A stretch of DNA of 64,000 bases from Pseudomonadota bacterium (GTDB taxonomy: Bacteria; Pseudomonadota; Alphaproteobacteria; UBA8366): assembly GCA_036339585.1 (NCBI GenBank), contig JAYZAS010000006.1, positions 1 to 64,000 on the forward strand. Direction: 5' to 3'. A program made the translations under genes and the position numbers. Of this stretch, positions 1 through 64,000 are shown piece after piece (positions within the stretch are counted from its first letter, which is position 1; every line of letters begins with the position of its first letter). The notes beneath the pieces are model-generated. The model worked only from the letters and a program-made list of their open reading frames with translations. It was not told the origin of the DNA and ran no database searches.

Positions 1-242
1 TCAAGCTCTTATGATTCGCCTTCGCCCGAGAAGTGTTGAAACAGAAGGATAGCGGGGATAACCGGGATGGACCTTTTTGCAGTAGCGCCGCGTTGATTTC
101 TATGGACACAACAAACTAAACTAGGCCCGACAGTAATGATCAATTTGGCACGTTCGTGGAGTTGTAATGTTTGTTTGAAAACGGACTCAGACTGTCACGA
201 AACCGTCTTCAATGACACTACAGCTTGAGGCAGGAGGAATAT
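1..242. other. Left edge, no confident gene
   Basis: No complete gene is visible here. A short plus-strand frame enters from the left edge and stops at a TAG near 52; it could be the tail of an upstream gene, but it is too short to assign. The rest is non-coding and leads to the strong ribosome-binding site of the first small gene at 243. Confidence 0.3.
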
Positions 243-470
243 ATGGCCGAAGGAAAAAAGCCCGAACAGATGCGTGCGATTTCAATAGTTGCATCCGCAG
301 CAGCTTATTGGAGTGATATCGAACTACAGCATCCGGCTGCGGAGTATTTAGCGGCTCAGCTTTCTGAAACACGAAAGGGTTATGCGGATGTGCGTGGAAC
401 AATGGCTTTTGAGGATGAGCCGTCAAGCTTTGTGGCAGCCATATTTGAAACCCGGGATACGGGCGAATGA
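243..470 (+). CDS. AtzG/GatC-like small amidase partner (putative)
   Basis: A 75-residue acidic protein encoded directly before an amidase. The ATG at 243 is chosen because AGGAGG lies five bases upstream (232-237); a TTG at 225 would place that site inside the gene. The C-terminus carries FEDEPSSF, resembling the short C-terminal motif (acidic-EPA-x-F) of DUF4089/AtzG-type proteins, the GatC-like small subunits of AtzE-type amidases. The next small gene (1987-2172) has GDEPSHVF at the same place. The stop overlaps the amidase start by four bases (ATGA), so translation is probably coupled. A stabilising small subunit is inferred from context and the tail motif; overall similarity is weak and the protein could be something else. 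Confidence 0.65.
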   Translation: MAEGKKPEQMRAISIVASAAAYWSDIELQHPAAEYLAAQLSETRKGYADVRGTMAFEDEPSSFVAAIFETRDTGE

Positions 471-1906
471 GAGCTATGAATCCATCTAGGAGTGCTCTTT
501 TAGACCTCACACTTGTCGAGGCGGCCAACGCTATTGCTACTGGGGCGGTGACTTCTGTCGCCCTTACCGAAGCCGCCTTGGACGCTTTTGAGATCTGGAA
601 CCCATCGATCAACGCCACAATCTGGCTTGACCGGGAAGAAGCGCTTGAAAAAGCTACAGCGCTCGACGCCAAGCGGGCAGCGGGCGAAACGCTCGGGCCC
701 TTGCATGGCGTTCCCCTTGCGCATAAAGACATGTATTATCAAACCGGAAAATTATCTACCTGTGGCTCAAAGATCCGCGCAAATTTCAGACCGGATGTCA
801 CAGCAACGGTCATTGACCGCCTACACTCCGCCGGGTCAATCACTCTTGGTGGCTTGAACATGGCCGAGTTTGCGCAAAATCCGACTGGTCATAATACCCA
901 CTTTGGTGATTGCCATAATCCATGGAAGCGAGACTATTGCACTGGCGGTTCGTCCTCAGGGTCAGGTGCGGCGGTGAGCGCTCGGTGTGTTACGGCTGCC
1001 CTTGGGTCAGATACCGGCGGCTCAATCCGCCTGCCTGCAGGCATCTGTGGCGTAACCGGTATCAAAGCCACGCAGGGCCGTGTGTCACGTTACGGCGTAA
1101 TGCCGTTGTCACATTCCTGTGACAACGTGGGACCCCTAGCACGTACGGCACGAGACTGCGCACGTGTGCTCAGTGTGATAGCCGGACCAGATCCAAGAGA
1201 TCCGACAGCGCTCGCAGATCCACCGCCCGATTATGAGACCGCTCTTACCGGCGATATCAGAGGTCTGAAAGTTGGTGTGCCAACCAACTATTACCTCGAG
1301 GGTGTAAATGAGGAAGTGCAAGCGGCATTTGATGCTGCACTAGCTACAATGAAGGATCTTGGCGCGACAATCATTTCCGTCAAACTTCCATTAATGGATA
1401 CCATTTCGACTTATGGCAACATACTTTCGCGCTGTGAAAGCGTGACAATTCATAGCGATTGGCTCCGCATACGGCCACAAGACTACTCAGTGCATGTAGG
1501 GTCACGAAACTTCCCTAGCGCAGCAATCCCCGCATCTTACTATCTGGAAGCATTGAACCGTCGCGGTCCGATACTACGCACTTTTGCAAAAGAGGTTTTT
1601 AGCAAGGTTGATGTGTTTGCCAGTCCAACTATTCGAACAAAAGTTCCGACACTGGATGCAACGCGCATGGACACTGGCGAACCAGAAAACATAAAAGCCT
1701 TCAGCGCAGTATCACTAAATACACGACCTGCAAACTATCTTGGTTTACCGGCGATAAGCACGCCTTGCGGTTTTGATAGCGATGGACTACCAATAGGTCT
1801 GATGATACACGGGCGCCCGTTGGGTGAAGCACGCACTCTAAGGGTAGCTGACGCTTTTCAAAAAGCCACTGAGTGGCACAAGCGACGGCCCAAGCCAACA
1901 GTGTAA
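467..1906 (+). CDS. Amidase-signature hydrolase (AtzE/GatA-like)
   Basis: A 479-residue amidase of the Ser-cisSer-Lys family. The catalytic Lys lies in PLAHKDMY, and the glycine/serine-rich signature GGSSSGSGAA is followed by GSDTGGSIRLPAG with the nucleophile serine. Length and layout match GatA and AtzE. These enzymes hydrolyse C-N amide bonds; the substrate cannot be read from sequence. No GatB lies nearby, so a role in tRNA amidation is unlikely. The ATG at 467 overlaps the stop of the small gene upstream; an internal ATG at 476 is possible. It probably forms one unit with the second small-protein/amidase pair downstream. Confidence 0.88.
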   Translation: MRAMNPSRSALLDLTLVEAANAIATGAVTSVALTEAALDAFEIWNPSINATIWLDREEALEKATALDAKRAAGETLGPLHGVPLAHKDMYYQTGKLSTCGSKIRANFRPDVTATVIDRLHSAGSITLGGLNMAEFAQNPTGHNTHFGDCHNPWKRDYCTGGSSSGSGAAVSARCVTAALGSDTGGSIRLPAGICGVTGIKATQGRVSRYGVMPLSHSCDNVGPLARTARDCARVLSVIAGPDPRDPTALADPPPDYETALTGDIRGLKVGVPTNYYLEGVNEEVQAAFDAALATMKDLGATIISVKLPLMDTISTYGNILSRCESVTIHSDWLRIRPQDYSVHVGSRNFPSAAIPASYYLEALNRRGPILRTFAKEVFSKVDVFASPTIRTKVPTLDATRMDTGEPENIKAFSAVSLNTRPANYLGLPAISTPCGFDSDGLPIGLMIHGRPLGEARTLRVADAFQKATEWHKRRPKPTV

Positions 1907-1986
1907 ACGAATCTTTCGGCATTTGCATAAGCTCTAATAATCCTGATAATACGTATTTAAACAAAAATGCACCGGGGAGTAAGCTA

Positions 1987-2172
1987 ATGACTGATAACTG
2001 GCCCAATGTCTTGGCCCATGCAGACTTAGAAAAAACCTATGAACGATTCCCAGACGATGTGCGGGAGGCACTGGTCTCAGCACGGAAATTTACTGATCAA
2101 GTGCAGTTTGAATTGGGATACGGCGATGAGCCTTCACATGTGTTCCAAGCTAAGCTTGCCGCGAAACAATAA
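1987..2172 (+). CDS. AtzG/GatC-like small amidase partner (putative)
   Basis: A 61-residue protein between two amidase genes. The ATG at 1987 has a GGGGAG site about seven bases upstream; upstream in-frame codons run back into the preceding amidase tail and are not favoured. The helical N-terminal part (FPDDVREALVSARKF) and the C-terminal GDEPSHVFQAK resemble the small protein at 243-470 and the DUF4089/AtzG tail motif. The second amidase starts 17 bases later. The repeated order small protein then amidase supports a partner-subunit role. The family assignment is by motif only. Confidence 0.65.
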   Translation: MTDNWPNVLAHADLEKTYERFPDDVREALVSARKFTDQVQFELGYGDEPSHVFQAKLAAKQ

Positions 2173-2189
2173 TTAGGGAAGGTTTGATC

Positions 2190-3584
2190 ATGGATGAAGA
2201 TCTCTTCTTCTTAAGTGCGGCTGAAGCTGGTCGAAAAATTGCCTCTAAAGAATTATCCTCGACAGAATTGACCACAGCATTGTTGGCCCGGACCGATGCC
2301 ATAGATGGAAATCTCCACGCCTATATTCGTTTACTCCGCGATGAAGCATTGGCGTCTGCGAAGGCCGCTGATGAAGCTTTAGCAAATGGTGATATAAAAG
2401 GGCCACTGCATGGTGTGCCGGTGGCCCTGAAAGATATAATTGATTTGCAAGGCGTGCATACGACCGCACATTCCAGACTGCTGCTGGACAACATTGCCAC
2501 GGCTGATGCGTTTGTTACCAGCAAGCTAAAACATGCCGGTGCCGTGATTACTGGCAAGCTTGCAACCCATGAGTTTGCAATTGGTGGCCCAGCATTCGAC
2601 TTACCCTTTCCACCTGCGCGTAACCCCTGGAATCGAGAACATCACCCAGGCGGATCTTCATCTGGCGCTGGTGCCAGCGTGGCAGCAGGCATGGTACCTG
2701 CCGCGCTCGGAAGCGATACGGGCGGCAGTGTACGTAATCCAGCCTCCTGCTGCGGAATTGTTGGTATCAAGCCAACTTATGGACGGGTCAGCCGACGGGG
2801 AGTGATCCCCCTATCTTTTTCGCTTGATAACGTTGGTCCATTGACCCGCACCGTTGAAGATAGTGCCCTCATTTTGTCTATCATCGCAGGACATGATCCG
2901 GCTGATCCCGCGAGCGCATCGAGACCCATTGATGATTATTTTAAAGAACTCAAAGATGGAGTGAGAGGTCTAAAAATTGGCTTGATCCGGCATTTTTACA
3001 ATGAAGATATGATTGCGGATGCGGAGATGGCAGAGAGCATTGAAAGCGCCGCAAAACTACTTTCCAGCCTTGGGGCAGAGGTGAAAGAGATCCGGTTACC
3101 AAATCTAGAACAATACTCAGCATGTAGCCGCATTATTATGCTGAGTGAGGCCTACGCAATCCACCAAAAAGACCTAAAATTCAAGCCAGATAGTTATTCT
3201 GCTTCAAGTCGGCGCCGCATCTTACCGGGCGCCTTTTTTAGCGCAGCTGATTATGTCAACGCTACTCGCAAGCGCACGCAACTGATTGACGCGTTTCATG
3301 ACGCAATGACAGGCATGGATGCGGCGATTACGGTTTCTAGCCACGAAACACCTGCAAACCTCTCGGATATGCAAGAGGTTGAGCGGACTTATGGCCGACA
3401 GGCGCGCACACCGTTCAACTTAATCGGGAACCCGGCGATTGCGATACCGAGCGGTTTTCATTCAAATGGCCTCCCATTAGCACTTCAGATTGTTAGCCGA
3501 GCTTTTGATGAGGCTATGTGCTTTCGAATTGCTTGGGCGATTGAGCAAGAACTCAACTTAGGAATGAAGCGGCCGCCTGTCTAA
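2190..3584 (+). CDS. Amidase-signature hydrolase (AtzE/GatA-like)
   Basis: A 464-residue amidase, paralogous to the one at 467-1906. It has the Lys motif PVALKDII, the signature [14 protein letters not shown], and [13 protein letters not shown] with the catalytic serine. The ATG at 2190 is supported by AGGGAAGG seven to eight bases upstream; a TTG two codons earlier is less likely. The insert after the signature (HFYNEDM) and [10 protein letters not shown] resemble the third amidase at 9702-11324 more than the first. The pairing with its own small upstream gene suggests distinct two-subunit enzymes with different substrates. The exact reaction is unknown. Confidence 0.88.
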
Positions 3585-3637
3585 GTCCCCCTACCATTAA
3601 TTAAAGTGCCAAATGCTTTTGAAGGAGAACTTTAATT

Positions 3638-4786
3638 ATGAAATTCTCAAATCTTTCGCTTTTTGCGGTGGCTGTCACTTTATTTCTTTCAGGGGTTTTT
3701 ATCTCAACAGAGACCCTAGCAGACCATGGACCTGAGAGGATGTGGCAACGGCAAATTAAGCCGTATTTCAAAGCGCATGAAACAGGGATGGTAGGACCAT
3801 TTAAGGTGAACATGGAGAGTTTTGGAAGGGAACTACCGAGTACGGTAAAACAAATAAAAAAACAAAATTTCGACGAATTCTTTGACGATGAATACAATCT
3901 CGCCGCAATAGTTAGAAAAAATAACAAAGTTGTCTATGCACGATTTGACGATAATAGAAAAATCAATTCTCAAACGCCTATTCAGGGAATGTCGATGTCA
4001 AAAACAGCATTAGGTGCTGCGGTTGGTAGCCTTGTATGCGATGGGTCTATTAAATCACTTGACGATGAAATTGGTACTTATGCCGTTGGATTAAGAGAAA
4101 CAGCTTATAATAAAATATCGATACGTAATGTTTTGCAGATGAATAGTGGTGTAACCCCGCTAGGGCGAAGAGACGTAAGACTGGCCAATCAAATGGCTAT
4201 GGGAATGAAAAAATTTGCTGGGAACGCGGATGTTCTGGCGGCTGTACACCATTTCAAAGGTACATCTCGCAAACAAGGCGAACAGCATAATTATCATTCC
4301 GCAGACCCTTTTGCGCTCTCGGTACTTGTTTTTGAACTTACGGGTAAATCGGTTGCACAAATTTTTTATGAGACCGTCTTTAAACGATTTGGGCCTAATG
4401 GACAAATGCATTGGGTAGCGGACAACAAGGGCCGGACAGTTTCTCAAGCCAGGTTGGTAATGACCGCTCCTGACTGGAATTCATTTGGTCAGTTTATAAT
4501 TGATGAGGTTAAGTCTGAGAGTTGTATGGGCAGATTTTTTAAGGAAGGAATTTCCTCTTCTGTATCCACACATCGTGAAAACGTAAGATATGGTTTTCAG
4601 TTTTGGGTTTATGATGTTGATGGTGAGAGCGCAATCACCATGACTGGTCACGGTGGTTTTTTCAATATCCTTAGCGTAGAAAAAAACACTGTGATTTCTA
4701 TTTTTTCAGTAGATGAAGAATACGAAGCAGGTAATTTATTCAGTAACGGCGTTTTGGCAAAAATTGCTTCAGAGATTGTCAGATGA
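3638..4786 (+). CDS. Secreted beta-lactamase-fold serine hydrolase
   Basis: A 382-residue protein with an N-terminal signal peptide (hydrophobic residues about 5-24). The class C beta-lactamase/esterase motifs are present: SMSK near residues 119-122 (nucleophile Ser, general base Lys), a Tyr motif YHS near 219, and HGG in TGHGGFF near the C-terminus. The family includes penicillin-binding proteins, esterases and D-aminopeptidases, so the substrate is open. AGGAG lies upstream of the ATG. A second, diverged member is at 11583-12632. It is probably periplasmic, and its own transcript may end at the hairpin over the stop codon. Confidence 0.82.
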   Translation: MKFSNLSLFAVAVTLFLSGVFISTETLADHGPERMWQRQIKPYFKAHETGMVGPFKVNMESFGRELPSTVKQIKKQNFDEFFDDEYNLAAIVRKNNKVVYARFDDNRKINSQTPIQGMSMSKTALGAAVGSLVCDGSIKSLDDEIGTYAVGLRETAYNKISIRNVLQMNSGVTPLGRRDVRLANQMAMGMKKFAGNADVLAAVHHFKGTSRKQGEQHNYHSADPFALSVLVFELTGKSVAQIFYETVFKRFGPNGQMHWVADNKGRTVSQARLVMTAPDWNSFGQFIIDEVKSESCMGRFFKEGISSSVSTHRENVRYGFQFWVYDVDGESAITMTGHGGFFNILSVEKNTVISIFSVDEEYEAGNLFSNGVLAKIASEIVR

Positions 4787-4799
4787 TCATTGATCATCT
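4781..4799 (+). terminator. Hairpin over the hydrolase stop codon
   Basis: AGATGATCA and TGATCATCT form a perfect 9-bp inverted repeat around one central T, overlapping the TGA stop of the serine hydrolase. A realistic hairpin pairs six bases around CATTG and is followed by TTTATAAA. It may be a weak terminator; it could equally be an operator-like palindrome. Confidence 0.4.
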
Positions 4800-4910
4800 T
4801 TATAAATACGCTTTAGTAACATTTAAAAGTTCTTACTCTTGAAGATGAGATACATCGAATGACAGACAGGACAAATCGCAAGCTTCAAAGTCTAAATTTA
4901 ACAAGTGACC

Positions 4911-5855
4911 CTATACTGCGAGGATAGGCTCGCCTTGGAGAGAGATAGACTCCTTTCCATCCACGCCCACCGGCACGTCGCCAACAAGTGTCACTCGGTA
5001 AAACTGACGGTCGAAATCAGATGCAAATATGTCTTTCGGTGCCAAATGAGACACGGCCCGATTATCCCAAAATGCAACACTACCGGGTTCCCATTTAAAA
5101 CGAACGGTAAATTCTGGCCGGACTATGTGTCCCCATAATATTTCGAGGACCCCTGCACTCTCCGTTGGCGTGAGATCGACAATATCCTTCAAGTGGGTTG
5201 GAGCAACATAAAGTGCTCGTTCACCGGTTTCCGGATGAACCCTTACCAATGGATGCTCGGATTCCAACGTTCGGTTTTTTATTTGTTCTGCATATTCCTT
5301 GGAAACGTTGGCGCCACCTGCCATACCATTTCTAAAAATGCCTCGCAAACCGCACACAAAGGCCTGCAACGCAGGTGATAAGGCGTTATAGGCAGCCATG
5401 AGATTCGTAAACTGTGTATCGCCTCCATAGGGCGGCACGATATCACCACGCAGGATTGAAGCCATCGGCGGGTTAATTGCTGCAGTAATGTCACAATGCC
5501 AGCCTGTCCAGGGACGTTGCCGAACCTGCTCGCGAAAATGATTAGCGCTGCGATTTTTAGAAATTGGATAAATTTCTGGATATTCACTATCGCTACCATA
5601 CACAGCATGCCCTGGTGTGCATTCACCAAATTGTTTTGCAAAATCTATGTGTTGTGCATGTGTCATAGCTTGGTCACGGAAGAAAACTACGCGCCACTTA
5701 AGTAAAGCCGCTCGTATTTCATCGATTTGTTGCTGCGTTAGCGGACGCGTTAAATCAACACCGCTAATTTCTGCACCAATATGAATTGTTAGAGGTGATA
5801 CTTCTATGGATTGCGATGCGACCTCAGCCGGTTCTTCGGAGATTTGTAAAGACAC
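4911..5855 (-). CDS. TauD/TfdA-family Fe(II)/2-oxoglutarate dioxygenase
   Basis: A 314-residue dioxygenase. The iron-binding facial triad is visible: H120-x-D122 in GWHCDIT and the distal His270 in WDNRAVSHLAP, followed by the oxoglutarate-binding Arg in DRQFYRVTL. Residues 25-60 match the usual TauD start (GAEISGVDL, then VVFFRDQ). The family hydroxylates taurine, alkylsulfates, phenoxyacetates and other acids; the substrate here is not determined. The start is GTG with GAGGGA nine bases upstream. It is a single gene, convergent with the upstream serine hydrolase, with a hairpin-forming repeat just before the start. Confidence 0.88.
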   Translation of the reverse strand: MSLQISEEPAEVASQSIEVSPLTIHIGAEISGVDLTRPLTQQQIDEIRAALLKWRVVFFRDQAMTHAQHIDFAKQFGECTPGHAVYGSDSEYPEIYPISKNRSANHFREQVRQRPWTGWHCDITAAINPPMASILRGDIVPPYGGDTQFTNLMAAYNALSPALQAFVCGLRGIFRNGMAGGANVSKEYAEQIKNRTLESEHPLVRVHPETGERALYVAPTHLKDIVDLTPTESAGVLEILWGHIVRPEFTVRFKWEPGSVAFWDNRAVSHLAPKDIFASDFDRQFYRVTLVGDVPVGVDGKESISLQGEPILAV

Positions 5856-5881
5856 GATAAATTTTCCCTCGGATATATGAT

Positions 5882-5905
5882 GTGGTGGTTAATTTGCACC
5901 ACCAC
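5882..5905. promoter_or_regulatory. Inverted repeat upstream of the TauD-like gene
   Basis: GTGGTGG and CCACCAC form a 7-bp perfect inverted repeat with a 10-base spacer, 27 bases before the GTG start of the dioxygenase. It could be an operator or an RNA hairpin in the leader. The regulator is unknown. Confidence 0.4.
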
Positions 5906-6154
5906 TAATAATCTTTTATCACCAATAAACCACAACGGTGCGCTCATAGATAGAGAGCAAGAGTCAAACACCATTATTAGTTTGCCGGGATAAAGGACAT
6001 TACATAATAAGCAGGGCCCCTCTCCACTGCAACATTACCCGCTGCTGATATCTGAATTATTGTACATTTACATGCCCCTACAAAGCATTTTTGCTGTTAT
6101 TTATCCGGATCAAGTTGCATGGAGTATGCTGGAGGACATTAGCAAAATATCCGG

Positions 6155-6646
6155 CTAGATTGGTAACTGTTCCAAAGAATGCCACGGGCCTGTTTTACCC
6201 TTTACGAGAAGATTACGCTTTTCAAGAAGCTTACTATCTTTCCAGGAGCATCCGCCAGACGGCCCTTCTCCAACATTATCTAATATTGGATTTAAGACAG
6301 TGCCCACTAAGTCTCTCTGAGACCAATTGCCTGGAGTACATTCTTGCCGTTCAAGCACACCGGACTTATCGACTGACCCCTCGCATTCTGCATCGCTTGA
6401 TGAGTTATGATGTAAGCACATGAATGTTATATCTACAGTTGCGGAATAGCGTTTTCCGTCCTGGGAGTAGACAATAACCAGCTCGCAACGCAACGGACCA
6501 TCTACACTACTATCGTCCGTCGTGGCCACTAAAGCCGCTTTATGGCCAGTCCAGTATGGTAATTTTGCGCTATCGTTGCGGTCTTCACCAAGTATCTATG
6601 AAGACAAAAACATAAACAAAAATCCGCCTATAATGGTTTTTTTCAT
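6155..6646 (-). pseudogene. Secreted protein gene broken by an amber stop
   Basis: An ATG at 6646 with AAGG upstream begins a signal peptide (MKKTIIGGFLFMFLSS) that is cut by TAG at 6598-6596. The same frame stays open after the stop for about 147 codons to 6155, giving a Cys-containing protein with pieces such as GPLRCELVIVYSQDGKRYSA and GNWSQRDL. A single CAG-to-TAG change would restore Gln right at the expected signal cleavage region. I do not recognise the mature domain. The gene may be recently inactivated, misread in assembly, or read through. Without the stop it would be about 163 residues. Confidence 0.6.
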
Positions 6647-6805
6647 TTTGAAACCTTGTTTGCCTGCGCCCCCGGAAAAGCTATCACCTAACACCGCATT
6701 ATGACAAAAACTCCATATAAAAATTAGGTATTAGAAACTTTTATGGTAGAATGAGAACCAGACATCAATAACAATATCTACGAATTCCACCTCTGAATAA
6801 TCGAT

Positions 6806-6835
6806 GAAACCCACTGAGCAGTGGGTTTCTTCATT
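6806..6835. terminator. Strong hairpin, probable terminator
   Basis: GAAACCCACT (6806-6815), loop GAGC, AGTGGGTTTC (6820-6829), then TTCATTT. The 10-bp perfect stem with a tetraloop and a partly T-rich tail looks like a rho-independent terminator. No gene ends immediately upstream on the plus strand. The minus-strand pseudogene starts at 6646, so the hairpin also insulates it from the MORN-repeat gene at 6925. Confidence 0.55.
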
Positions 6836-6924
6836 TAGACACTAGGGTTCGACAGTTTGCCTGAGATTCCACCCTAACCTCCCCGGCCAGCTGTCCGTAC
6901 TACGCTCTATTGGAACTTAATTTA

Positions 6925-7620
6925 ATGAAGCGCTGTCTTGTCCCAGTTTTTGTGCTATCTCTCTTGTTCCCCTCATTTGCGAGCGGTGAAACGCTGATTT
7001 GTAGAGTTACCGGATTGACCTGCTCCCGGATTGACTCTGAGGGCCTGGTTGAACGGGAGAACCTTTTCTACTATAGGCTTTCTGAGACACCCTTTACAGG
7101 GAAGGTGGCAGGCAAAGAGCGCGGGTCAATTAAGAACGGTAAGTGGGATGGCCCCTATATTCGTTACTATAACGATGGCGGGGTGCGGGTAAAGGGAACC
7201 TATTCGAATGGTCTATATCACGGCGTTTGGCTTTGGTATTTTCAGAGCGGGCAGTTGGAGACCAAACAAACCTATGAAAGGGACAGCAGGGATGGTCCCT
7301 ATCTCAATTATTACGAAAATGGACAGTTACGTGCCAAAGGAAGTTTCAAAAGTGATAAGTATGACGGCCCTTTTGTTTGGTACTACCAAGATGGGCAACT
7401 GTGGTCTAAAGGAAACTATAAGGACGGTTTAAGATACGGTTCCTGGTTAAAGTATCACAAAAATGGACAATTACAGGAGAAGGGAAACTTTAAGGGTGGA
7501 ATAAAAGACGGCTTGTGGAGTTTCTTTTTAAAGGATGGCACAAAACGAACTGCCCCATGCAGCCGCGGCTTTGATGAGGGTTCTGGCATGTACAAAGATG
7601 GAAAAAAAATTTCCAACTAA
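6925..7620 (+). CDS. Secreted MORN-repeat protein (YwqK-like)
   Basis: A 231-residue protein with a signal peptide (MKRCLVPVFVLSLLFPSFASG) followed by six or so repeats of about 23 residues of the type DGPYLNYYENGQLRAKGSFK. This is the toxin_YwqK/MORN_2 repeat, built from beta hairpins with conserved G, Y/W and G residues. Despite the 'antitoxin' name given to some homologs, no toxin gene is adjacent, so I do not infer a toxin-antitoxin function. It is probably a periplasmic or surface repeat protein. The ATG at 6925 is preferred over a TTG at 6910; the ribosome-binding site is weak. One intramolecular Cys pair (Cys near the start of the mature part) is possible. Confidence 0.75.
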   Translation: MKRCLVPVFVLSLLFPSFASGETLICRVTGLTCSRIDSEGLVERENLFYYRLSETPFTGKVAGKERGSIKNGKWDGPYIRYYNDGGVRVKGTYSNGLYHGVWLWYFQSGQLETKQTYERDSRDGPYLNYYENGQLRAKGSFKSDKYDGPFVWYYQDGQLWSKGNYKDGLRYGSWLKYHKNGQLQEKGNFKGGIKDGLWSFFLKDGTKRTAPCSRGFDEGSGMYKDGKKISN

Positions 7621-7768
7621 CCCGTGCCGCCCATGTTAACTCACATTGCCGGCGTGCCAGAGAAATATATGGCAGCATAGGATGTCACGATCACTGTTGC
7701 CGCTCACCTACATCGTTCACGGTTGTGCCTATTTATTGAAAACATTATTCCAAATGGAGTTACCAGAA

Positions 7769-9211
7769 ATGTCAAAAGCAGCTAACTTGATTTTCTTTCT
7801 TACGGACAATCATGCGCGGTCCATGCTCGGGTGTTACGGGCATCCAACCGTAAAGACGCCTAACCTAGACAAGATCGCTGAGATGGGTGTGCGTTTTGAC
7901 AATGCCTATTGCGCTAGCCCGCTTTGCTGCCCATCGCGCGCTGCTATGGCGAGCGGTTTATATCCTCATCAGAGTGGCTATTGGGATAATTACTTTGCAT
8001 ATGATGGAGTTCAAACATCGTGGCATGGCCAGTTGCGTGACGAAGGACGTGCCGCAGTTGCGGTCGGCAAACTTCATTACCTTTCCAGTGAAATTGCCCA
8101 GGGGTTTAGCGACGAAGTCGTTACCATGCACATTCATAAGGCAACGGGGGACCTAGTTGGCTTGCTGCGGGGGACAGACGAGGGTGTTCCTGAACGAATT
8201 AGCTTTCGCAACATGTACGGTGAGTCGGGAGTTGGAGAAGCGCCGTATCAAAAGTATGACCTTGATGTCACCAAGTGTGCAATAGAGTGGTTGAACAATG
8301 AAGCTCCAAAAATTAAAGAGCCTTGGGTTCTACTTGTGTCCTACGCCAGCCCGCACCCACCGTTCACAGTTCCTGAGCGTTTCTTTGATATGTATCCACT
8401 CGATAAAGTACCTATGCCTGTACAATGGGACGAGCGCAGTCGGCCAGATCACCCTGCCCTGAATCATATACGTCGAGTAGATTGCCTTTCAGAGCCGGTC
8501 GATGAAAATTTCGTGCGCCGCACCGTGGCAGGCTACTGTGGTTTGGTATCACACATTGATGAGCAAATTGGTGAGGTTATTCGCGCAGCGCGTGAGGGGG
8601 GCATTCTAGAGACCACGCGTTTACTTTATACGAGTGATCATGGTGAAGCAGCTGGCAATCATGGTATGTTCGGAAAATCAACGTTGTATGAACACTCACT
8701 TGGCATCCCCCTAATGATGTGTGGCCCTGATATCCGGAAAGGAACAGTTGTTAATGAAATCGTATCTAATGTGGATCTGTTTGATACCATTATTGAAAGT
8801 GTCGGGTCTTCGGTAAGAGGAAGCAACAATGATCGCATGGGAGCATCTCTTTGGCCCCTTATCGATGGCGTTCCAAATCCTCGTCTAGGCTTTGCCGAAG
8901 TTCATGTGAAGTCAACTAAGGATGCAGCGTATATGTTGCGAGAGGACAATATAAAGTTGATATACCACGTTAATTCTCCATCACAAATGTTTGATCTTAA
9001 AGCTGATCCCTTTGAAACTAATGACCTAGTTAACGACCCCGCCTACTCCGATACTTTGGGTCGCTTGGAGCGCGAACTGCGGAAAATTATTGATCCAGAG
9101 GAAGTAGACACGCGCGCAAAAACTGCTCAATTAATTCACGCAGAACGTAATGGTGGCGTCGATGCCATACGCATTCAACAAAATATCACTATGACACCAC
9201 CCCCAGCATAA
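7769..9211 (+). CDS. Type I sulfatase family enzyme
   Basis: A 480-residue arylsulfatase/choline-sulfatase-like enzyme. The formylglycine motif CCPSR starts at Cys53 (C-x-P-S-R), so it needs an anaerobic or FGE maturase from elsewhere in the genome. Metal-binding segments are visible as FLTDNHARSML near the N-terminus and TSDHGEAAGNHGMFGKST in the C-terminal half. No signal peptide is seen from the chosen start, ATG 7769 with GGAG nine bases upstream, so it is probably cytoplasmic like choline sulfatases. The substrate (sulfate, or phosphonate monoester in some relatives) is not determined. The upstream reading frame continues to 7646 but lacks coding character. Confidence 0.88.
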   Translation: MSKAANLIFFLTDNHARSMLGCYGHPTVKTPNLDKIAEMGVRFDNAYCASPLCCPSRAAMASGLYPHQSGYWDNYFAYDGVQTSWHGQLRDEGRAAVAVGKLHYLSSEIAQGFSDEVVTMHIHKATGDLVGLLRGTDEGVPERISFRNMYGESGVGEAPYQKYDLDVTKCAIEWLNNEAPKIKEPWVLLVSYASPHPPFTVPERFFDMYPLDKVPMPVQWDERSRPDHPALNHIRRVDCLSEPVDENFVRRTVAGYCGLVSHIDEQIGEVIRAAREGGILETTRLLYTSDHGEAAGNHGMFGKSTLYEHSLGIPLMMCGPDIRKGTVVNEIVSNVDLFDTIIESVGSSVRGSNNDRMGASLWPLIDGVPNPRLGFAEVHVKSTKDAAYMLREDNIKLIYHVNSPSQMFDLKADPFETNDLVNDPAYSDTLGRLERELRKIIDPEEVDTRAKTAQLIHAERNGGVDAIRIQQNITMTPPPA

Positions 9212-9215
9212 CACT

Positions 9216-9256
9216 ATTCGGGTTACCACGATTTGATAAAAACAACCGAATTTTTT
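9216..9256 (+). terminator. Possible weak terminator after the sulfatase
   Basis: ATTCGG (9216-9221) can pair with CCGAAT (9246-9251), followed directly by a T run. The stem is short and the loop long, so this is tentative. Confidence 0.3.
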
Positions 9257-9385
9257 ACTGAATGAAAATCATTTGCAGAAGGCAATCGAGGATATGCATA
9301 TTCTGTTAGTGCTTTTCTATATTTATAATTGTGTTTAATCATCTAGTCACGATATTTAGAGAAAGATTGGTCCCGCGCTGCTTGC

Positions 9386-9589
9386 TTATTCTGCTTCGCG
9401 ATTTCTTTTTTTCTCCAATTCGGGCCATCTTTTTCTACTGTAAAGATAGGCCCTCATTGCAGTTTTTATGTCAGATTTTAGAGCTTCACAGTAATTTTTA
9501 CTGTCTGTTTTATCCATACCACTGCCAACATTTGGGAAAGTCACAAGAAATGCAACCATGCCAATAGTTAGACATTTTTTCGTGAACAT
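9386..9589 (-). CDS. Small secreted protein, unknown
   Basis: A 67-residue protein starting at ATG 9589 with AGGTG about eight bases upstream. Residues 1-24 form a signal peptide (FTKKCLTIGMVAFLVTF). The mature part of about 43 residues is charged and probably helical, ending in KKRNREAE, with a single Cys. No family is recognised. It stands alone between the sulfatase and the third amidase, both of which end toward it or nearby. It could be a real small periplasmic protein or a chance frame. Confidence 0.5.
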   Translation of the reverse strand: MFTKKCLTIGMVAFLVTFPNVGSGMDKTDSKNYCEALKSDIKTAMRAYLYSRKRWPELEKKRNREAE

Positions 9590-9701
9590 ATGGATCACCT
9601 TTATCTGTGAAAGTTCCGCCCCAGTCCTTTAGCAGCGGAACACTTCGGCTAAAAATTTATTACCCCTTATTTTAAGATCGGTAAAATAAATATCTCCGTG
9701 T

Positions 9702-11324
9702 CTACCAAGAAAATAATGAACCTGGGACGGCTTCAAATTCTAGGTCTTTCGGAATACGCTCAATCATCGCTTCAAGATGAGGCATAGCCTCTGTTAGGTT
9801 GGCTAGTTGCGGCTCGTCGAGTTGCATACCTTGAGACTCAATCCGTACTCGGTATTTCTCTAGCGCAGTTGGGTCAATCGTATCTAAACTAACGTCAGTA
9901 GTGATTGGATCGACATAACTCTCTGGATGTTTAAAAGCTGGACGTGTGTCGCGCCATTTCGTTGCACGCTCGTAGGCGTGACCTATGCGGAGAATAGTTG
10001 CTTCATCAAAGGGTTTTCCAACGATTTGCATTCCCAACGGTAGTCCCTCTGGCGCAAAGCCGTTGCACACACTTAACGCTGGTAGCTGTGCCGCATTGAA
10101 CGCACCGGTGAGCGGAGGTTTCGCAAAATTTGCCTCCGCACGCATCTGTGACTGTACAGGCGCGGGTCCATAAGTTGTAGCCGTAAGAAGCGCATCAAGT
10201 GTTTCCATCGCGCGTACAGTCTTATTTGCGAGGACCCGCTGAAACCTGAGCGCATTAGTATATTCAACTGCAGACACTAATGCTCCGGGCATAATACGAT
10301 AACGTGTCACTGCACTGTATAGTTCTGGCTTTGAGAGCAGGCTTTCGCGGTGAATGGCGAATGCCTCGCTCACAATAATAACACGCGTCACTGCTTGGTA
10401 GTCTGCTAGAGGTGGCAGGGTTACATCCACGACCGTTGCACCGAGCTCCTCTAGGGTCTGAGCAGCATCTTCCATTGCTGCCACTGTTGTATCATCGGCT
10501 GGTGTGTCCCTCTGATAGAAATGACGAACCATACCGATCCGCATACCCTTCAGATCCTCCTGTAACGCGCTTTTATAATTGGGAACCTCACGCTTCGCGG
10601 AACACGGATCAAGTGAGTCATGCCCCGCAATGATCTGCAGCATAATTGCTGAATCCTCTACCGTCCAAGTAAGAGGACCACAGGTATCCAGGGTCCAAGA
10701 TAATGGCAGGACGCCACGTTTACTTACCCGACCGTAAGTCGGCTTTAATCCGGCGACACCGCAGAACGCTGCTGGCAGACGAATAGAACCTGCCGTATCG
10801 CTGCCAAGAGCGCCCGGGACCATACCTGTTGCCACAGCGGCGCCCGAACCACTGCTGGATCCGCCAGGAAAACGGTCCAATAGCCAAGGGTTTGATGCAG
10901 GCGGCCAGGGTAAGTCGTATGCTGGACCGCCTGTGGCAAACTCATGTGTAGCAAGCTTGCCTAAAAGCACAGCCCCTGCGCCGTAGAGACGCTCGGCACA
11001 TGCCGAATCATGTACTGGAATACGGTTCTGATATAGAGCAGAGTTCCCCGTAGTAGCGATATGACGTGTGTCGTATATATCTTTAAGGGCAAAAGGTATG
11101 CCGTGCATAGGGCTGCGTGGACCGATGCGTCGGATCTCTTCCTCTGCGGCTCGAGCTTGGTCTAAAGCGAGATCGGCCGTTACCTCAAGGAAGGCATTTA
11201 CATCCGGATTATATTTTTCAATCACATTCAGACATGCTTCCGTCAACTCAACCGGTGATAGTGCACCAGATGCTATTTCACGGGCGCACTCAGCTATATT
11301 CCGGAAATGTAAAGGTTTTTTCAT
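9702..11324 (-). CDS. Amidase with a fused AtzG-like C-terminal tail
   Basis: A 540-residue amidase-signature enzyme. It has the Lys motif PFALKDIY, GGSSSGSGAAVATG, and GSDTAGSIRLPAA with the catalytic serine. The core ends near residue 465 (ATKWRDTRP), after which about 70 extra residues follow. Their end (LANLTEAMPHLEAMIERI, then LEFEAVPGSLFSW) looks like the small-subunit tail of the proteins at 243 and 1987. The ATG at 11324 is preceded by GGAGG with nine bases spacing; a TTG at 11396 is less likely. It appears to be a one-polypeptide version of the two-gene units at 243-3584. The substrate is unknown. Confidence 0.85.
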   Translation of the reverse strand: MKKPLHFRNIAECAREIASGALSPVELTEACLNVIEKYNPDVNAFLEVTADLALDQARAAEEEIRRIGPRSPMHGIPFALKDIYDTRHIATTGNSALYQNRIPVHDSACAERLYGAGAVLLGKLATHEFATGGPAYDLPWPPASNPWLLDRFPGGSSSGSGAAVATGMVPGALGSDTAGSIRLPAAFCGVAGLKPTYGRVSKRGVLPLSWTLDTCGPLTWTVEDSAIMLQIIAGHDSLDPCSAKREVPNYKSALQEDLKGMRIGMVRHFYQRDTPADDTTVAAMEDAAQTLEELGATVVDVTLPPLADYQAVTRVIIVSEAFAIHRESLLSKPELYSAVTRYRIMPGALVSAVEYTNALRFQRVLANKTVRAMETLDALLTATTYGPAPVQSQMRAEANFAKPPLTGAFNAAQLPALSVCNGFAPEGLPLGMQIVGKPFDEATILRIGHAYERATKWRDTRPAFKHPESYVDPITTDVSLDTIDPTALEKYRVRIESQGMQLDEPQLANLTEAMPHLEAMIERIPKDLEFEAVPGSLFSW

Positions 11325-11582
11325 TCGGGCAATCCTCCGACCTATGTAAACTGAAACACCAAGATAAACCTCTACCACGAGACTCAACTGCAGCAATATA
11401 CTTGAGAATTATATATTTTTTATTGTGCCTGCAGTGCTATTTTCACGAGTCAGGGAAATTTTAAGCAACGGCGCTGACAGAGCGTTGGGCGAGAAAAAGT
11501 GCTACACGCACCTAGGTTTTATTCAAAAAGCAGGAGGTCGGTGCTTCAAGAGGTCATTATTGGTAACGTCGCTTTTGATAAT

Positions 11583-12632
11583 TCAATTTGATGTTTTTGC
11601 TTTTAAAACCGCTCGGAGTAGTATCCCGACTTGGCCTGCTTTTACCTTCTTTTTTGTCCATTTCCAATCGCTGGTGTGAACTACCACTATGTCGAGACTA
11701 GGAGCCACAATAATGAATTGTCCTCCGTTGCCTCTCGCCGAAAATGCGTCATCACCGAGGTGGTTTTTAAAGTGGCGACGACCAGGACGCACTGTCCACC
11801 ACATTAAACCATAACCTACACTTTTACTGTTTCGTCGGCTTGTTATTGAGTGAGTTCTAGTACTCTCCCTAATCCAAGCCTCTGGTATGATTTGTTTTCC
11901 ACGCCACCGCCCTGAGCGGGCAAAAAGTAACCCAAACCTCGCCATATCGCGAGCAGTTACGCGAAATGGATAAGCCGGGTAGCGGGAAAGGTACTCTTTG
12001 TGAAAACGGCCATCTGAAATTTTAAAGTCCTGCATCCCAATAGGTGAAGCTATTTCATTGTAAAAGGCACTGAAGATATCGGTTTTGATTAGCTGATGGA
12101 AAATTGTTGCTAGCACATTAAAGTCCCAATTATTGTAAAACCAATATTCACCAGGTTTATAAGAACCTCTGTCGGGCCGCTGAATTATCTTTTTAAAGGA
12201 TGTGTATGCCGCCGGATGGTAAACACCAGACCTAGATCGAAGTAAATCGATGATGCGGGCAGATTTTTCTGTTGCAGAAAGCTTATCATCCTCGTCAATA
12301 CCCAGAGCTTCGAGGCTAGCATTTAAATCGATCTGGCCCGTTTCTGAAAAAACTCCGAACAATGAACTTAAAAAACTTTTACGCACCGAAAAAACATCGA
12401 GTTTTTCGTCTGTGTTGCCCCACGAAATAAGAAGCTTTCCGTTATAAACAACAATGAAAGCATTTGAATCCATACGTTCAAATATTCTTTTGGCCTGTTT
12501 CAACATGACACTTGAGAAACCAACAGATTCAGGTTCTTCAACCACATCCCATTTTTTGCCAGGGTAAATTTCACTCGCTGCCAAATCGCTTAATAACACC
12601 GTAAATAGAACAACAATGGCTAAACGTGACAT
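11583..12632 (-). CDS. Secreted beta-lactamase-related serine hydrolase
   Basis: A 349-residue protein with a short signal peptide (MSRLAIVVLFTVLLSDLAA). It has the serine motif SVRK at 82-85, the Tyr motif YNN near 166-168, and a C-terminal GNGGQFI in place of the usual HxG. The repeat of KSFLSSLFG and the following LL-SRSGV segment are typical of 6-aminohexanoate-dimer hydrolase (NylB)/esterase relatives of class C beta-lactamases. That similarity hints at amide or ester hydrolysis, but the substrate is not shown. It is transcribed in the same direction as the third amidase, 258 bases upstream of it. Confidence 0.82.
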   Translation of the reverse strand: MSRLAIVVLFTVLLSDLAASEIYPGKKWDVVEEPESVGFSSVMLKQAKRIFERMDSNAFIVVYNGKLLISWGNTDEKLDVFSVRKSFLSSLFGVFSETGQIDLNASLEALGIDEDDKLSATEKSARIIDLLRSRSGVYHPAAYTSFKKIIQRPDRGSYKPGEYWFYNNWDFNVLATIFHQLIKTDIFSAFYNEIASPIGMQDFKISDGRFHKEYLSRYPAYPFRVTARDMARFGLLFARSGRWRGKQIIPEAWIRESTRTHSITSRRNSKSVGYGLMWWTVRPGRRHFKNHLGDDAFSARGNGGQFIIVAPSLDIVVVHTSDWKWTKKKVKAGQVGILLRAVLKAKTSN

Positions 12633-12997
12633 GAATGGTCAACTTTCATTTAATGTTAGTCCCGCTTTATAAATTTTAGCTCGCCCTTCAGTTCTTCTGC
12701 TTTGATTGAGAAAATCAGAGCATTCGAAATCTTTAAGTACAGAGACCGAGTTTTTTGTTGGTGCTTTAATATCTGCTGCTGCTTTAATAATAGTAATTAG
12801 CTAATCTAACAATGTAGGTATTTACATAAGTATTGCTTTCCTTAGACAAAGCACTGCTATGCCTGAATGGTCAGCATATGCTTGTGAACAATTGATTGGT
12901 ACGCCAGCTGTGCCTGATGATTGAAAAAATAGGCAGTAAACCATAGACTTTTAAAACAAGAATGCACAAACATTGTAAAAATTAAATATTAGTAACA
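12633..12997. other. AT-rich divergent intergenic region
   Basis: These 365 bases separate the divergent serine hydrolase and M20 hydrolase genes and must hold both promoters. No palindrome, repeat or RNA structure stands out. The sequence directly before 12998 lacks a clear ribosome-binding site. Confidence 0.4.
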
Positions 12998-14248
12998 ATG
13001 CTCGATCTTAAACTCGCTACTAACACTTTTGATGCGTTGCATAAAAACTCGCTGAACCCACCCGGGGTAACTCGTGCGCCATATGGCAAGGGCGAGGATA
13101 TGGCACACTCGTTGATCCACGAGATAGCTAGCAATCTTAATCTTGATATTTCTGTTGACTTCGCAGGCAACCAATACATGACCCTACCGGGACGAGACCG
13201 CAATTTGCCTGCGGTTTTCATCGGCTCGCACATGGATACAGTACCCCATGGTGGTAATTATGATGGAGCGGCTGGTGTAATAATGGGATTGACTGTTCTA
13301 CAGCATTTTCGAAAGATTGCTTGGCAACCCCCTCAAGATATTACCGTAATGGCAATTAGGGCAGAAGAAGCATTATGGTTCTCAGCGCCATACATTGGCA
13401 GCCGAATGGCATTCGGACGCTTGCCAATCGAAGATTTTGATACCCTAGAGCGCTTTGATACGGGCTTAAGTCTCGGCAAACATATAGAAGAGGCAGGCTT
13501 TGATATGTCCCCACTAAGGTCTGGCAAGTCATGGCTAACTGCAGATCATATTCGTTGTTTTATTGAACCGCATATTGAACAAGGGCCTACTTTGGTCAAC
13601 GCTGAAGTGCCAGTTGGAATAGTAACCGGCATTCGCGGTAATCTTCGTTATCGAGATTGTAAAGTCCAGGGAGTATATGGCCACGCCGGCGCAGTTCCGC
13701 GAAAAAATAGAGGTGACGCTCTATTTGCCGCTGTCGACTTCGCAAATGCTCTCGAGAGATATTGGGATGATTACGACGCGTCGGGCATTGATTTTGTATG
13801 TACAATTGGCGAGTTTTCTACGGACCCGGAGCATCACGGCATGACCAAGATTCCGGGTGACGTAAGGTTCACAATGGACATTCGTAGTCTTGATTCAAAA
13901 ATACTGATTTCCACCGATAAGGCCCTTCAAAAAAAGGCTAAACAGATTGCATCGAGCCGAAATGTAAAAATTGAGCTTGGCCAATTTCGCGAAGCCAAGC
14001 CAGCAATAATGGATAAAAAGTTACGTGAAATTTTTTATCAATGCGCGGAAAAACTCGATATCGCTGTAATGCCAATTTCGAGTGGTGCGGGGCACGATTG
14101 TGCAACTTTTGCTAATGAGGGAATTCCCTGCGCAATGATTTTTATAAGAAACGAAAATGGCAGTCATAATCCAAATGAAAAGATGGAAATGTCAGATTTT
14201 GGTGAAGCAGCGCAACTGTTAACATCCTTTATTGAGTCACTCGATTAA
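12998..14248 (+). CDS. M20 hydrolase, N-carbamoyl-L-amino-acid hydrolase type
   Basis: A 416-residue Zn-dependent amidohydrolase of the allantoate amidohydrolase/N-carbamoyl-amino-acid hydrolase/beta-ureidopropionase group. The early motif GVTR is present, then the metal ligands in GSHMDTVPHGGNYDGAAGV (His78, Asp80, Asp89) and Glu123-Glu124 in RAEEALWF. IEPHIEQGP and SGAGHDCA complete the set. Such enzymes cleave carbamoyl groups in ureide, hydantoin or pyrimidine breakdown. It is convergent with the ABC importer genes, which could bring in its substrate. The start is an ATG with a weak ribosome-binding site. Confidence 0.85.
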   Translation: MLDLKLATNTFDALHKNSLNPPGVTRAPYGKGEDMAHSLIHEIASNLNLDISVDFAGNQYMTLPGRDRNLPAVFIGSHMDTVPHGGNYDGAAGVIMGLTVLQHFRKIAWQPPQDITVMAIRAEEALWFSAPYIGSRMAFGRLPIEDFDTLERFDTGLSLGKHIEEAGFDMSPLRSGKSWLTADHIRCFIEPHIEQGPTLVNAEVPVGIVTGIRGNLRYRDCKVQGVYGHAGAVPRKNRGDALFAAVDFANALERYWDDYDASGIDFVCTIGEFSTDPEHHGMTKIPGDVRFTMDIRSLDSKILISTDKALQKKAKQIASSRNVKIELGQFREAKPAIMDKKLREIFYQCAEKLDIAVMPISSGAGHDCATFANEGIPCAMIFIRNENGSHNPNEKMEMSDFGEAAQLLTSFIESLD

Positions 14249-14429
14249 TGACGTGCTGTAGGCGAATTTATTCGGGTTCTCATTAGAAATAGATCAATCA
14301 AACCTTGGACTTGCAAAGCCAGGTCCGCAAGGTTCAGCTCGATTTACAATTTATAGAAAATGTTCTTGAAAATATGGACAGTTCTGCCACGCAAATAAAG
14401 GGGCGCAGGACGACAACTTAATAGCAGAA

Positions 14430-15425
14430 TTATTCCCAGACACCTATTCTTAGGCAACGTGAATAACGTTCAACGCCTAACTTCACATTTTCTGGCATTG
14501 TATTTTTACATGTTTCGTTGGCGAATTCACATCGTTCGGAAAACGAACAATTACTCGGCGCATTTGACAGATTTGGGGGTGAGCCTGGGATGGCATGTAA
14601 ACGCTTACCAGAACTATTAGCGTGGATTGTCGATGACAAAAGACCTTTCGTGTAGGGGTGTTTAGCATCGTTAATGACATCAGAAAGATTTCCGGTTTCG
14701 ACGATCTGGCCGCCGTACATTACCGCAATGCGATCACCGATTTCGATTGAGACCCCGATATCATGAGTAACAAAAATAATACTGAGACCAAGTTCTTTTT
14801 GAATATCTTTCAAAAGTAAAAGTATCTGAATTTGCACTGTTGCATCAAGCGCTGTAGTCGGCTCATCCGCGAGCAGAATCATAGGATCACAGGACAATGC
14901 TAATGCGATCATCGCACGTTGCCGCATGCCTCCTGACATTTCGAATGGGTAATTTTTAATCCGATCTTTTGGGGATGGGATCCTGACGAGATCCAGTAAC
15001 TCCAGAGCCTTTTTATTTGCTTCGTCCTTGCTACATCCAGTGTGATGCCTTATCCCTTCGGTGATTTGCTGACCGACAGTAAAAACAGGATCAAAGGATG
15101 TAGCAGGCTCCTGAAAGATCATAGCAATTTGTCCACCCCTTAGCCTATTTAATCGTTTAGCGGGCATGGTTAGAATTTCTTCATCATTTATTTTAATACT
15201 ACCTGCAATGCTAGTAATGTTTTCCGGTAATAGACGCTGAATAGCGCTAAGCGTTACACTTTTTCCAGATCCTGACTCACCCAGCAAGGTAAGAACTTCT
15301 CCACGCTTTAAGTCGAATGAAACATTGTTAACTGCGTGCACAGAATAATCCGGTGTGACAAATTTAACGCTGAGGTCCTTTACTGTGAGGACTTTTGGGT
15401 CGCTAATGATTGAGTTTTTATTCAA
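14430..15425 (-). CDS. Peptide/opine ABC transporter ATPase (DppD type)
   Basis: A 331-residue ATP-binding protein. Walker A is GESGSGKSV, the Q-loop is IFQEPATSFDP, the signature is EMSGGMRQRAM, and Walker B ends in LLADEPTTALD. The C-terminal Cys-rich extension (CSFSERCEF, then C at the MPENV and RYSRC segments) is typical of OppD/DppD/OppF proteins. The start is TTG with AAGG nine bases upstream. It is the last gene of the importer operon, and downstream it converges on the M20 hydrolase. It energises import together with the ATPase encoded just before it. Confidence 0.9.
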   Translation of the reverse strand: MNKNSIISDPKVLTVKDLSVKFVTPDYSVHAVNNVSFDLKRGEVLTLLGESGSGKSVTLSAIQRLLPENITSIAGSIKINDEEILTMPAKRLNRLRGGQIAMIFQEPATSFDPVFTVGQQITEGIRHHTGCSKDEANKKALELLDLVRIPSPKDRIKNYPFEMSGGMRQRAMIALALSCDPMILLADEPTTALDATVQIQILLLLKDIQKELGLSIIFVTHDIGVSIEIGDRIAVMYGGQIVETGNLSDVINDAKHPYTKGLLSSTIHANSSGKRLHAIPGSPPNLSNAPSNCSFSERCEFANETCKNTMPENVKLGVERYSRCLRIGVWE

Positions 15426-15472
15426 CTGTTAATACCTTTTGAACAATCAGCATTAGAGCTTCCTGTTGTGTT

Positions 15473-16453
15473 TTAAGCTAAATGACATGCCGATAAATGA
15501 TTGCCCACATTTGTAGATTGGAGATTAGGATTTACGGTGCGACACATATCTGTCACCTTCGGACATCGGGTATGAAACTTACAACCTGAAGGCGGATTTA
15601 TTGGATTGGGTGGATCGCCGGTAATGGGGACAGTGTCCAGCTTCCGAGATGGATCCATGGATGGCTGTGAAGCAAGTAAGGCCTCGGTGTAGGGATGTTT
15701 TGGAGAGTGGTACACTTCCTCTACTGTGCCGTACTCGACAACCTCGCCTAAATACATAACCATCACTTTGTCGGAAATATATTTAACTACGTTCAAGTCG
15801 TGGCTGATGAAGATATATGTCAATTTCAGATCTGATTTCAGGTCTGTCAATAAGTTTAAAACTTGCGCCTCTACCGATTTGTCTAAAGCAGATACCGCTT
15901 CATCTAAAATTATGACTTCTGGCCCCATTGCTAACGCTCGGGCTATATTGACTCGTTGTCTTTGTCCTCCTGACAATTCATGGGGATACCGATGTAGATA
16001 AATATTCGGGTCTAAACCAACTTGATCCATAACATGCTTGCTTTCGAGCATGGCTTCTGAGGGCTTTTTTCCATTAGATATGGGACCAAACGCGATGCTT
16101 TCTTCTATCGGCATACGGGGATTTAATGTTGCATAACTGTCTTGAAACACCATTTGCATTCGATGCCGCAGATCCCGGGTGGAGATACCTCCACGCTTTT
16201 CAACGGCTAAACCATCAATGATTATTTCTCCCGCATCTGGTTTTATTAGCTGAATCAGAAGGCGCGCGACGGTCGATTTTCCGCAACCAGATTCTCCTAC
16301 GACACCAAGTGTTTCTCCTTTAAAGACATCAAAAGAGACGTTTTCAACTGCTTTAACAGCGGGGGAGGATTTCAAAAAAGGTATTTTGGTGCCGGTTTGG
16401 AAATACTTTTTAAGATTCCTAACTTTTACAAAACTTTTATCAATCTTTGCCAT
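15473..16453 (-). CDS. Peptide/opine ABC transporter ATPase (DppF type)
   Basis: A 326-residue ATPase. Walker A is GESGCGKST, the Q-loop segment is VFQDSYATLNPR, the signature is LSGGQRQRVNIARAL, and Walker B is VIILDEAVSALD. The N-terminal LKKYFQTG and the C-terminal CKFHTRCP mark the OppF/DppF branch. It starts at ATG 16453. It lies 91 bases after the DppC-type permease and 47 bases before the DppD-type ATPase. Family-5 importers of this layout carry peptides, opines, nickel or other small organic ligands. Confidence 0.9.
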   Translation of the reverse strand: MAKIDKSFVKVRNLKKYFQTGTKIPFLKSSPAVKAVENVSFDVFKGETLGVVGESGCGKSTVARLLIQLIKPDAGEIIIDGLAVEKRGGISTRDLRHRMQMVFQDSYATLNPRMPIEESIAFGPISNGKKPSEAMLESKHVMDQVGLDPNIYLHRYPHELSGGQRQRVNIARALAMGPEVIILDEAVSALDKSVEAQVLNLLTDLKSDLKLTYIFISHDLNVVKYISDKVMVMYLGEVVEYGTVEEVYHSPKHPYTEALLASQPSMDPSRKLDTVPITGDPPNPINPPSGCKFHTRCPKVTDMCRTVNPNLQSTNVGNHLSACHLA

Positions 16454-16544
16454 GCTTTTTTCCGCTATCCAGAAAATAATTTGAAAGATTTCTTGAACCT
16501 GTCCGATACTGGAAAAAAGCCCAAATCCACATTACAGGACATAT

Positions 16545-17405
16545 TCACATCTTCACATCCATTGCACTTCTCAGCCCGTCACTCATTAGATTAAAGCAGA
16601 GAGACGTAGTAAATATCATGACGCCTGGAAGCGCACAGACCCATGGGTTCACATATATCGATTGTCTTAGTGTGCTCAACATGAGACCCCAATCCGCCTC
16701 CGGAGGACTTACACCCAAGCCCAAAAAACTTAATCCAGACGCTATAATAATGCTCACACTGACTAAACTTGTGCAGTAAATAAATATGGGGCCAAGCGCA
16801 TTTACTATGATGTGGGATAGTATAATACGACTGGTGCTAGCCCCAGTTGCCCGCGCTGCATCAATAAAATCAAAGCTCTTAATTTGAACCGTAATGCTTT
16901 CAGAGACACGGGTGATGGGGGGTATAAAAACAAGTGTAAGGGATAGAAGTCCATTTTCTATTCCAGCACCAATAGCTCCTGAAATTGCAATCGCCAGCAT
17001 TATCGACGGAAATGCATAGAATATATCCATTGTCCGCATTATCAGCATATTAGTTCTTCCACCAACATAGCCCGCGATAATTCCACAGCTTGCACCAATC
17101 AGTAATGCAAGAAATACTGGGAGTAAGCCCATAATTAGCGATATTCTCCCACCGTATATCAACCGCGAGAGCATATCGCGGCCAAGCTCATCGGCACCAA
17201 GAGGGTAGCCGGGTGAACCTATCGGTGCGAGCCTATTCAGCATATTTGTATCATAAGGGTTTGCCGGCGCAATCAGCGGAGCAAACATTGATAGAAGAAC
17301 AATTCCTATGATAATCCCAGCGCAGGATAAGGTGACCGGATCCCTCCTGAGACGGGACCGCACCGACTGCCAATAGGTACGTGGCTTATTAGTATTTGCA
17401 CTCAT
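16545..17405 (-). CDS. ABC transporter permease (DppC type)
   Basis: A 286-residue inner-membrane protein with six predicted membrane segments. The N-terminal OppC-like leader (SRLRRDPVTLSCAGIIIGIV) is followed by PLGADELGRDMLSRLIYGGR, a hallmark of DppC/OppC. The EAA-type coupling loop reads DFIDAARATGASTSRIILSHI. The gene starts at ATG 17405 and lies 43 bases after the DppB-type gene. Confidence 0.9.
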   Translation of the reverse strand: MSANTNKPRTYWQSVRSRLRRDPVTLSCAGIIIGIVLLSMFAPLIAPANPYDTNMLNRLAPIGSPGYPLGADELGRDMLSRLIYGGRISLIMGLLPVFLALLIGASCGIIAGYVGGRTNMLIMRTMDIFYAFPSIMLAIAISGAIGAGIENGLLSLTLVFIPPITRVSESITVQIKSFDFIDAARATGASTSRIILSHIIVNALGPIFIYCTSLVSVSIIIASGLSFLGLGVSPPEADWGLMLSTLRQSIYVNPWVCALPGVMIFTTSLCFNLMSDGLRSAMDVKM

Positions 17406-17448
17406 TACTTTTGCTTCATTATTCTAATTACCAAAACAAGAGCCTGCT

Positions 17449-18399
17449 TTACGTTCTGATTATCCGCTTATCTACAAAGGTCTGGCTAATATCAACAATA
17501 AGGTTCAGAATGACAAAAAACATCGCCAAAACTAAGATTGTTCCCTGTAAAACAGGCAAATCTCGGCGAAAAATAGCCTCGTTTAATAAAAAGCCGGTAC
17601 CCGGCCACGAAAAAATTGTCTCGATTAAAATTGACCCGCCCATAAGGCTACCGATTTCCAGTCCCACTACTCCAAGAATTGACGGTAAGGCATTCTTCAT
17701 GACGTGGTAAGCTATTCTACTTTCGGATAGACCTTTTGAGCGGAGAGCTCTTACGAACTCTTGGTTGAGAATTTCAGCAACAGCTGCTCGCATGCTTCGC
17801 GCAATGATACCCATGGAGATGATGGACCCGCCTATAACTGGAAGTATCAAATGCTTTGCATGAGCCCAATCTAAGGTCCAATCCTCGGAGCCGCCAGGCC
17901 CCATCCCCAGAGACGGGAGAATATTTAGTTCCACCGAAAAAACTATAACCAGAACAATTGCAAGCCAATAGTGAGGGACACTAACTCCAGTGATCGCAAA
18001 ACCAGAGACTATTTTGTCTGCCCTTTGTCCGTGGTAATACCCTGCTAAAGTTCCCAGAAACACAGCAAAAGGAAACCCGGTTAAGGCAGAGCAAATTGCT
18101 AAAATTAATGTATTTACTATAGCCCTGCTAATTTCGTCAGCAACAGGTTGCCCTGTCCCGATAGAGGTTCCAAAATCTCCGGTTATTGCACGGCCTAACC
18201 ATGTGATATATTGCACAGGCAAGGGTTTGTCGAAACCATAAATCTCTTTTATCTCTTGAACATCTGCCGCTGTTGCATCGTCAGGCAACACCGCATCCAG
18301 TGGGTCTCCACCTAGGTAAACGAGAGAAAACACAAATACGGTTACGCCAATAGCAATTGGCAAAGCGTAGAGTAATCGTTTTATGAAATAAACAAACAT
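17449..18399 (-). CDS. ABC transporter permease (DppB type)
   Basis: A 316-residue permease. ATG 18399 (MFVYFIKRLLYALPIAI) is the natural start; a TTG nine codons earlier falls in the intercistronic hairpin. Conserved DppB features include FGTSIGTGQPVADEI and the coupling loop FVRALRSKGLSESRIAYHVMKNA. Six membrane segments are expected. The gene follows the binding-protein gene after an attenuator-like stem-loop, which should lower permease output relative to the binding protein. Confidence 0.9.
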   Translation of the reverse strand: MFVYFIKRLLYALPIAIGVTVFVFSLVYLGGDPLDAVLPDDATAADVQEIKEIYGFDKPLPVQYITWLGRAITGDFGTSIGTGQPVADEISRAIVNTLILAICSALTGFPFAVFLGTLAGYYHGQRADKIVSGFAITGVSVPHYWLAIVLVIVFSVELNILPSLGMGPGGSEDWTLDWAHAKHLILPVIGGSIISMGIIARSMRAAVAEILNQEFVRALRSKGLSESRIAYHVMKNALPSILGVVGLEIGSLMGGSILIETIFSWPGTGFLLNEAIFRRDLPVLQGTILVLAMFFVILNLIVDISQTFVDKRIIRT

Positions 18400-18410
18400 A
18401 TTAAAATGAA

Positions 18411-18446
18411 GACCCGAAAGCCACAAGCCATTATGACTTTCGGGTC
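18411..18446 (-). terminator. Intercistronic stem-loop after the binding protein
   Basis: GACCCGAAAG (18411-18420) and CTTTCGGGTC (18437-18446) are perfect 10-bp inverted arms around 16 bases. On the transcript the stem is followed by TTCATTTTAAT and then the DppB-type start. It fits a partial terminator or 3'-end stabiliser, as is common after solute-binding-protein genes. Confidence 0.65.
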
Positions 18447-18469
18447 ATACATCCTTGTCTCGAAGATTG

Positions 18470-20155
18470 TTATTTCTTGTGAACACCAGTTAAGTCGAGA
18501 TACCAAGACTGGGCAGGAACCATGCCCTTGACATTCGCCGCTAGTGCGCGTGGGTTAAGGTCCTTAACAATCCAAATCCAAGCAGCTTCATCCACAAGTC
18601 TCTCGTGCAATTCAGCACAGAGCTTGTTTTGCTTCTCAATGTCAAATGTTACGAGAATCTTATCAATCATCTCGTCGGCCCACTTTGCTTTATAGTGGCC
18701 CCAGTTTCTGCCCTTCGGAGCAACACTTGATGAATGGAAGAAACGAACAAATGCGTTGAACGGATGAGTTGTCGAATAGCTATTGTTTATAGCATGGAAA
18801 CCCTTCTGATCCGGAGTTGTTGCTCCAGCTCTTGAGATTGTCCTCATGCGTGCCCACTCAACAACTTCAAGTTGCAAATCAATACCAACTTTTTTCATGT
18901 TTTGTTGAATGTACTCGTTCATTGGTAACGGTTGCATTTGACCAGATCCACCTGTGGAAATGACTAGCTTCGCCTTCAGCGGTTTTTCCGGTGTGTAACC
19001 GACTTCTTTCATCAATCTACGAGCCTCGTCCGGATCGTACTTTATCTGAAATTTAGGATTTCCACGCCATGGATGCCCTTTTTCGACCGAGCCAGTCGAT
19101 GGCTCAGCAAGGCCACCAAGCAACTTAACCAAACCGTCGCGATCGATAGCCAAGTTGGCCGCCTTCCTAACCCTTATGTCAAGCCAGGGAGAGTCTGGCA
19201 AATAGCTAAGGGTGTAAGGCCAAATGTGTGGGTAAGTATTGGTAACAATTTGCTTACCGGCCTTTTTCAATCTTGGTATTGCGTCCGGGGCAGGTGCCTC
19301 AATCCAGTCGGTTTGCCCAGATAACAACGCTGCAGTTCTTGCTGTTGCCTCCGGAATAGGCCTCAAGACTATAGTAGACTTTGCTACCCTTTTCTTGTCC
19401 CAATAATCTTTGAAAGGAACCATAACGGCCTTCTCTCGAGGGACTAATTTTGTGAGCTTAAACGGACCAGTACCAGAAGGTTTGAAAGCAAATTTTTTCC
19501 AATCCTTTCCGACCTTTTCCCATTGAGCCGGACTGGAAATCAAAAACCAAGTTAACTGGTAAGGAAGCATCGCGTCGGGCGCCGGTGTTGAAATCTCAAC
19601 AGTGTATTCATCAATTTTTTTCCATGCTTTGACGCTTGGGATCCTTGCACGTATCTGGGCAGCACCCTTAGGGTCAAATTGTGGAGAATTTTTATCTTTA
19701 ATTTTTGCCAGATTAAAAATAACGGCGTCCGCGTTGAACGTCGATCCATCATGGAATTTTACCCCCTTCCGTAGGGTAAAGATCCATTTTGTCTTATCTT
19801 TTGGATTAACTTTCCAACTTGTCGCTAACCCCGGCGTTAGTTGTGCCGGCACATCTGATCTGGTTAAATCCCAATTGATTAACCCATCATACATTGTGAA
19901 ACCAGTAAACCGCAGACCTTCGCCACCCTGAGAAGGGGCACCTGTGGTCATCGGGATATCGGCAGCCGTCATTCCGATTGTAACAGTTGAAGCGGCGTTA
20001 GAGTTGCTACTGGAAAATGTGATCAACGCAGCCAGCGCTGTACCAACAACGGAAAGATGCCCTGACTTCCTGAATGACAAATAATTCTTGAATCTAAGGA
20101 CTTCTGATAAACCCCTCATACATCCTTTTGATTTTTTCCAAGCCTGAAATTTCAT
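18470..20155 (-). CDS. Family-5 solute-binding protein of the ABC importer
   Basis: A 561-residue periplasmic binding protein (SBP_bac_5). ATG 20155 is supported by GGAG ten bases upstream. The N-terminus is long and basic and leads into a hydrophobic core near residues 36-50 ending in SNAAS, a likely signal cleavage site. Family features include FTLRKGVKFHDGSTFNADAV and the AANLAIDRDGLVKLL segment. It is the first gene of a five-gene importer operon that runs to 14430. The ligand is not predictable, but the neighbourhood of amidases and an M20 carbamoylase suggests peptides, amides or ureides. Confidence 0.9.
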   Translation of the reverse strand: MKFQAWKKSKGCMRGLSEVLRFKNYLSFRKSGHLSVVGTALAALITFSSSNSNAASTVTIGMTAADIPMTTGAPSQGGEGLRFTGFTMYDGLINWDLTRSDVPAQLTPGLATSWKVNPKDKTKWIFTLRKGVKFHDGSTFNADAVIFNLAKIKDKNSPQFDPKGAAQIRARIPSVKAWKKIDEYTVEISTPAPDAMLPYQLTWFLISSPAQWEKVGKDWKKFAFKPSGTGPFKLTKLVPREKAVMVPFKDYWDKKRVAKSTIVLRPIPEATARTAALLSGQTDWIEAPAPDAIPRLKKAGKQIVTNTYPHIWPYTLSYLPDSPWLDIRVRKAANLAIDRDGLVKLLGGLAEPSTGSVEKGHPWRGNPKFQIKYDPDEARRLMKEVGYTPEKPLKAKLVISTGGSGQMQPLPMNEYIQQNMKKVGIDLQLEVVEWARMRTISRAGATTPDQKGFHAINNSYSTTHPFNAFVRFFHSSSVAPKGRNWGHYKAKWADEMIDKILVTFDIEKQNKLCAELHERLVDEAAWIWIVKDLNPRALAANVKGMVPAQSWYLDLTGVHKK

Positions 20156-20717
20156 ATTAAACTTACTCCAAAACTTTATAGTTTTTACTCGAATTCGAGC
20201 TTTAAAAGCTCCCGACAAACACCGTAAGGTTTTATAATAACGACCTAATGGAAAGCTCGTGCTGCACTTCTTTCGTCACCCCACATGAGCATTCCAGTGT
20301 CCGGCGATAAAGCTACTCGTGTCTAACTCTGCCATATTCATGCCAAAAAAGAAAGGAGCCGTTGGAATGCACTAAATAACTAATATTATTAGGTAATTTT
20401 TTTCTCGAAAAAAAACGAACACCACAAGAACCGAAAAAACGCTCAATGTGTTAGCACCCGCCCTCAGCTTTGATTAAACTTTAATCAAACTAATTCGATT
20501 GCAAGTGCAAAAATCCATAAAGGCCTTACCACCGGAGCTCCTTTTCCAATCGTTTGATGCACGAAAGAATTTTTCAGCAGGTCCAGTCAAATGCTACTCA
20601 TCGCACTGTGGAGCTGTTCTGTGTTTAGCTCATTTAGGTCTCAGTTATCTAGGCTTAAATCAGCACAGTTTTTCGCAGCGCCTAGTGCATCAACCGTTGC
20701 TTATCTTCAACAAGTAT
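20156..20717. other. Intergenic region upstream of the importer operon
   Basis: These 562 bases lie between the binding-protein start and the end of the membrane-protein gene at 20718. The stretch must carry the importer promoter and includes the palindrome at 20469-20489. An open plus-strand frame at 20499-20774 looks non-coding. Confidence 0.45.
20469..20489. promoter_or_regulatory. Perfect 21-bp palindrome upstream of the ABC importer
   Basis: TTTGATTAAA, a central C, and TTTAATCAAA are perfectly symmetric. The site is about 310 bases upstream of the binding-protein start, in a gene-free stretch. It is a good candidate dimer-binding operator for a regulator encoded elsewhere; no regulator gene is adjacent. 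Confidence 0.5.
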
Positions 20718-21140
20718 TCACTGAAAAAATATGATCATTGCCAAGTTACCAATGATCAAATAGAGGGAAAATAGAGACAGTACCCCCATGATTCCGGTCC
20801 ATGTAAGTGCAAGGGCATGGTCTAACTTCCAAAGTTTGTTGTCGTCTGAAGGTTTTATGGACTGAGTTTTTGTCATAAACCGGTCTTTGATAAGAAACCA
20901 GCAAGGGATTACCGTTAGGGGCGGAAGCAATGATAGATGAGCGAATCTAACTTTTTGGAAGCCAATTAAATACCAAGGGGTGATTGACAGTGGTGGAATA
21001 ATAAAAGGCCACAATAAAAAGACAAAGATCCCTCCTCCCTGGCTGTTAAGCACTTCATAGAAAGGTTGCCCAAGAGCTAATGAATAGGCGGTTGTGGTAT
21101 ACAAAACGGCTCGAAAACATATTTTATTAGAAATCTTCAT
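20718..21140 (-). CDS. Small integral membrane protein, unknown
   Basis: A 140-residue hydrophobic protein with about four predicted membrane segments (near residues 10-25, 35-58, 66-86 and 110-138). The loop MTKTQSIKPSDDNKLWKLDHA is the only long polar part. It starts at ATG 21140 with AAGG nine bases upstream. I do not recognise a family. It is divergent from the Sel1-repeat gene and is not clearly part of the importer operon. Confidence 0.6.
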   Translation of the reverse strand: MKISNKICFRAVLYTTTAYSLALGQPFYEVLNSQGGGIFVFLLWPFIIPPLSITPWYLIGFQKVRFAHLSLLPPLTVIPCWFLIKDRFMTKTQSIKPSDDNKLWKLDHALALTWTGIMGVLSLFSLYLIIGNLAMIIFFQ

Positions 21141-21380
21141 TTTATCAAACCTTGTTCATCACGATTGCTAAATCTCATAATTCGTTGAGATAAATAAATA
21201 AAGCCGCCTACCAAAAAATGGTCACATTAGCTCATTTTAAACTTTCCTCTGGTGCCCAAAAATTAATCAACTTACAAATATCCAGTACATGCTAAAGATA
21301 TTAATAATGGGGCATTTAGATTACTAGTTCTGTTAGAAAACGTACCCGAAATAGAAGCAGCATTGTGACATGGTGTTGGA

Positions 21381-22964
21381 ATGACCAAATCTATCAAAAT
21401 ACTCTGTCTATCGTTTACCCTGGTAATTGGAAGCGTGGGGATGAGTGCCCGAGCTGACTACCAAAAAGGCGCCGCCGCCTATGGAAAAAAAGATTATGCA
21501 ACCGCGCTTGAGCAGTGGACAATTGTCGCTGAACAGGGCGATGCTGTTGCTCAGTTTAATTTGGGCACGATGTACTACAGGGGAATAGGTACCCAAAAAA
21601 ATCTTAAAATGGCAGCAAATTGGTATAATTTGGCTGCCGCACAAGGGTATGCCAAAGCGCAACACAGTTTGGGCATACTATACGAAAACGGGACAGGAGT
21701 TCCAAAGGATCCTGAGAGTGCGATTAACTGGTACAAACTTGCAGCGAAACAGGGAAATGCCGATGCCCCTCACAATCTGGGGGTCATGTACAGAACTGGC
21801 AATGGCGTTCCTCAAAATAATCAAACAGCACTGAAGTGGTATAGAGTTGCTACAGAGCACGGGAGCGCTAACTCTGCCTTTGCATTAGGTCTAATGCACA
21901 GCAAAGGAGATGGTATTCCACAAGATTATGACAAGGCGGTAAAGTGGTTCAGGCTGGGATCGGAAATGGGTCACATACCTTGCCAATTCAATCTCGGCAA
22001 AATGTATTATTTTGGGAACGGCATTCAAAAAGACTACATTCGCGCTTTTATGTGGTGGGATATTGTTGCAAGATCCGGCGATGAAGCTGGAATTAAGACT
22101 AGAGATGTAGTCGCCAAGAAAATGACTCCATCACAGATTGAAAAAGCTGAAAAACTGGCCCGCGAATGTATTTTCAAGAAGTACAAGGATTGTTACGCAA
22201 AGCCAGGGTCATCTTCACAAACCAAGCCTTTTGGCAGTGTGAGTTTAAGTGGGACCGCTCAACCTATTGCAGGTTTCTGTCTTTCGGGAACCAAGCATTC
22301 TCACTCACCCATTGCGTCTACCTGTTCCTCTGCTTATGAGAAAGGAAAGTATCAAACCGCGTTCGGCGAATTTCAACTTCCTGCTAAAGCGGGAGATGCT
22401 GATGCTCAATTTAATATTGGACAAATGTACCTCAGAGGACATGGCGTTCCTCAAGATTTGGAGACAGCGATAAGGTGGTACACCCTCGCTGCGAAACAGG
22501 GACACAGTAGTGCGGCTTACAATTTAGGGGTAATATTTAGAACCGGAAAGGGCGTTCCAAAGGATATTAAAACTGCTTTGAAGTGGTACAATGCTGCCGC
22601 AAAACTAGGGGATCCAGATTCCGCTTTTACACTAGGCCTGCTGTATCAGAAAGGAGATGGTGTTCCAAAGGATTATAAAGAAGCGGTGAAATGGTTTAGG
22701 CTCGGCGCAGAACAGGGACATACATCATCCTTGTTTAACCTCGGTAAATCGTATTTGTTGGGTCAAGGCGTTCAAAAAGACATTCTCTATTCATATATGT
22801 GGTTTGATGTTGCCGCAACATCGGCAGATAAAGCTGCAGTCGAGGCCCGCGATACTGCCGCGCAAAAGATGACAGCTGCACAAATTACGAGAGCAAAAAA
22901 ACTTGCCCGTGAATGCAGCCTCAGGAAATATAGGGGATGCGAGGACCAGAATACTTTATTCTAG
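21381..22964 (+). CDS. Secreted Sel1-repeat protein with internal duplication
   Basis: A 527-residue protein with a signal peptide (KILCLSFTLVIGSVGMSARA) and about ten Sel1-like repeats of 36 residues, such as DAVAQFNLGTMYYRGIG and SANSAFALGLMHSKGDGIPQ. It consists of two similar halves: each has about five repeats followed by YMWWDIVARSGDEAG/YMWFDVAATSADKAA, a helix of the MTPSQIEKAEKLAREC type, and a KYKDC/KYRGC ending. The halves are joined by a Ser/Thr-rich linker near residues 275-300. Sel1 proteins are helical scaffolds for protein contacts, often in the periplasm. The partner is unknown. Confidence 0.85.
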   Translation: MTKSIKILCLSFTLVIGSVGMSARADYQKGAAAYGKKDYATALEQWTIVAEQGDAVAQFNLGTMYYRGIGTQKNLKMAANWYNLAAAQGYAKAQHSLGILYENGTGVPKDPESAINWYKLAAKQGNADAPHNLGVMYRTGNGVPQNNQTALKWYRVATEHGSANSAFALGLMHSKGDGIPQDYDKAVKWFRLGSEMGHIPCQFNLGKMYYFGNGIQKDYIRAFMWWDIVARSGDEAGIKTRDVVAKKMTPSQIEKAEKLARECIFKKYKDCYAKPGSSSQTKPFGSVSLSGTAQPIAGFCLSGTKHSHSPIASTCSSAYEKGKYQTAFGEFQLPAKAGDADAQFNIGQMYLRGHGVPQDLETAIRWYTLAAKQGHSSAAYNLGVIFRTGKGVPKDIKTALKWYNAAAKLGDPDSAFTLGLLYQKGDGVPKDYKEAVKWFRLGAEQGHTSSLFNLGKSYLLGQGVQKDILYSYMWFDVAATSADKAAVEARDTAAQKMTAAQITRAKKLARECSLRKYRGCEDQNTLF

Positions 22965-22983
22965 CACGAGTGTAAGTCTGGGG

Positions 22984-23029
22984 TTGCTGGTTTGTTACTT
23001 CAAAATAGTCAGTCCCCTAATCTTGAGGA
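22984..23029 (+). repeat. Imperfect direct repeat, copy A
   Basis: This 46-bp segment begins TTGCTGGTTT and ends CTTGAGGA. It matches copy B at 24594-24639 at about 34 of 46 positions without gaps, and better if small gaps are allowed. The two copies bracket the sugar dehydrogenase gene and are in the same orientation. Confidence 0.6.
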
Positions 23030-23054
23030 GTTGTCGGGCCTCAATATATGACAT

Positions 23055-23080
23055 TGTGGAGGGAGTGACGGAATTCGAAC
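23055..23080 (-). other. tRNA 3'-end-like fragment
   Basis: On the minus strand GTTCGAATTCCGTC is followed by ACTCCCTCCA. Counting from the T-loop (TTCGAAT), the five T-stem bases, seven acceptor bases, one discriminator base (T) and CCA fall at the expected distances. The 5' side of the T-stem does not pair, so this is not a full tRNA. It resembles the 3' piece left at integrase attachment sites. Confidence 0.4.
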
Positions 23081-23420
23081 GAAATTAGATGAGTATCGTC
23101 ATTTATTTACAAGTCCCAAAACCTCAATAAACCTGGCTTTTTCCTAACGCAGGTGTTTACAGTAGTATCAACTAATATCGGCTATTTTCGCTAACATTGG
23201 ATACAATAAGGGTACAGAACTTGCCCGATAAATGGCATACATCGCAATAATCATTTGCAGAGAGCACCCCAGATGTTTGCCTCATCTTTTGATTGGTATT
23301 TAGTTTCTTTGGACTTCCCTTTTCATCAAACTCTGTCTTTTCCAATGGTAGATTTTTAACTTTTAATGAGGTAGCAACCTAACTGCCCGCGTAGCCGCAG
23401 CTCAAAAACCAACGACCCGA

Positions 23421-24515
23421 TCACGGTGGCGAAAAGCGAATTAAACGGCCACGCGGCCCATCTTCCAGAACCCATAGTGCGCCGTCCGGCCCTTCTTCAA
23501 CCTCACGCACCCGCCGCTTCCATCGAAAACGCTCGGCCTCACGCGCTTTGTCGCCGCGGAGCGTGACGCGGATTAATGCACGACTTCGCAATCCTCCAAT
23601 GAAAGCCGCGCCAGCCCAGCTCGGAAACAGTTTGCCTGAATAAATGACCAAACCAGACGGAGCGATAGTGGGAACCCAAAAAGCCCGTGGCGCAGTAAAG
23701 TCGGGCCGCGTTCTGTGGGAAGGAATCGGCAAACCACTGTAATGGTTACCCTCGGAGACCAACGGCCAGCCATAATTTCGACCGCTCTCTATGAGGTTCA
23801 ACTCATCGCCATGGGCCGGCCCCATTTCATGAGCCCACAGCCGGCCGGCACCGTCAAAGGCGATACCCAATGAGTTACGGTGACCGAGGGTCCAAAAACT
23901 ACGAGCCAGCGCACCTCGACCTTTAAATGGATTGTCAAATGGTACCCGACCATCATCATGCAGGCGAATAATCTTACCCAAAGAATTATCCCAGCCTTGG
24001 GCCGAGGTCTGGGCTCGGCGATCGCCGGAGGTAATAAATATTTTGCCAGCGTGGGGCCCGCCCTTCGGGCCAAAGACTATTCGATGAGCGAAATGCCCGC
24101 TACCTGCCATCTTTGGTGACTGTGTCCACATTCGCTCGACATCGGTTAACACAGGGCTTTCAAGATCTCGCAGGCGGCCACGCACAACCGCTGCTCCCCG
24201 AGTTTTGCCGCCGTCATCGCTCTCCACATAAGACAGATAGATCCATTTGTTAGTGGCGTAATCAGGATGCGGCACAACATCCCCCATACCGCCCTGTCCC
24301 CCCACCGCGGCTACAGGCACCCCCGCGACTTTAATTTTCTGGCCATTTGTAGAAACCAGCCAAACCACGCCGGTCTTAGCGGTGACTAATAGGCGTTGCG
24401 GGGTAACGAAAGTCATTGCCCAAGGACTGCCGATGGATGCGATGACTTCTCCACGCAAGCGATTGCCGGCGGTGCCGTCGATTAAGCCCAGAGCACCTGT
24501 AGCAGTAGGCAGCAA
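23421..24515 (-). CDS. PQQ-dependent aldose sugar dehydrogenase-like protein
   Basis: A soluble glucose/sorbosone dehydrogenase-type six-bladed propeller (YliI/Asd family). Visible features are SPWAMTFVTPQRLLVT, GGQGGMGDVVPHPDY, HFAHRIVFGP, GHRNSLGIAFD and HEMGPAHGDELN. These proteins oxidise aldoses with PQQ in the periplasm. From the TTG at 24515 the product has 364 residues but starts inside a signal peptide. The frame runs upstream without any ATG, GTG or TTG, and a full signal peptide (FRFLLITLTTLLPTATGA) would begin at ATC 24548, twelve bases after AAAGGGA. The gene is visibly GC-richer than its neighbours and lies between two direct repeats, suggesting acquisition. Confidence 0.85.
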   Translation of the reverse strand: MLPTATGALGLIDGTAGNRLRGEVIASIGSPWAMTFVTPQRLLVTAKTGVVWLVSTNGQKIKVAGVPVAAVGGQGGMGDVVPHPDYATNKWIYLSYVESDDGGKTRGAAVVRGRLRDLESPVLTDVERMWTQSPKMAGSGHFAHRIVFGPKGGPHAGKIFITSGDRRAQTSAQGWDNSLGKIIRLHDDGRVPFDNPFKGRGALARSFWTLGHRNSLGIAFDGAGRLWAHEMGPAHGDELNLIESGRNYGWPLVSEGNHYSGLPIPSHRTRPDFTAPRAFWVPTIAPSGLVIYSGKLFPSWAGAAFIGGLRSRALIRVTLRGDKAREAERFRWKRRVREVEEGPDGALWVLEDGPRGRLIRFSPP

Positions 24516-24593
24516 AGTGGTCAGCGTAATGAGTAAAAATCTAAAGATTGGGGCGATAACTCCCTTTCGTGTGTCGTGCCACTATTATTGAAA

Positions 24594-24639
24594 TTGCTGG
24601 TTTTGTGATCTTCAATAATCAATCCCCCAACCTTGAGGA
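24594..24639 (+). repeat. Imperfect direct repeat, copy B
   Basis: Second copy of the 46-bp repeat, beginning TTGCTGGTTTT and ending CCTTGAGGA. It lies directly upstream of the sugar dehydrogenase start and before the end of the WD40 gene. See copy A at 22984-23029. Confidence 0.6.
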
Positions 24640-24662
24640 AAGGCTCTTTCTAACCTTATAGA

Positions 24663-25700
24663 TTACTTCTTCAATGGCGCCCACAGCAAATGTCCTCTTG
24701 CGTCGCCGACGAGAAGATGTGACTGAGGCTGATTGATTGCAATTGCTGTTACCTCGTTGCCGGTTGGACCCCTGAGCGCCATAACATCCTTAGAGTCTTC
24801 GATTTCCGATACAAGCACGGCGCCATCTTGAAAACCAACAAAGACAGCATTCAGCAGTGGGAATGCCTCTACACAAGTTGCTACATTTTCACCGTGTTGA
24901 GCGACACAAAGTGGTGGTCGTTCCATGGGGCCCTGCGGGCCGTCAAATGGCCAACAAATTGCTTCATAACCGCCAGAGGTGGCAAGGTAGGGGGTTTCAC
25001 CTACCCAGGCAAAACTTTTGGCTTTAGCTGGGTAGCCTGTCATTGCGAGGTCAATTTTACCGCGCAGGCGCCAGCCGTGAAGTGCATTTTCCTGCATTGC
25101 CGTCACAATAAATTTGCCGTCCGGGCTGAAAGTTATTGCGCCATGGGACCCTTGCCAAAAAAGTTTTGACTTTTTCCATCTGTGTTTTTTCTGCTCCCAG
25201 ACTGTTACTCCACCATAATGCGCAACTGCAAGGCGCCTACCGTTTGCATCGAAAGCCAGGCCACCAACAGTGCTTGAATGCTCTAGCTCTGCCGCTTCTG
25301 ACCTGTCAGAGGTCCATATATAAGCTACTCGACCTGAGGAGCATGCAGCCAACCCGTTGCTTGCCGCAACACAATCAACCCACTTTGACCCGAAATTAGC
25401 GAGCTCATTGACAGTGCCATCGGGGGCAATTCTAAGAAACTGCCCATCATCTCCGCCAGTAAGCAGGTGATTTCTATCAGCCGCACAACAAAGAACAACA
25501 CCATTGTGCGCATGCACTTCGGCAGGTGCATCCTCACTAGGATCAAAGAATCGAACAATGCCATCCCCAAAGGTCGAAGCAACTGTATCACCGATTGCAA
25601 CAGCGCCTGTTACAGGTGCGCCGCTATCGAATTTGAGTGCCCTCTCCTCTAACGACGTTTTTCTATATCCTGGAGGTGGTTTAGTGGGTGGTTGATCCAT
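24663..25700 (-). CDS. WD40-repeat protein paired with COG0523 GTPase
   Basis: A 345-residue beta-propeller with about six to seven WD40-like blades, for example GVVLCCAADRNHLLTGGDDGQFLRI, GGLAFDANGRRLAVAHYGGVTVWE and AITFSPDGKFIVTAMQENALHGW. It has no signal peptide, so it is cytoplasmic. The start ATG lies two bases after the stop of the CobW-type gene, so the two are co-translated. WD40 partners next to COG0523 GTPases are known from alphaproteobacterial gene neighbourhoods. It may be a scaffold in zinc delivery or sensing, inferred only from operon context and the Zur-like box upstream. Confidence 0.85.
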   Translation of the reverse strand: MDQPPTKPPPGYRKTSLEERALKFDSGAPVTGAVAIGDTVASTFGDGIVRFFDPSEDAPAEVHAHNGVVLCCAADRNHLLTGGDDGQFLRIAPDGTVNELANFGSKWVDCVAASNGLAACSSGRVAYIWTSDRSEAAELEHSSTVGGLAFDANGRRLAVAHYGGVTVWEQKKHRWKKSKLFWQGSHGAITFSPDGKFIVTAMQENALHGWRLRGKIDLAMTGYPAKAKSFAWVGETPYLATSGGYEAICWPFDGPQGPMERPPLCVAQHGENVATCVEAFPLLNAVFVGFQDGAVLVSEIEDSKDVMALRGPTGNEVTAIAINQPQSHLLVGDARGHLLWAPLKK

Positions 25701-25702
25701 TG

Positions 25703-26674
25703 TTACGCAGCCTTACAACTCTCAAACCCCTCCTTCAGCCCCATACTGTCCAGATTTCGCCCGATAAACACAACCCTGGAGTTACGCGGTTGCCCTTCTG
25801 GCCAAGCACCCATTGTAGATGCATCCATTAACATATGAACACCCTGGAACACATAACGATCATTCGTGTTCGAAAAATTTAGAATGCCTTTTGACCGAAG
25901 AATGTCTTGCCCTCGAGTCTGCAAAAGCTTGCCAAACCACTTCTGAAATTTCTCAATATCCAGTGGTGTTTCTGAAACAAAAGAAATGCTGGTGATATCA
26001 TCATCATGCTCGTGGGCATGGTCTGACTCCAAAAAGTCCGGCTCAAATTCCATGACACGATCAAGGTTGAATGCATCCAGTCCAAGTACTGAATTGAGCT
26101 CGGCCTCACAATGCGTGGTTCTAATAATTTTACTATACGGGTTAATTTTTCGAATACGAGTTTCAACTGCATCAAGTCGCGCAGCATCCACCAGATCAGT
26201 CTTATTCAGAAGAACAACATCAGCGAAGGCTATTTGCTCTTCCGCCTCGTGATGCTCACCCAATTGTGCATCAAGGTGGACGGCATCGGCGACGGTAACA
26301 ATAGCATCAAGTTTCGTGCGGCTTGCAACATCGTCATCCACGAAGAATGTCTGCGCTACAGGCGCAGGATCAGCAAGGCCTGTCGTCTCAACAATTATGG
26401 CATCAAGTTTATCTGCACGCTTCATAAGGCCACTTAATATCCTTATTAAGTCGCCACGAACAGTGCAGCAAATACAGCCATTGTTCATCTCAAATACTTC
26501 CTCGTCTGCATCCACTACCAGGTCGTTGTCTATACCCTCCTCCCCGAATTCATTGACAATTACAGCATACCGATGGCCATGCTGCTCTGTTAAAATGCGG
26601 TTCAAAAGGGTGGTTTTCCCTGCGCCTAAAAAACCTGTTAAGACTGTTACTGGAACCTGTTCAGTGCTAACCAT
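25703..26674 (-). CDS. COG0523 (CobW/ZigA-type) metallochaperone GTPase
   Basis: A 323-residue P-loop GTPase. Walker A is GFLGAGKTT; the metal motif GCICC is at residues 66-70; the switch segment is ETTGLADPAP; LLNKTD gives guanine specificity; a HAHEHDDD stretch may bind metal; and a CobW C-terminal domain follows. COG0523 proteins move zinc or cobalt to client enzymes, and the name CobW does not prove a cobalt role. ATG 26674 has AGGAA eight to nine bases upstream; a TTG at 26704 is possible. The Zur-like palindrome 71 bases upstream points to induction under zinc starvation. Confidence 0.9.
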   Translation of the reverse strand: MVSTEQVPVTVLTGFLGAGKTTLLNRILTEQHGHRYAVIVNEFGEEGIDNDLVVDADEEVFEMNNGCICCTVRGDLIRILSGLMKRADKLDAIIVETTGLADPAPVAQTFFVDDDVASRTKLDAIVTVADAVHLDAQLGEHHEAEEQIAFADVVLLNKTDLVDAARLDAVETRIRKINPYSKIIRTTHCEAELNSVLGLDAFNLDRVMEFEPDFLESDHAHEHDDDITSISFVSETPLDIEKFQKWFGKLLQTRGQDILRSKGILNFSNTNDRYVFQGVHMLMDASTMGAWPEGQPRNSRVVFIGRNLDSMGLKEGFESCKAA

Positions 26675-26744
26675 TTCTGTAATTTCCTGGTTGTTTGTTT
26701 GCAAATGAAACCTGTCGAAGTATTACGGTTTAAGCTCTATCGAC

Positions 26745-26765
26745 AAATGCTATAATATAACATTT
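26745..26765. promoter_or_regulatory. Zur-box-like operator
   Basis: AAATGCTATA, central A, TATAACATTT: a 21-bp palindrome with one mismatch between arms. It closely matches the known proteobacterial Zur core (AAATGTTATA and its mirror). It lies between the divergent COG0523 gene and the 83-residue protein gene, so it could control both. Confidence 0.75.
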
Positions 26766-26870
26766 ATTGATGTATAAACCCAATGCTTAGTTTCAACCTT
26801 TTACGTAAAGCCGTTCTCTCTAGGATGCTGTCGAGAAAAAATTAGGCGAAGAAAGGAGCCATTTTACAGC

Positions 26871-27122
26871 ATGTTCGAATTTACAAATAAACCCAAGGTT
26901 AATCATACACAACGCGTAAAAGATTTAGTGCGTAATACATGGGGTATAGATGATAATGTTGTAATCATGGTATCGGAACTGAAGTGTCACGAGGATGGAT
27001 GTCCGGATGTAGAAACTGTGATTGCACTGATGCCTGAAGACCAAAATCCAACAAAAATTAAAATTGCAAGTCCGATTGCCGAAGTGGATTCTAATACAAT
27101 AAAGAAACACAAACCCAAGTAA
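26871..27122 (+). CDS. Small Cys-containing protein divergent from the GTPase
   Basis: An 83-residue cytoplasmic protein. The core SELKCHEDGCPDVETVIALM holds two Cys and one His in a C-x-H-x3-C arrangement that could bind a metal, followed by KIKIASPIAEVDSN. I recall similar small proteins with a Cys-x-x-x-x-GCP-x-x-ET motif beside CobW-type genes in alphaproteobacteria, but no characterised function. GGAG lies 12 bases before the ATG. The shared Zur-like box about 106 bases upstream suggests it belongs to the zinc response; a GTPase client or metal buffer is possible. Confidence 0.75.
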   Translation: MFEFTNKPKVNHTQRVKDLVRNTWGIDDNVVIMVSELKCHEDGCPDVETVIALMPEDQNPTKIKIASPIAEVDSNTIKKHKPK

Positions 27123-27264
27123 TTTTAAAATTTTATGAAAATGACGAAGCTTACCGTGACGCCTACTCCATCAATTTCTGTTCTTTTTGAAAGCAGAGAT
27201 CCAGAATTTAAATGCACTCTCTGCATGCCGCGGTATAAGCGTAGAAGCGTTGTGTACCAAGCAT

Positions 27265-27615
27265 ATGATTGAGGGGATAAGCGCCGTCACTTTCGCCACG
27301 CATGACATGAAGCGGGCAGTTCATTTTTACAAGAGTTTGGGTTTTGAACTCAAGTATGGTGGCGAGGATGCCTCTTTCAGTAGCTTTTTCGCTGGAGACG
27401 GTTTCGTCAATCTGACCGTTCAAGCGCCAGAAAAACAATGGTCATGGTGGGGGCGTGCTATATTTTATGTAGCTGATGTCGACGCTATTTATAATTTAGC
27501 GGTAAAATCTGGCTACACTCCAGATACCCCTCCGAAGGACGCTACTTGGGGGGAGCGCTTTTTTCACATCACAGATCCTGATGGACATGAATTAAGCTTT
27601 GCACGCCCTCTTTAA
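27265..27615 (+). CDS. Glyoxalase/bleomycin-resistance (VOC) fold protein
   Basis: A 116-residue single VOC domain: ISAVTFATHDMKRAVHFYKSLGF at the N-terminus, a central FVADV-like strand (IFYVADVDAIYNLA), and TDPDGHELSFARPL at the C-terminus with the metal-ligand Glu in place. Metal-binding dioxygenases, glyoxalases and resistance proteins share this fold, so the substrate is unknown. ATG 27265 is the natural domain start; the ribosome-binding site is weak. It follows the Cys-containing small gene in the same direction. Confidence 0.8.
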   Translation: MIEGISAVTFATHDMKRAVHFYKSLGFELKYGGEDASFSSFFAGDGFVNLTVQAPEKQWSWWGRAIFYVADVDAIYNLAVKSGYTPDTPPKDATWGERFFHITDPDGHELSFARPL

Positions 27616-27661
27616 AAGGATAGGCGAAATGATTGCACACAGTTTGAATGCTACTAGCACC

Positions 27662-27757
27662 TCAGTTTGCCGACAAATATAGAATAAACACTGTTAGGGC
27701 CCATAAAGCAGCAATCCCCAGTATAACCGAAATTAAGGGGACAAACCATTTCTTCAT
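27662..27757 (-). CDS. 31-residue single-pass membrane protein
   Basis: A short frame from ATG 27757 to TGA 27662. It reads MKKWFVPLISVILGIAALWA and continues hydrophobic to SAN, giving one membrane helix with a basic N-terminus. AAAGGG lies seven bases before the start, a good ribosome-binding site. It is antisense to no gene. Its function is unknown; proteins of this size are often accessory subunits of membrane complexes. A similar-sized protein is at 31260-31355. Confidence 0.55.
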   Translation of the reverse strand: MKKWFVPLISVILGIAALWALTVFILYLSAN

Positions 27758-27905
27758 CTACCAACCCTTTCTGCTAACCCCAAGCGGTGCTATCACTTTC
27801 CCCATGGATTACATCGTGGGTACCCTATAGGGCAAGGTGGACGTTAGTGAATGTACGGCAAGAGTATTCACTTATGAACTAACGATTTTAAGAAAGCTAA
27901 AATCT

Positions 27906-28985
27906 ATGACTAAAAAAGGTATTATGATTTGTGGACACGGCAGTCGGTCTAAAAAAGCTGAAAAAGAGTTCGCGTTACTTGCGAAGGGCTTAAAAAAAAG
28001 GTTTCCAAAAACCCCAGTGAGATATGGATTCCTAGAATATTCTGCTCCTAATATCCATATGGGTCTTGATGAGCTACGAGATATGGGCGTCGAAGAAATC
28101 TTAGCCGTGCCGGGCATGCTCTTTGCTGCGACACACGCAAAAAATGATATTCCATCTGTTCTTACAACTTATCAGGAAAAGAATATTGGAATTAAAATAA
28201 AATATGGGCGTGAATTAGCATTACACCCAGAAATGATTGCTGCTTTTCAAGCCAGAATTCTGGAGGCTTTGGAGATTACTGATATCAACCAGAACACTTT
28301 TTACGATACAATGTTAGTGGTTGTGGGGAGAGGCACCTCAGATGCTCAGGCTAATGCCGAGGCTGCCAAGTTAACCAGAATAGTTGCAGAAAATATGGGT
28401 TTCGGATGGTCGGAAACCTTTTATTCAGGGGTGACTTTTCCATCCGTGGGTCAGGGTTTGGAAATTATAACCAAGCTTGGATACAAAAAAATTGTCGTGG
28501 CCCCTTATTTTCTTTTCACGGGGAGACTAATTGACCGTATTAACAAATACGTAGATATTATTGCGCAAAAACACTCGGATATTCAATTTTTTAAAGCAAA
28601 ATATCTAGCCGATCAAAATCACGTGATCGATACTTTTGTAGAGAGAATAAAAGAAGCCGAAACCGGTATCTTTTCAGATAACAACGATCTGATGTCATCG
28701 TTCAAGAAACGCTTGAAAAAGGGCATGGTGTCGGTCCATCATCATCACGCAGAATACAAACAAATTGTGGATCCTGAAGATGATGATGCGATTGAGTCAG
28801 ATAGCGATTCTCATGACCACGGGCACTCTCATGACCACGGGCACTCTCATGGCTTTTATAAGCATATTGCTCATCCAAATGGCCCTAGAACTATGATTGA
28901 TGAGGGAGTTTGCTGCTGCTTTATGAGCCAATTTCCTCCAGAGGTAATTGAGGATGAACGGAAGCTAAGACGCAACAAAAAGTAA
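27906..28985 (+). CDS. cbiX: Sirohydrochlorin chelatase family, CbiX type
   Basis: A 359-residue two-domain chelatase. The first domain starts MTKKGIMICGHGSRSKKAE and the second has VVVGRGTSDAQANAE; both are CbiX-type halves. GLEYSAP-like (GFLEYSAPNIHMGL) and FAATHAKNDIP provide active-site His residues. The C-terminal extension is His-rich: HHHHAE, then a tandem HDHGHS encoded by two 18-bp direct repeats (28812-28829, 28830-28847), and a terminal Cys cluster (GVCCCF). Such tails store cobalt or nickel in CbiX proteins. It inserts cobalt into a tetrapyrrole for B12 synthesis, though no other cobalamin genes lie in the window. ATG 27906 is the domain start. Confidence 0.85.
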   Translation: MTKKGIMICGHGSRSKKAEKEFALLAKGLKKRFPKTPVRYGFLEYSAPNIHMGLDELRDMGVEEILAVPGMLFAATHAKNDIPSVLTTYQEKNIGIKIKYGRELALHPEMIAAFQARILEALEITDINQNTFYDTMLVVVGRGTSDAQANAEAAKLTRIVAENMGFGWSETFYSGVTFPSVGQGLEIITKLGYKKIVVAPYFLFTGRLIDRINKYVDIIAQKHSDIQFFKAKYLADQNHVIDTFVERIKEAETGIFSDNNDLMSSFKKRLKKGMVSVHHHHAEYKQIVDPEDDDAIESDSDSHDHGHSHDHGHSHGFYKHIAHPNGPRTMIDEGVCCCFMSQFPPEVIEDERKLRRNKK

Positions 28986-28997
28986 AATTCGTCATTC

Positions 28998-29500
28998 ATG
29001 TACCGAAAATTCTTTTCAGGATACCTTGCCAGTGAACACAGCAAACTGCGGCAATGCGGGCTCCATAAATTTTTTGAAGTTTTGATTGTAATAATTTTAG
29101 TTCGAAAAAATCTGTGTCCACTTGGACTGGCGCTAACAATATTATTCTTAGTAACAATAATCCCAGTTCCGTCGAATGCAGAATGGACAAAAGTTGTAAA
29201 GAATGAAAATGGAAATACAGTTTTTGTCGACTTTGAGCGAATTCGGAAAAAGAACGATTATATATTTTTCTGGTCGTTAATAGACAGACAAATACAAATC
29301 ATCTCGGGTATCTATCAACTCAAGTATATCGCCAAGCGGATTGTAAGATGACTCGGTACAAAATATTAAAATACATTTTCCACGAGAAGCGGATGGGTAA
29401 TGAAAGTGGCACTTCTATTGATCCAATAAAACCAAATTGGGAGTTTCCTTCACCTCTATCAGAGGAGGAATTACTCCTAAACGTAGTATGTAGCCGCTGA
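28998..29500 (+). pseudogene. Frameshifted surface-adhesin-like secreted protein
   Basis: The first frame (to 29351) encodes a hydrophobic leader and then AEWTKVVKNENGNTVFVDFERIRK, typical of a small secreted family often labelled surface-adhesin E-like. The usual second half continues in another frame: DCKMTRYKILKYIFHEKRMG, then PNWEFPSPLSEEELLLNVVC to the TGA at 29500. The frames meet near 29336-29340, where one base must be missing or extra. The conserved Cys pair (DCK and the final VC) is intact only in the joined reading. This is a recent frameshift or a sequencing error. Confidence 0.65.
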
Positions 29501-29628
29501 AATTTGGAAGACTATGAGCCTGATATCTTGCACCGACCATACATTGATTTCTATTACGGTGGCCCTTTAAAATAAAAAACAATATAACTGTCGTGTGCAG
29601 AAACTAGATTGTAAGTCGGAGGATTGCG

Positions 29629-30432
29629 ATGTTGAAAAAACTTGCTAGCGTGATAATTGCGATTGTAGTTTTTTATGGGCTTTCCCCCGTGGACGCTAAA
29701 GCGGGAATTAAAACACAAACTGTTGCGTATACGGTAGGTAATGAAAAATTTACCGGCTATCTCGCCTATAATGATGCAACTTCAGACAAACGACCTGGTA
29801 TCATTGTTGTACATGAATGGTGGGGCCATGATGCTTACGCTCGAAAGCGCGCAGAAATGCTGGCGAAACTTGGATATACCGCACTTGCGCTTGATATGTA
29901 TGGTACTGGAAAATTGGCTAGCCATCCAAAGGATGCCCAAAGTTTTATGACAGCGGCAACTAAATCCGTTGATCAAATGAAATCTAGGTTTCTCGCAGCT
30001 TATGACCTTTTAAAAAAACACAATACGGTAGAAACAACAAAAATAGCAGCCATTGGTTATTGTTTCGGCGGCAACGTGGCTATTAACATGGCGCTCGCTG
30101 GTGTCGACTTAAATGCTGTCGTCGCCTACCACAGCACGCTAACACAGTGGGTGAAGAAAACACCTAAGGATCTCAAAACGAAGGTCCGCGTATTTAACGG
30201 GGCAGACGACCCATTCCTTAACAAATCCACAATAGATGCTTTTGATGCTGTTATGAAAGCTTCAGGAGCCGACTACAAACATATTTATTATCCCGGCGTC
30301 GTTCATAGCTTCACTAATCCGGGTGCTACTGAAAAGGGGAAAAAGTTCAAATTACCGCTCGCGTATAACGCGAAGGCGGACAAGGATTCGTGGCTAGAAA
30401 CACTAAAGCTGTTTCGTGAGGTTTTCAACTAG
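29629..30432 (+). CDS. Secreted dienelactone hydrolase family protein
   Basis: A 267-residue alpha/beta hydrolase with a signal peptide (residues 1-25). The Cys nucleophile sits in GYCFGG (Cys145), the acid in NGADDPF (Asp193/194) and the His in GVVHSFTNP (His226), the DLH triad. The early VHEWWGHDAYARKRAEML motif is typical. GGAGG lies seven bases before the ATG. Classical DLH acts in chloroaromatic degradation in the cytoplasm; periplasmic relatives have unknown substrates. It stands alone. Confidence 0.88.
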   Translation: MLKKLASVIIAIVVFYGLSPVDAKAGIKTQTVAYTVGNEKFTGYLAYNDATSDKRPGIIVVHEWWGHDAYARKRAEMLAKLGYTALALDMYGTGKLASHPKDAQSFMTAATKSVDQMKSRFLAAYDLLKKHNTVETTKIAAIGYCFGGNVAINMALAGVDLNAVVAYHSTLTQWVKKTPKDLKTKVRVFNGADDPFLNKSTIDAFDAVMKASGADYKHIYYPGVVHSFTNPGATEKGKKFKLPLAYNAKADKDSWLETLKLFREVFN

Positions 30433-30464
30433 CCGTTTCATAACGCTTCAGCCGTTACCAACAT

Positions 30465-30695
30465 TTAAAACTTCAGTATCATATCCTTACACAAGATGAT
30501 TAGTCGCACAATAAAACGAGCTAATGCACAGAGACAATGAGCGGAAACAAAGCTACTTAGGATAGTGGAAAGCTCTAGGCCATGCTTTAGATCAGAAATT
30601 CTTTGTAATTGGGCCCAATAGTGACCCCAAAGGATGTTATGCCAGAAACTCAAAAGGCCAATAATGTTACGAAACCCCAGGACCATTATACCCAC
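30465..30695 (-). CDS. Possible small membrane protein or fragment
   Basis: About 76 residues with two likely membrane helices (IMVLGFRNIIGLLSFWHNIL and FVSAHCLCALARFIVRLIIL) and an intervening WGHYWAQLQRISDLKHGLE loop. The frame stays open upstream (AEYQAIWVGI) without a good start or ribosome-binding site, so the true gene may be longer at the N-terminus or degenerate. The residue pattern looks protein-like, but I recognise no family. It is convergent with the dienelactone hydrolase gene. Confidence 0.4.
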   Translation of the reverse strand: MGIMVLGFRNIIGLLSFWHNILWGHYWAQLQRISDLKHGLELSTILSSFVSAHCLCALARFIVRLIILCKDMILKF

Positions 30696-30758
30696 CCAAA
30701 TCGCCTGATATTCTGCTCGCCGGCATCCTTGTGTAGGTTAACGCATTCTTGACAGCAC

Positions 30759-31139
30759 TTAAGTATTCTTACAGATATTCAGTTTGATTATCTGGCGCCG
30801 GTGATAGTTTCCGACGATTTTAGAGCAAATATTTGCTATAAGAAATCTGTATCCATACTTTTGGCGCAAAAGGTTAAAAGCTGCATCTATTTCATTATTT
30901 TTATCAACTAAAAATGCATCCCCGCTAAACCATTCACTACTTAGTTTTCCAATAGCATTGCAGCTCGCCAATCGTACTCTCTTAAAATTCCGTATTCTTT
31001 TTACTTTGCCTGAATTTTGTACCGAATAAACATAAAGAGTTGATGGATTAGCATGTGCAAACCATACTGGTGTATTAACATAAGTCCCGTCGCGCTTTTT
31101 GGTCGAGAGATTTATGTAGTGTTGCTGTGAGGAAAACAT
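30759..31139 (-). CDS. PPOX-class flavin/F420-dependent protein
   Basis: A 126-residue split-barrel protein of the pyridoxamine-phosphate-oxidase-like group. The segment INLSTKKRDGTYVNTPVWFA, then YVYSVQNSGKVKRIRN and RVRLASCNAIGK, matches the PPOX-class probable F420/FMN-dependent family (Rv3369-like). It probably acts as a cytoplasmic reductase or binding protein; its substrate is unknown. The start is ATG 31139 with a poor ribosome-binding site. Confidence 0.75.
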   Translation of the reverse strand: MFSSQQHYINLSTKKRDGTYVNTPVWFAHANPSTLYVYSVQNSGKVKRIRNFKRVRLASCNAIGKLSSEWFSGDAFLVDKNNEIDAAFNLLRQKYGYRFLIANICSKIVGNYHRRQIIKLNICKNT

Positions 31140-31259
31140 GCAGTTGATCTTTCACAAAAACATTCTTTATTACTGTTTTTTAGAAATGCAAAACAATAGA
31201 AATTCATGAATACATGCCCAGTTTAACCAAAGTTGGACGCTACAAAAAGGAGAACTTCA

Positions 31260-31355
31260 ATGGCAAAACAAAGCAAAACACCCCGCTGGATATTTTATTA
31301 TTATGCCGCCGCCTATATTTTGCTAGTAACTACGGTTCTTTACATCGCACCGTAG
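31260..31355 (+). CDS. 31-residue single-pass membrane protein
   Basis: A short frame from ATG 31260 to TAG 31355. A polar, basic start (MAKQSKTPR) is followed by one hydrophobic helix (WIFYYYAAAYILLVTTVLYI). AAGGAG lies seven bases before the ATG, the best ribosome-binding site in this neighbourhood. It ends four bases before the stop of the convergent gene at 31360. Its function is unknown; it is too short for most gene finders. Confidence 0.6.
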   Translation: MAKQSKTPRWIFYYYAAAYILLVTTVLYIAP

Positions 31356-31359
31356 TTGA

Positions 31360-31734
31360 TTACCTTTCTGAATGTAAAATTAGGTCGGTGCTGTTTATCC
31401 AAAATTCATCCAGATCAACAGGCTTATCGCCAGTTATATCGATCCAGTTTTGAATCAACCGACGATATCCATGAAACACCATCCACAATCCACCAACCTC
31501 ATTCAAACCTTTTGCAAATCTCCACAATTGTCTAATTTGTTTGGGTTTTAACTCTTCAATCCTTTGGACCTTAAAGTGATTTAGCACCAGATCTTGTAAC
31601 GGATGCGAGTATTTATCTGTCATAAGCTCTCCATAAAGAGCAAACTGCGTAAGTTGTTTTTCGATGTCGCGGTAAATGAGTAAGCGGTGTTGAATATTAG
31701 GATCGTTTTGAGTGTCTACAGGATCGAAATTCAT
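31360..31734 (-). CDS. Hypothetical cytoplasmic protein
   Basis: A 124-residue protein with protein-like composition (IYRDIEKQLTQFALYGELM, then FAKGLNEVGGLWMVFHGYRR), no signal peptide and probably mostly helical. I do not recognise a family. ATG 31734 has no clear ribosome-binding site. It lies between the PPOX gene and the FolB-like gene, divergent from the latter. Confidence 0.5.
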   Translation of the reverse strand: MNFDPVDTQNDPNIQHRLLIYRDIEKQLTQFALYGELMTDKYSHPLQDLVLNHFKVQRIEELKPKQIRQLWRFAKGLNEVGGLWMVFHGYRRLIQNWIDITGDKPVDLDEFWINSTDLILHSER

Positions 31735-31885
31735 TGCAGTTACTTTTGTGATAAATTCAGATGATAGTTAAAATATCATTACTGCGTTCAGAAAATACTT
31801 GCTACCAAAGAATTGAGTTATGCGAGATGATTCACAAGTACACCGAGGAAGTCATTTTGCATTTTGATAGTTTCAGAGGAATAAA

Positions 31886-32275
31886 TTGGACGCTACCATA
31901 GAGCTTACGGATCTCCAACTAAGTGTGTGCATTGGCAAACATAGCGCTGCGAAGATTTTACCTGAAATACAGGTGTTGGACCTCGTGTTAACCGTAAATC
32001 CAAGACTAGTATGCACCGAAACTGACACAATGGCTGATGTCTTTGATTACGATCCCATATTAGATTTTGTACACGAATCCACAAAAGACAAACGATACGA
32101 AACACAGGAGTGTTTGATATCCCGGCTGGCGCGTCACTGCGCACAATTTGAAGAAGTCACTCAGATTGATATTACAATCAGAAAAGAGAGCAAGGGCAAG
32201 GCTACAGGAAAACTTGGTGTCAGGTTGGTTCTAAATGAAGAAGACGTAAGAAAATTTCGCGGTGTTCCCGTTTAA
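31886..32275 (+). CDS. Dihydroneopterin aldolase (FolB)-like protein
   Basis: A 129-residue FolB/FolX-type tunnel-fold protein. ATIELTDLQLSVCIG at the start, VFDYDPILDFVHE in the middle, ETQECLISRLARHC and IDITIRKES follow the family pattern, with Glu and Lys of the aldolase site visible. FolB converts dihydroneopterin to 6-hydroxymethyl-dihydropterin in folate synthesis. The start is TTG with AGAGGA close upstream. Other folate genes are not near, so an epimerase-like or paralogous role is possible. Confidence 0.72.
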   Translation: MDATIELTDLQLSVCIGKHSAAKILPEIQVLDLVLTVNPRLVCTETDTMADVFDYDPILDFVHESTKDKRYETQECLISRLARHCAQFEEVTQIDITIRKESKGKATGKLGVRLVLNEEDVRKFRGVPV

Positions 32276-32454
32276 CTAACTTTGGGTTGCGAAAATATAT
32301 ACTCTGATAATGGGTGCTTTGCAGGCTCACAAGAAATCATTATCTGATGTGCGTCAATTTATTTACCTTCGAAAGGGTAGAAAAACTTCAAATGTGACTT
32401 ACATCTTATGCTTATGATTTTCCGCATTGAATGGCATTAGGGTTGGAGATTATG

Positions 32455-32916
32455 ATGAAGAAATTTATTGCAAGTCTGACTTTTGTGATAGCTTTAACAG
32501 AGTTTACTAATGCACAAGAGCTACTGACGCCAAACCCTGATATCTCGGCAAAGCGTGTAGTTGAAATACAATTGACAGCGCTCCAACAAAACGACAGCCC
32601 GTCAGTCGATGCCGGCATCGTGCAGACATGGAAGTTCGCCCATCCCGACAATAAAAAGTATACCGGACCGCTTGCACGCTTCGCCGCTATGGTAAAGGGT
32701 CCTTATTATAGAGATATGATAAACCATTCTGAACACACCATAAAGTCAATTGTGACAACTAATCAGTATGCTTTATTCAGGGTGATAATTGTTTCAAAAG
32801 ATAACGTCAGGTCGACGTTTAAATGGGAACTAATGAAAGCAAAAACGGGAACGCTAAACGGGGCATGGATGACTACGTCAGTTTCACCTCCGCTGCGTGC
32901 GGAGGGGTCTGTTTAA
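32455..32916 (+). CDS. Secreted DUF4864-like protein
   Basis: A 153-residue protein with a signal peptide (MKKFIASLTFVIALTEFTNA). The mature part (SAKRVVEIQLTALQQND, then FAHPDNKKYTGPLARFAAMV and GAWMTTSVSPP) follows the pattern of the DUF4864 family as I recall it. These are periplasmic proteins of unknown function with an NTF2-like fold expected. ATG 32455 gives the best spacing (six bases) from GGAG. It is a single gene. Confidence 0.7.
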   Translation: MKKFIASLTFVIALTEFTNAQELLTPNPDISAKRVVEIQLTALQQNDSPSVDAGIVQTWKFAHPDNKKYTGPLARFAAMVKGPYYRDMINHSEHTIKSIVTTNQYALFRVIIVSKDNVRSTFKWELMKAKTGTLNGAWMTTSVSPPLRAEGSV

Positions 32917-32940
32917 CCGGCATAGCACAAAGTTATTAAA

Positions 32941-34311
32941 TCAAACGATAGGAAGTCCATCCTTATTAAATTCGCCAATCCTGCAGGTACCTTCTTCATT
33001 ACCATTACCGTTATAGCGGAAGTACTGCACGTGTGTTGTGGGTAAGCCATAACTCCTTGTTACAGGGTTGCCGTCTTCATCGATTTGGTTTTGCCACATA
33101 TCCATCCACTTTGCGATTTCTGCTCCTTTTAATATCTCCCCTGCCTTATCAGACTTGTGTAAATCCAACGAGGACATCCAAGTGTAATCCTCCTCTGCAT
33201 GATCAAGTAGAATTGCTGAGGATAGCATGCGGTGCCCATACACTCTACATCTACTCTCCTTCTCTTCATCGTTGTTGCTCGTCTTGCTGACGATATCTGT
33301 CAGCCAACTCAGCCAAGGCAGCTTCAAACCAAAGCGATCTTTGAAATGGTTCATTACCGAACCCATCACGTTACAAGCGTCTAAAATACTGGCTCCATCA
33401 TCCTCTTTAGCATCGCATTTCGGCAGTTGCCATTTACCAGCATTGTTTCTAATCAAAAGGATTTTAGCATTACGGTCTTCAATAAGTATCTGTGCTTCCT
33501 CAATGCAGTTGACAGGTTTTTGTTGGATAGCGGCAAATCTGCCATCTCCACGATGATACGGGATCACATGCTTATTACCTGCAGACAGAAAGTCGTGCAC
33601 TGAAGAAGGATAAATTGTTGGGCCGCAGGCAGGAGGAGAAGATTTTGCGTGAAATTTCATATAAAGCCCACACCGATCAGAATTACCATAGTTTGGTCGA
33701 GGCTCATGCCAAAGGAACCCATCCATCAGAACGACATCACCCTTTTTTAATACCGGATCAACTAATTCAATCTGGCTGGGCACTGGAACCTTCGCTGCAT
33801 CAACTTGATGAACGCGACCGTCCGAAGGCAATACAATTGATTTTCGATGGGAACCGGGCGCGACAGTTAAAGGCCCAACGGCTTCGGTATAATCAACGAA
33901 TGGTATAACCGCAAACATCCAATTTATATTCGATCCGACGCATCGCCAGGGTTTATAGTCATAATGGGCCCCACTACCGTTAACGAAAGGCCTATCACCA
34001 ATACCTGCACCGGGAGGCCGCATAATAGACCAGTATTGCGCTAATATGGCAGGCTCACCAAAAAGTTCTTCAACCGCTGCTAAGATGGCTGGATGAGCCA
34101 AGCTAACTTCCGCTATCTCAGGGTGTTTATCTAACACACGTGGACCCATGGAATGTATTCCAGGAGCAGGATACGCTGGGCCTTTATGGAACGTGTCGTA
34201 ATCACCTTTGCAAAATGCTGCACGTATCGGCGTAGACAGACGCTCTACGTCTTGATTGGTCAACACCCCCCTAAGGACATGGAACCCATTTTTCTCAAAA
34301 TCTTCTTTCAT
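32941..34311 (-). CDS. PhyH dioxygenase fused to a Nudix-like domain
   Basis: A 456-residue two-domain protein. The N-terminal part (about 1-265) is a phytanoyl-CoA dioxygenase-like fold: MKEDFEKNGFHVLRGVL, then GSGAHYDYKPWRC with the H-x-D iron ligands, and DGFLWHEPRPNYG with the distal His. The C-terminal part (about 270-420) begins with a Nudix-like strand pattern AQILIEDRNAKILLIR and GKWQLPK, but the catalytic box G-x5-E-x7-REUxEE is not preserved. It is the third gene of an operon with a split TPP decarboxylase. Oxidation of a small acid (sulfonate, phosphonate or alpha-hydroxy acid) is plausible but unproven. Confidence 0.82.
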   Translation of the reverse strand: MKEDFEKNGFHVLRGVLTNQDVERLSTPIRAAFCKGDYDTFHKGPAYPAPGIHSMGPRVLDKHPEIAEVSLAHPAILAAVEELFGEPAILAQYWSIMRPPGAGIGDRPFVNGSGAHYDYKPWRCVGSNINWMFAVIPFVDYTEAVGPLTVAPGSHRKSIVLPSDGRVHQVDAAKVPVPSQIELVDPVLKKGDVVLMDGFLWHEPRPNYGNSDRCGLYMKFHAKSSPPACGPTIYPSSVHDFLSAGNKHVIPYHRGDGRFAAIQQKPVNCIEEAQILIEDRNAKILLIRNNAGKWQLPKCDAKEDDGASILDACNVMGSVMNHFKDRFGLKLPWLSWLTDIVSKTSNNDEEKESRCRVYGHRMLSSAILLDHAEEDYTWMSSLDLHKSDKAGEILKGAEIAKWMDMWQNQIDEDGNPVTRSYGLPTTHVQYFRYNGNGNEEGTCRIGEFNKDGLPIV

Positions 34312-34354
34312 AGCCCCCGCCTTGTTGATTCAATAGTAGCAAACCAAGATACCA

Positions 34355-34951
34355 TTATGGCAACGTTGCCTTACCTATCCCCAATAATGCTGTTCTAAAC
34401 CGGTCCTTCAAATAACTACCACTACTTGATGGAAGGACGAATTTCAGCTTTTCATATTTTATTTTGGCGACAGCCACGACTGGTCCGGGTTCATTAAAGA
34501 GAAAGGATTTAAGGTCTTCAACTTCTTCCAAATTATTAACAGAGCGGACAGATTTGATCCCTGAGGCCTCTGCAATCGCCGCAAGGTCGGTTGGTCCCGC
34601 TGTATGAGTGAATTGAGCACCGGTCTCGCCAAAACGGCTATTATCTAAAACCAAAATAGCTAAATTGGGAGTTGGCTTCCATGCTATGGTTGAGAAAGCA
34701 CCCATACCCATTAACATTTCACCATCACCGGTAATAACTAGGACCCGTCTTTCTTTTTGGGCCTGCGCTAGCCCATAGCCGATCATTGCAGCCCCGCCCA
34801 TAGCTCCCCAAATATACATGTTATGGTCGTGATCGCCCGCTGCCGCCACATCCCAACATGGAGAACCGAGGCCTGCAACAACCGCTAAACCACTTGGACG
34901 CGCATCAAGAAGTGATTTAACGAATGGGCGTCGGGAGATCTCATTCGTCAT
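34355..34951 (-). CDS. TPP decarboxylase beta subunit (ComE/PpD-like)
   Basis: A 198-residue TPP-binding PP domain. It has the cofactor motif GDGEMLMGMGAFSTIAW followed by LVLDNSRFGETG. The first residues (RPFVKSLLDARP, then VVAGLGSPCWD) match the C-terminal half of phosphonopyruvate or sulfopyruvate decarboxylases. It starts at ATG 34951, overlapping the alpha-subunit stop by four bases. The pair should form one active enzyme, with the active site at the interface. The substrate (sulfopyruvate, phosphonopyruvate or another 2-oxo acid) is not separable by eye. Confidence 0.83.
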   Translation of the reverse strand: MTNEISRRPFVKSLLDARPSGLAVVAGLGSPCWDVAAAGDHDHNMYIWGAMGGAAMIGYGLAQAQKERRVLVITGDGEMLMGMGAFSTIAWKPTPNLAILVLDNSRFGETGAQFTHTAGPTDLAAIAEASGIKSVRSVNNLEEVEDLKSFLFNEPGPVVAVAKIKYEKLKFVLPSSSGSYLKDRFRTALLGIGKATLP

Positions 34952-35475
34952 TTAGCCAACTCCCTAAAATCTTTTGCTCCTAAAAGTTCTTGCGACAGCA
35001 AAACCGCGCACAGTTGCTGTGAATCATATGCTAGCCGTGCCATATTCTCCACTGCTGGCGCAACTTGCCCAGGCTCTTCAGCGCGATACAGACGCACCCC
35101 CATAGCTTCCAAGCAAGCCGGCGTTCCCTGCCCCATAGGCACCTGCCACGGGTTAAATTCTCCATATTCACCACGCATCGTAACAATAATAAGAATAGGA
35201 ATACGGCACGTGTTGGGCATTGCGAGGGCATTTATAATGTTTCCTACACCACTTGATTGAAGCAACATTACACCCTTGCGACCTCCAAGCCACGCACCAG
35301 AAAGCATGTGAATACCTTCTTCCTCGCTGGTACACGTTATGCAATCCACCTCATTATCTGCTTCACACATTTCTATCACTTTAGCATGACCTGCATCCGG
35401 TACATGACACACTAAATCAATACCTTGGCGCCTTAACGCCGTGAAGGTCTGTTTCTGCCACACATTATCTTCCAT
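34948..35475 (-). CDS. TPP decarboxylase alpha subunit (ComD/PpD-like)
   Basis: A 175-residue Pyr domain. TCTSEEEGIHMLSGAWLGG carries the Glu that activates the thiazolium ring, followed by QSSGVGNIINAL and RGEYGEFNPWQVPMG, as in sulfopyruvate decarboxylase alpha and phosphonopyruvate decarboxylase N-halves. It is the first gene of the operon; the beta subunit and the PhyH fusion follow. The divergent region toward the type III PKS gene (35476-35714) contains an inverted repeat and both promoters. No PEP mutase or sulfolactate dehydrogenase gene is next to it. Confidence 0.83.
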   Translation of the reverse strand: MEDNVWQKQTFTALRRQGIDLVCHVPDAGHAKVIEMCEADNEVDCITCTSEEEGIHMLSGAWLGGRKGVMLLQSSGVGNIINALAMPNTCRIPILIIVTMRGEYGEFNPWQVPMGQGTPACLEAMGVRLYRAEEPGQVAPAVENMARLAYDSQQLCAVLLSQELLGAKDFRELAK

Positions 35476-35542
35476 ATCTATGGTCTCTAAAATTTAAATT
35501 ACGCGCCAATACAGCAAATTTTGACCACGAAATCTAGCTAGA

Positions 35543-35565
35543 CCAAAAAATATGTATTTTTTTGG
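35543..35565. promoter_or_regulatory. A/T-rich inverted repeat in the divergent promoter region
   Basis: CCAAAAAATA, spacer TG, TATTTTTTTGG: a nearly perfect palindrome (one extra T) between the decarboxylase operon and the type III PKS gene. It may be a shared operator. Confidence 0.4.
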
Positions 35566-35714
35566 ACATATTGAATCGTACTGAGTGGTTTTTGAATTAT
35601 ATGAAAAATAGAGCTGTACTGCTTAGTGATAGAAGCATTGCACCCCGGAAAACGATCTTAAAGGTTACAATGCCTTAGTCTATGAGATAACGTTAACACC
35701 TAAAGAATTTGCAT

Positions 35715-36776
35715 ATGCTTCCAACATCTCCCATGTCGTCACCTGCATGCATTTTGTCTTTAACGACTGCCGTACCTAAATACGTAATAGAGCAATCAGA
35801 ATTCGAAGAGTTAGGACGAACTATCTTTAAAGAAAGACCGAGTACTTTTGCACGACTATCAAAAACATATGAAAATGCCGGGATCACTCGTCGCTATTCT
35901 TGCGTGCCAATTGAATGGTACACCACAGCCACTGGCTGGAAAAATCGAACCGAGCTTTTTGTAGAGAATGCTACTACCCTCCTTAATGAGATTGCCATAC
36001 AGGCGCTCCACGATGCTAAACTAAGCCCGGCGGATATAGACGGTATGGTAACAGTCTCATCGACTGGCCTTTCGGTACCTAGCCTCGATGCCTTGTTAAT
36101 GGATAAGATCCCGTTTAGACGCAATATTGAACGCCTTCCCATTTTCGGTCTTGGCTGTGCCGGAGGAATTATGGGCCTGAACCGGGTTTCAGCATTAGCG
36201 CGGGCCGCTCCTGGCAGTAAATGGCTTTTATTGGTTGTAGAACTGTGTGGCCTAACGTTTCGCAGCTCAGACCTATCCAAAAGTAATATTATAGCAACCG
36301 CACTTTTCGGTGACGGTGCAGCAGGTGGAGTCATTTCAACCGATGGTAACAGATATAGATTAATAGCCGGTGGAGAATACTGCTGGCCAAACACCAAAGA
36401 GATTATGGGTTGGACAATAGAAGAAGATGGTTTTGGCGTTCAGTTTAGTCGTGATGTGCCAACGCTTGTACGAAAGAATCTGAGAATCGCTGCCGAAGAA
36501 TTTCTTATGTCAAAACATATATCTCCTTCCTCGATACAGAACTACATATTCCACCCTGGAGGAGCAAAAGTTTTAGATGCTTTGGAAAAAGCATTAAAAC
36601 TGGATAAAACTCGGCTAGCAACTGCTCGCGCTGTCCTAAAAGAATATGGCAATATGTCTGCGCCGACTGTACTCTTTGTTTTAAAGAAATCTATGGAGCG
36701 CGGCCTTAAAGACAAGAGTTTGTTAGGTGCGCTTGGGCCCGGTTTTTCCGCTGGCTTTACAGTTTTGGAGCGATAA
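35715..36776 (+). CDS. Type III polyketide synthase (alkylpyrone/chalcone type)
   Basis: A 353-residue type III PKS. The triad is visible: Cys148 in GLGCAGG, His280 in FHPGGAK and Asn313 in GNMSAPT. It condenses acyl-CoA with malonyl-CoA units into alkylpyrones or resorcinols. ATG 35715 is chosen; ATG 35733 is also possible and neither has a good ribosome-binding site. The ICMT-like gene follows after five bases, as in the BpsA-BpsB (alkylpyrone synthase-methyltransferase) pair, so a methylated alkylpyrone is the likely product. Confidence 0.9.
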   Translation: MLPTSPMSSPACILSLTTAVPKYVIEQSEFEELGRTIFKERPSTFARLSKTYENAGITRRYSCVPIEWYTTATGWKNRTELFVENATTLLNEIAIQALHDAKLSPADIDGMVTVSSTGLSVPSLDALLMDKIPFRRNIERLPIFGLGCAGGIMGLNRVSALARAAPGSKWLLLVVELCGLTFRSSDLSKSNIIATALFGDGAAGGVISTDGNRYRLIAGGEYCWPNTKEIMGWTIEEDGFGVQFSRDVPTLVRKNLRIAAEEFLMSKHISPSSIQNYIFHPGGAKVLDALEKALKLDKTRLATARAVLKEYGNMSAPTVLFVLKKSMERGLKDKSLLGALGPGFSAGFTVLER

Positions 36777-36781
36777 CGAGA

Positions 36782-37309
36782 TTGTCTGTTTTGCATTTAA
36801 TTTTAGTATCTGTAGTGATACTTCGCCTTTTTGAATTAATACATTCCCACAGAAATGCGAAACGTCTCCTCGAAAATGGTGGGGTCGAGTACGGCAGCAA
36901 ACATTATCCATTACTAGTTCTAATTCATGTGAGTTGGTTGATCTCGATTTGGTGGGTTGTTCCATCTGCTACAGAACCGAGTTTAAAGTTACTTTCTGTG
37001 TTCATTCTACTTCAAATATCCAGGTTTTGGATTATCGCAAGTCTCGGCCCCTTTTGGACTACACGAGTTATTTCATCAAATGACTTTCCAATTATCAACC
37101 GGGGGCCATACCGCTTTATGAAACACCCAAATTATTTAGTGGTTTGCGCAGAAATAGCAGTGTTACCGATGGTTTTTGGGGCTTTAGAGATAGCAATAAT
37201 ATTCAGTATTTTAAACGCCGCAGCACTCGCTTGGCGGATTAAAATTGAGGAGAATGCATTGGAAACACGTCGCAATAAGAAGATACCCAATCATTCCGGT
37301 TCATTGTGA
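36782..37309 (+). CDS. ICMT-family methyltransferase (BpsB-like)
   Basis: A 175-residue membrane protein with about four to five helices. The conserved ICMT motif appears as NRGPYRFMKHPNYLVV, which with the C-terminal EENALETRRN binds SAM. In Bacillus the partner of the type III PKS (BpsB) O-methylates alkylpyrones. The start is TTG five bases after the PKS stop, indicating co-translation. Confidence 0.85.
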   Translation: MSVLHLILVSVVILRLFELIHSHRNAKRLLENGGVEYGSKHYPLLVLIHVSWLISIWWVVPSATEPSLKLLSVFILLQISRFWIIASLGPFWTTRVISSNDFPIINRGPYRFMKHPNYLVVCAEIAVLPMVFGALEIAIIFSILNAAALAWRIKIEENALETRRNKKIPNHSGSL

Positions 37310-37791
37310 CGATATCATCAAACGGTAATCGCTGCATTAAGACTAAAAGTACTCGGCGTTTAGATCTCGATCACGCTAATAGGTGTCCCGAAAAATCTCT
37401 AAAAGCCTTCGTGCCTCCGAATTGTGATCGGCATATTGCATTAGACCTTTGGTGATGTAGGAGGAAAAACCCATAGCCTCAATTTTGCCTCGGAGCCTGT
37501 AGCGCCCTGCATTTTCTACCAAATCATCATGCACAAACCTTCGTGCCGTCAAATTCAACTGAGATTTTACGAAGCAGTTTTTTTGACCGCCAGCGGTTTT
37601 GCGGGCTTGCCGTCGCCATCTACGCCTCCACTACGGCGATCATTATTTAATTATGTTTTATTTTCCTTATCCATGATCACAAAACAAGTAACCTTGGCAA
37701 ATTATCATTAGACGAATTTCTTAGGTTTGAAATATAAACAGCATTACAAACCAAGGTCCAACGGAGCTGGCAAATAGGATACAGTTGCATA
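37310..37791. other. Intergenic region with a probable degraded frame
   Basis: These 482 bases lack a confident gene. On the minus strand a protein-like 60-codon frame (37376-37558; RFVHDDLVENAGRYRLRGKI, ending LLEIFRDTY) starts only at TTG without a ribosome-binding site. Upstream, ATG GAT AAG near 37671 opens a frame that meets an in-frame TAA and then continues to a Lys-rich end (DGDGKPAKPLAVKKTAS). These may be remains of one or two small genes. Confidence 0.35.
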
Positions 37792-38601
37792 ATGAGTAAT
37801 AAAATCAAAAAATTGCTAAGCGTTATGAGACAGCTCCGTCACCCGGAAACCGGTTGCCCATGGGACCGAAAACAGACTTATGAGTCGATTGCCCCTTACA
37901 CCATAGAGGAGGCGTATGAGGTTGAAGACGCTGTTGAACGAAAGGATATAGATGCGCTTAAATCAGAATTAGGCGATCTTCTATTTCAGGTCGTATTTTA
38001 CTCGCAAATTGCTAATGAAGACGGTGAGTTTTCTTTCGATGATGTTGTTGAAACTATCACAGAAAAGATGGTCGAACGCCATCCTCATGTATTTTCCAAT
38101 GAAACTTTTCATAATGCAGAGGGACAAACTAATAATTGGGAGGCACACAAGCAGGAGGAACGAAGCAGAAAAGCAGCTTTAGAAAAACGTTCTATCAGTA
38201 TTTTAGATGATGTTCCTAAAAACCTTCCAGCACTAGTACGAGCAAAAAAACTTACCAAAAGAGCTGCAACAGTAGGTTTTGACTGGTCACAAACGGACCA
38301 GGTCGTTGCAAAAATTGACGAAGAACTGGCTGAAGTAAAAGCCGAAATAAATGCCAACACATCACAAACCTGTCTGGAAGATGAAATTGGAGATCTTCTC
38401 TTTACAGTTGCTAATTTAGCACGGCATTACAAAATTGACCCTGAAACTGCGCTCAAAAAAACAAACCGAAAATTTATTGATCGCTTTCATTTTATCGAAC
38501 GAAAGCTGGAAGCTGCCGATATGAGCTTTGAAGATGCTAGCTTAGAATTAATGGAAGAGCATTGGCAAACAGCTAAAACTGTACCTCTAAAAATAGACTA
38601 G
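37792..38601 (+). CDS. mazG: Nucleoside triphosphate pyrophosphohydrolase MazG
   Basis: A 269-residue protein with two MazG domains: LRHPETGCPWDRKQTYESIAPYTIEEAYEV at the start with the E-x-x-E pair, and a second copy at about residues 145-225 (DEELAEVKAEI, DEIGDLLFTVANLARH). It hydrolyses NTPs to NMP and pyrophosphate, removing aberrant nucleotides. ATG 37792. It ends ten bases before the convergent dehydrogenase gene. In many relatives mazG lies close to hflX-hfq; here groESL and two other genes intervene. Confidence 0.92.
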   Translation: MSNKIKKLLSVMRQLRHPETGCPWDRKQTYESIAPYTIEEAYEVEDAVERKDIDALKSELGDLLFQVVFYSQIANEDGEFSFDDVVETITEKMVERHPHVFSNETFHNAEGQTNNWEAHKQEERSRKAALEKRSISILDDVPKNLPALVRAKKLTKRAATVGFDWSQTDQVVAKIDEELAEVKAEINANTSQTCLEDEIGDLLFTVANLARHYKIDPETALKKTNRKFIDRFHFIERKLEAADMSFEDASLELMEEHWQTAKTVPLKID

Positions 38602-38611
38602 CACTTTGTGA

Positions 38612-39481
38612 TTAATCGTTTTTAAGTAAATGCATAAGACTGGATGTGTCCCAACGTTCTCCACCACGACTTTGAACGGCAGCATAAAATTGGTCTACTA
38701 AAGCCGCTACAGGAAGCCTCGCGCCGTTACTATGCGCCTCTTGAAGGGCAATACCGAGATCCTTTCTCATCCAATCTACAGCAAAGCCAAAGTCATATTC
38801 ATCCTTACACATGGTTTTAGCTCGGTTTTCCATTTGCCAAGACCCGGCTGCACCTTTTGAAATCGTTGATATAACTTTTTCCATATCAAGGCCGGCTTTT
38901 ATACCAAAGTTCATACCTTCTGCCAGACCTTGTACAAGGCCGGCAATGCATATTTGATTCACCATTTTTGTGAGTTGGCCACTTCCCGGTGGCCCAATAA
39001 GGGTCACTTGGCGCGCAAAACAGTTAAGAACTGGCTCGGCTTTTTCAAATATATCTGTATCACCACCACACATTACTGTAAGAATTCCATTTTCTGCACC
39101 GGCTTGACCACCCGAGACGGGCGCATCAATGAACCCGATCCCTTTATCTTTTGCAATTTTATGTAATTCGACTGCGAGGGTTGCCGAAGCTGTTGTATTG
39201 TCAACCAAGACAGAGCCGGGTTGCATACCCTCAAGTGCGCCGTTTTTGCCCAAAAGAACACTACGAACGTCTGCATCATTGCCAACACATGAAAAAACAA
39301 AGTCTGCCCCTGAGGCCGCCTCGTTTGGCGTCGCTGCACCTCTCCCCTCGAATTCTTTTACCCATTTTTCTGCCTTACTCTTAGTGCGATTATAAACGGA
39401 AATATCATGCCCACCCTTTTGAAGATGGCCAGCCATCGAGTAGCCCATCACACCTAAACCGATAAAAGCAATCTTACTCAT
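38612..39481 (-). CDS. Beta-hydroxyacid dehydrogenase (HIBADH/GarR family)
   Basis: A 289-residue NAD(P)-dependent enzyme. The Rossmann start is GLGVMGYSMAGHLQKGG, substrate-binding DAPVSGGQAGAENGILTVMCGG, catalytic Lys in GSGQLTKMVNQ and a typical all-helical C-terminus. The family covers 3-hydroxyisobutyrate dehydrogenase and tartronate semialdehyde reductase. GAGGAC lies just before the ATG. The substrate is not resolved. Confidence 0.88.
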   Translation of the reverse strand: MSKIAFIGLGVMGYSMAGHLQKGGHDISVYNRTKSKAEKWVKEFEGRGAATPNEAASGADFVFSCVGNDADVRSVLLGKNGALEGMQPGSVLVDNTTASATLAVELHKIAKDKGIGFIDAPVSGGQAGAENGILTVMCGGDTDIFEKAEPVLNCFARQVTLIGPPGSGQLTKMVNQICIAGLVQGLAEGMNFGIKAGLDMEKVISTISKGAAGSWQMENRAKTMCKDEYDFGFAVDWMRKDLGIALQEAHSNGARLPVAALVDQFYAAVQSRGGERWDTSSLMHLLKND

Positions 39482-39535
39482 CGAAAGTCCTCATTTTTGT
39501 TAGTGATACAAATAAATTCCTATGGTCAGGAAACT

Positions 39536-40351
39536 TTAATGTGGCCGTAGGAAGGCATTAATCGAGTTCCAGACTTCTTCATTAGGAGCAGTTAATAGAC
39601 CATACACTTTATCAGCACTGCTATAAACATCACCGTTCAATAAAGCCGAGTAACCGCCTGCTTCCTTATGTAAGAGAACTCCAGCAGCGTGGTCCCAGGG
39701 GTGTAACGTCCGATAAAGAGAAAAATGCTTATCACCACAGGCCAAACGCAAAAAATCAAACCCAGCACAGTGATAATTAACCATTTTGGCAAAGCCCTCG
39801 AATTTAGCCCGAACAATATCTCGAAATTCACGCCCCCAAGCACTGGCATGGGCCGACCCAAAAGATTTTTCTAAAGAAACAGAAGAAGCAACACGAATAG
39901 GCGTCCCATTGCAAAAGGCACCCTCGCCTTTTGAAGCAATAGCCATCTCGTGGGTCTTCGGAGAATATATTAAGCCGAATATGCTTTCACGTTTCATTAT
40001 CAGGCTCACAAGTACGGTAAATGGTTCCTTGCCAGCCGCAAAATTTGATGTTCCATCTACAGGGTCGATTAACCACACAGGTGCCTCTTCGTCTAATACC
40101 TTTAAAATTGATGGATCGTTCTCAATTGTCTCTTCACCAATTGCTACAGTGCCGGGGAATGATATTTGTAATTCACGGATTAATATCTTTTCTGCTTGTA
40201 TGTCCGCTGTGGTAACCAAATTACCAGCATTACCCGGCCTTTTCTCAATTATATCAGCACTTTCAAGAGAACCAAACCGTGTAAGAATTTCATCTTCAGC
40301 TACTTTCTTTACGATAGTAGCTACTTTTTCCGGGTCTATAATATGTGACAC
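39536..40351 (-). CDS. Inositol monophosphatase family protein
   Basis: A 271-residue phosphatase. The metal sites are GEETIEND and the hallmark DPVDGTSNFAAG, with the third ligand in HPWDHAAGVLLHKEAGG. GTG 40351 has AGGAGG five bases upstream; a GTG nine codons earlier would put that site inside the gene. It may act on inositol phosphates, histidinol phosphate or PAP. The groESL terminator lies directly upstream, so it needs its own promoter or readthrough. Confidence 0.88.
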   Translation of the reverse strand: MSHIIDPEKVATIVKKVAEDEILTRFGSLESADIIEKRPGNAGNLVTTADIQAEKILIRELQISFPGTVAIGEETIENDPSILKVLDEEAPVWLIDPVDGTSNFAAGKEPFTVLVSLIMKRESIFGLIYSPKTHEMAIASKGEGAFCNGTPIRVASSVSLEKSFGSAHASAWGREFRDIVRAKFEGFAKMVNYHCAGFDFLRLACGDKHFSLYRTLHPWDHAAGVLLHKEAGGYSALLNGDVYSSADKVYGLLTAPNEEVWNSINAFLRPH

Positions 40352-40367
40352 ATATCCTCCTAATAAG

Positions 40368-40392
40368 AAGGGCCGCACACAGTGCGGCCCTT
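40368..40392 (-). terminator. groESL terminator
   Basis: AAGGGCCGCAC (40368-40378), loop ACA, GTGCGGCCCTT (40382-40392): a perfect 11-bp stem, 23 bases after the groEL stop. On the minus strand it is followed by CTTATTA, so the T tail is weak. Confidence 0.75.
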
Positions 40393-40415
40393 ACAGAAAT
40401 CGATCTTGGCAAAAT

Positions 40416-42369
<1,954 letters not shown>

Positions 42370-42449
42370 TTAGTTTTCTCCTACAAATGTCAAAAGTTTC
42401 TCTGAACATATGTTATTAACGCCAGCCTCGCGGTTGTACGTTTCGATTA

Positions 42450-42476
42450 TTGGCACTCTAATAAAACGAGTGCCAG
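42450..42476. promoter_or_regulatory. CIRCE element (HrcA operator)
   Basis: TTGGCACTC, nine-base spacer (TAATAAAAC), GAGTGCCAG. It matches the CIRCE consensus TTAGCACTC-N9-GAGTGCTAA except for one or two bases at the outer ends. It lies 81 bases upstream of groES and marks heat-shock control by HrcA, which is not in the window. Confidence 0.93.
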
Positions 42477-42480
42477 CCGT

Positions 42481-42509
42481 GATGTAAGTATCGCAAGGTT
42501 CTCTGTCAA
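42481..42509 (-). promoter_or_regulatory. Probable groESL promoter
   Basis: On the minus strand TTGACA (42509-42504), 17 bases, then TACATC (42486-42481). The -35 is perfect and the -10 is weak. Transcription would start within the CIRCE element, the expected layout. Confidence 0.6.
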
Positions 42510-42529
42510 CCAGTCCGTGCTATTTTTTT

Positions 42530-43846
42530 TTATTTTGTATTGACTAAACTTGGAAAAAGACTGCTAAACCTCTGATAATCAATAGGATTTAGTGTTACAG
42601 CTATATGCGCATATGTATCGTCATCTTTGCGCTCAAGAACCTGACCATTACGATAAAGCCATGCTAATGCGGCACCATCAGTAAGAGCTACTTTAATATG
42701 GTGACATGCATGAGCCTTATCCAACACACCTTCTATCACACTAATCAGGTTGTTCAGTCCCTCGCCCGACATTGCAGAAACGGGAATTTGCTCTCTGAGC
42801 AAACTGTTGTTACGTTGTAGCGTAATCCTCCGGGCTTCATCAAGTAAATCAATTTTATTCAGCACTTCTATCGGAGGTTGTGCATCAGGCCTTACCAATC
42901 CTGCAAGCACCCCCATCACATCTTCACATTGAGCCTCTGTATCCGCATGCGAAACATCGCGTACATGTATTAGAATATCGGCCTCACTTACTTCCTCAAG
43001 AGTAGCCCTAAACGCAGCTACAAGCTCAGTTGGCAGATCCGAAATAAAACCAACTGTATCTGTCAGCACTACTTGTCTCCCCGAGGGCAATTTTAGGGCA
43101 CGGTGTGTTGGATCGAGAGTTGCAAAAAGCTGATCCTGTGCAACAACGCTCGACTTAGTTAGACGGTTAAATAGTGTTGATTTTCCTGCGTTTGTGTATC
43201 CCACTAATGAAATGATTTCATATGGTTCACGTTTACGAGCTTTGCGATGAATACGTCGTGTTTTACGAATTTTATCGAGTTCACGTTTCAACCTACCCAT
43301 CCGTTCGTCTATAAGCCGGCGATCAATTTCTAATTGGCTTTCACCCGGACCACCTAAGAAACCAAGCCCTCCACGTTGACGTTCAAGATGCGTCCAACTC
43401 CTCACCAAGCGTGATCTTTGATAACTCAGCGAAGCTAATTCTACTTGGGTTCTGCCCTCTCTTGTTTTGGCTCTAGCTCCGAAAATTTCTAATATTAACC
43501 CGGTACGATCTATGACTTTTGTATTCCAGATACGCTCCAGATTTCTTTGTTGCACAGGTGATAATGCGCAGTTCATTATCACTAACGACGGACGATTGAG
43601 CTCATCCAACATGTTACCGATTCGCTCAGCATGCCCCGAACCGATATATTTGCCGGGATTAATCTTGTTAATTGAGATTATTTCAGCGCCAATAACATGG
43701 AGCAGTATTGCTGTCGCAAGCCCGTCAGCCTCATCAAGACACGCCTCTGGGGAACGCCGCACTATACCGTTTTTCAATTTCGGCTGAACTAAGAAACAAC
43801 GTCCATTTGTATGGCGGTCGGGACGTTCAAATTGGAAACCCGACAT
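42530..43846 (-). CDS. hflX: GTPase HflX
   Basis: A 438-residue ribosome-associated GTPase. The N-terminal HflX domain includes GSGHAERIG and ARAKTREGRTQVELASL, then the glycine-rich LGGPGESQLE, P-loop GYTNAGKSTLFN, DTVGFISDLP switch and NKIDLLD. HflX splits stalled or stressed ribosomes. It follows hfq by 17 bases, the usual hfq-hflX pair. Confidence 0.95.
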   Translation of the reverse strand: MSGFQFERPDRHTNGRCFLVQPKLKNGIVRRSPEACLDEADGLATAILLHVIGAEIISINKINPGKYIGSGHAERIGNMLDELNRPSLVIMNCALSPVQQRNLERIWNTKVIDRTGLILEIFGARAKTREGRTQVELASLSYQRSRLVRSWTHLERQRGGLGFLGGPGESQLEIDRRLIDERMGRLKRELDKIRKTRRIHRKARKREPYEIISLVGYTNAGKSTLFNRLTKSSVVAQDQLFATLDPTHRALKLPSGRQVVLTDTVGFISDLPTELVAAFRATLEEVSEADILIHVRDVSHADTEAQCEDVMGVLAGLVRPDAQPPIEVLNKIDLLDEARRITLQRNNSLLREQIPVSAMSGEGLNNLISVIEGVLDKAHACHHIKVALTDGAALAWLYRNGQVLERKDDDTYAHIAVTLNPIDYQRFSSLFPSLVNTK

Positions 43847-43863
43847 GGAGGCCCTATCTATAA

Positions 43864-44136
43864 TTAGTCGTCGGCATCTTCATTAGTATCTTCGCTGGCA
43901 CCATCACCATCGAATAATTGTACCGGTTGTGATGGCATAACCGTGGAAATCGCATGCTTATAAACCAGCTGAGAGTGAGAGTCTCGACGCAAAAGCACAC
44001 AGAAATTGTCGAACCAAGTAATAATGCCCTGAAGTTTTACTCCGTTTACCAAAAACACTGTAACAGGCATTTTAGCTTTTCGAACTGAGTTTAAAAAAAC
44101 ATCCTGGAGATTGTGATGCTTATCCGCATTCTTCAT
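43864..44136 (-). CDS. hfq: RNA chaperone Hfq
   Basis: A 90-residue Sm-fold protein. [40 protein letters not shown] and [10 protein letters not shown] form the Sm1 and Sm2 motifs. The acidic tail ([15 protein letters not shown]) is short. As a hexamer it binds small RNAs and mRNAs. It probably has its own promoter in the 134-base gap upstream and leads into hflX. Confidence 0.97.
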
Positions 44137-44270
44137 CTTACATGCCCCTTTTTATACCATCCTGATCAAGACGGTTATTTTACTTGTTAAGCAAATTAAT
44201 TTGTTAAGCCTGTATAGAGCCACAGTACCCCACACTAATCAAACAAAAGTAACCATTTTTAAAGACATAG

Positions 44271-44933
44271 TTATATCGTCTCGAGAAAAGTTGCCAATTC
44301 TTTGCAACTGGCTAGCGAGATTTGATTGTGATTCTTTTCAATCTTTGTGAGTTTCTCTTTTTGCCCATTTATTAATACCGGTATACACCCACTATTTTTA
44401 GCGGTTTCGATATCAATATCAGAATCTCCGACGTACCAAATGACAGCATCAAACGCTATGGCATTTTTCTGCATAAACAAATTTACAGGAGCTGCATTAG
44501 GCTTATCGAAATCTGCGTCACCGGCACCGATGACGTCAAAGAAGTACTTGTCCCAATCAAGGTGTTTAACTTCTTTTCGTAAATATTTCCCTGTCTTATT
44601 ACTGATAACACCCAGAACATCCACTAACTGCGACGCTCTCGCGAGCATTTCAGAAGCGAACGGCATAGGTTTTAAATTCTGTATATGGAGCTTTTCAAAA
44701 GACTCATAAAATACATCTGCTGCATCATGCCATTTTTCTCCAAAAAGCGCAGGAAAGGAATCCCGCAAAGACTTTTGAACTCGCTGCTTTGTCTCCTCAA
44801 GATCCCAAGGCTTTTTGCCCATAGCTATAAAGGTTTCAACTAATGCCGCGTGTATAACTTGCCAGCTATCAATCAGTGTATTGTCCCAATCAAATAGAAT
44901 TACCGCAGGTTTTTCGATGTGTGCTGGCCTCAT
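44271..44933 (-). CDS. HAD-superfamily phosphatase (phosphoglycolate type)
   Basis: A 220-residue HAD hydrolase. Motif I is FDWDNTLIDSW (nucleophile Asp), motif II VISNKTG, motif III Lys in DADFDKPNAAP and motif IV VGDSDIDIETA. The layout matches phosphoglycolate-phosphatase-like enzymes. Its start overlaps the aminotransferase stop by four bases, so the two are co-translated. Confidence 0.85.
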   Translation of the reverse strand: MRPAHIEKPAVILFDWDNTLIDSWQVIHAALVETFIAMGKKPWDLEETKQRVQKSLRDSFPALFGEKWHDAADVFYESFEKLHIQNLKPMPFASEMLARASQLVDVLGVISNKTGKYLRKEVKHLDWDKYFFDVIGAGDADFDKPNAAPVNLFMQKNAIAFDAVIWYVGDSDIDIETAKNSGCIPVLINGQKEKLTKIEKNHNQISLASCKELATFLETI

Positions 44934-45793
44934 ATTATTCTTTGTGGACTATTTGCAAACTTTATGTACATCGCCTGTATTTTTTTGGTGATAGGGCCCA
45001 CCTTACCATTTCCAATTTTTTTCCCATTAATAGACAATACCGGCGTAGCTAGAGATGTTGCCGAAGTGAAAAAAGCCTCAGACGCTTTCAATACGTCGTC
45101 CGTCGTAAACCCTCTTTCATGAAAATCTAGACGTTCCTCCTCTGCGAGTGCAATAATTGTACGGCGCGTAATGCCATTCAAAATCTCATTGGACGGAGGG
45201 CGTGTTAAAAGCTCTCCATTCGCAGTTACAATCCAAGCGTTTGAGGAAGACCCTTCCGTTATGGAGCCACTTTCATCGACCATCCAAGCCTCTCCTGCTC
45301 CAGCTTTTACCGCATCGGATTTTGCCAAACAATTGGCGATTAGCTGAGTGGTCTTAATATCACGACGGCGCCATCTTAGGTCAGGTACCGTTATTACCGA
45401 AACCCCGTCTCTTATGGTAGGTTTTGCGATAAGATTTGAAGAGCGAGCCATAATAACCAGCGTAGGCGCAATGTTGTCAGGAATGAGATGGTCACGGGGA
45501 GCAACTCCTCGCGAAACCTGAAGATAAATGAAGCCGTTTTTGATTCTGTTTAGTCGCACAACCTCTCGAACAAGAAGCGATAAAACTCGGCGAGATTTGG
45601 GCAAGGGGATGTCGAGCTCCGAAAGGGAATATTCAAGCCGGTCGAGGTGTTCACTTTCGTCAACGAGACTACCGTTGTTTAGGAAAATAACCTCGTAAAC
45701 AGCGTCACCAAAATTAAAGCCGCGATCCTCAATGTCAATCGCCGCATTACGACGTTGCAAAAATTTACCATTAACATAGACGCATTTTGCCAT
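44930..45793 (-). CDS. dat: D-amino-acid aminotransferase-like class IV enzyme
   Basis: A 287-residue PLP enzyme of fold type IV. RGFNFGDAVYEVIF is the usual start region; the PLP Lys lies in RRRDIKTTQLIANCLAK; SITEGSSSNAWIV binds the phosphate. In alphaproteobacteria such a gene often sits between trkA and hfq. D-alanine transamination is likely, but branched-chain or aminodeoxychorismate activity cannot be excluded. Confidence 0.85.
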   Translation of the reverse strand: MAKCVYVNGKFLQRRNAAIDIEDRGFNFGDAVYEVIFLNNGSLVDESEHLDRLEYSLSELDIPLPKSRRVLSLLVREVVRLNRIKNGFIYLQVSRGVAPRDHLIPDNIAPTLVIMARSSNLIAKPTIRDGVSVITVPDLRWRRRDIKTTQLIANCLAKSDAVKAGAGEAWMVDESGSITEGSSSNAWIVTANGELLTRPPSNEILNGITRRTIIALAEEERLDFHERGFTTDDVLKASEAFFTSATSLATPVLSINGKKIGNGKVGPITKKIQAMYIKFANSPQRII

Positions 45794-45849
45794 TATAGAA
45801 AAATCCTTTGATCCCTAATTAATGCATCTGTTTTTTTATTCAATTGTTC

Positions 45850-47223
45850 TTACATAAAATCCAATCGCACGGCGAATAATTTTTCTACTTCCCGAATGGT
45901 ACCAGTGGCAGCAAGCAATATCACTCGATCGCCTATACGAATATCAGTATCTACCCTTGGTATCAGCACCTTACTATCGCGTACTATCGCACCGATTATA
46001 ACACCACGGGGTAGTTTCTTGTCGCCCAGCGTCGCGCCGACCAAAGAAGACGTCTCCATAACCTCCGCTTCTATAATTTCTCCAAAACCCTCCCATAACG
46101 AATAAACGCTACGTATTTTACCTTGCCTTACATGACGTAGAATTTGTGACACAATTATTGATCGAGGATTTACGAGTATATCTACGCCCAGTTTGGTAAC
46201 CAAGGATGCATAACTATCTCGCTTAACTAGTGCTATAGCTTGCTTCACCCCGATTTGTTTTGCCAGCAAAGATCCGAGCACATTTGTTTCGTCATCGTCG
46301 GTCGCCGCTACTATTGTGTCGGCAGATGCAATGTTAGACTCCGCGAGTATCTCTTGATCGAATATATCGCCCTGCAACACTGTGGTTTCTGGAACGGTTT
46401 CGGCAATTTTTCTTGCTCGTTCACGATCCATTTCAATAATTTTAGCTGTGACGCCCTCACGTTCCTCTATCATCTTGGCGAGATTTTTACCCACGTGACC
46501 GCCACCGACAATCACAAGCCTACTGGCCTCTATTTCCTCATACCCGAAAATTTCCATAACTCGACTGACATGCTCAGTTTCACTAACAAAATACACTTCA
46601 TCACCAGGTAGCATTTGGTCCCTTGATGTAGGTATCCAAACATCGCCATCTCGTGAAATGCCCACAACCACTACGTTTAAGTCTGGGAATAATTCAGTCA
46701 ATTGTCGAAGGGGGGTATTTACAATGGGGCATTTCTCAGAGCAGCGGACGCCAATGACGCGCACATTGTCTTCAGCAAGAGGAATCATATCGAATGCCCC
46801 AGGTACGGCAAGCCTCCTATCTATTGCCCTTGCCACCTCTACCTCGGGCGAAATGATAACATCAATTGGCATATGATCCCGGCTAAATAAGTCCGCCCAA
46901 ACTGGGTCCAAGAAACTTTGTTGGCGAATCCTCGCAATCTTTGTTGGAACATTGAATAATGAATGCGCAACCTGGCATGCTACCATATTGACCTCGTCAG
47001 CATAGGTTACAGCAATAATCATATCTGCCTCATCCGCATTTGCTGCGGCAAGAATTGCAGGTTCGGAGGCATTACCCACCATCGCTTGCACATCAAGTGC
47101 TTCGTTAACGCGTCCAATGAGTTCCGGGGCACGATCAATAACCGTAATGTCGTTACCCTCAATAGAAAGATAACGTGCTATGCTGAAACCAACTTGCCCG
47201 GCACCACAGACTATGACGTTCAT
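45850..47223 (-). CDS. trkA: Trk potassium uptake NAD-binding protein TrkA
   Basis: A 457-residue protein with two RCK_N and two RCK_C domains. Rossmann glycine motifs are VCGAGQVGFSIARYL and VIVGGGHVGKNLAK, and the C-terminal RCK_C begins near DKKLPRGVIIGAIV. It gates TrkH/TrkG potassium channels from the cytoplasmic side. It follows ntrX, as is usual in this class. Confidence 0.95.
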   Translation of the reverse strand: MNVIVCGAGQVGFSIARYLSIEGNDITVIDRAPELIGRVNEALDVQAMVGNASEPAILAAANADEADMIIAVTYADEVNMVACQVAHSLFNVPTKIARIRQQSFLDPVWADLFSRDHMPIDVIISPEVEVARAIDRRLAVPGAFDMIPLAEDNVRVIGVRCSEKCPIVNTPLRQLTELFPDLNVVVVGISRDGDVWIPTSRDQMLPGDEVYFVSETEHVSRVMEIFGYEEIEASRLVIVGGGHVGKNLAKMIEEREGVTAKIIEMDRERARKIAETVPETTVLQGDIFDQEILAESNIASADTIVAATDDDETNVLGSLLAKQIGVKQAIALVKRDSYASLVTKLGVDILVNPRSIIVSQILRHVRQGKIRSVYSLWEGFGEIIEAEVMETSSLVGATLGDKKLPRGVIIGAIVRDSKVLIPRVDTDIRIGDRVILLAATGTIREVEKLFAVRLDFM

Positions 47224-47252
47224 TGACTATCTCACAATTCAGAATTGATAGA

Positions 47253-48650
47253 TTAACCCTTACTACGCACGGTTTTCTCATTACCGTGCAGGCCGAGGCT
47301 TTTCAACTTTCTATGAAGCGCTGCGCGGTCCATACCCACGTAGCTAGCAGTTTTACTAATGTTGCCCCCGAAACGTATCAATTGGAAATTCAAATATTGC
47401 CTTTCAAAAGCTTCACGCGCCTGTCGCAGAGAGACGTTCATTAGTTCGAAAGAAAGGTCCTCATTCTTTTCGTTCTCATCCACGCCTATCGCCTTAAGAA
47501 CATCGCTAGCCAAAATAGCAGCCGTGACATCAACTTCCGTTAAAAGCAAGAGACGCTGAATTACATTTACCAGTTCCCATACGTTACCCGGCCATTTGTG
47601 AGCCTGAAGTGCAGCAAGTGCATCCGGTGAAAACTTTCTAGGCGGACGATTAGTCGATTGCGCAGTTCGCCGCATTATATCTTCTGCGAGTTCTGGTAAA
47701 TCTTCAAGCCTGTTGCAGAGCGGCGGCAATTGAAGGGGTACAACGCTAAGCCGGTAAAAAAGGTCTTCACGAAAGGCCCCATCGACAATGGCAACCTTAA
47801 GGTCACGGTTAGTTGACGCAAGCACCCTCACATCCACATTTACGATTGAAGTGCCGCCAATACGTGTGAATTCTGGTTTATGCAGAACACGGACGAGTTT
47901 TGCTTGAGTTTCATAGGGAATATCACCAACTTCGTCCAAAAGTAATGTACCACGATGAGCCTTTTCGAGTGCCCCGACACGACGAGCAACTCCATCATTT
48001 GCCTCATGACCAAACAGCTCTCTTTCAAGGTCTTCTGGGTCGAGGCCGGCGCAAGATAGGGTAACGAAGGGCCCTTTATTGCGGGGAGATTTGGAATGCA
48101 ACACGGCCGCGGTGACCCCTTTACCACTGCCTGGGGGACCGCTTATCAACACTCTGCTATCTGTTAGCGCAACCTTATTCAAAGAGCTCCGCAGTTGGGA
48201 CATCACAGCAGACTTACCCACAAGTTCTGCTTGCTGTTCGACAGAGCGGGCCCGCAATTCTTCATTTTCGTTTCTTAGTCTGATATCCTCTACGGCGCGC
48301 CCTACAGTGTGGATAAGAACATCTGTTTTGAAAGGCTTTGTAAGAAAATCATATGCTCCCATCTTGGTCGCATTTACAGCCATATCGAAAGTAGCATGTC
48401 CGCTTATCATCAACACCTGTTGGTCAGGATTTTCTTGGCGTATTTGTTCCAGCATTTGGAGGCCATCAAGCTTGCTGTTCTGCAGCCAAACATCCAAAAT
48501 TATGAGGCTTGGTTGGCGGCTGGCAAAAGCGGCGAAGGCGTCTTGACTCGTGGCTGCTTCACGAGTTTCATATCCTTCGTCTTGCAGAATACCCGCGATA
48601 AGATTGCGAATGTCGCTCTCATCATCAACTATTAAAATATCGTGTGCCAA
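47253..48650 (-). CDS. ntrX: Nitrogen/redox response regulator NtrX
   Basis: A 465-residue response regulator: receiver domain (DDESDIRNL, phosphoacceptor Asp in LIILDVWLQ, Lys in TKPFK), AAA+ domain with Walker A GPPGSGKG, and a Fis-type HTH (GGNISKTASYVGMDRAALHRKL). The GAFTGA sigma-54 loop is absent: after ELFGHE comes ANDGVARRVG, as in other alphaproteobacterial NtrX. The start is TTG 48650. It pairs with the sensor kinase NtrY encoded 17 bases upstream. Confidence 0.93.
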   Translation of the reverse strand: MAHDILIVDDESDIRNLIAGILQDEGYETREAATSQDAFAAFASRQPSLIILDVWLQNSKLDGLQMLEQIRQENPDQQVLMISGHATFDMAVNATKMGAYDFLTKPFKTDVLIHTVGRAVEDIRLRNENEELRARSVEQQAELVGKSAVMSQLRSSLNKVALTDSRVLISGPPGSGKGVTAAVLHSKSPRNKGPFVTLSCAGLDPEDLERELFGHEANDGVARRVGALEKAHRGTLLLDEVGDIPYETQAKLVRVLHKPEFTRIGGTSIVNVDVRVLASTNRDLKVAIVDGAFREDLFYRLSVVPLQLPPLCNRLEDLPELAEDIMRRTAQSTNRPPRKFSPDALAALQAHKWPGNVWELVNVIQRLLLLTEVDVTAAILASDVLKAIGVDENEKNEDLSFELMNVSLRQAREAFERQYLNFQLIRFGGNISKTASYVGMDRAALHRKLKSLGLHGNEKTVRSKG

Positions 48651-48667
48651 CGGCTTAGTCTCGATTC

Positions 48668-50956
48668 CTATTCACTAACTTGTTCCATTGTTGGCTGTGG
48701 AGCCTCTGACGAACCTCCCAGCGTCGTTTCATCATCGGTTTTTTCAATTCTTGGACCACTCATACACAAAGTGACGCAAGCGCCACCCATTTTCCCGTCG
48801 CGTAATTGCAAACTACCTTTGTGATCTTCCATAATCTTTCGAACTATCGCCAGCCCTAATCCAGTCCCCTTTGAGCGAGTTGTGAAATATGGCTCCGTCA
48901 AACGATCACGTTGTTTATTGGGCAAACCTTTTCCGTTATCTTCTACCTCAATTTTAACAAAATGATCAGAATGACTTAACCGTAAATGTATCTCCCCCTT
49001 TTTTGCCCCTAAATTGGGGCAGGCCTCAATAGCCTCCGCCGCATTTAAAAGGAGGTTTGTCAGCGCTTGACTTATCTGCCGACCATCGCAACGAAAATAA
49101 AGAGGCTGGTCCGGTAATTCGGTTCTAAAACTGAGCTCGCGATGCGCACTTCTTTGCAAAAATTCCGCCTGGCGAACAAGTTCAGATAAGTTTTCACAAC
49201 GCATTACCGGTAATGGCATTCTGGCAAAGCTCGAAAATTCATCGACCATGCGGCCAATATCCTCAACGTGACGGATAATTGTGTCGGTGCAGGTTTCAAA
49301 CGTTTCACGGTCTGAGCTTATTTCATTCATATATTTGCGCTTTAAGCGTTCAGCCGACAACTGTATTGGAGTGAGCGGATTCCTAATTTCATGGGCAATT
49401 CGTCTAGCTACATCTGCCCAGGCAGCTTTTCGTTGAGCCGACATTAACTGCGAAATATCGTCGAATGTAACCACGAAGCCACGAACCTGCCCATCAACGT
49501 GCTCCGTCCCAATACGAACGATTAAAGTACAGGGTTCACGTTCTCGTGTGATTCGGATTTGACGTTCGATAAACCGGCCAGTTGATGAATTTTTCACCTC
49601 GTCAAGCATGTTTCCCATTTCGGGAACTACCGCACCCAAAAGCTCGCCGAGCCTTTGTTCTAAATTTTGCCCTGTCAAAGTTGACGCTGATCTATTAGGA
49701 AGGTTTATTCGCCCCTCTTCATCCAATCCAATAACTCCGGCAGATACACCAGAAAGAACTGTTTCAGTAAACCGCCGCCTTTCATCCAATTGCTGATTAG
49801 CTTCAACTAATTCTCCACGGCTTCTTCCAAGTTCACCAGTCATTCGGTTAAAAGCCCGGCTCAAAAGACCAAGTTCCTTTGTCTCAGCCTCCTCGGGCAC
49901 TCGTACGGCGAGATCCCCTGAGCGCACCCTTTCAGTTGCGTCAATCAAAGCACTTATTGGACCAGAGAATTGGGTGGCAACAATAAGCCCGAACCAAGAC
50001 GCCGCCAATAAGAGAATAAGTGCCAGACCAATAAACAATAATGCGAACGAGATTTCTATATTCTCCCGTTTGAGTTCTAAATTTTCAAACCGTTCAACTG
50101 AAAGTTGTGTGCGCTTTGTCTGCGCTAAAACCTTCGGTTCAACAAACCGGCCGACGTAGAGATAATGGTCAATGTAATTGTCCAAGCGCACTAGTGCCCT
50201 TACCCTGTCATCGTTTTTACTTGTTAATATTGCCACTTCACCTTTACGCGCCAAATTAAATTTTTCAGGTGGTATTCCCTCAAACTCCAAAACGTAGGTA
50301 AGTCCTGCTCTGGCTAAAACTTCTCCCGTGCTTGAGATGAAGACAATCGCCTCAGTCAAGCCGCGTAGATTAGATTGAATATTCAGCGCATAATTCAGAA
50401 GTTTAGGATTTCCCTGCAAAGCATTCGTTTCAAGGTTAAGCGACTTTGCCACAGCAAGCACATCTGCGCGCAAATTATTTTTGTGTTCTGCCATGTAAGC
50501 TTCAGCAACGGCGACGGATTGGTTCAGTGCTGTTCGAACTTCACTCGAAAACCAGGTTTCCACGCCAAATTTGAAGAAAAGCACGGACGCACCCGCAACC
50601 AAAAGAGCTGGAACAATAGAGATGAAGCCAAAAAGAGTTGCAAGGCGCACATGTAGTCTTGATCCGGCTGAGCCTCGTAACCGGGCTGTCCAAACACGAG
50701 CAACTCGCCAACCAATAAAAATAACAAGTATCAGTAATAGGGCGAGGTCTGTAACTAAAAGCCGCGACACCCATATTGAATCGGGCCCGAAAGGATCCAT
50801 CCCTCGAATGGCCATATACGTCGCGATTACGGAAAAACATGCCAAAACACCTAGCACCACAGCAACCCAGCGCCCAGCCAAGTGCCTTTTGAGTGCCGTT
50901 TCTGCGACCCTAGGGGTACTGATCGGAATGTAAGTGTTGCCTCTTGTCCCAGTCAT
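48668..50956 (-). CDS. ntrY: Sensor histidine kinase NtrY
   Basis: A 762-residue membrane kinase. Membrane helices lie near residues 25-45, 60-80 and 95-120 and again after a large periplasmic loop (near 285-310). A HAMP domain follows (DATERVRSGDLAVRVPEEAE), then a PAS domain (SAGVIGLDEEGRI), the H-box RRIAHEIRNPLTPIQL and the ATP lid with DNGKGLPNK and GTGLGLAIV. ATG 50956 is preferred, with GGGA eight bases upstream. It phosphorylates NtrX. Confidence 0.94.
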   Translation of the reverse strand: MTGTRGNTYIPISTPRVAETALKRHLAGRWVAVVLGVLACFSVIATYMAIRGMDPFGPDSIWVSRLLVTDLALLLILVIFIGWRVARVWTARLRGSAGSRLHVRLATLFGFISIVPALLVAGASVLFFKFGVETWFSSEVRTALNQSVAVAEAYMAEHKNNLRADVLAVAKSLNLETNALQGNPKLLNYALNIQSNLRGLTEAIVFISSTGEVLARAGLTYVLEFEGIPPEKFNLARKGEVAILTSKNDDRVRALVRLDNYIDHYLYVGRFVEPKVLAQTKRTQLSVERFENLELKRENIEISFALLFIGLALILLLAASWFGLIVATQFSGPISALIDATERVRSGDLAVRVPEEAETKELGLLSRAFNRMTGELGRSRGELVEANQQLDERRRFTETVLSGVSAGVIGLDEEGRINLPNRSASTLTGQNLEQRLGELLGAVVPEMGNMLDEVKNSSTGRFIERQIRITREREPCTLIVRIGTEHVDGQVRGFVVTFDDISQLMSAQRKAAWADVARRIAHEIRNPLTPIQLSAERLKRKYMNEISSDRETFETCTDTIIRHVEDIGRMVDEFSSFARMPLPVMRCENLSELVRQAEFLQRSAHRELSFRTELPDQPLYFRCDGRQISQALTNLLLNAAEAIEACPNLGAKKGEIHLRLSHSDHFVKIEVEDNGKGLPNKQRDRLTEPYFTTRSKGTGLGLAIVRKIMEDHKGSLQLRDGKMGGACVTLCMSGPRIEKTDDETTLGGSSEAPQPTMEQVSE

Positions 50957-51070
50957 AAAGTGTTCCCAGGCTTTGGTAATCTCAAAGTTATAATTCAATT
51001 ACAACAATAAGTCGCTAGTTCTAGGTGTACAAATTTTATGACGGTTTTGGTCGATAGTTTATAAATATTT

Positions 51071-52516
51071 TCAGCGGGGACGCCTTATTACCTCTATTCC
51101 TAACTCACGTATTTTTTTTCGCAGGGTATTCCTGTTAAGCCCGAGCATTTCCGCAGCACGCACCTGATTTCCTCGCACGGAACTCAGCGAAATATTCAAG
51201 AGGGGCTTCTCTATCTCACTAATAATTTTTTCGTATAATCCATTCGGAGGTAGAGCGTCTCCGTATTTTGCAAAATATTCTATTAGATGACGTTCAACCG
51301 CTTCAGACAAACTTTCCGAATTTGATTCCACACTTTCTGATATTTCTGCCAATTCGCGTTCCACAACATCAATGGTGATATTTTGCTGTGAGTATAAGGC
51401 TGCCAGTCGGCGAATCATGTTCTCTAATTCACGAACATTGCCAGGCCAACGATGTGCTTGAAGTCGCAATAAGGCCTCACCATCAATTGATTTAGCGGGT
51501 AATCCCTCAGAAGAAAGTTGGTTTAAAAAGTACCTCGCTAGATCGGGAATATCTTCTGACCGTTCACGTAGGGGTGGTAGCCTCATTGGCACGACATTGA
51601 GCCGGTAATAAAGATCTTCCCTAAAATTACCTCCCCGAACTAATTGGGCAAGGTCATGGTGGGTGGCCGCCACAATTCTCACATTGGCCTTGATTGGAGT
51701 GCGGCCTCCAACTGTTGTAAACTCTCCCTCTTGCAACACTCGAAGAAGCCTAGTTTGCGTGTCAATGGGCATATCACCGATTTCATCCAAGAATAAAGTA
51801 CCCCCCTCGGCTTGCTCAAAGCGTCCAATAAAGCGGTTTTCTGCGCCGGTGAATGCACCTTTTTCGTGACCAAAAAGCTCGCTCTCTATAAGGTCATGGG
51901 GTATTGCAGCCATATTTATAGCAACAAATGGCGCATGCTTTCGTTTGCCATAATCATGCAGTGCACGTGCAGCGAGCTCTTTCCCAGTTCCGGACTCCCC
52001 GTTGATTAGCACGGTGAGGTCAGTCCCCATTAGTCGGGCGAGTATACGATAAATCTCCTGCATAGCTGGCGATCTGCCAATTAATGGAAGACGTTCGTCA
52101 CCTTCGGTGGCTCCTCCCTCCACAATATCTTTATCCTTCAAAGTCGGCTCTTCAAGCGCACGGTTAATCAAATTAAACAATTCGGCGAGATCAAAGGGTT
52201 TTGGCAAGTACTCAAAAGCGCCTCGTTCAGTTGCCTTAACAGCAGTCAACAATGTGTTCTGAGCACTCATTGCGATAACTCGAAGTTCTGGGCGCATCTT
52301 TCGTATTCTAGGTATCAAATCCAAAGCATTTTGATCTGGTAGCACAATATCAGTAAGCACTACGTCGCCATCGCCATCTGTAATCCAACGCCACAGGGTT
52401 GCAGCATTGCTAGTAGATCGCACGTCATAACCTTGCCTAAATAATGCCTGTCCTAAGACTGTCCGTATTGAGTGGTCGTCATCAGCAACTAGTATAACGG
52501 GTTGTGGTTTATTCAC
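51071..52516 (-). CDS. ntrC: Nitrogen regulator NtrC (sigma-54 activator)
   Basis: A 481-residue response regulator. The receiver has the ADDDHSIR acidic pocket and Asp in [10 protein letters not shown]. The AAA+ domain has [21 protein letters not shown] (intact sigma-54 loop) and [12 protein letters not shown]. The C-terminal Fis HTH reads [22 protein letters not shown]. The start is GTG 52516, overlapping ntrB by eight bases. It activates nitrogen-assimilation promoters. Confidence 0.96.
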
Positions 52517-53621
52517 GATTATCGCTCCGTGCCATAGGCATCATCACTTTGAAGGTTGTTTTATCAGATCCATTTAAAACATCGATCATACCTCCGTGAT
52601 CACCGACAAGTTTAGCTACCAAAGCCAACCCTAGCCCCGCACTTTGGGCTTTCGTGCTGACAAAAGGATCAAAGATTTGTCGTACCATTTCGTCTGGAAT
52701 ACCACCGCCATTATCCTCTATAGACACGATGAGAGGGAGATCTACCCGCGAGTGCGACCCCGGTGTTGCTAGTCGCATTCCATATTGAAATGCAGTGTGT
52801 ACTCTTATGACCGGCTGATGAACACCAGCTAAAGCTTCAGCGGCATTCTTTGTTAAATTAAGGAACACCTGAATTAGGTGATCTCTATCTCCAAAAACTT
52901 TTGGCAAAGAGGGATCGTAAGCCTTTGCAATTGATATTCCTTTAGCGAAACCCGTGCTAGCTATGTGAATCACGTGGTCCAGCACTTCATGCAAATTTAC
53001 CGCATATTTCTCAATTCTTGGTCTGTCAGAAAATGCTTCAATTCGGTCTATCAATCTACAGATACGATCACTTTCATCTATTATTAAACGGGCAAGAGGC
53101 CTCTCATCAGACGGCGCGGATTGTTCAAGCAATTGAGCAGCGCCTCGTACTCCAGAGAGCGGGTTTTTAATCTCATGAGCAAGCACCGCAGACATAGCCG
53201 AAACGGAGCGCGACACATCCCGATGAACCAGGGAAGTATCAATCCGTTCCGCCACGGTAATTTCGTTGAGAACGAGTGCAATAAAAGTTTCATTACTGCT
53301 GAGTATTGCCGCAGTCACACTTACTGATTTATCTCCTATTCTTGGTGTCACCAACCGGATACAAAATTCTTGCATGCTGTTTCCAGTTCGCCGGACCTTG
53401 TTAGTAAGACTCATCAAAGGGCTATCGGGTGGAATCAGATCTTGCAAATTTCGGTTTGTGAGCCCCGTAATGCTCAATTGAAAAAAGTTTTCCGCAGCGG
53501 GATTTGCATACACAATTTCGTCTGATCCATCCGCCACCAACACTGGCAAAGGGATTGCGGAGAGAAGCTCTCCAGAAAAATCCCGTGCAAAAGTGTTTTT
53601 AACAGGCATATTGATTGTCAT
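52509..53621 (-). CDS. ntrB: Nitrogen sensor kinase NtrB
   Basis: A 370-residue cytoplasmic kinase. A PAS domain ([24 protein letters not shown]) is followed by the H-box [22 protein letters not shown]-box [11 protein letters not shown], and G-boxes [10 protein letters not shown] and SAGLGLALV. It responds to PII and phosphorylates NtrC. It overlaps dusB by four bases (ATGA). Confidence 0.96.
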
Positions 53622-54595
53622 GCCGCCAATGCCGCTTGCTGATCGCAGAAAAATGACGCTAACAAATCAACCACCTGGTCAGGGTTGTCGCTTTTACTGA
53701 TACGTGCGCGCACATCATTTGAATTTGCAAAATTTTGGATATACCAGCACAAGTGTTTGCGCGCTATCCTTAGACCCTGTTCGGTTCCATAATGCGACAA
53801 AATTTTGGTGTAATGCGAGAGCACAGATGACAAAATAGTCTCTAAATGCGGATCTGAGGATTGTTCCCCAGTTTTAAGAAATGATTTTATCTGGCTTAAT
53901 AACCATGGCTTCCCCTGGCTTCCTCGGCCAACCATCACCCCATCGGCCCCGGATAAGGAAAGGCATTCCGCTGCATCCCCGGGACTTAGGATATCTCCGT
54001 TGGCTATAACAGGAATCTTAACAGCCTCTTTAACCTCTCTTATGAATTTCCAGTCAGCGGTTCCCTTAAAAAATTGACATCGCGTTCTGCCATGCACCGT
54101 AACCATGTGTACGCCTTGTTCTTCCGCAATGCGAGCGAGGTAAGGTGCGTTACGATTTGTTTCATCCCACCCAGTGCGCATTTTCAAAGTCACCGGAACT
54201 GTGACAGCTTTAACGACTGCGCTTATGATACGACCGGCCAAACTCTCTTCTCTCATAAGTGCAGATCCGCATGCTTTATTTGTTACTTTCCGAGCGGGAC
54301 ATCCGAAGTTTATATCAATTGCGGCAGCCCCCCTGTCTTCATTAATACGCGCTGCCTCGGCCATTAACGCAGGGTCTCGCCCTGCAATCTGCACCGATAT
54401 AGGAAATTCAGCCAAACAATCGTTGGGAATTTTCTTCATCTCCGAGCGCACTTGACGAAGAACAGCATCGCTTGCAATCATCTCCGAAACGACAAGATCA
54501 GCGCCAAAAGCTCTCACAGTCTGACGGAAGGGGTAGTCACTGACCCCAGATAATGGTGCTAATATTACCAATGGGTGTTTTTTACTGGAAAACAT
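53618..54595 (-). CDS. dusB: tRNA-dihydrouridine synthase DusB (NifR3)
   Basis: A 325-residue FMN enzyme. [13 protein letters not shown] is the family start; the catalytic Cys lies in [24 protein letters not shown] and VIANGDI build the TIM barrel, and [15 protein letters not shown] binds FMN phosphate. It reduces specific uridines in tRNA. It is the first gene of the dusB-ntrB-ntrC operon, the classical nifR3-ntrBC arrangement. Confidence 0.95.
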
Positions 54596-54905
54596 TATGC
54601 CACTTTAATGGGCAGTTAAAAATTATGCACAACATATAATCAAAAAAGTGTATTGGCAATCTGAATTTTTACTCAAACTAAAAGGAGACCGGAGGTAATT
54701 TTGCACCACCTCCTGCCGAGGCACACGATCAACCTCAAAACGCTCAGTAAATGTAAAATAAATTTGCCAAATATGCGTGCGTGGGAAGATAAACCTAAAA
54801 AAAAGCGCCCCATTTTAGGCATCGAAACATTGACTATAAAAGCGAACCCTTGGCATATGCCATTCAGCATTTCCATTGCTGAGTTTATTGAAGAAAGAAT
54901 GGTTG
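54596..54905. other. Divergent promoter region dusB/ispDF
   Basis: These 310 bases hold no supported gene; open frames on both strands have no ribosome-binding sites and look random. The stretch must carry the promoters for the dusB-ntrBC operon (leftward) and ispDF (rightward). No clear operator was recognised. Confidence 0.45.
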
Positions 54906-56087
54906 ATGGGAAAAATTGCAGCATTGGTGCTAGCGGGCGGACGAGGAAGCCGTGCTGGCCAGGGCATGCCAAAGCAGTACCGAGAGATTAGCGGACTGTC
55001 ATTACTTCGGCGATCGCTTATTGCTTTTTGCGAACATCCTGAAATCGATTTGGTTCGCGCAGTTATCCATCCGGAGGACCAGCATTTATATGACATGGTT
55101 GCCCGTGATTTACCCCTTGAACCGCCGGTTTTCGGAGGCGATACCCGACAGAAGTCAGGCTTTAACGGCCTCCAAAGCTTCATTGAACACAGCCCAAGTA
55201 AAATATTGATTCATGATGCGGCAAGGCCTTTTGTAGCAGCAGATACCATCACGCGAATACTTAGGTCACTAGACAGATGCACAGCAGCATTGGCTGCATT
55301 GAAAATCACTGATACGATTAAAAAACAGGACAAGGCAGGCTTTGTGCGCGAGACAATAGCTAGAGACGAACTTTGGCGCGCTCAGACACCGCAAGGATTT
55401 CGGTTTGAGGAAATACTGGCCGCACACATCCAATTTCGGGATGCAAGCTATACAGATGATGCTGCAATCGCCGAAGCAGCCGGCCACAAGGTTCTCCTTG
55501 TCGGCGGCAATGAAGAAAACTTTAAAGTAACCAACCCTGAGGATTTTGTGAGAGGTGAAGTTGTGTCTGGTTCAGAGGAAAAGGTAACCCACAATATTAC
55601 TGATTTATCGGGTATCAGAATGGGGATTGGCTATGATGTTCATCGTTTTGGGCCAGGAAATCATGTCATTCTCTGCGGTATACCGATCCCACACACCAAT
55701 GGACTTTTGGCCCATTCAGACGCTGACGTTGCAATGCATGCTATTACAGACGCACTTCTAGGAGGGATTTGTGCTGGCGATATAGGAACCCACTTCCCCC
55801 CGAGCGACATGAAATGGAAAGGCGCCTCTTCAGACATATTCCTCACTGAAGCAGCAAAGATGGTTACGCAGAAAAATGGCGTTATCAACCATATTGATTT
55901 AACAATAGTCTGCGAGGCACCAAAGATAGGACCACACCGAGAGGCCATGCAATTACGATTAGGGGAGATTCTAAGCTTGCCATCTGAACTCATAAGCATA
56001 AAGGGAACAACCTCGGAAAGGCTTGGGTTCACAGGGAGGCGTGAAGGGATCGCGGCACAGGCCGCGGCAACAATCTGGATAAAGTAA
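54906..56087 (+). CDS. ispDF: Bifunctional IspD/IspF (MEP pathway)
   Basis: A 393-residue fusion. The IspD half (1 to about 225) begins MGKIAALVLAGGRGSRAGQG and has VLIHDAARPFV-type (KILIHDAARPFV) and RAQTPQGFRF motifs. The IspF half starts at RMGIGYDVHRFG, with the zinc ligands DVH and HSDADVAMHAITDALLG and the ending TTSERLGFTGRREGI. It makes CDP-ME from MEP and later closes the cyclodiphosphate ring. Such fusions are typical of alphaproteobacteria. ATG 54906 is the domain start; a TTG at 54876 is less likely. Confidence 0.95.
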   Translation: MGKIAALVLAGGRGSRAGQGMPKQYREISGLSLLRRSLIAFCEHPEIDLVRAVIHPEDQHLYDMVARDLPLEPPVFGGDTRQKSGFNGLQSFIEHSPSKILIHDAARPFVAADTITRILRSLDRCTAALAALKITDTIKKQDKAGFVRETIARDELWRAQTPQGFRFEEILAAHIQFRDASYTDDAAIAEAAGHKVLLVGGNEENFKVTNPEDFVRGEVVSGSEEKVTHNITDLSGIRMGIGYDVHRFGPGNHVILCGIPIPHTNGLLAHSDADVAMHAITDALLGGICAGDIGTHFPPSDMKWKGASSDIFLTEAAKMVTQKNGVINHIDLTIVCEAPKIGPHREAMQLRLGEILSLPSELISIKGTTSERLGFTGRREGIAAQAAATIWIK

Positions 56088-56121
56088 AGCCTAAGGAAAA
56101 TGCTGCAGACTGTTGTTTTTA

Positions 56122-56583
56122 ATGAATTATAAATCATTTTCAACTCTGTGTGGTTTGGGTTATCAAACACCCGCGCCCGGAACGATCGCCTCACTTATTG
56201 GCGTAGGAACCGCATGGCCAATACACTTTTACGGCCCGCCATATTTTTTAGCAGCGGCGGCATTGATCGCCTTTTGCATTGGATGCTGGTCAGCAGAAAA
56301 GTATCAGAAATCAACAAAGCGGTCCGATCCCCCAGAAATTGTGATAGACGAATTGTCGGGCCAGTGGTTTTCCTTAGCTTTTCTACCTCCCGATTTGCTT
56401 TACTTTGGGGTCGGTTTTTTGTTGTTTAGGTTGTATGATATTACAAAACCTTGGCCAATTAATTTCGTCGATAGATATGTAAAGGGCGGCTTCGGAGTGA
56501 TGGCGGATGATATTTTAGCCGCAATATATGTATATCTGACTTTTGGTATCTTTTTTATCTGGCAAAACTATGAGTTTGAATGA
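56122..56583 (+). CDS. pgpA: Phosphatidylglycerophosphatase A
   Basis: A 153-residue membrane enzyme. GLGYQTPAPGTIASLIG and EIVIDELSGQW carry the conserved acidic residues, and FRLYDITKPWP plus GGFGVMADDILAA complete the PgpA pattern. About four membrane helices are expected. It dephosphorylates PGP to phosphatidylglycerol. The ribosome-binding site is weak: AAGGA at 56094 instead serves a ten-codon frame (56100-56132) that overlaps the pgpA start. It overlaps cinA by four bases. Confidence 0.9.
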   Translation: MNYKSFSTLCGLGYQTPAPGTIASLIGVGTAWPIHFYGPPYFLAAAALIAFCIGCWSAEKYQKSTKRSDPPEIVIDELSGQWFSLAFLPPDLLYFGVGFLLFRLYDITKPWPINFVDRYVKGGFGVMADDILAAIYVYLTFGIFFIWQNYEFE

Positions 56584-57077
56584 ATTTTGATCAGGAAATA
56601 TTGCTGCAAGGGTCTCAGTTTCTGCAAACCTGCAGATTAAAAAAACTTAAGCTGGCAACTGCTGAGTCATGCACTGGAGGCCTCATTGCTTCGCTAATAA
56701 CGGCTATTGTGGGGTCGTCTGATGTTTTTGATAGAGGATTCGTCACCTATTCAAACGCTGCCAAAGCTGATTGCCTTGGAGTGCCTATTTCTTTGATTAA
56801 CAAATTTGGAGCAGTGAGTGCGCAAGTTGCCAAAGCAATGGCTGAAGGTGCACTCGCCAACTCCAGCGCACATTTGTCTCTATCAGTTACTGGGATTGCT
56901 GGCCCGGGCGGCGGTACCGAAAAGAAAGCGGTTGGTTTAGTGTTTATAGGAAGCGCTCTCATTCGGTCCGAGCCCATTGTTGAGAAGAATATTTTTTCAG
57001 GGGACCGCGACGCTGTCCGCAATAAAACTGTAGCTCAAGCAATTACTATATTGGATCGCCAGGCTCGAACTTACTAA
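56580..57077 (+). CDS. pncC: CinA-type nicotinamide-nucleotide amidase PncC
   Basis: A 165-residue CinA C-terminal domain protein. LATAESCTGGLIASLITAIVG, RGFVTYSNAAK and SVTGIAGPGGGTEKK-x-VGLVFIG are the family motifs. It deamidates NMN in pyridine nucleotide salvage. The start overlaps pgpA (ATGA), and the 3' end overlaps the convergent regulator gene by 32 bases. Confidence 0.9.
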   Translation: MNFDQEILLQGSQFLQTCRLKKLKLATAESCTGGLIASLITAIVGSSDVFDRGFVTYSNAAKADCLGVPISLINKFGAVSAQVAKAMAEGALANSSAHLSLSVTGIAGPGGGTEKKAVGLVFIGSALIRSEPIVEKNIFSGDRDAVRNKTVAQAITILDRQARTY

Positions 57078-57777
57078 CCAGTTCGTTTAGATCGACCAAG
57101 GGATGCCCGGGATGGCTGACATAACGTACAACCAAATCGTCCCAATTCGAGAATGAATCAATGAACTCCTTTGGGTGCCGCATTGAATACCATTTTTCTG
57201 CACGCAATCTGCTCAATGCATCAATATCATCTAGGGTTGTAGTGTCATCTAGGATATTTGCTATGTATGCTACATGGTTCCGGTGAAGAGCAAAGGCTGC
57301 CAGCATAACGCCTGCTGTTTCCGCAGCCCGTGCCACATTTTCAACACTCAGATTAATTTTATCAAACAGAAGATTTCGATCTTTCGACCGCACCAGAAGG
57401 CATATTCTTACCCCTTCCACATCGTCGTATGAGCCTTCGCCACATCGACGAACGAAAAATACTATCTGGTCTGCAGCGTTTAACGAATTAGGGCCCAATA
57501 TCTTGAGAATTTTTTGGCTTGCTAAAAGCGTCTCATATATTTTAGGGCGATACAAAACATTTAGCGTCACGGTTTCGGTGCAAGAATCCCCTCCTATTGA
57601 GACACCTGCATCATTGAGAGCCCCTTCAATCGCTCCCAAAGTGCTAGCCCGAGGGTCCCCGATACCACGTTCAATGTTATTCATTGTCGCGAGTGATATC
57701 CCAGAGGCCTTAGCAAGATCTAGCTGCTTTGCACCAACCAGCGCTCTTGCTGCTCTAATTTGGCCAGCTTTTATCAA
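57046..57777 (-). CDS. XRE-family HTH regulator with unknown C-domain
   Basis: A 243-residue protein with an N-terminal HTH_3 domain (IRAARALVGAKQLDLAKASGISLATMNNIERG, residues about 6-40). The rest has no recognised domain; the part CGEGSYDDVEGVRICLLVRSK may form a beta-rich ligand or partner domain. The only canonical start is TTG 57777, without a ribosome-binding site. An ATT at 57810 sits six bases after GAAGGA and would add eleven residues. It probably regulates its own promoter; its targets are unknown. Confidence 0.75.
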   Translation of the reverse strand: MIKAGQIRAARALVGAKQLDLAKASGISLATMNNIERGIGDPRASTLGAIEGALNDAGVSIGGDSCTETVTLNVLYRPKIYETLLASQKILKILGPNSLNAADQIVFFVRRCGEGSYDDVEGVRICLLVRSKDRNLLFDKINLSVENVARAAETAGVMLAAFALHRNHVAYIANILDDTTTLDDIDALSRLRAEKWYSMRHPKEFIDSFSNWDDLVVRYVSHPGHPLVDLNELVSKFEPGDPI

Positions 57778-58027
57778 AGTGATCGACGCAGCACTATCAT
57801 TATCACTAATAAAAAGTCCTTCTTTCTTAAATACTACCTACGATACCTAAAATAATAGGTTCAAAATTGGTTTAGCACAACTAATTTTCTATATTTTGTG
57901 TCTAATATTCCACTCACCACAACAAATAGAACCAAGAGTGCGATTAAATATGGGTCGAGGTTAATAACACTACATTTGTAGTTTTTTTTTATATCTTTAA
58001 AAAGTGACTTACGGTGCTTTTTTTCAG

Positions 58028-58471
58028 TTAGGACTTACCGTAATGTATGCTGTCAGCTCTTTGTTCAAAAGCAGCCACCATACGGGCTACCGCCTGTTCA
58101 AAAAAAACGCCTATCACTCCCTGTAGCAAACGAGAATGAAACTCGAACTCAATTGAAAAATCTACAACACACCCCCCATCCTGAGCCTCTGAGAATTGCC
58201 AGGTATTCAAGAGCGCGCTAAACGGTCCATCAACGGCGCATACTTCTATTTTTAGCTCTTCCTCGATGAATTTTATCTCACTTGTATAAGTTTCACGAAT
58301 GCCTTTATATCCAACAGCCATTTCGGCTATCATCCTAGATTCGGTTTTGTCGAGAACACGCACCGCAATGCACCATGGAAGAAATTCTGGATACATGTCT
58401 ACATCCAGCACAATTTTAAAAACAGAATTCGGAGAGTGTGCTAGGTAGCGGCGTTCGGAATGACGATACAT
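58028..58471 (-). CDS. Coq10/RatA-like START-domain protein
   Basis: A 147-residue polyketide-cyclase/START-fold protein. RYLAHSPNSVFKIVLDVDMYPEFLPWC at the start and a helix at the C-terminus (FFEQAVARMVAAFEQRA) are typical of Coq10 and RatA. In alphaproteobacteria it often follows lipA. It may bind ubiquinone as a chaperone; the toxin name RatA comes from E. coli and need not apply. Nine bases separate it from lipA. Confidence 0.85.
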   Translation of the reverse strand: MYRHSERRYLAHSPNSVFKIVLDVDMYPEFLPWCIAVRVLDKTESRMIAEMAVGYKGIRETYTSEIKFIEEELKIEVCAVDGPFSALLNTWQFSEAQDGGCVVDFSIEFEFHSRLLQGVIGVFFEQAVARMVAAFEQRADSIHYGKS

Positions 58472-58480
58472 TGAAGCTTT

Positions 58481-59428
58481 TCAAGCTTGGGCGCTTTTAA
58501 GAGTGCCAAGGCGAGCAGCCCGCAATCGCCTGAAGTCGTCATCGGCATGATATGAAGAACGGGTAAGAGGCGACGATGAGACAAGCAAAAATCCCTTTGC
58601 TCGAGCCTTCTTTGCATACCCTTCGAACTCATTTGGTGTAACAAACCTGTCGACTGCCGCATGCTTCACTGTAGGTTGAAGGTATTGTCCGATCGTCATG
58701 AAATCTACATCGGCTGCGCGCAAATCATCCATCAATTGATATACTTCACCCTTACTTTCACCAAGCCCCACCATAAGACCAGACTTTGTGAATATGGTAG
58801 GGTCTAACTCTTTTACTCGAGCTAACAAAGTTAGGCTTGTAAAATAACGAGCGCCCGGTCGAATGCCTGGATAGAGGCGCGCAACCGTCTCGATATTATG
58901 GTTAAATACATCTGGCGCTGCCTCCACCACAATCTCAACCGCGCCAGCTTTTTTCATGAAATCAGGGGTGAGTACTTCAATAGTGGTTTTCGGAGCCATC
59001 TCTCTAATAGCATGGATCACTGCCGCAATGTGCCGCGCACCACCATCAGGCAGGTCGTCGCGATCCACCGAAGTTATAACTACGTGCTCAAGACCAAGTT
59101 TTGAAACAGCAGCACCAGTTCGTACCGGCTCAAACGGATCTAGCAATCCAGGTTTTCCCGTCGAAACATTACAAAAAGCACAAGCACGCGTACAAATATC
59201 CCCCATAATCATAAAAGTTGCATGCTTCTTAGCCCAACACTCACCAATATTTGGGCAAGCAGCTTCCTCACAAACAGTGCTGAGGCCGTGCTCAGAGACT
59301 ATTGCCTTGGTTTCAAGATATCCCTCAGAAACAGGAGCTTTGACGCGGATCCAAGGAGGTTTCCGCTTGACTGGATTGTCTGGGCGCCTCTGTTTTTCAG
59401 GGTGTCGGGTGCGTTTCTTTTGCATCAT
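58481..59428 (-). CDS. lipA: Lipoyl synthase
   Basis: A 315-residue radical-SAM enzyme. The auxiliary cluster motif [12 protein letters not shown] and the SAM cluster motif CTRACAFC are both present, and the C-terminal RSSYHAD-type segment ([15 protein letters not shown]) provides the Ser ligand. It inserts two sulfurs into octanoyl groups of the E2 lipoyl domains encoded just upstream. ATG 59428; it follows lpd by seven bases. Confidence 0.96.
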
Positions 59429-59435
59429 CGCCTAG

Positions 59436-60848
59436 CTAAATATGGATGGCCTGATCGTAAGCATCAAGTACCGATTCGTGCATCATCTCCGAAAGGGTCG
59501 GATGCGGGAAAATAGTACTCATAATTTCTTTCTCAGTGCTTTCAAGAGTTTTTGCTAGCCCATAACCGTGAATTAATTCCGTCACTTCGGCACCAACCAT
59601 GTGCGCACCAAGTAATTCGCCTGTTTCCCTGTCAAAGATTGTTTTGATAAGCCCCTCTTCCTCACCGAGGGCAATAGCTTTACCATTCCCCATAAATGGA
59701 AAACGACCAACTGAAATTTGGTGCCCCTCATCCTTTGCCGCCTCCTCGGTGAGCCCGACCGATGCTATTTGCGGCATACAGTAGGTACAACTAGGTATAT
59801 TTTTTATCTCCAGCGGATGGACATCCTGTCGCTTCATTATTTTATCAACGCAAATAATAGCCTCATGGCTTGCCTTGTGAGCGAGCCACGGGGCACCAAC
59901 AACGTCTCCGATTGCATAGATGCCAATTTCATTAGTCTGAAGCCATTGGTCCACCAATATATGACCATTTTCAGTTTTTACCTTTGTTTGCTCCAAGCCA
60001 AGATTCTCAGTATTTCCAACGATGCCAATCGCCATCACTACTCTGTCTACCGTTATTCTTCGGGGTTTGTCTGCGCTTTCTATTTGTGCCGTTACCGTTT
60101 TGGCCCCCTTCTTTAAATCACTCACTTTCGCGCCTGTAATGAATGTGATTCCTTGTTTTTCAAACTCCTTTTGAGCAAATGCAGAGATTTCAGAATCTTC
60201 CGTGGGCAGTATGCGGTCCAACATCTCGACAACCGTTACTTCAGCACCCAGGTTACAAAAGAAACTGGCAAATTCAATGCCGATGGCGCCGGACCCTATA
60301 ACGAGCAGAGATTTTGGTACTACTTCGGGTACCATTGCGTCCTTGTAAGACCAAATAAGCTTGCCATCCGTTTCCATGTGAGACAGCTCGCGCGCCCGCG
60401 CTCCAGTAGCCAATATTACGTGTTTAGCAACCAAATCTATCTGAGGTTTACCATTTTTTTCTACTGTTATTTCATGCAACCCGGCGTGCCCACCACTCAG
60501 CTTCCCATGACCGTCCACTACGTCAATATTATTCTTCTTAAGCAGATGCTGAACGCCTATTGAGAGCTTTTTTGCTACATTTCTACTTCGCTGAACCACT
60601 TTGGAAATGTCGAAACTAGCTCCAGAAACCGTTAAACCGTACTCTTCAGCCTTTTGCAAATAGCTATAAATTTCGGCACTTCTAAGCAACGCTTTCGTCG
60701 GAATACAACCCCAGTTGAGACAGATCCCCCCTAGATGATTAGCTTCAACCACAGCTGTTGTCATTTTTAGCTGGGCCGCACGAATGGCTGCAACGTACCC
60801 TCCAGGGCCGCCACCAATTACAACGAGATCATATTGTTTTTTTTCCAT
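59436..60848 (-). CDS. lpdA: Dihydrolipoyl dehydrogenase (E3)
   Basis: A 470-residue flavoprotein disulfide reductase. The FAD motif GGGPGGYVAAIRAAQL, the redox pair GGICLNWGCIPTKALL, the NAD motif VIGSGAIGIEFASF, and the C-terminal HPTLSEMMHES with the catalytic His are visible. It reoxidises dihydrolipoyl groups on E2. It follows pdhC by 14 bases in the PDH operon. Confidence 0.97.
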   Translation of the reverse strand: MEKKQYDLVVIGGGPGGYVAAIRAAQLKMTTAVVEANHLGGICLNWGCIPTKALLRSAEIYSYLQKAEEYGLTVSGASFDISKVVQRSRNVAKKLSIGVQHLLKKNNIDVVDGHGKLSGGHAGLHEITVEKNGKPQIDLVAKHVILATGARARELSHMETDGKLIWSYKDAMVPEVVPKSLLVIGSGAIGIEFASFFCNLGAEVTVVEMLDRILPTEDSEISAFAQKEFEKQGITFITGAKVSDLKKGAKTVTAQIESADKPRRITVDRVVMAIGIVGNTENLGLEQTKVKTENGHILVDQWLQTNEIGIYAIGDVVGAPWLAHKASHEAIICVDKIMKRQDVHPLEIKNIPSCTYCMPQIASVGLTEEAAKDEGHQISVGRFPFMGNGKAIALGEEEGLIKTIFDRETGELLGAHMVGAEVTELIHGYGLAKTLESTEKEIMSTIFPHPTLSEMMHESVLDAYDQAIHI

Positions 60849-60862
60849 CTTTGAAATGCCGC

Positions 60863-62128
60863 CTATAGTAGCATTGTCATTGGATCTTCAATTAATCCAC
60901 TTAAACATTTCATATATTCCGCTGCTACTGCTCCGTCCACTGCACGATGATCCGCAGAAAGCGTTAAATTCATTACTGTTGCCACTGCCAGCGCACCATT
61001 GTGCACTACCGGAGACTGTTGTCCCGCCCCAACGGCAAGGATACAGGCTTGTGGGGGATTTATAACTGCATCAAAACTTTTTACACCATACATCCCAAGG
61101 TTAGATATGCTGAATGTCCCGCCGGTATACTCCTCGGGAGACAGCTTCCCGTCACGCGCTCGTTCTGCAAGTTCATGCATCTCTTTTGAAATTTGCTCCA
61201 AACCTTTGCCATCTGCATTGAAGATTATAGGAGTAATCAACCCCCCCTCCACGGATACGGCTACTGATATATCGGCAGATCTGAACACTCTAATTCCCGA
61301 CTCCGTCCAGCAGGAATTCGCATTGGGCACCTTCTTCAAGGCTACACCAGCTGCTTTGATGATGATGTCATTAATTGAAAGCTTGTATGCACCATCAGCT
61401 TTTTTATTAAGTTCCGCTCGAAATTCTAGTAGTTTGTCGATTTCGCAATCAACTCTCACATAGAAGTGCGGTACCGTTTGTTTTGATTCTGTCAGACGTG
61501 CTGCAATAGTCTTGCGCATAGTCGAGTGTTCTATTAATTCATATTCTTGATTATTTGTGTCGCTGGTAGGATTTGCAGCAACAACAGCAGGCAATCCACC
61601 CGATAAAACGGCCTCAATATCGCGTTTTACAATTCGCCCATTGGGGCCTGATCCGCTGATTTCATCCAATCCAATTCCTGCCTGAGAGGCCATTCTTTTT
61701 GCTAGTGGACTGGCTAGTACGCGGTCTTTATCTACGGGATCTGCACCTTCTCCAAGACCTTTATGTTCCGGAGGAGTATGGTTAGCTTTTAAAGGGGTAG
61801 CCTCGCGCTCCCTTTCCGCAATTGGTATCTCAATCTTATTTTCAGAAACGAAATCTTCTGTAAGTTCGATTTCGTCAGCGGTTTCACCGTCTTCCAAAAG
61901 AAGAGCTATAACAGAATTGACAGCAACATTCTCGCTTCCCTCTTGCACTAATAATTTTGCTACCCTGCCCTCCTCTACGGCCTCAACTTCCATTGTCGCT
62001 TTATCTGTCTCAATCTCTGCAAGCACATCACCGGAGGCAACATCATCTCCTATGCTTACGTTCCATTTAGCGAGCTTACCGTCGGTCATGGTTGGCGACA
62101 GTGCTGGCATAAGAATTTTCACCGGCAT
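60863..62128 (-). CDS. pdhC: Dihydrolipoyl acetyltransferase E2 (PDH)
   Basis: A 421-residue E2. The lipoyl domain (1-80; Lys in [15 protein letters not shown]), an acidic linker, the peripheral subunit-binding domain (LASPLAKRMASQAGIGLDEI) and the catalytic domain with the DHRAVDGAVAAEY active-site motif are all present. It transfers the acetyl group to CoA and forms the complex core. It lies 19 bases after pdhB. Confidence 0.96.
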   Translation of the reverse strand: MPVKILMPALSPTMTDGKLAKWNVSIGDDVASGDVLAEIETDKATMEVEAVEEGRVAKLLVQEGSENVAVNSVIALLLEDGETADEIELTEDFVSENKIEIPIAEREREATPLKANHTPPEHKGLGEGADPVDKDRVLASPLAKRMASQAGIGLDEISGSGPNGRIVKRDIEAVLSGGLPAVVAANPTSDTNNQEYELIEHSTMRKTIAARLTESKQTVPHFYVRVDCEIDKLLEFRAELNKKADGAYKLSINDIIIKAAGVALKKVPNANSCWTESGIRVFRSADISVAVSVEGGLITPIIFNADGKGLEQISKEMHELAERARDGKLSPEEYTGGTFSISNLGMYGVKSFDAVINPPQACILAVGAGQQSPVVHNGALAVATVMNLTLSADHRAVDGAVAAEYMKCLSGLIEDPMTMLL

Positions 62129-62147
62129 GAGATAACGTCCTTTTTTG

Positions 62148-63515
62148 CTAACGGTAACATACGGCCTTTGCAGCCTCTGCGATGCTATTTGCCTGAGGTA
62201 ATGCTAGATTTTCAAGATTAGCAGCATAGGGTAACGGAGCATTAGCTCCAGTGACCCGCGCGACCGGAGCGTCTAACCAGTCAAAAGCTTGGTCGGTGAT
62301 GCGTGCACAAATTTCTGCACCCACACCTGACTGGGGAAAACCTTCTTCACAGCTTACCACACGGTTGGTCTTTTTAACTGAGCGAATAATGGTTTCATCA
62401 TCCAAAGGTCGCAACGTTCTGAGATCAATGACTTCAGCACTTATGCCTTCCTCAGCTAATGCTTCTGCCGCCTCCATTGCCCTACTCACCATTATGGAAA
62501 AGGCTACTAAAGTAACATCCTGGCCAGCACGGACAACCTTTGCACTGCCAATCGGAACAGTCCAATCGTCGGTATCCGGAACTTCAAAACTGTGTCCATA
62601 CAGTATCTCATTTTCCAAGAAAATTATTGGATTTGGATCACGTATTGCACTTTTTAAAAGTCCTTTAGCATCGGAAGCAGACCAGGGTGCAACCACTTTT
62701 AGACCGGGAATAGCTGAATACCAAGCTGCGTAACATTGTGAGTGTTGGGCTGCAACTCTTGCCGCTGCTCCATTTGGCCCCCGAAACACAATAGGACAAC
62801 CCATCTGTCCGCCCGACATGTAAAGTGTTTTGGCGGCGGAGTTGACGATCTGGTCGATCGCCTGCATCGCAAAATTGAAAGTCATAAATTCAACAATTGG
62901 CCTTAACCCCATAAAGGCTGCTCCAATACCCAAGCCCGCAAACCCATGCTCCGTAATAGGGGTGTCAATAATACGCTTTGCACTGAACTCATCTAATAGG
63001 CCTTGGCTAACTTTATACGCACCCTGATATTCGGCAACCTCCTCGCCCATTAATAGAACATTTTCATCTCTACGCATTTCTTCAGCCATGGCATCCCTTA
63101 ATGCCTCTCGTACTGTCTGAGTGGAAGTTTTACCATTCCATTCGAGTTCCGAGCTCATACCGTTATTGCTAGCCAAAACCATCGCGGTTTCCTCGGAGTT
63201 TTTTGTTTTAACGGTTAACTCATCGGGTATCACAGGTACCTGGGCGATATCGTTATTCGGCACTTCATCATCCCCATCTGCAAACATAACCGCTATAGGT
63301 GTTTTAACAGCAACCTCTTCTGCCCCCTCCGGCACCAATATCTTTCCAAGGGTACCCTCATCTACGGCTTCAATTTCCATTGTCGCCTTATCAGTCTCTA
63401 TTTCTGCCAGCACCTCCCCAGGGAGTACACTATCGCCCTCAGACTTGAGCCAACGTGCCAACTTACCAGCCGTCATTGTAGGGGATAGCGCGGGCATCAA
63501 AACTTCTGTTGGCAT
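62148..63515 (-). CDS. pdhB: Pyruvate dehydrogenase E1 beta with lipoyl domain
   Basis: A 455-residue E1 beta carrying an extra N-terminal lipoyl domain (1-80; Lys in [15 protein letters not shown]), as usual in alphaproteobacteria. The E1 core starts near residue 130 ([27 protein letters not shown]) and has [36 protein letters not shown]. It forms the TPP active site with PdhA. It lies 46 bases after pdhA. Confidence 0.96.
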
Positions 63516-63561
63516 CTACAGGTTCCCTCTCTGATCTTTTTTATATATAAGAATCAATATT

Positions 63562-64000
63562 TTAACTCTCCACCAAAATATCTGTGTAGAGATCGGATGG
63601 CTCAGGCTCGGGACTATTCTGTGCAAATTCAGCAGCATCCAAAACTATATGCTTTATTTCGGTATCTATCTTTTTAAGTGTGGCCTCATCTATAACTTTT
63701 TCTTTCAACAAATGACCCTTCATGCGTTCTATGGGATCCCGCTCCTCACGAACCTTTGAGACCTCATCTCTACTTCTATACCGGGCGGGATCAGACATTG
63801 AATGGCCTCTGTATCGGTATGTCATCATTTCAAGAATATAAGGCCCCTTTCCGGCTCGGCAGTGTGAAACTGCTTTTTTCCCAGCTTTTAAAACCGTCGA
63901 AACTGCCATGCCGTCAACCTGCTCACCAGGAATACCATAAGGCTCTCCTCTTACGTACAGGTCCTTACTAGCGGATGACCTCTGCACACTCGTGCCCATA
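63562..64000 (-). CDS. pdhA: Pyruvate dehydrogenase E1 alpha, C-terminal part
   Basis: Only the last 145 or so residues are inside the window; the 5' part continues beyond 64000. MGTSVQRSSA, DGMAVSTVLKAGKKAV, and the phosphorylation-loop-like YRYRGHSMSDPARYRSRDEV are characteristic of E1 alpha. It is the first visible gene of the operon pdhA-pdhB-pdhC-lpd-lipA-ratA. Confidence 0.95.
   Translation of the reverse strand, partial: MGTSVQRSSASKDLYVRGEPYGIPGEQVDGMAVSTVLKAGKKAVSHCRAGKGPYILEMMTYRYRGHSMSDPARYRSRDEVSKVREERDPIERMKGHLLKEKVIDEATLKKIDTEIKHIVLDAAEFAQNSPEPEPSDLYTDILVES

Follow-up and report, generated by a model that had tools for sequence, protein, structure and literature searches.

Two-subunit amidases and the analysed locus

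The closest described systems pair an amidase-signature enzyme with a small helical subunit. In Pseudomonas sp. ADP, AtzE and AtzG (PDB 6c62) constitute the 1-carboxybiuret hydrolase, AtzG being a representative of DUF4089 (PF13318); AtzG is non-catalytic, AtzE is insoluble without it, and AtzEG is a heterotetramer (PMC6219798). In GatCAB, the small subunit GatC accompanies the amidase GatA, and the C-terminal part of GatC reaches GatB (PMC4027206). A GatC-GatA fusion with GatC in front, which arose by stop-codon loss, is tolerated in mistranslating mutants of Mycobacterium smegmatis (PMC7541841).

The window, that is, the whole stretch of 64,000 nucleotides analysed here, opens contig C6 of an alphaproteobacterial genome of 2.8 Mb (G000), the close relatives of which are Rhodospirillaceae MAGs. 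Two consecutive small-gene/amidase pairs, small1-Am1-small2-Am2, in which both small ORFs are genuine genes, occupy the left end of the contig, and a third amidase, Am3, is encoded further in on the opposite strand:

243..470, plus strand: small1, stand-alone small subunit of 75 aa (ORF; homologues directly 5' of amidases at 9 further loci; ATGA overlap with the start of Am1)
467..1906, plus strand: Am1, tail-less amidase, split type 1 (Pfam Amidase E 2.6e-105; tree)
1987..2172, plus strand: small2, stand-alone small subunit of 61 aa with the motif GDEPSHVF (profile match to fused tails, E 1.3e-7), stopping 11 bases ahead of the Am2 ORF
2184..3584, plus strand: Am2, tail-less amidase, split type 2 (Pfam Amidase E 2e-111; same clade as the fused amidases)
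9702..11324, minus strand: Am3, amidase-signature enzyme with a probable fused small subunit, 540 aa (ORF; PF01425 match; five equal-length orthologues)
9945..11324, minus strand: Am3 amidase domain, residues 1-460, with the putative Ser-cisSer-Lys triad K81, S156, S180 (invariant in 50 aligned relatives)
9873..9944, minus strand: Am3 linker, residues 461-484 (length and sequence differ between fused homologues; residues 461-480 have a pLDDT of about 71-77)
9705..9872, minus strand: predicted AtzG/GatC-like tail of Am3, residues 485-540 (AlphaFold2, profile comparisons, fold search)

The amidase Am3 extends beyond its catalytic domain

The Am3 ORF runs from the ATG at 11324 to the stop at 9702 and ends in LEFEAVPGSLFSW. 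The score of its match to PF01425 (349.5 bits against a curated cut-off of 27; E 4e-104) and the putative Lys-cisSer-Ser triad place it among the amidase-signature enzymes; K81, S156 and S180 do not vary across the alignment of 50 relatives and, by their spacing in known amidase-signature enzymes, are presumably the catalytic triad. The PF01425 match covers residues 26-445 only. The preliminary description had noted about 70 extra C-terminal residues, and the extra tail beyond the amidase domain is indeed there, albeit longer than stated, at about 78-80 residues. It consists of the variable linker followed by two helices (485-497 and 504-523) and the terminal motif VPGSLFSW (consensus EP[SA]xxF).

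No Pfam or NCBIfam relative was found for the last ~80 residues of Am3 (best E 0.29, a chaperonin). PF13318 did not match the tail at E up to 1, nor anything in the genome and the amidase family at E up to 0.01, and Pfam gave no match of PF02686 (GatC) in Am3. Five Rhodospirillaceae MAGs encode orthologues of equal length, tail included, at 80-95% identity; thus, the tail is neither a read-through product nor an assembly error.

Several observations concern the genomic surroundings. The genome contains a seemingly large number of amidases, with 13 amidase-signature matches in 2.8 Mb, four of which cluster at C1:27986-39237 and a further three of which are on contig C21, in addition to the tailed L006 described below. 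Two proteins of the beta-lactamase fold (PF00144, serine hydrolase; window 3638-4786 and 11583-12632) are encoded one beside each amidase locus, and a MORN_2 repeat protein (6910-7620) lies directly 5' of a sulfatase (7646-9211). Near Am3 are an M20 peptidase and an oligopeptide-type ABC transporter, which would fit organic-nitrogen scavenging but prove nothing in this respect. The small1-Am1-small2-Am2 cluster (window 243-3584) was not found in the two other genomes of the genus or in the two of the neighbouring genus g2, and these four genomes have only fused forms of the Am3/Am2 clade. Possibly, the cluster was acquired in this genome or lost in its neighbours.

The fused tails are homologous to stand-alone small proteins

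A profile built solely from the tails of fused amidases (A1) was searched against 43 genomes of the order and detected not only tails in ORFs of 544-597 aa but also ORFs of 76-113 aa that stand alone, the latter at E 6e-9 to 6e-3. Those of the stand-alone ORFs that we inspected lie just 5' of tail-less amidases (L011 minus strand, L064-L067, L055). Separate searches with small2 and small1 yielded more small ORFs; nearly all matches ending in the EP motif were located immediately 5' of an amidase, whereas matches without the motif had no amidase directly downstream. The genomic position beside amidases thus confirms sequence matches of small ORFs that are weak by themselves. Matches of another profile, A2, at E about 1e-4 (L175, L179-L183, L191-L197) have no adjoining amidase, look unrelated and were set aside as chance likeness.

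Profile-profile comparison linked the fused tails to all three types of split small subunit. The match to split type 3 (S3) reached E 1.3e-9. For the small2 type (S2), from which all sequences first detected with the tail profile were taken out so that the comparison was not circular, E was 1.3e-7 with a score of 42, far above the reversed (8.5) and shuffled (maximum 18 in 40 column shuffles) controls, and this match is therefore not due to chance. The small1 type (S1) matched at E 2.9e-4 (score 25.5; shuffled maximum 13.4); judging from the profiles, the link of the tails to small1 is real but weaker than that to small2. Overall, scores against the small subunits and AtzG were 23-50, compared with at most 18 for the 40 column shuffles of each comparison and 8-12 for the reversals. 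In these alignments, the terminal EP[SA]xxF motifs of tails and small subunits are in register, which bears out the earlier by-eye matching of VPGSLF with FEDEPSSF and GDEPSHVF.

The comparison with DUF4089 that the preliminary description had proposed gave a divided answer. Taken as a whole family, the fused tails are related to a set of 15 AtzG-like proteins encoded 5' of AtzE-like amidases (AtzG/PF13318; E 5.8e-4 over 59 columns, score 23.2, shuffled maximum 14.3), the match being full-length and in register. By contrast, the six tails of the window's own clade, taken alone, showed no significant profile-profile match to AtzG (E 0.11); the same six tails matched split type 2 at E 4e-4 and type 3 at E 5e-7. 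A link to GatC at the level of sequence was dropped because the profile comparison was not significant: the fused tails scored 14.2 against 26 GatC sequences (E 0.078), below the shuffled maximum of 15.4, and every tail set gave E 0.06-0.08. A sequence search of the PDB with the tail profile returned chance matches only.

The Am3 tail is a copy of neither small2 nor small1; it forms a lineage of its own, which by profile is nearest to the third split type, found elsewhere (L011 minus strand, L064, L186 and L187).

Each amidase of the clade has a small subunit, either separate or fused

A census of the 43 genomes of the order was taken with the amidase domain alone as the query, which avoids bias towards either form. 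The scores fell into 43 matches of at least 394 bits and, after a gap, a remainder of at most 335 bits; G004:C17 is the 43rd member. A small subunit accompanies all 43 clade amidases: it is fused in 24, encoded by a separate adjacent gene in 19, and present in both forms in none. Where a small ORF does lie in the vicinity of a fused gene, it belongs to a split amidase next door (L011 minus strand; small2 in the window). Fused members also occur beyond the order, in other alphaproteobacterial orders (L161-L166, L172).

In the amidase tree, in which Am1 and Am2 have long branches, Am2 and the fused amidases make up one clade with 100% SH-aLRT support, and the fused amidases are nested within the split ones (100% SH-aLRT). 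The amidase domain of the window clade is about 52% identical to that of split type 3, versus 40-48% to other fused amidases, a closeness suggestive of an independent fusion. Nevertheless, a single origin of the fusion is not rejected (p-AU 0.85), and we therefore do not claim two origins.

The preliminary description had held that split and fused states of one enzyme architecture coexist in the window and had read this as a Rosetta-stone argument for interaction. The split/fused reading is supported by the profile homology, the gene adjacency, the 24 fused and 19 split forms making up 43 of 43, and the hairpin predicted by AlphaFold2, which has GatC and AtzG among its best PDB neighbours. As a pattern in sequences, the alternation is good evidence that the separate small protein and the amidase would bind each other and that the amidases of this clade would need a small subunit.

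A second amidase lineage in the genome shows a comparable arrangement. L006 (G000:C21:447-2096) belongs to a separate lineage and, like Am3, carries a small-subunit-like C-terminal tail (...MDDVDPIPPIYP). The lineage comprises the fused L006 and L199-L202 and the split L208 and L209, so that, as for Am3, a stand-alone version exists in two of the same genomes: G001 and G002 each have a fused and a split copy, and in the split copy the 83-aa small ORF overlaps the amidase ORF at its end. Unlike in the Am3 clade, where the small gene is upstream, the small ORF of the split form here lies downstream of the amidase. In the searches done, no sequence link between the L006-lineage tail and that of the window was detectable.

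The tail is predicted to be an AtzG/GatC-like hairpin

AlphaFold2, run on the full Am3 chain with 50 sequences, gave a model with a mean pLDDT of 93.2 and a pTM of 0.93, in which the two helices of the tail form a hairpin at a pLDDT of about 90. A PDB fold search with whole Am3 returned GatA of GatCAB first and AtzE of AtzEG next, with single-chain amidases behind. Predicted alone, the tail again folded as a hairpin (pLDDT 83.5), and its search against 350,542 PDB chains produced 38 hits, among which GatC ranked 1, 3 and 28 (3kfu_G, 3kfu_J and 4wj3_C) and AtzG (6c62_C) ranked 4. With the isolated tail as the query, Foldseek gave E-values of 2.5 and above, so that single hits are not significant and only the enrichment is: four GatC/AtzG chains among 38 hits from 350,542 are not a chance result, the hypergeometric P being about 1e-11 or less even on the assumption that the database has 40 chains of this sort. 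The tail thus has the predicted two-helix hairpin fold of AtzG-like proteins, with 6c62_C at a high rank and a weak single E-value.

A C-terminal fusion against the usual gene order

The split small genes of the clade lie upstream of their amidases and the Am3 tail is C-terminal; for this reason, simple loss of a stop codon in the small-amidase order cannot make Am3. Such a loss would place the small subunit at the N-terminus, as seen in the mutants of M. smegmatis (PMC7541841), and a C-terminal fusion would require the order amidase-small. This order is present in the window, where small2 comes after Am1. In a further observation, the 530-aa ORF L188 (G390:C5) has a small-subunit tail joined in frame to the C-terminus of an unrelated amidase, with a split-type amidase starting directly behind it. 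L188 is possibly a fusion intermediate or, alternatively, an accidental in-frame join; as an intermediate, it would represent one further step towards a C-terminal fusion beyond the Am1-small2 order of the window. The L006 lineage, too, has the order amidase-small in its split form, with the two ORFs overlapping, next to fused forms in the same genomes.

Function of the tail and alternative explanations

The profile homology, the gene adjacency, the census and the hairpin fold with its GatC and AtzG neighbours together lead us to conclude, with a probability of about 0.85, that Am3 is an amidase-signature hydrolase of the AtzEG/GatCA kind, the non-catalytic AtzG/GatC-like small subunit of which is now its C-terminal domain. 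The hairpin and the short extended EP[SA]xxF end would be reached via the variable linker of about 25 residues. Most likely, the tail holds on to the amidase body in the way that AtzG clamps AtzE, in which case it would be structural and solubility-conferring rather than catalytic; homology to AtzG makes a binding site on its own chain and a stabilising role the most likely arrangement. All clade members seen have the subunit as a separate upstream gene or as a fused tail, never as both. The substrate would be a small amide or ureido compound.

The empty single-sequence searches of Pfam and NCBIfam, the simplicity of helical hairpins as folds and the weak Foldseek E-values of the tail alone would all be expected of an unrelated C-terminal helical extension, of a sort common in single-chain amidases, with an EPxxF likeness due to chance or convergence. 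We regard this as highly improbable, given profile matches at E 1e-7 to 1e-9 to amidase-adjoining small genes, far above the reversed and shuffled controls, the 43 of 43 clade members in which split relatives have a gene in place of the tail, and the finding of small-subunit-like tails in only three of the 13 amidases that the genome encodes. That Am3 is a GatA/GatC fusion of tRNA amidotransferase metabolism seems scarcely credible, even though GatA is its best PDB match by both sequence and fold and M. smegmatis tolerates a GatC-GatA fusion (PMC7541841): a GatC and a GatA are encoded elsewhere in the genome, at C5, Am3 scores far under the NCBIfam GatA cut-off (295 versus 481 bits), GatA forms a separate clade of the tree (100%), and, because its tail is devoid of the GatB-contacting C-terminal part of GatC, Am3 would not be part of a tRNA amidotransferase.

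A homologous tail might also pack on the dimer partner by domain swapping, or might by now serve as a docking or regulatory element. AtzEG is heterotetrameric (PMC6219798), the Am3 linker is long and variable, and the change from the small-amidase gene order to an amidase-small fusion implies a different path of the chain. Against this, AlphaFold2 places the tail confidently on its own chain (pTM 0.93), a placement that is compatible with a swap too. We consider such an arrangement unlikely and prefer a tail bound to its own amidase domain. In a broader and tentative scenario, which we hold to be possible rather than probable, a radiation of alphaproteobacterial amidases has an obligate AtzG/GatC-like subunit that has switched on more than one occasion between a separate gene and a fused domain (in the window and L006 clades and possibly in L188), with fusion opposite to the operon order and the tail reaching its old site by a new path or sitting on the dimer partner.

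Comparison with known systems

The two-subunit plan of AtzEG and GatCA now appears to extend to a large set of amidases from Alphaproteobacteria. Because no Pfam or NCBIfam model recognises the small subunits and tails of this clade, annotation would leave them as orphan small proteins or as part of a plain 'amidase'. Split amidases expressed alone may come out insoluble, as AtzE does, and the fused ones would offer single chains that can go straight into assays and crystallography. Since the either/or pattern has no exception, the need for the small subunit can be tested directly.

The two-subunit plan itself is already known. The literature searched, coverage of which is incomplete, yielded neither a natural, conserved C-terminal fusion like that of Am3 nor a whole clade that has both split and fused members. 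As in AtzEG, an amidase-signature chain is combined with a non-catalytic helical partner of ~70 aa that has an EPAxxF-like motif at its end, the gene for this partner lies directly 5' of the amidase in split clade members, and the fold search returns both chains of 6c62. Unlike AtzEG, with its two chains, Am3 is a single chain; AtzE-like chains sit in another clade of the tree, and Am3 scores below the cut-offs of the AtzE family (288 versus 425.75 bits for TIGR02715, 298 versus 461 bits for NF006631).

With GatA-GatC, Am3 shares the combination of an amidase and a small helical subunit, and GatC chains are among the fold hits of the tail; the GatC gene is upstream of GatA in this genome. Unlike GatC, the tail has no further C-terminal part that could contact GatB: it ends about 10 residues past the EP motif, and the GatB-contacting part, marked by R-x-D in the last 45 residues of 26 of 26 GatC sequences, is missing. 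Finally, the M. smegmatis GatC-GatA protein resembles Am3 in holding small subunit and amidase in one chain; however, it is a selected laboratory mutant with the small part at the N-terminus, whereas the fusion in Am3 is natural, conserved and C-terminal.

Follow-up and report, generated by a model that had tools for sequence, protein, structure and literature searches.

The window analysed here, a 64,000-nucleotide stretch of DNA from a marine alphaproteobacterium, contains two minus-strand genes for the alpha and beta subunits of a split ThDP-dependent decarboxylase, followed by a gene for a PhyH-type oxygenase that is extended at its C-terminus. The locus raises the question of whether these three genes form one pathway, and of what the C-terminal extension of the oxygenase might do. 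A first-pass annotation of this DNA described a four-base overlap between alpha and beta with the dioxygenase gene next, and this layout is confirmed: the alpha and beta ORFs share positions 34948-34951 (4 bases), and a gap of 43 bases separates beta from the fusion gene, both lying on the minus strand. The features to which we refer below are the following.

32941-34311, minus strand: ORF of the PhyH fusion, 456 residues
33532..34311, minus strand: PhyH (2OG-Fe(II) oxygenase) domain of the fusion, residues 1-260; PF05721, with invariant H116/D118/H202/R213
33088..33507, minus strand: predicted degenerate Nudix-fold domain, residues 269-408; hhalign, AF2, Foldseek and VIA-align, box residues gone
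32941..33087, minus strand: C-terminal tail of the fusion, residues 409-456 plus stop; conserved in the homologue alignment
34355..34951, minus strand: beta subunit of the split ThDP-dependent decarboxylase, ComE/RhiF-like; PF02775 E 3.9e-15, RhiF chain 9iz3_B E 3e-11
34948..35475, minus strand: alpha subunit of the split decarboxylase, ComD/RhiE-like; PF02776 E 4.5e-10, RhiE chain 9iz3_A E 6.7e-10
35709-37309, strand opposite to alpha, divergent and just upstream of it: type III PKS and ICMT-type methyltransferase; PF00195/PF02797 and PF04140

The predicted active site of the oxygenase is intact

The Pfam family PF05721 (PhyH) matches residues 5-213 of the fusion with an E-value of 1.1e-14 and 55.6 bits, against a gathering cut-off of 22. 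Residues H116, D118, H202 and R213 are unchanged across 14 aligned homologues, one without the first 64 residues and another without the last ~20. Aligned with 1-deoxypentalenic acid 11-beta-hydroxylase (2rdn), these four fall on H, D, H and R, its iron and 2-oxoglutarate residues. The two proteins thus have a fold family in common, with the H-x-D...H triad and the 2OG Arg aligned, but 2rdn is remote from the fusion (20.7 bits in the PDB search), the score of the fusion against model NF045813 is 26.5 for a cut-off of 550, and a C-terminal region of ~190 residues falls outside the 2rdn match. Judged from these residues, the PhyH half looks like an active Fe(II)/2-oxoglutarate oxygenase. The founding member of the PhyH family acts on a CoA thioester.

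The C-terminal domain has a predicted Nudix fold

No Pfam family was detected in the C-terminal part of the window's protein, even at E 10; PF00293 did not match any of 12 fusion members at E 10, and a PDB profile search with the C-terminal domain returned no match. In a profile-profile comparison by hhalign with 26 Nudix proteins, the domain obtained a score of 32.0 (P 2.3e-4, probability 44%), whereas 200 column shuffles of the same alignment gave a mean of 13.7 and a maximum of 25.0, so that 0/200 reached 32.0, and the reversed alignment scored 21.1. Against just the five Nudix proteins of the window's own genome, the probability was 0.4% (E 0.17). The 26 templates had been chosen from 34 loci with a regular expression for the Nudix box, by which eight motif-less loci were dropped, and the template set is therefore box-bearing. 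Such a set favours the detection of genuine Nudix similarity, and it may bias how the region of the box is aligned.

The AlphaFold2 model of the C-terminal domain has a mean pLDDT of 63.7, with 80-92 in the best core blocks, while the other four models are at 49.0 or lower; for the full-length fusion, modelled from 14 sequences, the mean is 44.2, a level from which the packing of the two domains is not derivable. A Foldseek search with the domain model retrieved 299 PDB chains at E <= 0.001, and the best 50 of these 299 are all Nudix-superfamily chains (top E 1.6e-7), the top match among those listed being a GDP-mannose mannosyl hydrolase. VIA-align likewise gave Nudix-superfamily chains in 50/50 of the listed rows, with a best Z of 12.1 and rmsd values of 3.8 over 136 residues (1sz3_A) and 2.8 over 123 residues (8zr8_B); in both searches, some of the matched chains were recognised as Nudix-fold by name. 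Structure prediction, which had been proposed as a check on the C-terminal domain, therefore came out in favour of a Nudix fold in all 50 listed rows of either search. The domain is predicted to have the Nudix alpha/beta/alpha fold, for which the link in sequence is weak but real and that in modelled structure is clearer. With the Nudix superfamily (PF00293; GDP-mannose mannosyl hydrolase, DR1025, Dcp2, RppH) it has in common the predicted fold, the order of strands and helices, a W.s...L element and the terminal helix; unlike the Nudix hydrolases, it has no box and no PF00293 match, and is joined to an oxygenase. The Nudix character originally assigned to the C-terminal 150 residues is thus retained, but the extent is corrected: the Nudix-like domain, at about residues 270-408, is somewhat shorter than 150 residues and is followed by a conserved tail of 48 residues.

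The Nudix box is lost and the domain is under selection

The Nudix box GX5EX7REUXEEXGU, aligned on the conserved G-L with which it ends, is present in 0/12 homologues, in agreement with the initial description of a domain lacking the catalytic box. In all 12, the Arg-Glu (RE) pair is gone, the first box Gly has become Ala and the first box Glu has become Cys. Of the two glutamates further along the box, the first (E19 position) is replaced by or kept as an acidic residue in 11/12, and the second (E20 position) is Glu in 3/12, which keep the Glu-Glu pair. One could argue from these acidic positions that the domain has kept a hydrolase activity based on other residues, all the more as the best Foldseek matches among those listed are GDP-mannose mannosyl hydrolases, enzymes that use an altered Nudix signature. 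The loss of RE and the replacement of the first Gly and Glu throughout the homologues speak against residual hydrolysis, which we consider very unlikely.

Estimates of dN/dS from four pairs with estimable dS (a fifth pair was saturated) are 0.14-0.22 for the Nudix-fold domain, 0.07-0.10 for the PhyH part and 0.10-0.16 for the 48-residue tail, for most of which the pLDDT is below 50, without a confident model. The Nudix-fold domain diverges faster than PhyH, with 47-54% identity to the window's copy in other genera. Its most invariant stretches are ED..A.ILD.CNVMGS and RCRVYGHR. By these substitution rates, the domain is not decaying but under purifying selection. The claim of a PhyH-degenerate Nudix protein therefore stands on the shuffle-controlled profile score, the Nudix-only structure matches among the rows listed, the loss of the box and purifying selection.

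The main rival to a ligand-binding function is a purely structural one, in which the Nudix-fold domain serves the oxygenase as scaffold or dimerisation module and binds no small ligand. The box is missing in 12/12 homologues, and the most invariant stretches need not be pocket residues; on the other hand, long fully invariant stretches in a faster-diverging domain would suggest a preserved site more than a generic scaffold. We regard a pure scaffold as somewhat unlikely, though a serious contender.

In the genomes sampled, the fusion is confined to two families of one order

The full-length fusion was found in 11/43 genomes of the order, in one of which (G031) it is broken in the assembly. Searches for the whole fusion in 385 genomes of the class, and for the C-terminal domain in 299 genomes of the phylum plus the 385 of the class, returned nothing besides the window's own protein. 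A pattern scan of genome contigs yielded 10 loci (64-88% identity), all of the same sequence family. Among them, L019, labelled Phycisphaerales, has the same flanking genes as L020, labelled Rhodospirillaceae, and these equal flanks make a binning error the probable source of the Phycisphaerales label. A single plasmid match, from Streptomyces, covers the PhyH part alone; no fusion was found in phages, and none was confirmed in viral contigs. Of the genomes sampled, only members of two families within a single alphaproteobacterial order carry the fusion.

The fusion and the decarboxylase are neighbours in one genus

The three genes had been interpreted as a short pathway for a C3 sulfonate, a phosphonate or a related 2-oxo acid. 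As a sulfonate or phosphonate pathway, this interpretation does not hold, as the gene order exists only in the window's genus, where the fusion adjoins alpha/beta in all three genomes; alpha/beta is not beside the fusion at any fusion locus examined outside this genus. We also fetched 20 alpha/beta loci, out of 61 genomes with a beta relative; these comprise a paralogue within the window's genome and 19 loci of other genomes, and none of the 20 has the fusion nearby. A gene-neighbourhood survey of the fusion, which had been suggested as a further check, gave no constant neighbour outside the window's genus in 12 fusion loci: notable conserved neighbours occur only within the same-genus pairs G004/G008 and G025/G031. 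The few remaining cross-locus matches are 25-37% identical paralogues and short ORFs that overlie the fusion in other frames.

The chromosomal address of alpha/beta is next to MazG and hydroxyisobutyrate-dehydrogenase-like genes, and in two sister genera, g3 (G004) and g4 (G005 and G009), alpha/beta occupies this address without the fusion. In the window's genus, the fusion has been added on one side of alpha/beta and the divergent type III PKS/ICMT pair on the other side. The latter pair, absent at the same address in G004, G005 and G009 and present beside alpha in G002, might suggest that the oxygenase does the tailoring for a type III polyketide unit specific to the genus, with the PKS and methyltransferase genes just upstream of alpha. 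However, the PKS pair is on the opposite strand, no PKS-like neighbour is common to the fusion loci outside the genus, and the order shows no association of PKS with the fusion (PKS in 9/11 genomes with the fusion vs 17/32 others, p 0.15); a polyketide role has a very small chance of being correct.

Across the 43 genomes of the order, the fusion and beta co-occur (p 0.008). A relative of the alpha/beta pair is present in all 11 fusion genomes and also in 10/11 fusion-free genomes of the same two families, and within the two families holding the fusion the association disappears (beta in 11/11 vs 10/11). Neither Xsc (p 0.17) nor PEP mutase (p 0.46) is associated with the fusion in these 43 genomes. 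Fusion and alpha/beta thus look like neighbours in one genus, in an arrangement that is recent, and not like members of an ancestral pathway or lasting partners. Within this genus the three genes may be co-transcribed, and the 3/3 adjacency, the single strand and the short gap in the window argue for some functional link there.

The decarboxylase is of the ComDE/RhiEF kind

According to Pfam, alpha has a TPP_enzyme_N domain and beta a TPP_enzyme_C domain. Alpha has E51 at the expected position of the catalytic Glu, and beta has GDG at residue 75 and N104. With N- and C-terminal ThDP domains on separate chains, the Glu and the GDG, the pair has the features of a split ThDP-dependent decarboxylase. 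Its closest solved relative is RhiEF (9iz3); like RhiEF and ComDE, it is a two-subunit ThDP decarboxylase with catalytic Glu and GDG in register, but it scores below the NCBIfam equivalog cut-offs and is without a CoM or rhizocticin context. RhiEF, a phosphonopyruvate decarboxylase, and ComDE, a sulfopyruvate decarboxylase, are reviewed in PMC12141560. As described in PMC12746152, LumK/LumL is a heteromeric two-subunit ThDP decarboxylase with a heterocyclic substrate. Two subunits are hence, on that account, not confined to sulfo- or phosphonopyruvate, and because LumK/LumL acts on a heterocycle, the substrate of alpha/beta cannot be read from the family.

The first-pass annotation had named sulfopyruvate and phosphonopyruvate as substrates of ComDE-type enzymes and had proposed a pathway for a C3 sulfonate, phosphonate or related 2-oxo acid; the scores and the genomic context do not sustain a three-gene sulfonate or phosphonate pathway. 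The sulfonate model, of alpha/beta as a sulfopyruvate decarboxylase feeding Xsc with the oxygenase preparing or releasing a C3 sulfonate, has in its favour that the top-scoring NCBIfam models are ComD for alpha and ComE for beta, and that Xsc is encoded in the window's genome. Moreover, Xsc is present in 16/28 beta-bearing genomes vs 3/15 others of the order (Fisher p 0.026, uncorrected for kinship). Yet both subunits miss the curated ComDE cut-offs (TIGR03845/TIGR03846; alpha 128.7 vs 147.95 bits, beta 123.1 vs 221.5 bits), Xsc is missing from 12/28 beta-bearing genomes, and Xsc and the fusion are, as stated above, unassociated. Furthermore, xsc is divergent from SauS (760.5 bits, cut-off 600), which is followed by SucCD-like ligases. 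A sulfoacetate cluster of the sauSCD type is described in PMC12625764. The Xsc cluster here is of this type, which needs no sulfopyruvate decarboxylase; lying in a sauSCD-type arrangement, Xsc therefore does not point to sulfopyruvate. We consider a sulfonate pathway of the three genes distinctly unlikely, whereas a sulfopyruvate role for alpha/beta alone is possible.

For a phosphonopyruvate decarboxylase of a phosphonate pathway, the evidence is the kinship with RhiEF, a PEP mutase over the cut-off in G002 of the same genus, and the occurrence of PEP mutase in 13/28 beta-bearing vs 1/15 other genomes of the order (p 0.015, uncorrected for kinship). Against this, the window's genome, estimated to be 100% complete, has eight PEP-mutase-family matches of which none is over the cut-off (best 138 vs 319.55 bits). 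The phosphonopyruvate decarboxylase model TIGR03297 is missed as well, with 68.3 bits for alpha and 104.1 bits for beta vs 312.5, a cut-off set for a fused two-domain protein against which alpha and beta were scored singly. A phosphonate pathway is highly improbable.

Discussion

The explanation that we tentatively favour, at a probability a little below even, is that of a PhyH oxygenase with a dead Nudix domain to which a nucleotide-like handle or effector binds, encoded beside an independent ComDE/RhiEF-like decarboxylase. The C-terminal domain would once have been a Nudix hydrolase that has since lost its metal-binding box. Its present ligand would be of nucleotide type, whether an effector or the CoA or nucleotide handle on the oxygenase's substrate, and by binding it the domain may hold or gate that substrate at the iron site next to it. 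Alpha and beta would make up a separate enzyme, a heteromeric ThDP decarboxylase like ComDE and RhiEF that acts on a 2-oxo acid, and in the window's genus the two transcription units would have come to lie together. The first proposal of a dead Nudix-like domain as a binding module is plausible in this light: its loss of the box and its predicted fold are borne out, and binding is inferred from them. Some points weigh on the other side. Likeness of fold does not by itself establish a function, and the domain may be no more than a scaffold; and the domain model is middling, with its mean pLDDT of 63.7.

A parallel exists in human TRPM2, where, according to PMC6461439, a box-dead Nudix domain fused at the C-terminus binds ADP-ribose. 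This NUDT9-H domain resembles the fusion in architecture, as a C-terminal Nudix domain with a dead box that has been retained as a ligand-binding module. TRPM2, in contrast, is an ion channel with a known ligand, ADP-ribose, while the fusion is an oxygenase for which a ligand is only proposed.

More specifically, the captured Nudix domain, its hydrolase activity lost, might read a CoA or nucleotide handle, or else ADP-ribose, NAD or another nucleotide signal. The fusion would then be a nucleotide-gated or handle-guided 2OG oxygenase. We know of no such oxygenase, and consider this specific form rather unlikely.

The combination of PhyH and a degenerate Nudix domain is a new domain architecture made from known parts. 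The 2OG oxygenases and the Nudix proteins are both large and well-studied superfamilies, but no description of a PhyH-Nudix fusion in a single chain was found among the matches listed for the full-text literature accessible without subscription, in line with the initial remark that no described system with this fusion was known. The adjacency of genes in one genus is here no evidence of a sulfonate or phosphonate pathway, which corrects a tempting assignment. If it is true that the domain reads a handle or a signal, this would be a route by which a small-molecule oxygenase comes to select its substrates or to be regulated, and the PhyH proteins of marine alphaproteobacteria would gain a testable ligand class.

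Surroundings of the fusion gene

The following features lie within or next to the gene of the PhyH/Nudix-like fusion, or next to the gene encoding the alpha subunit of the neighbouring ThDP-dependent decarboxylase:

32431-32916, + strand: small DUF4864-domain protein, convergent with the fusion
32941-33087, - strand: 48-residue tail 3' of the Nudix-like domain (DEDG.PVTRS.G.PT..V.YF.YN.NGN.EGT)
35709-37309, + strand: type III polyketide synthase (PKS; chalcone synthase family), then an ICMT-type methyltransferase, divergent from alpha

The tail is strongly conserved in the alignment of homologues, and the DUF4864-domain gene is kept next to the fusion within the genus of the window's genome. 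The type III PKS/ICMT-type pair adjoins alpha in the congeneric genome G002 and is missing at the corresponding alpha/beta address in G004, G005 and G009, which belong to two other genera; it is therefore a genus-level insertion.

The fusion in other genomes

Across these two genera, the fusions of G004 (L148, contig C73) and G009 (L149, contig C52) are 95% identical, whereas the genes neighbouring the alpha/beta address in the same genomes share merely 40-74% identity. Moreover, G005, the sister of G009, does not contain the fusion. These fusions therefore reflect either horizontal transfer or a misbinned contig. In G031 (C768, 2335-3722), stops and a frame change in the assembly split the gene between its oxygenase and Nudix-like parts; the gene is either genuinely disrupted or misassembled.

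Related genes elsewhere in the window's genome

Two further loci are located on contig C1:

about 217.7-218.9 kb (L071, 7713-8935): second alpha/beta decarboxylase pair
40000-58000 (L145, 8164-13699): sauS and genes for SucCD-like ligases, with xsc in divergent orientation to them

The second pair is ~40% identical; citrate-lyase-like and TauD-like genes, judged from their N-termini, are present nearby. The xsc, sauS and SucCD-like genes form a sauSCD-type cluster for sulfoacetate utilisation.
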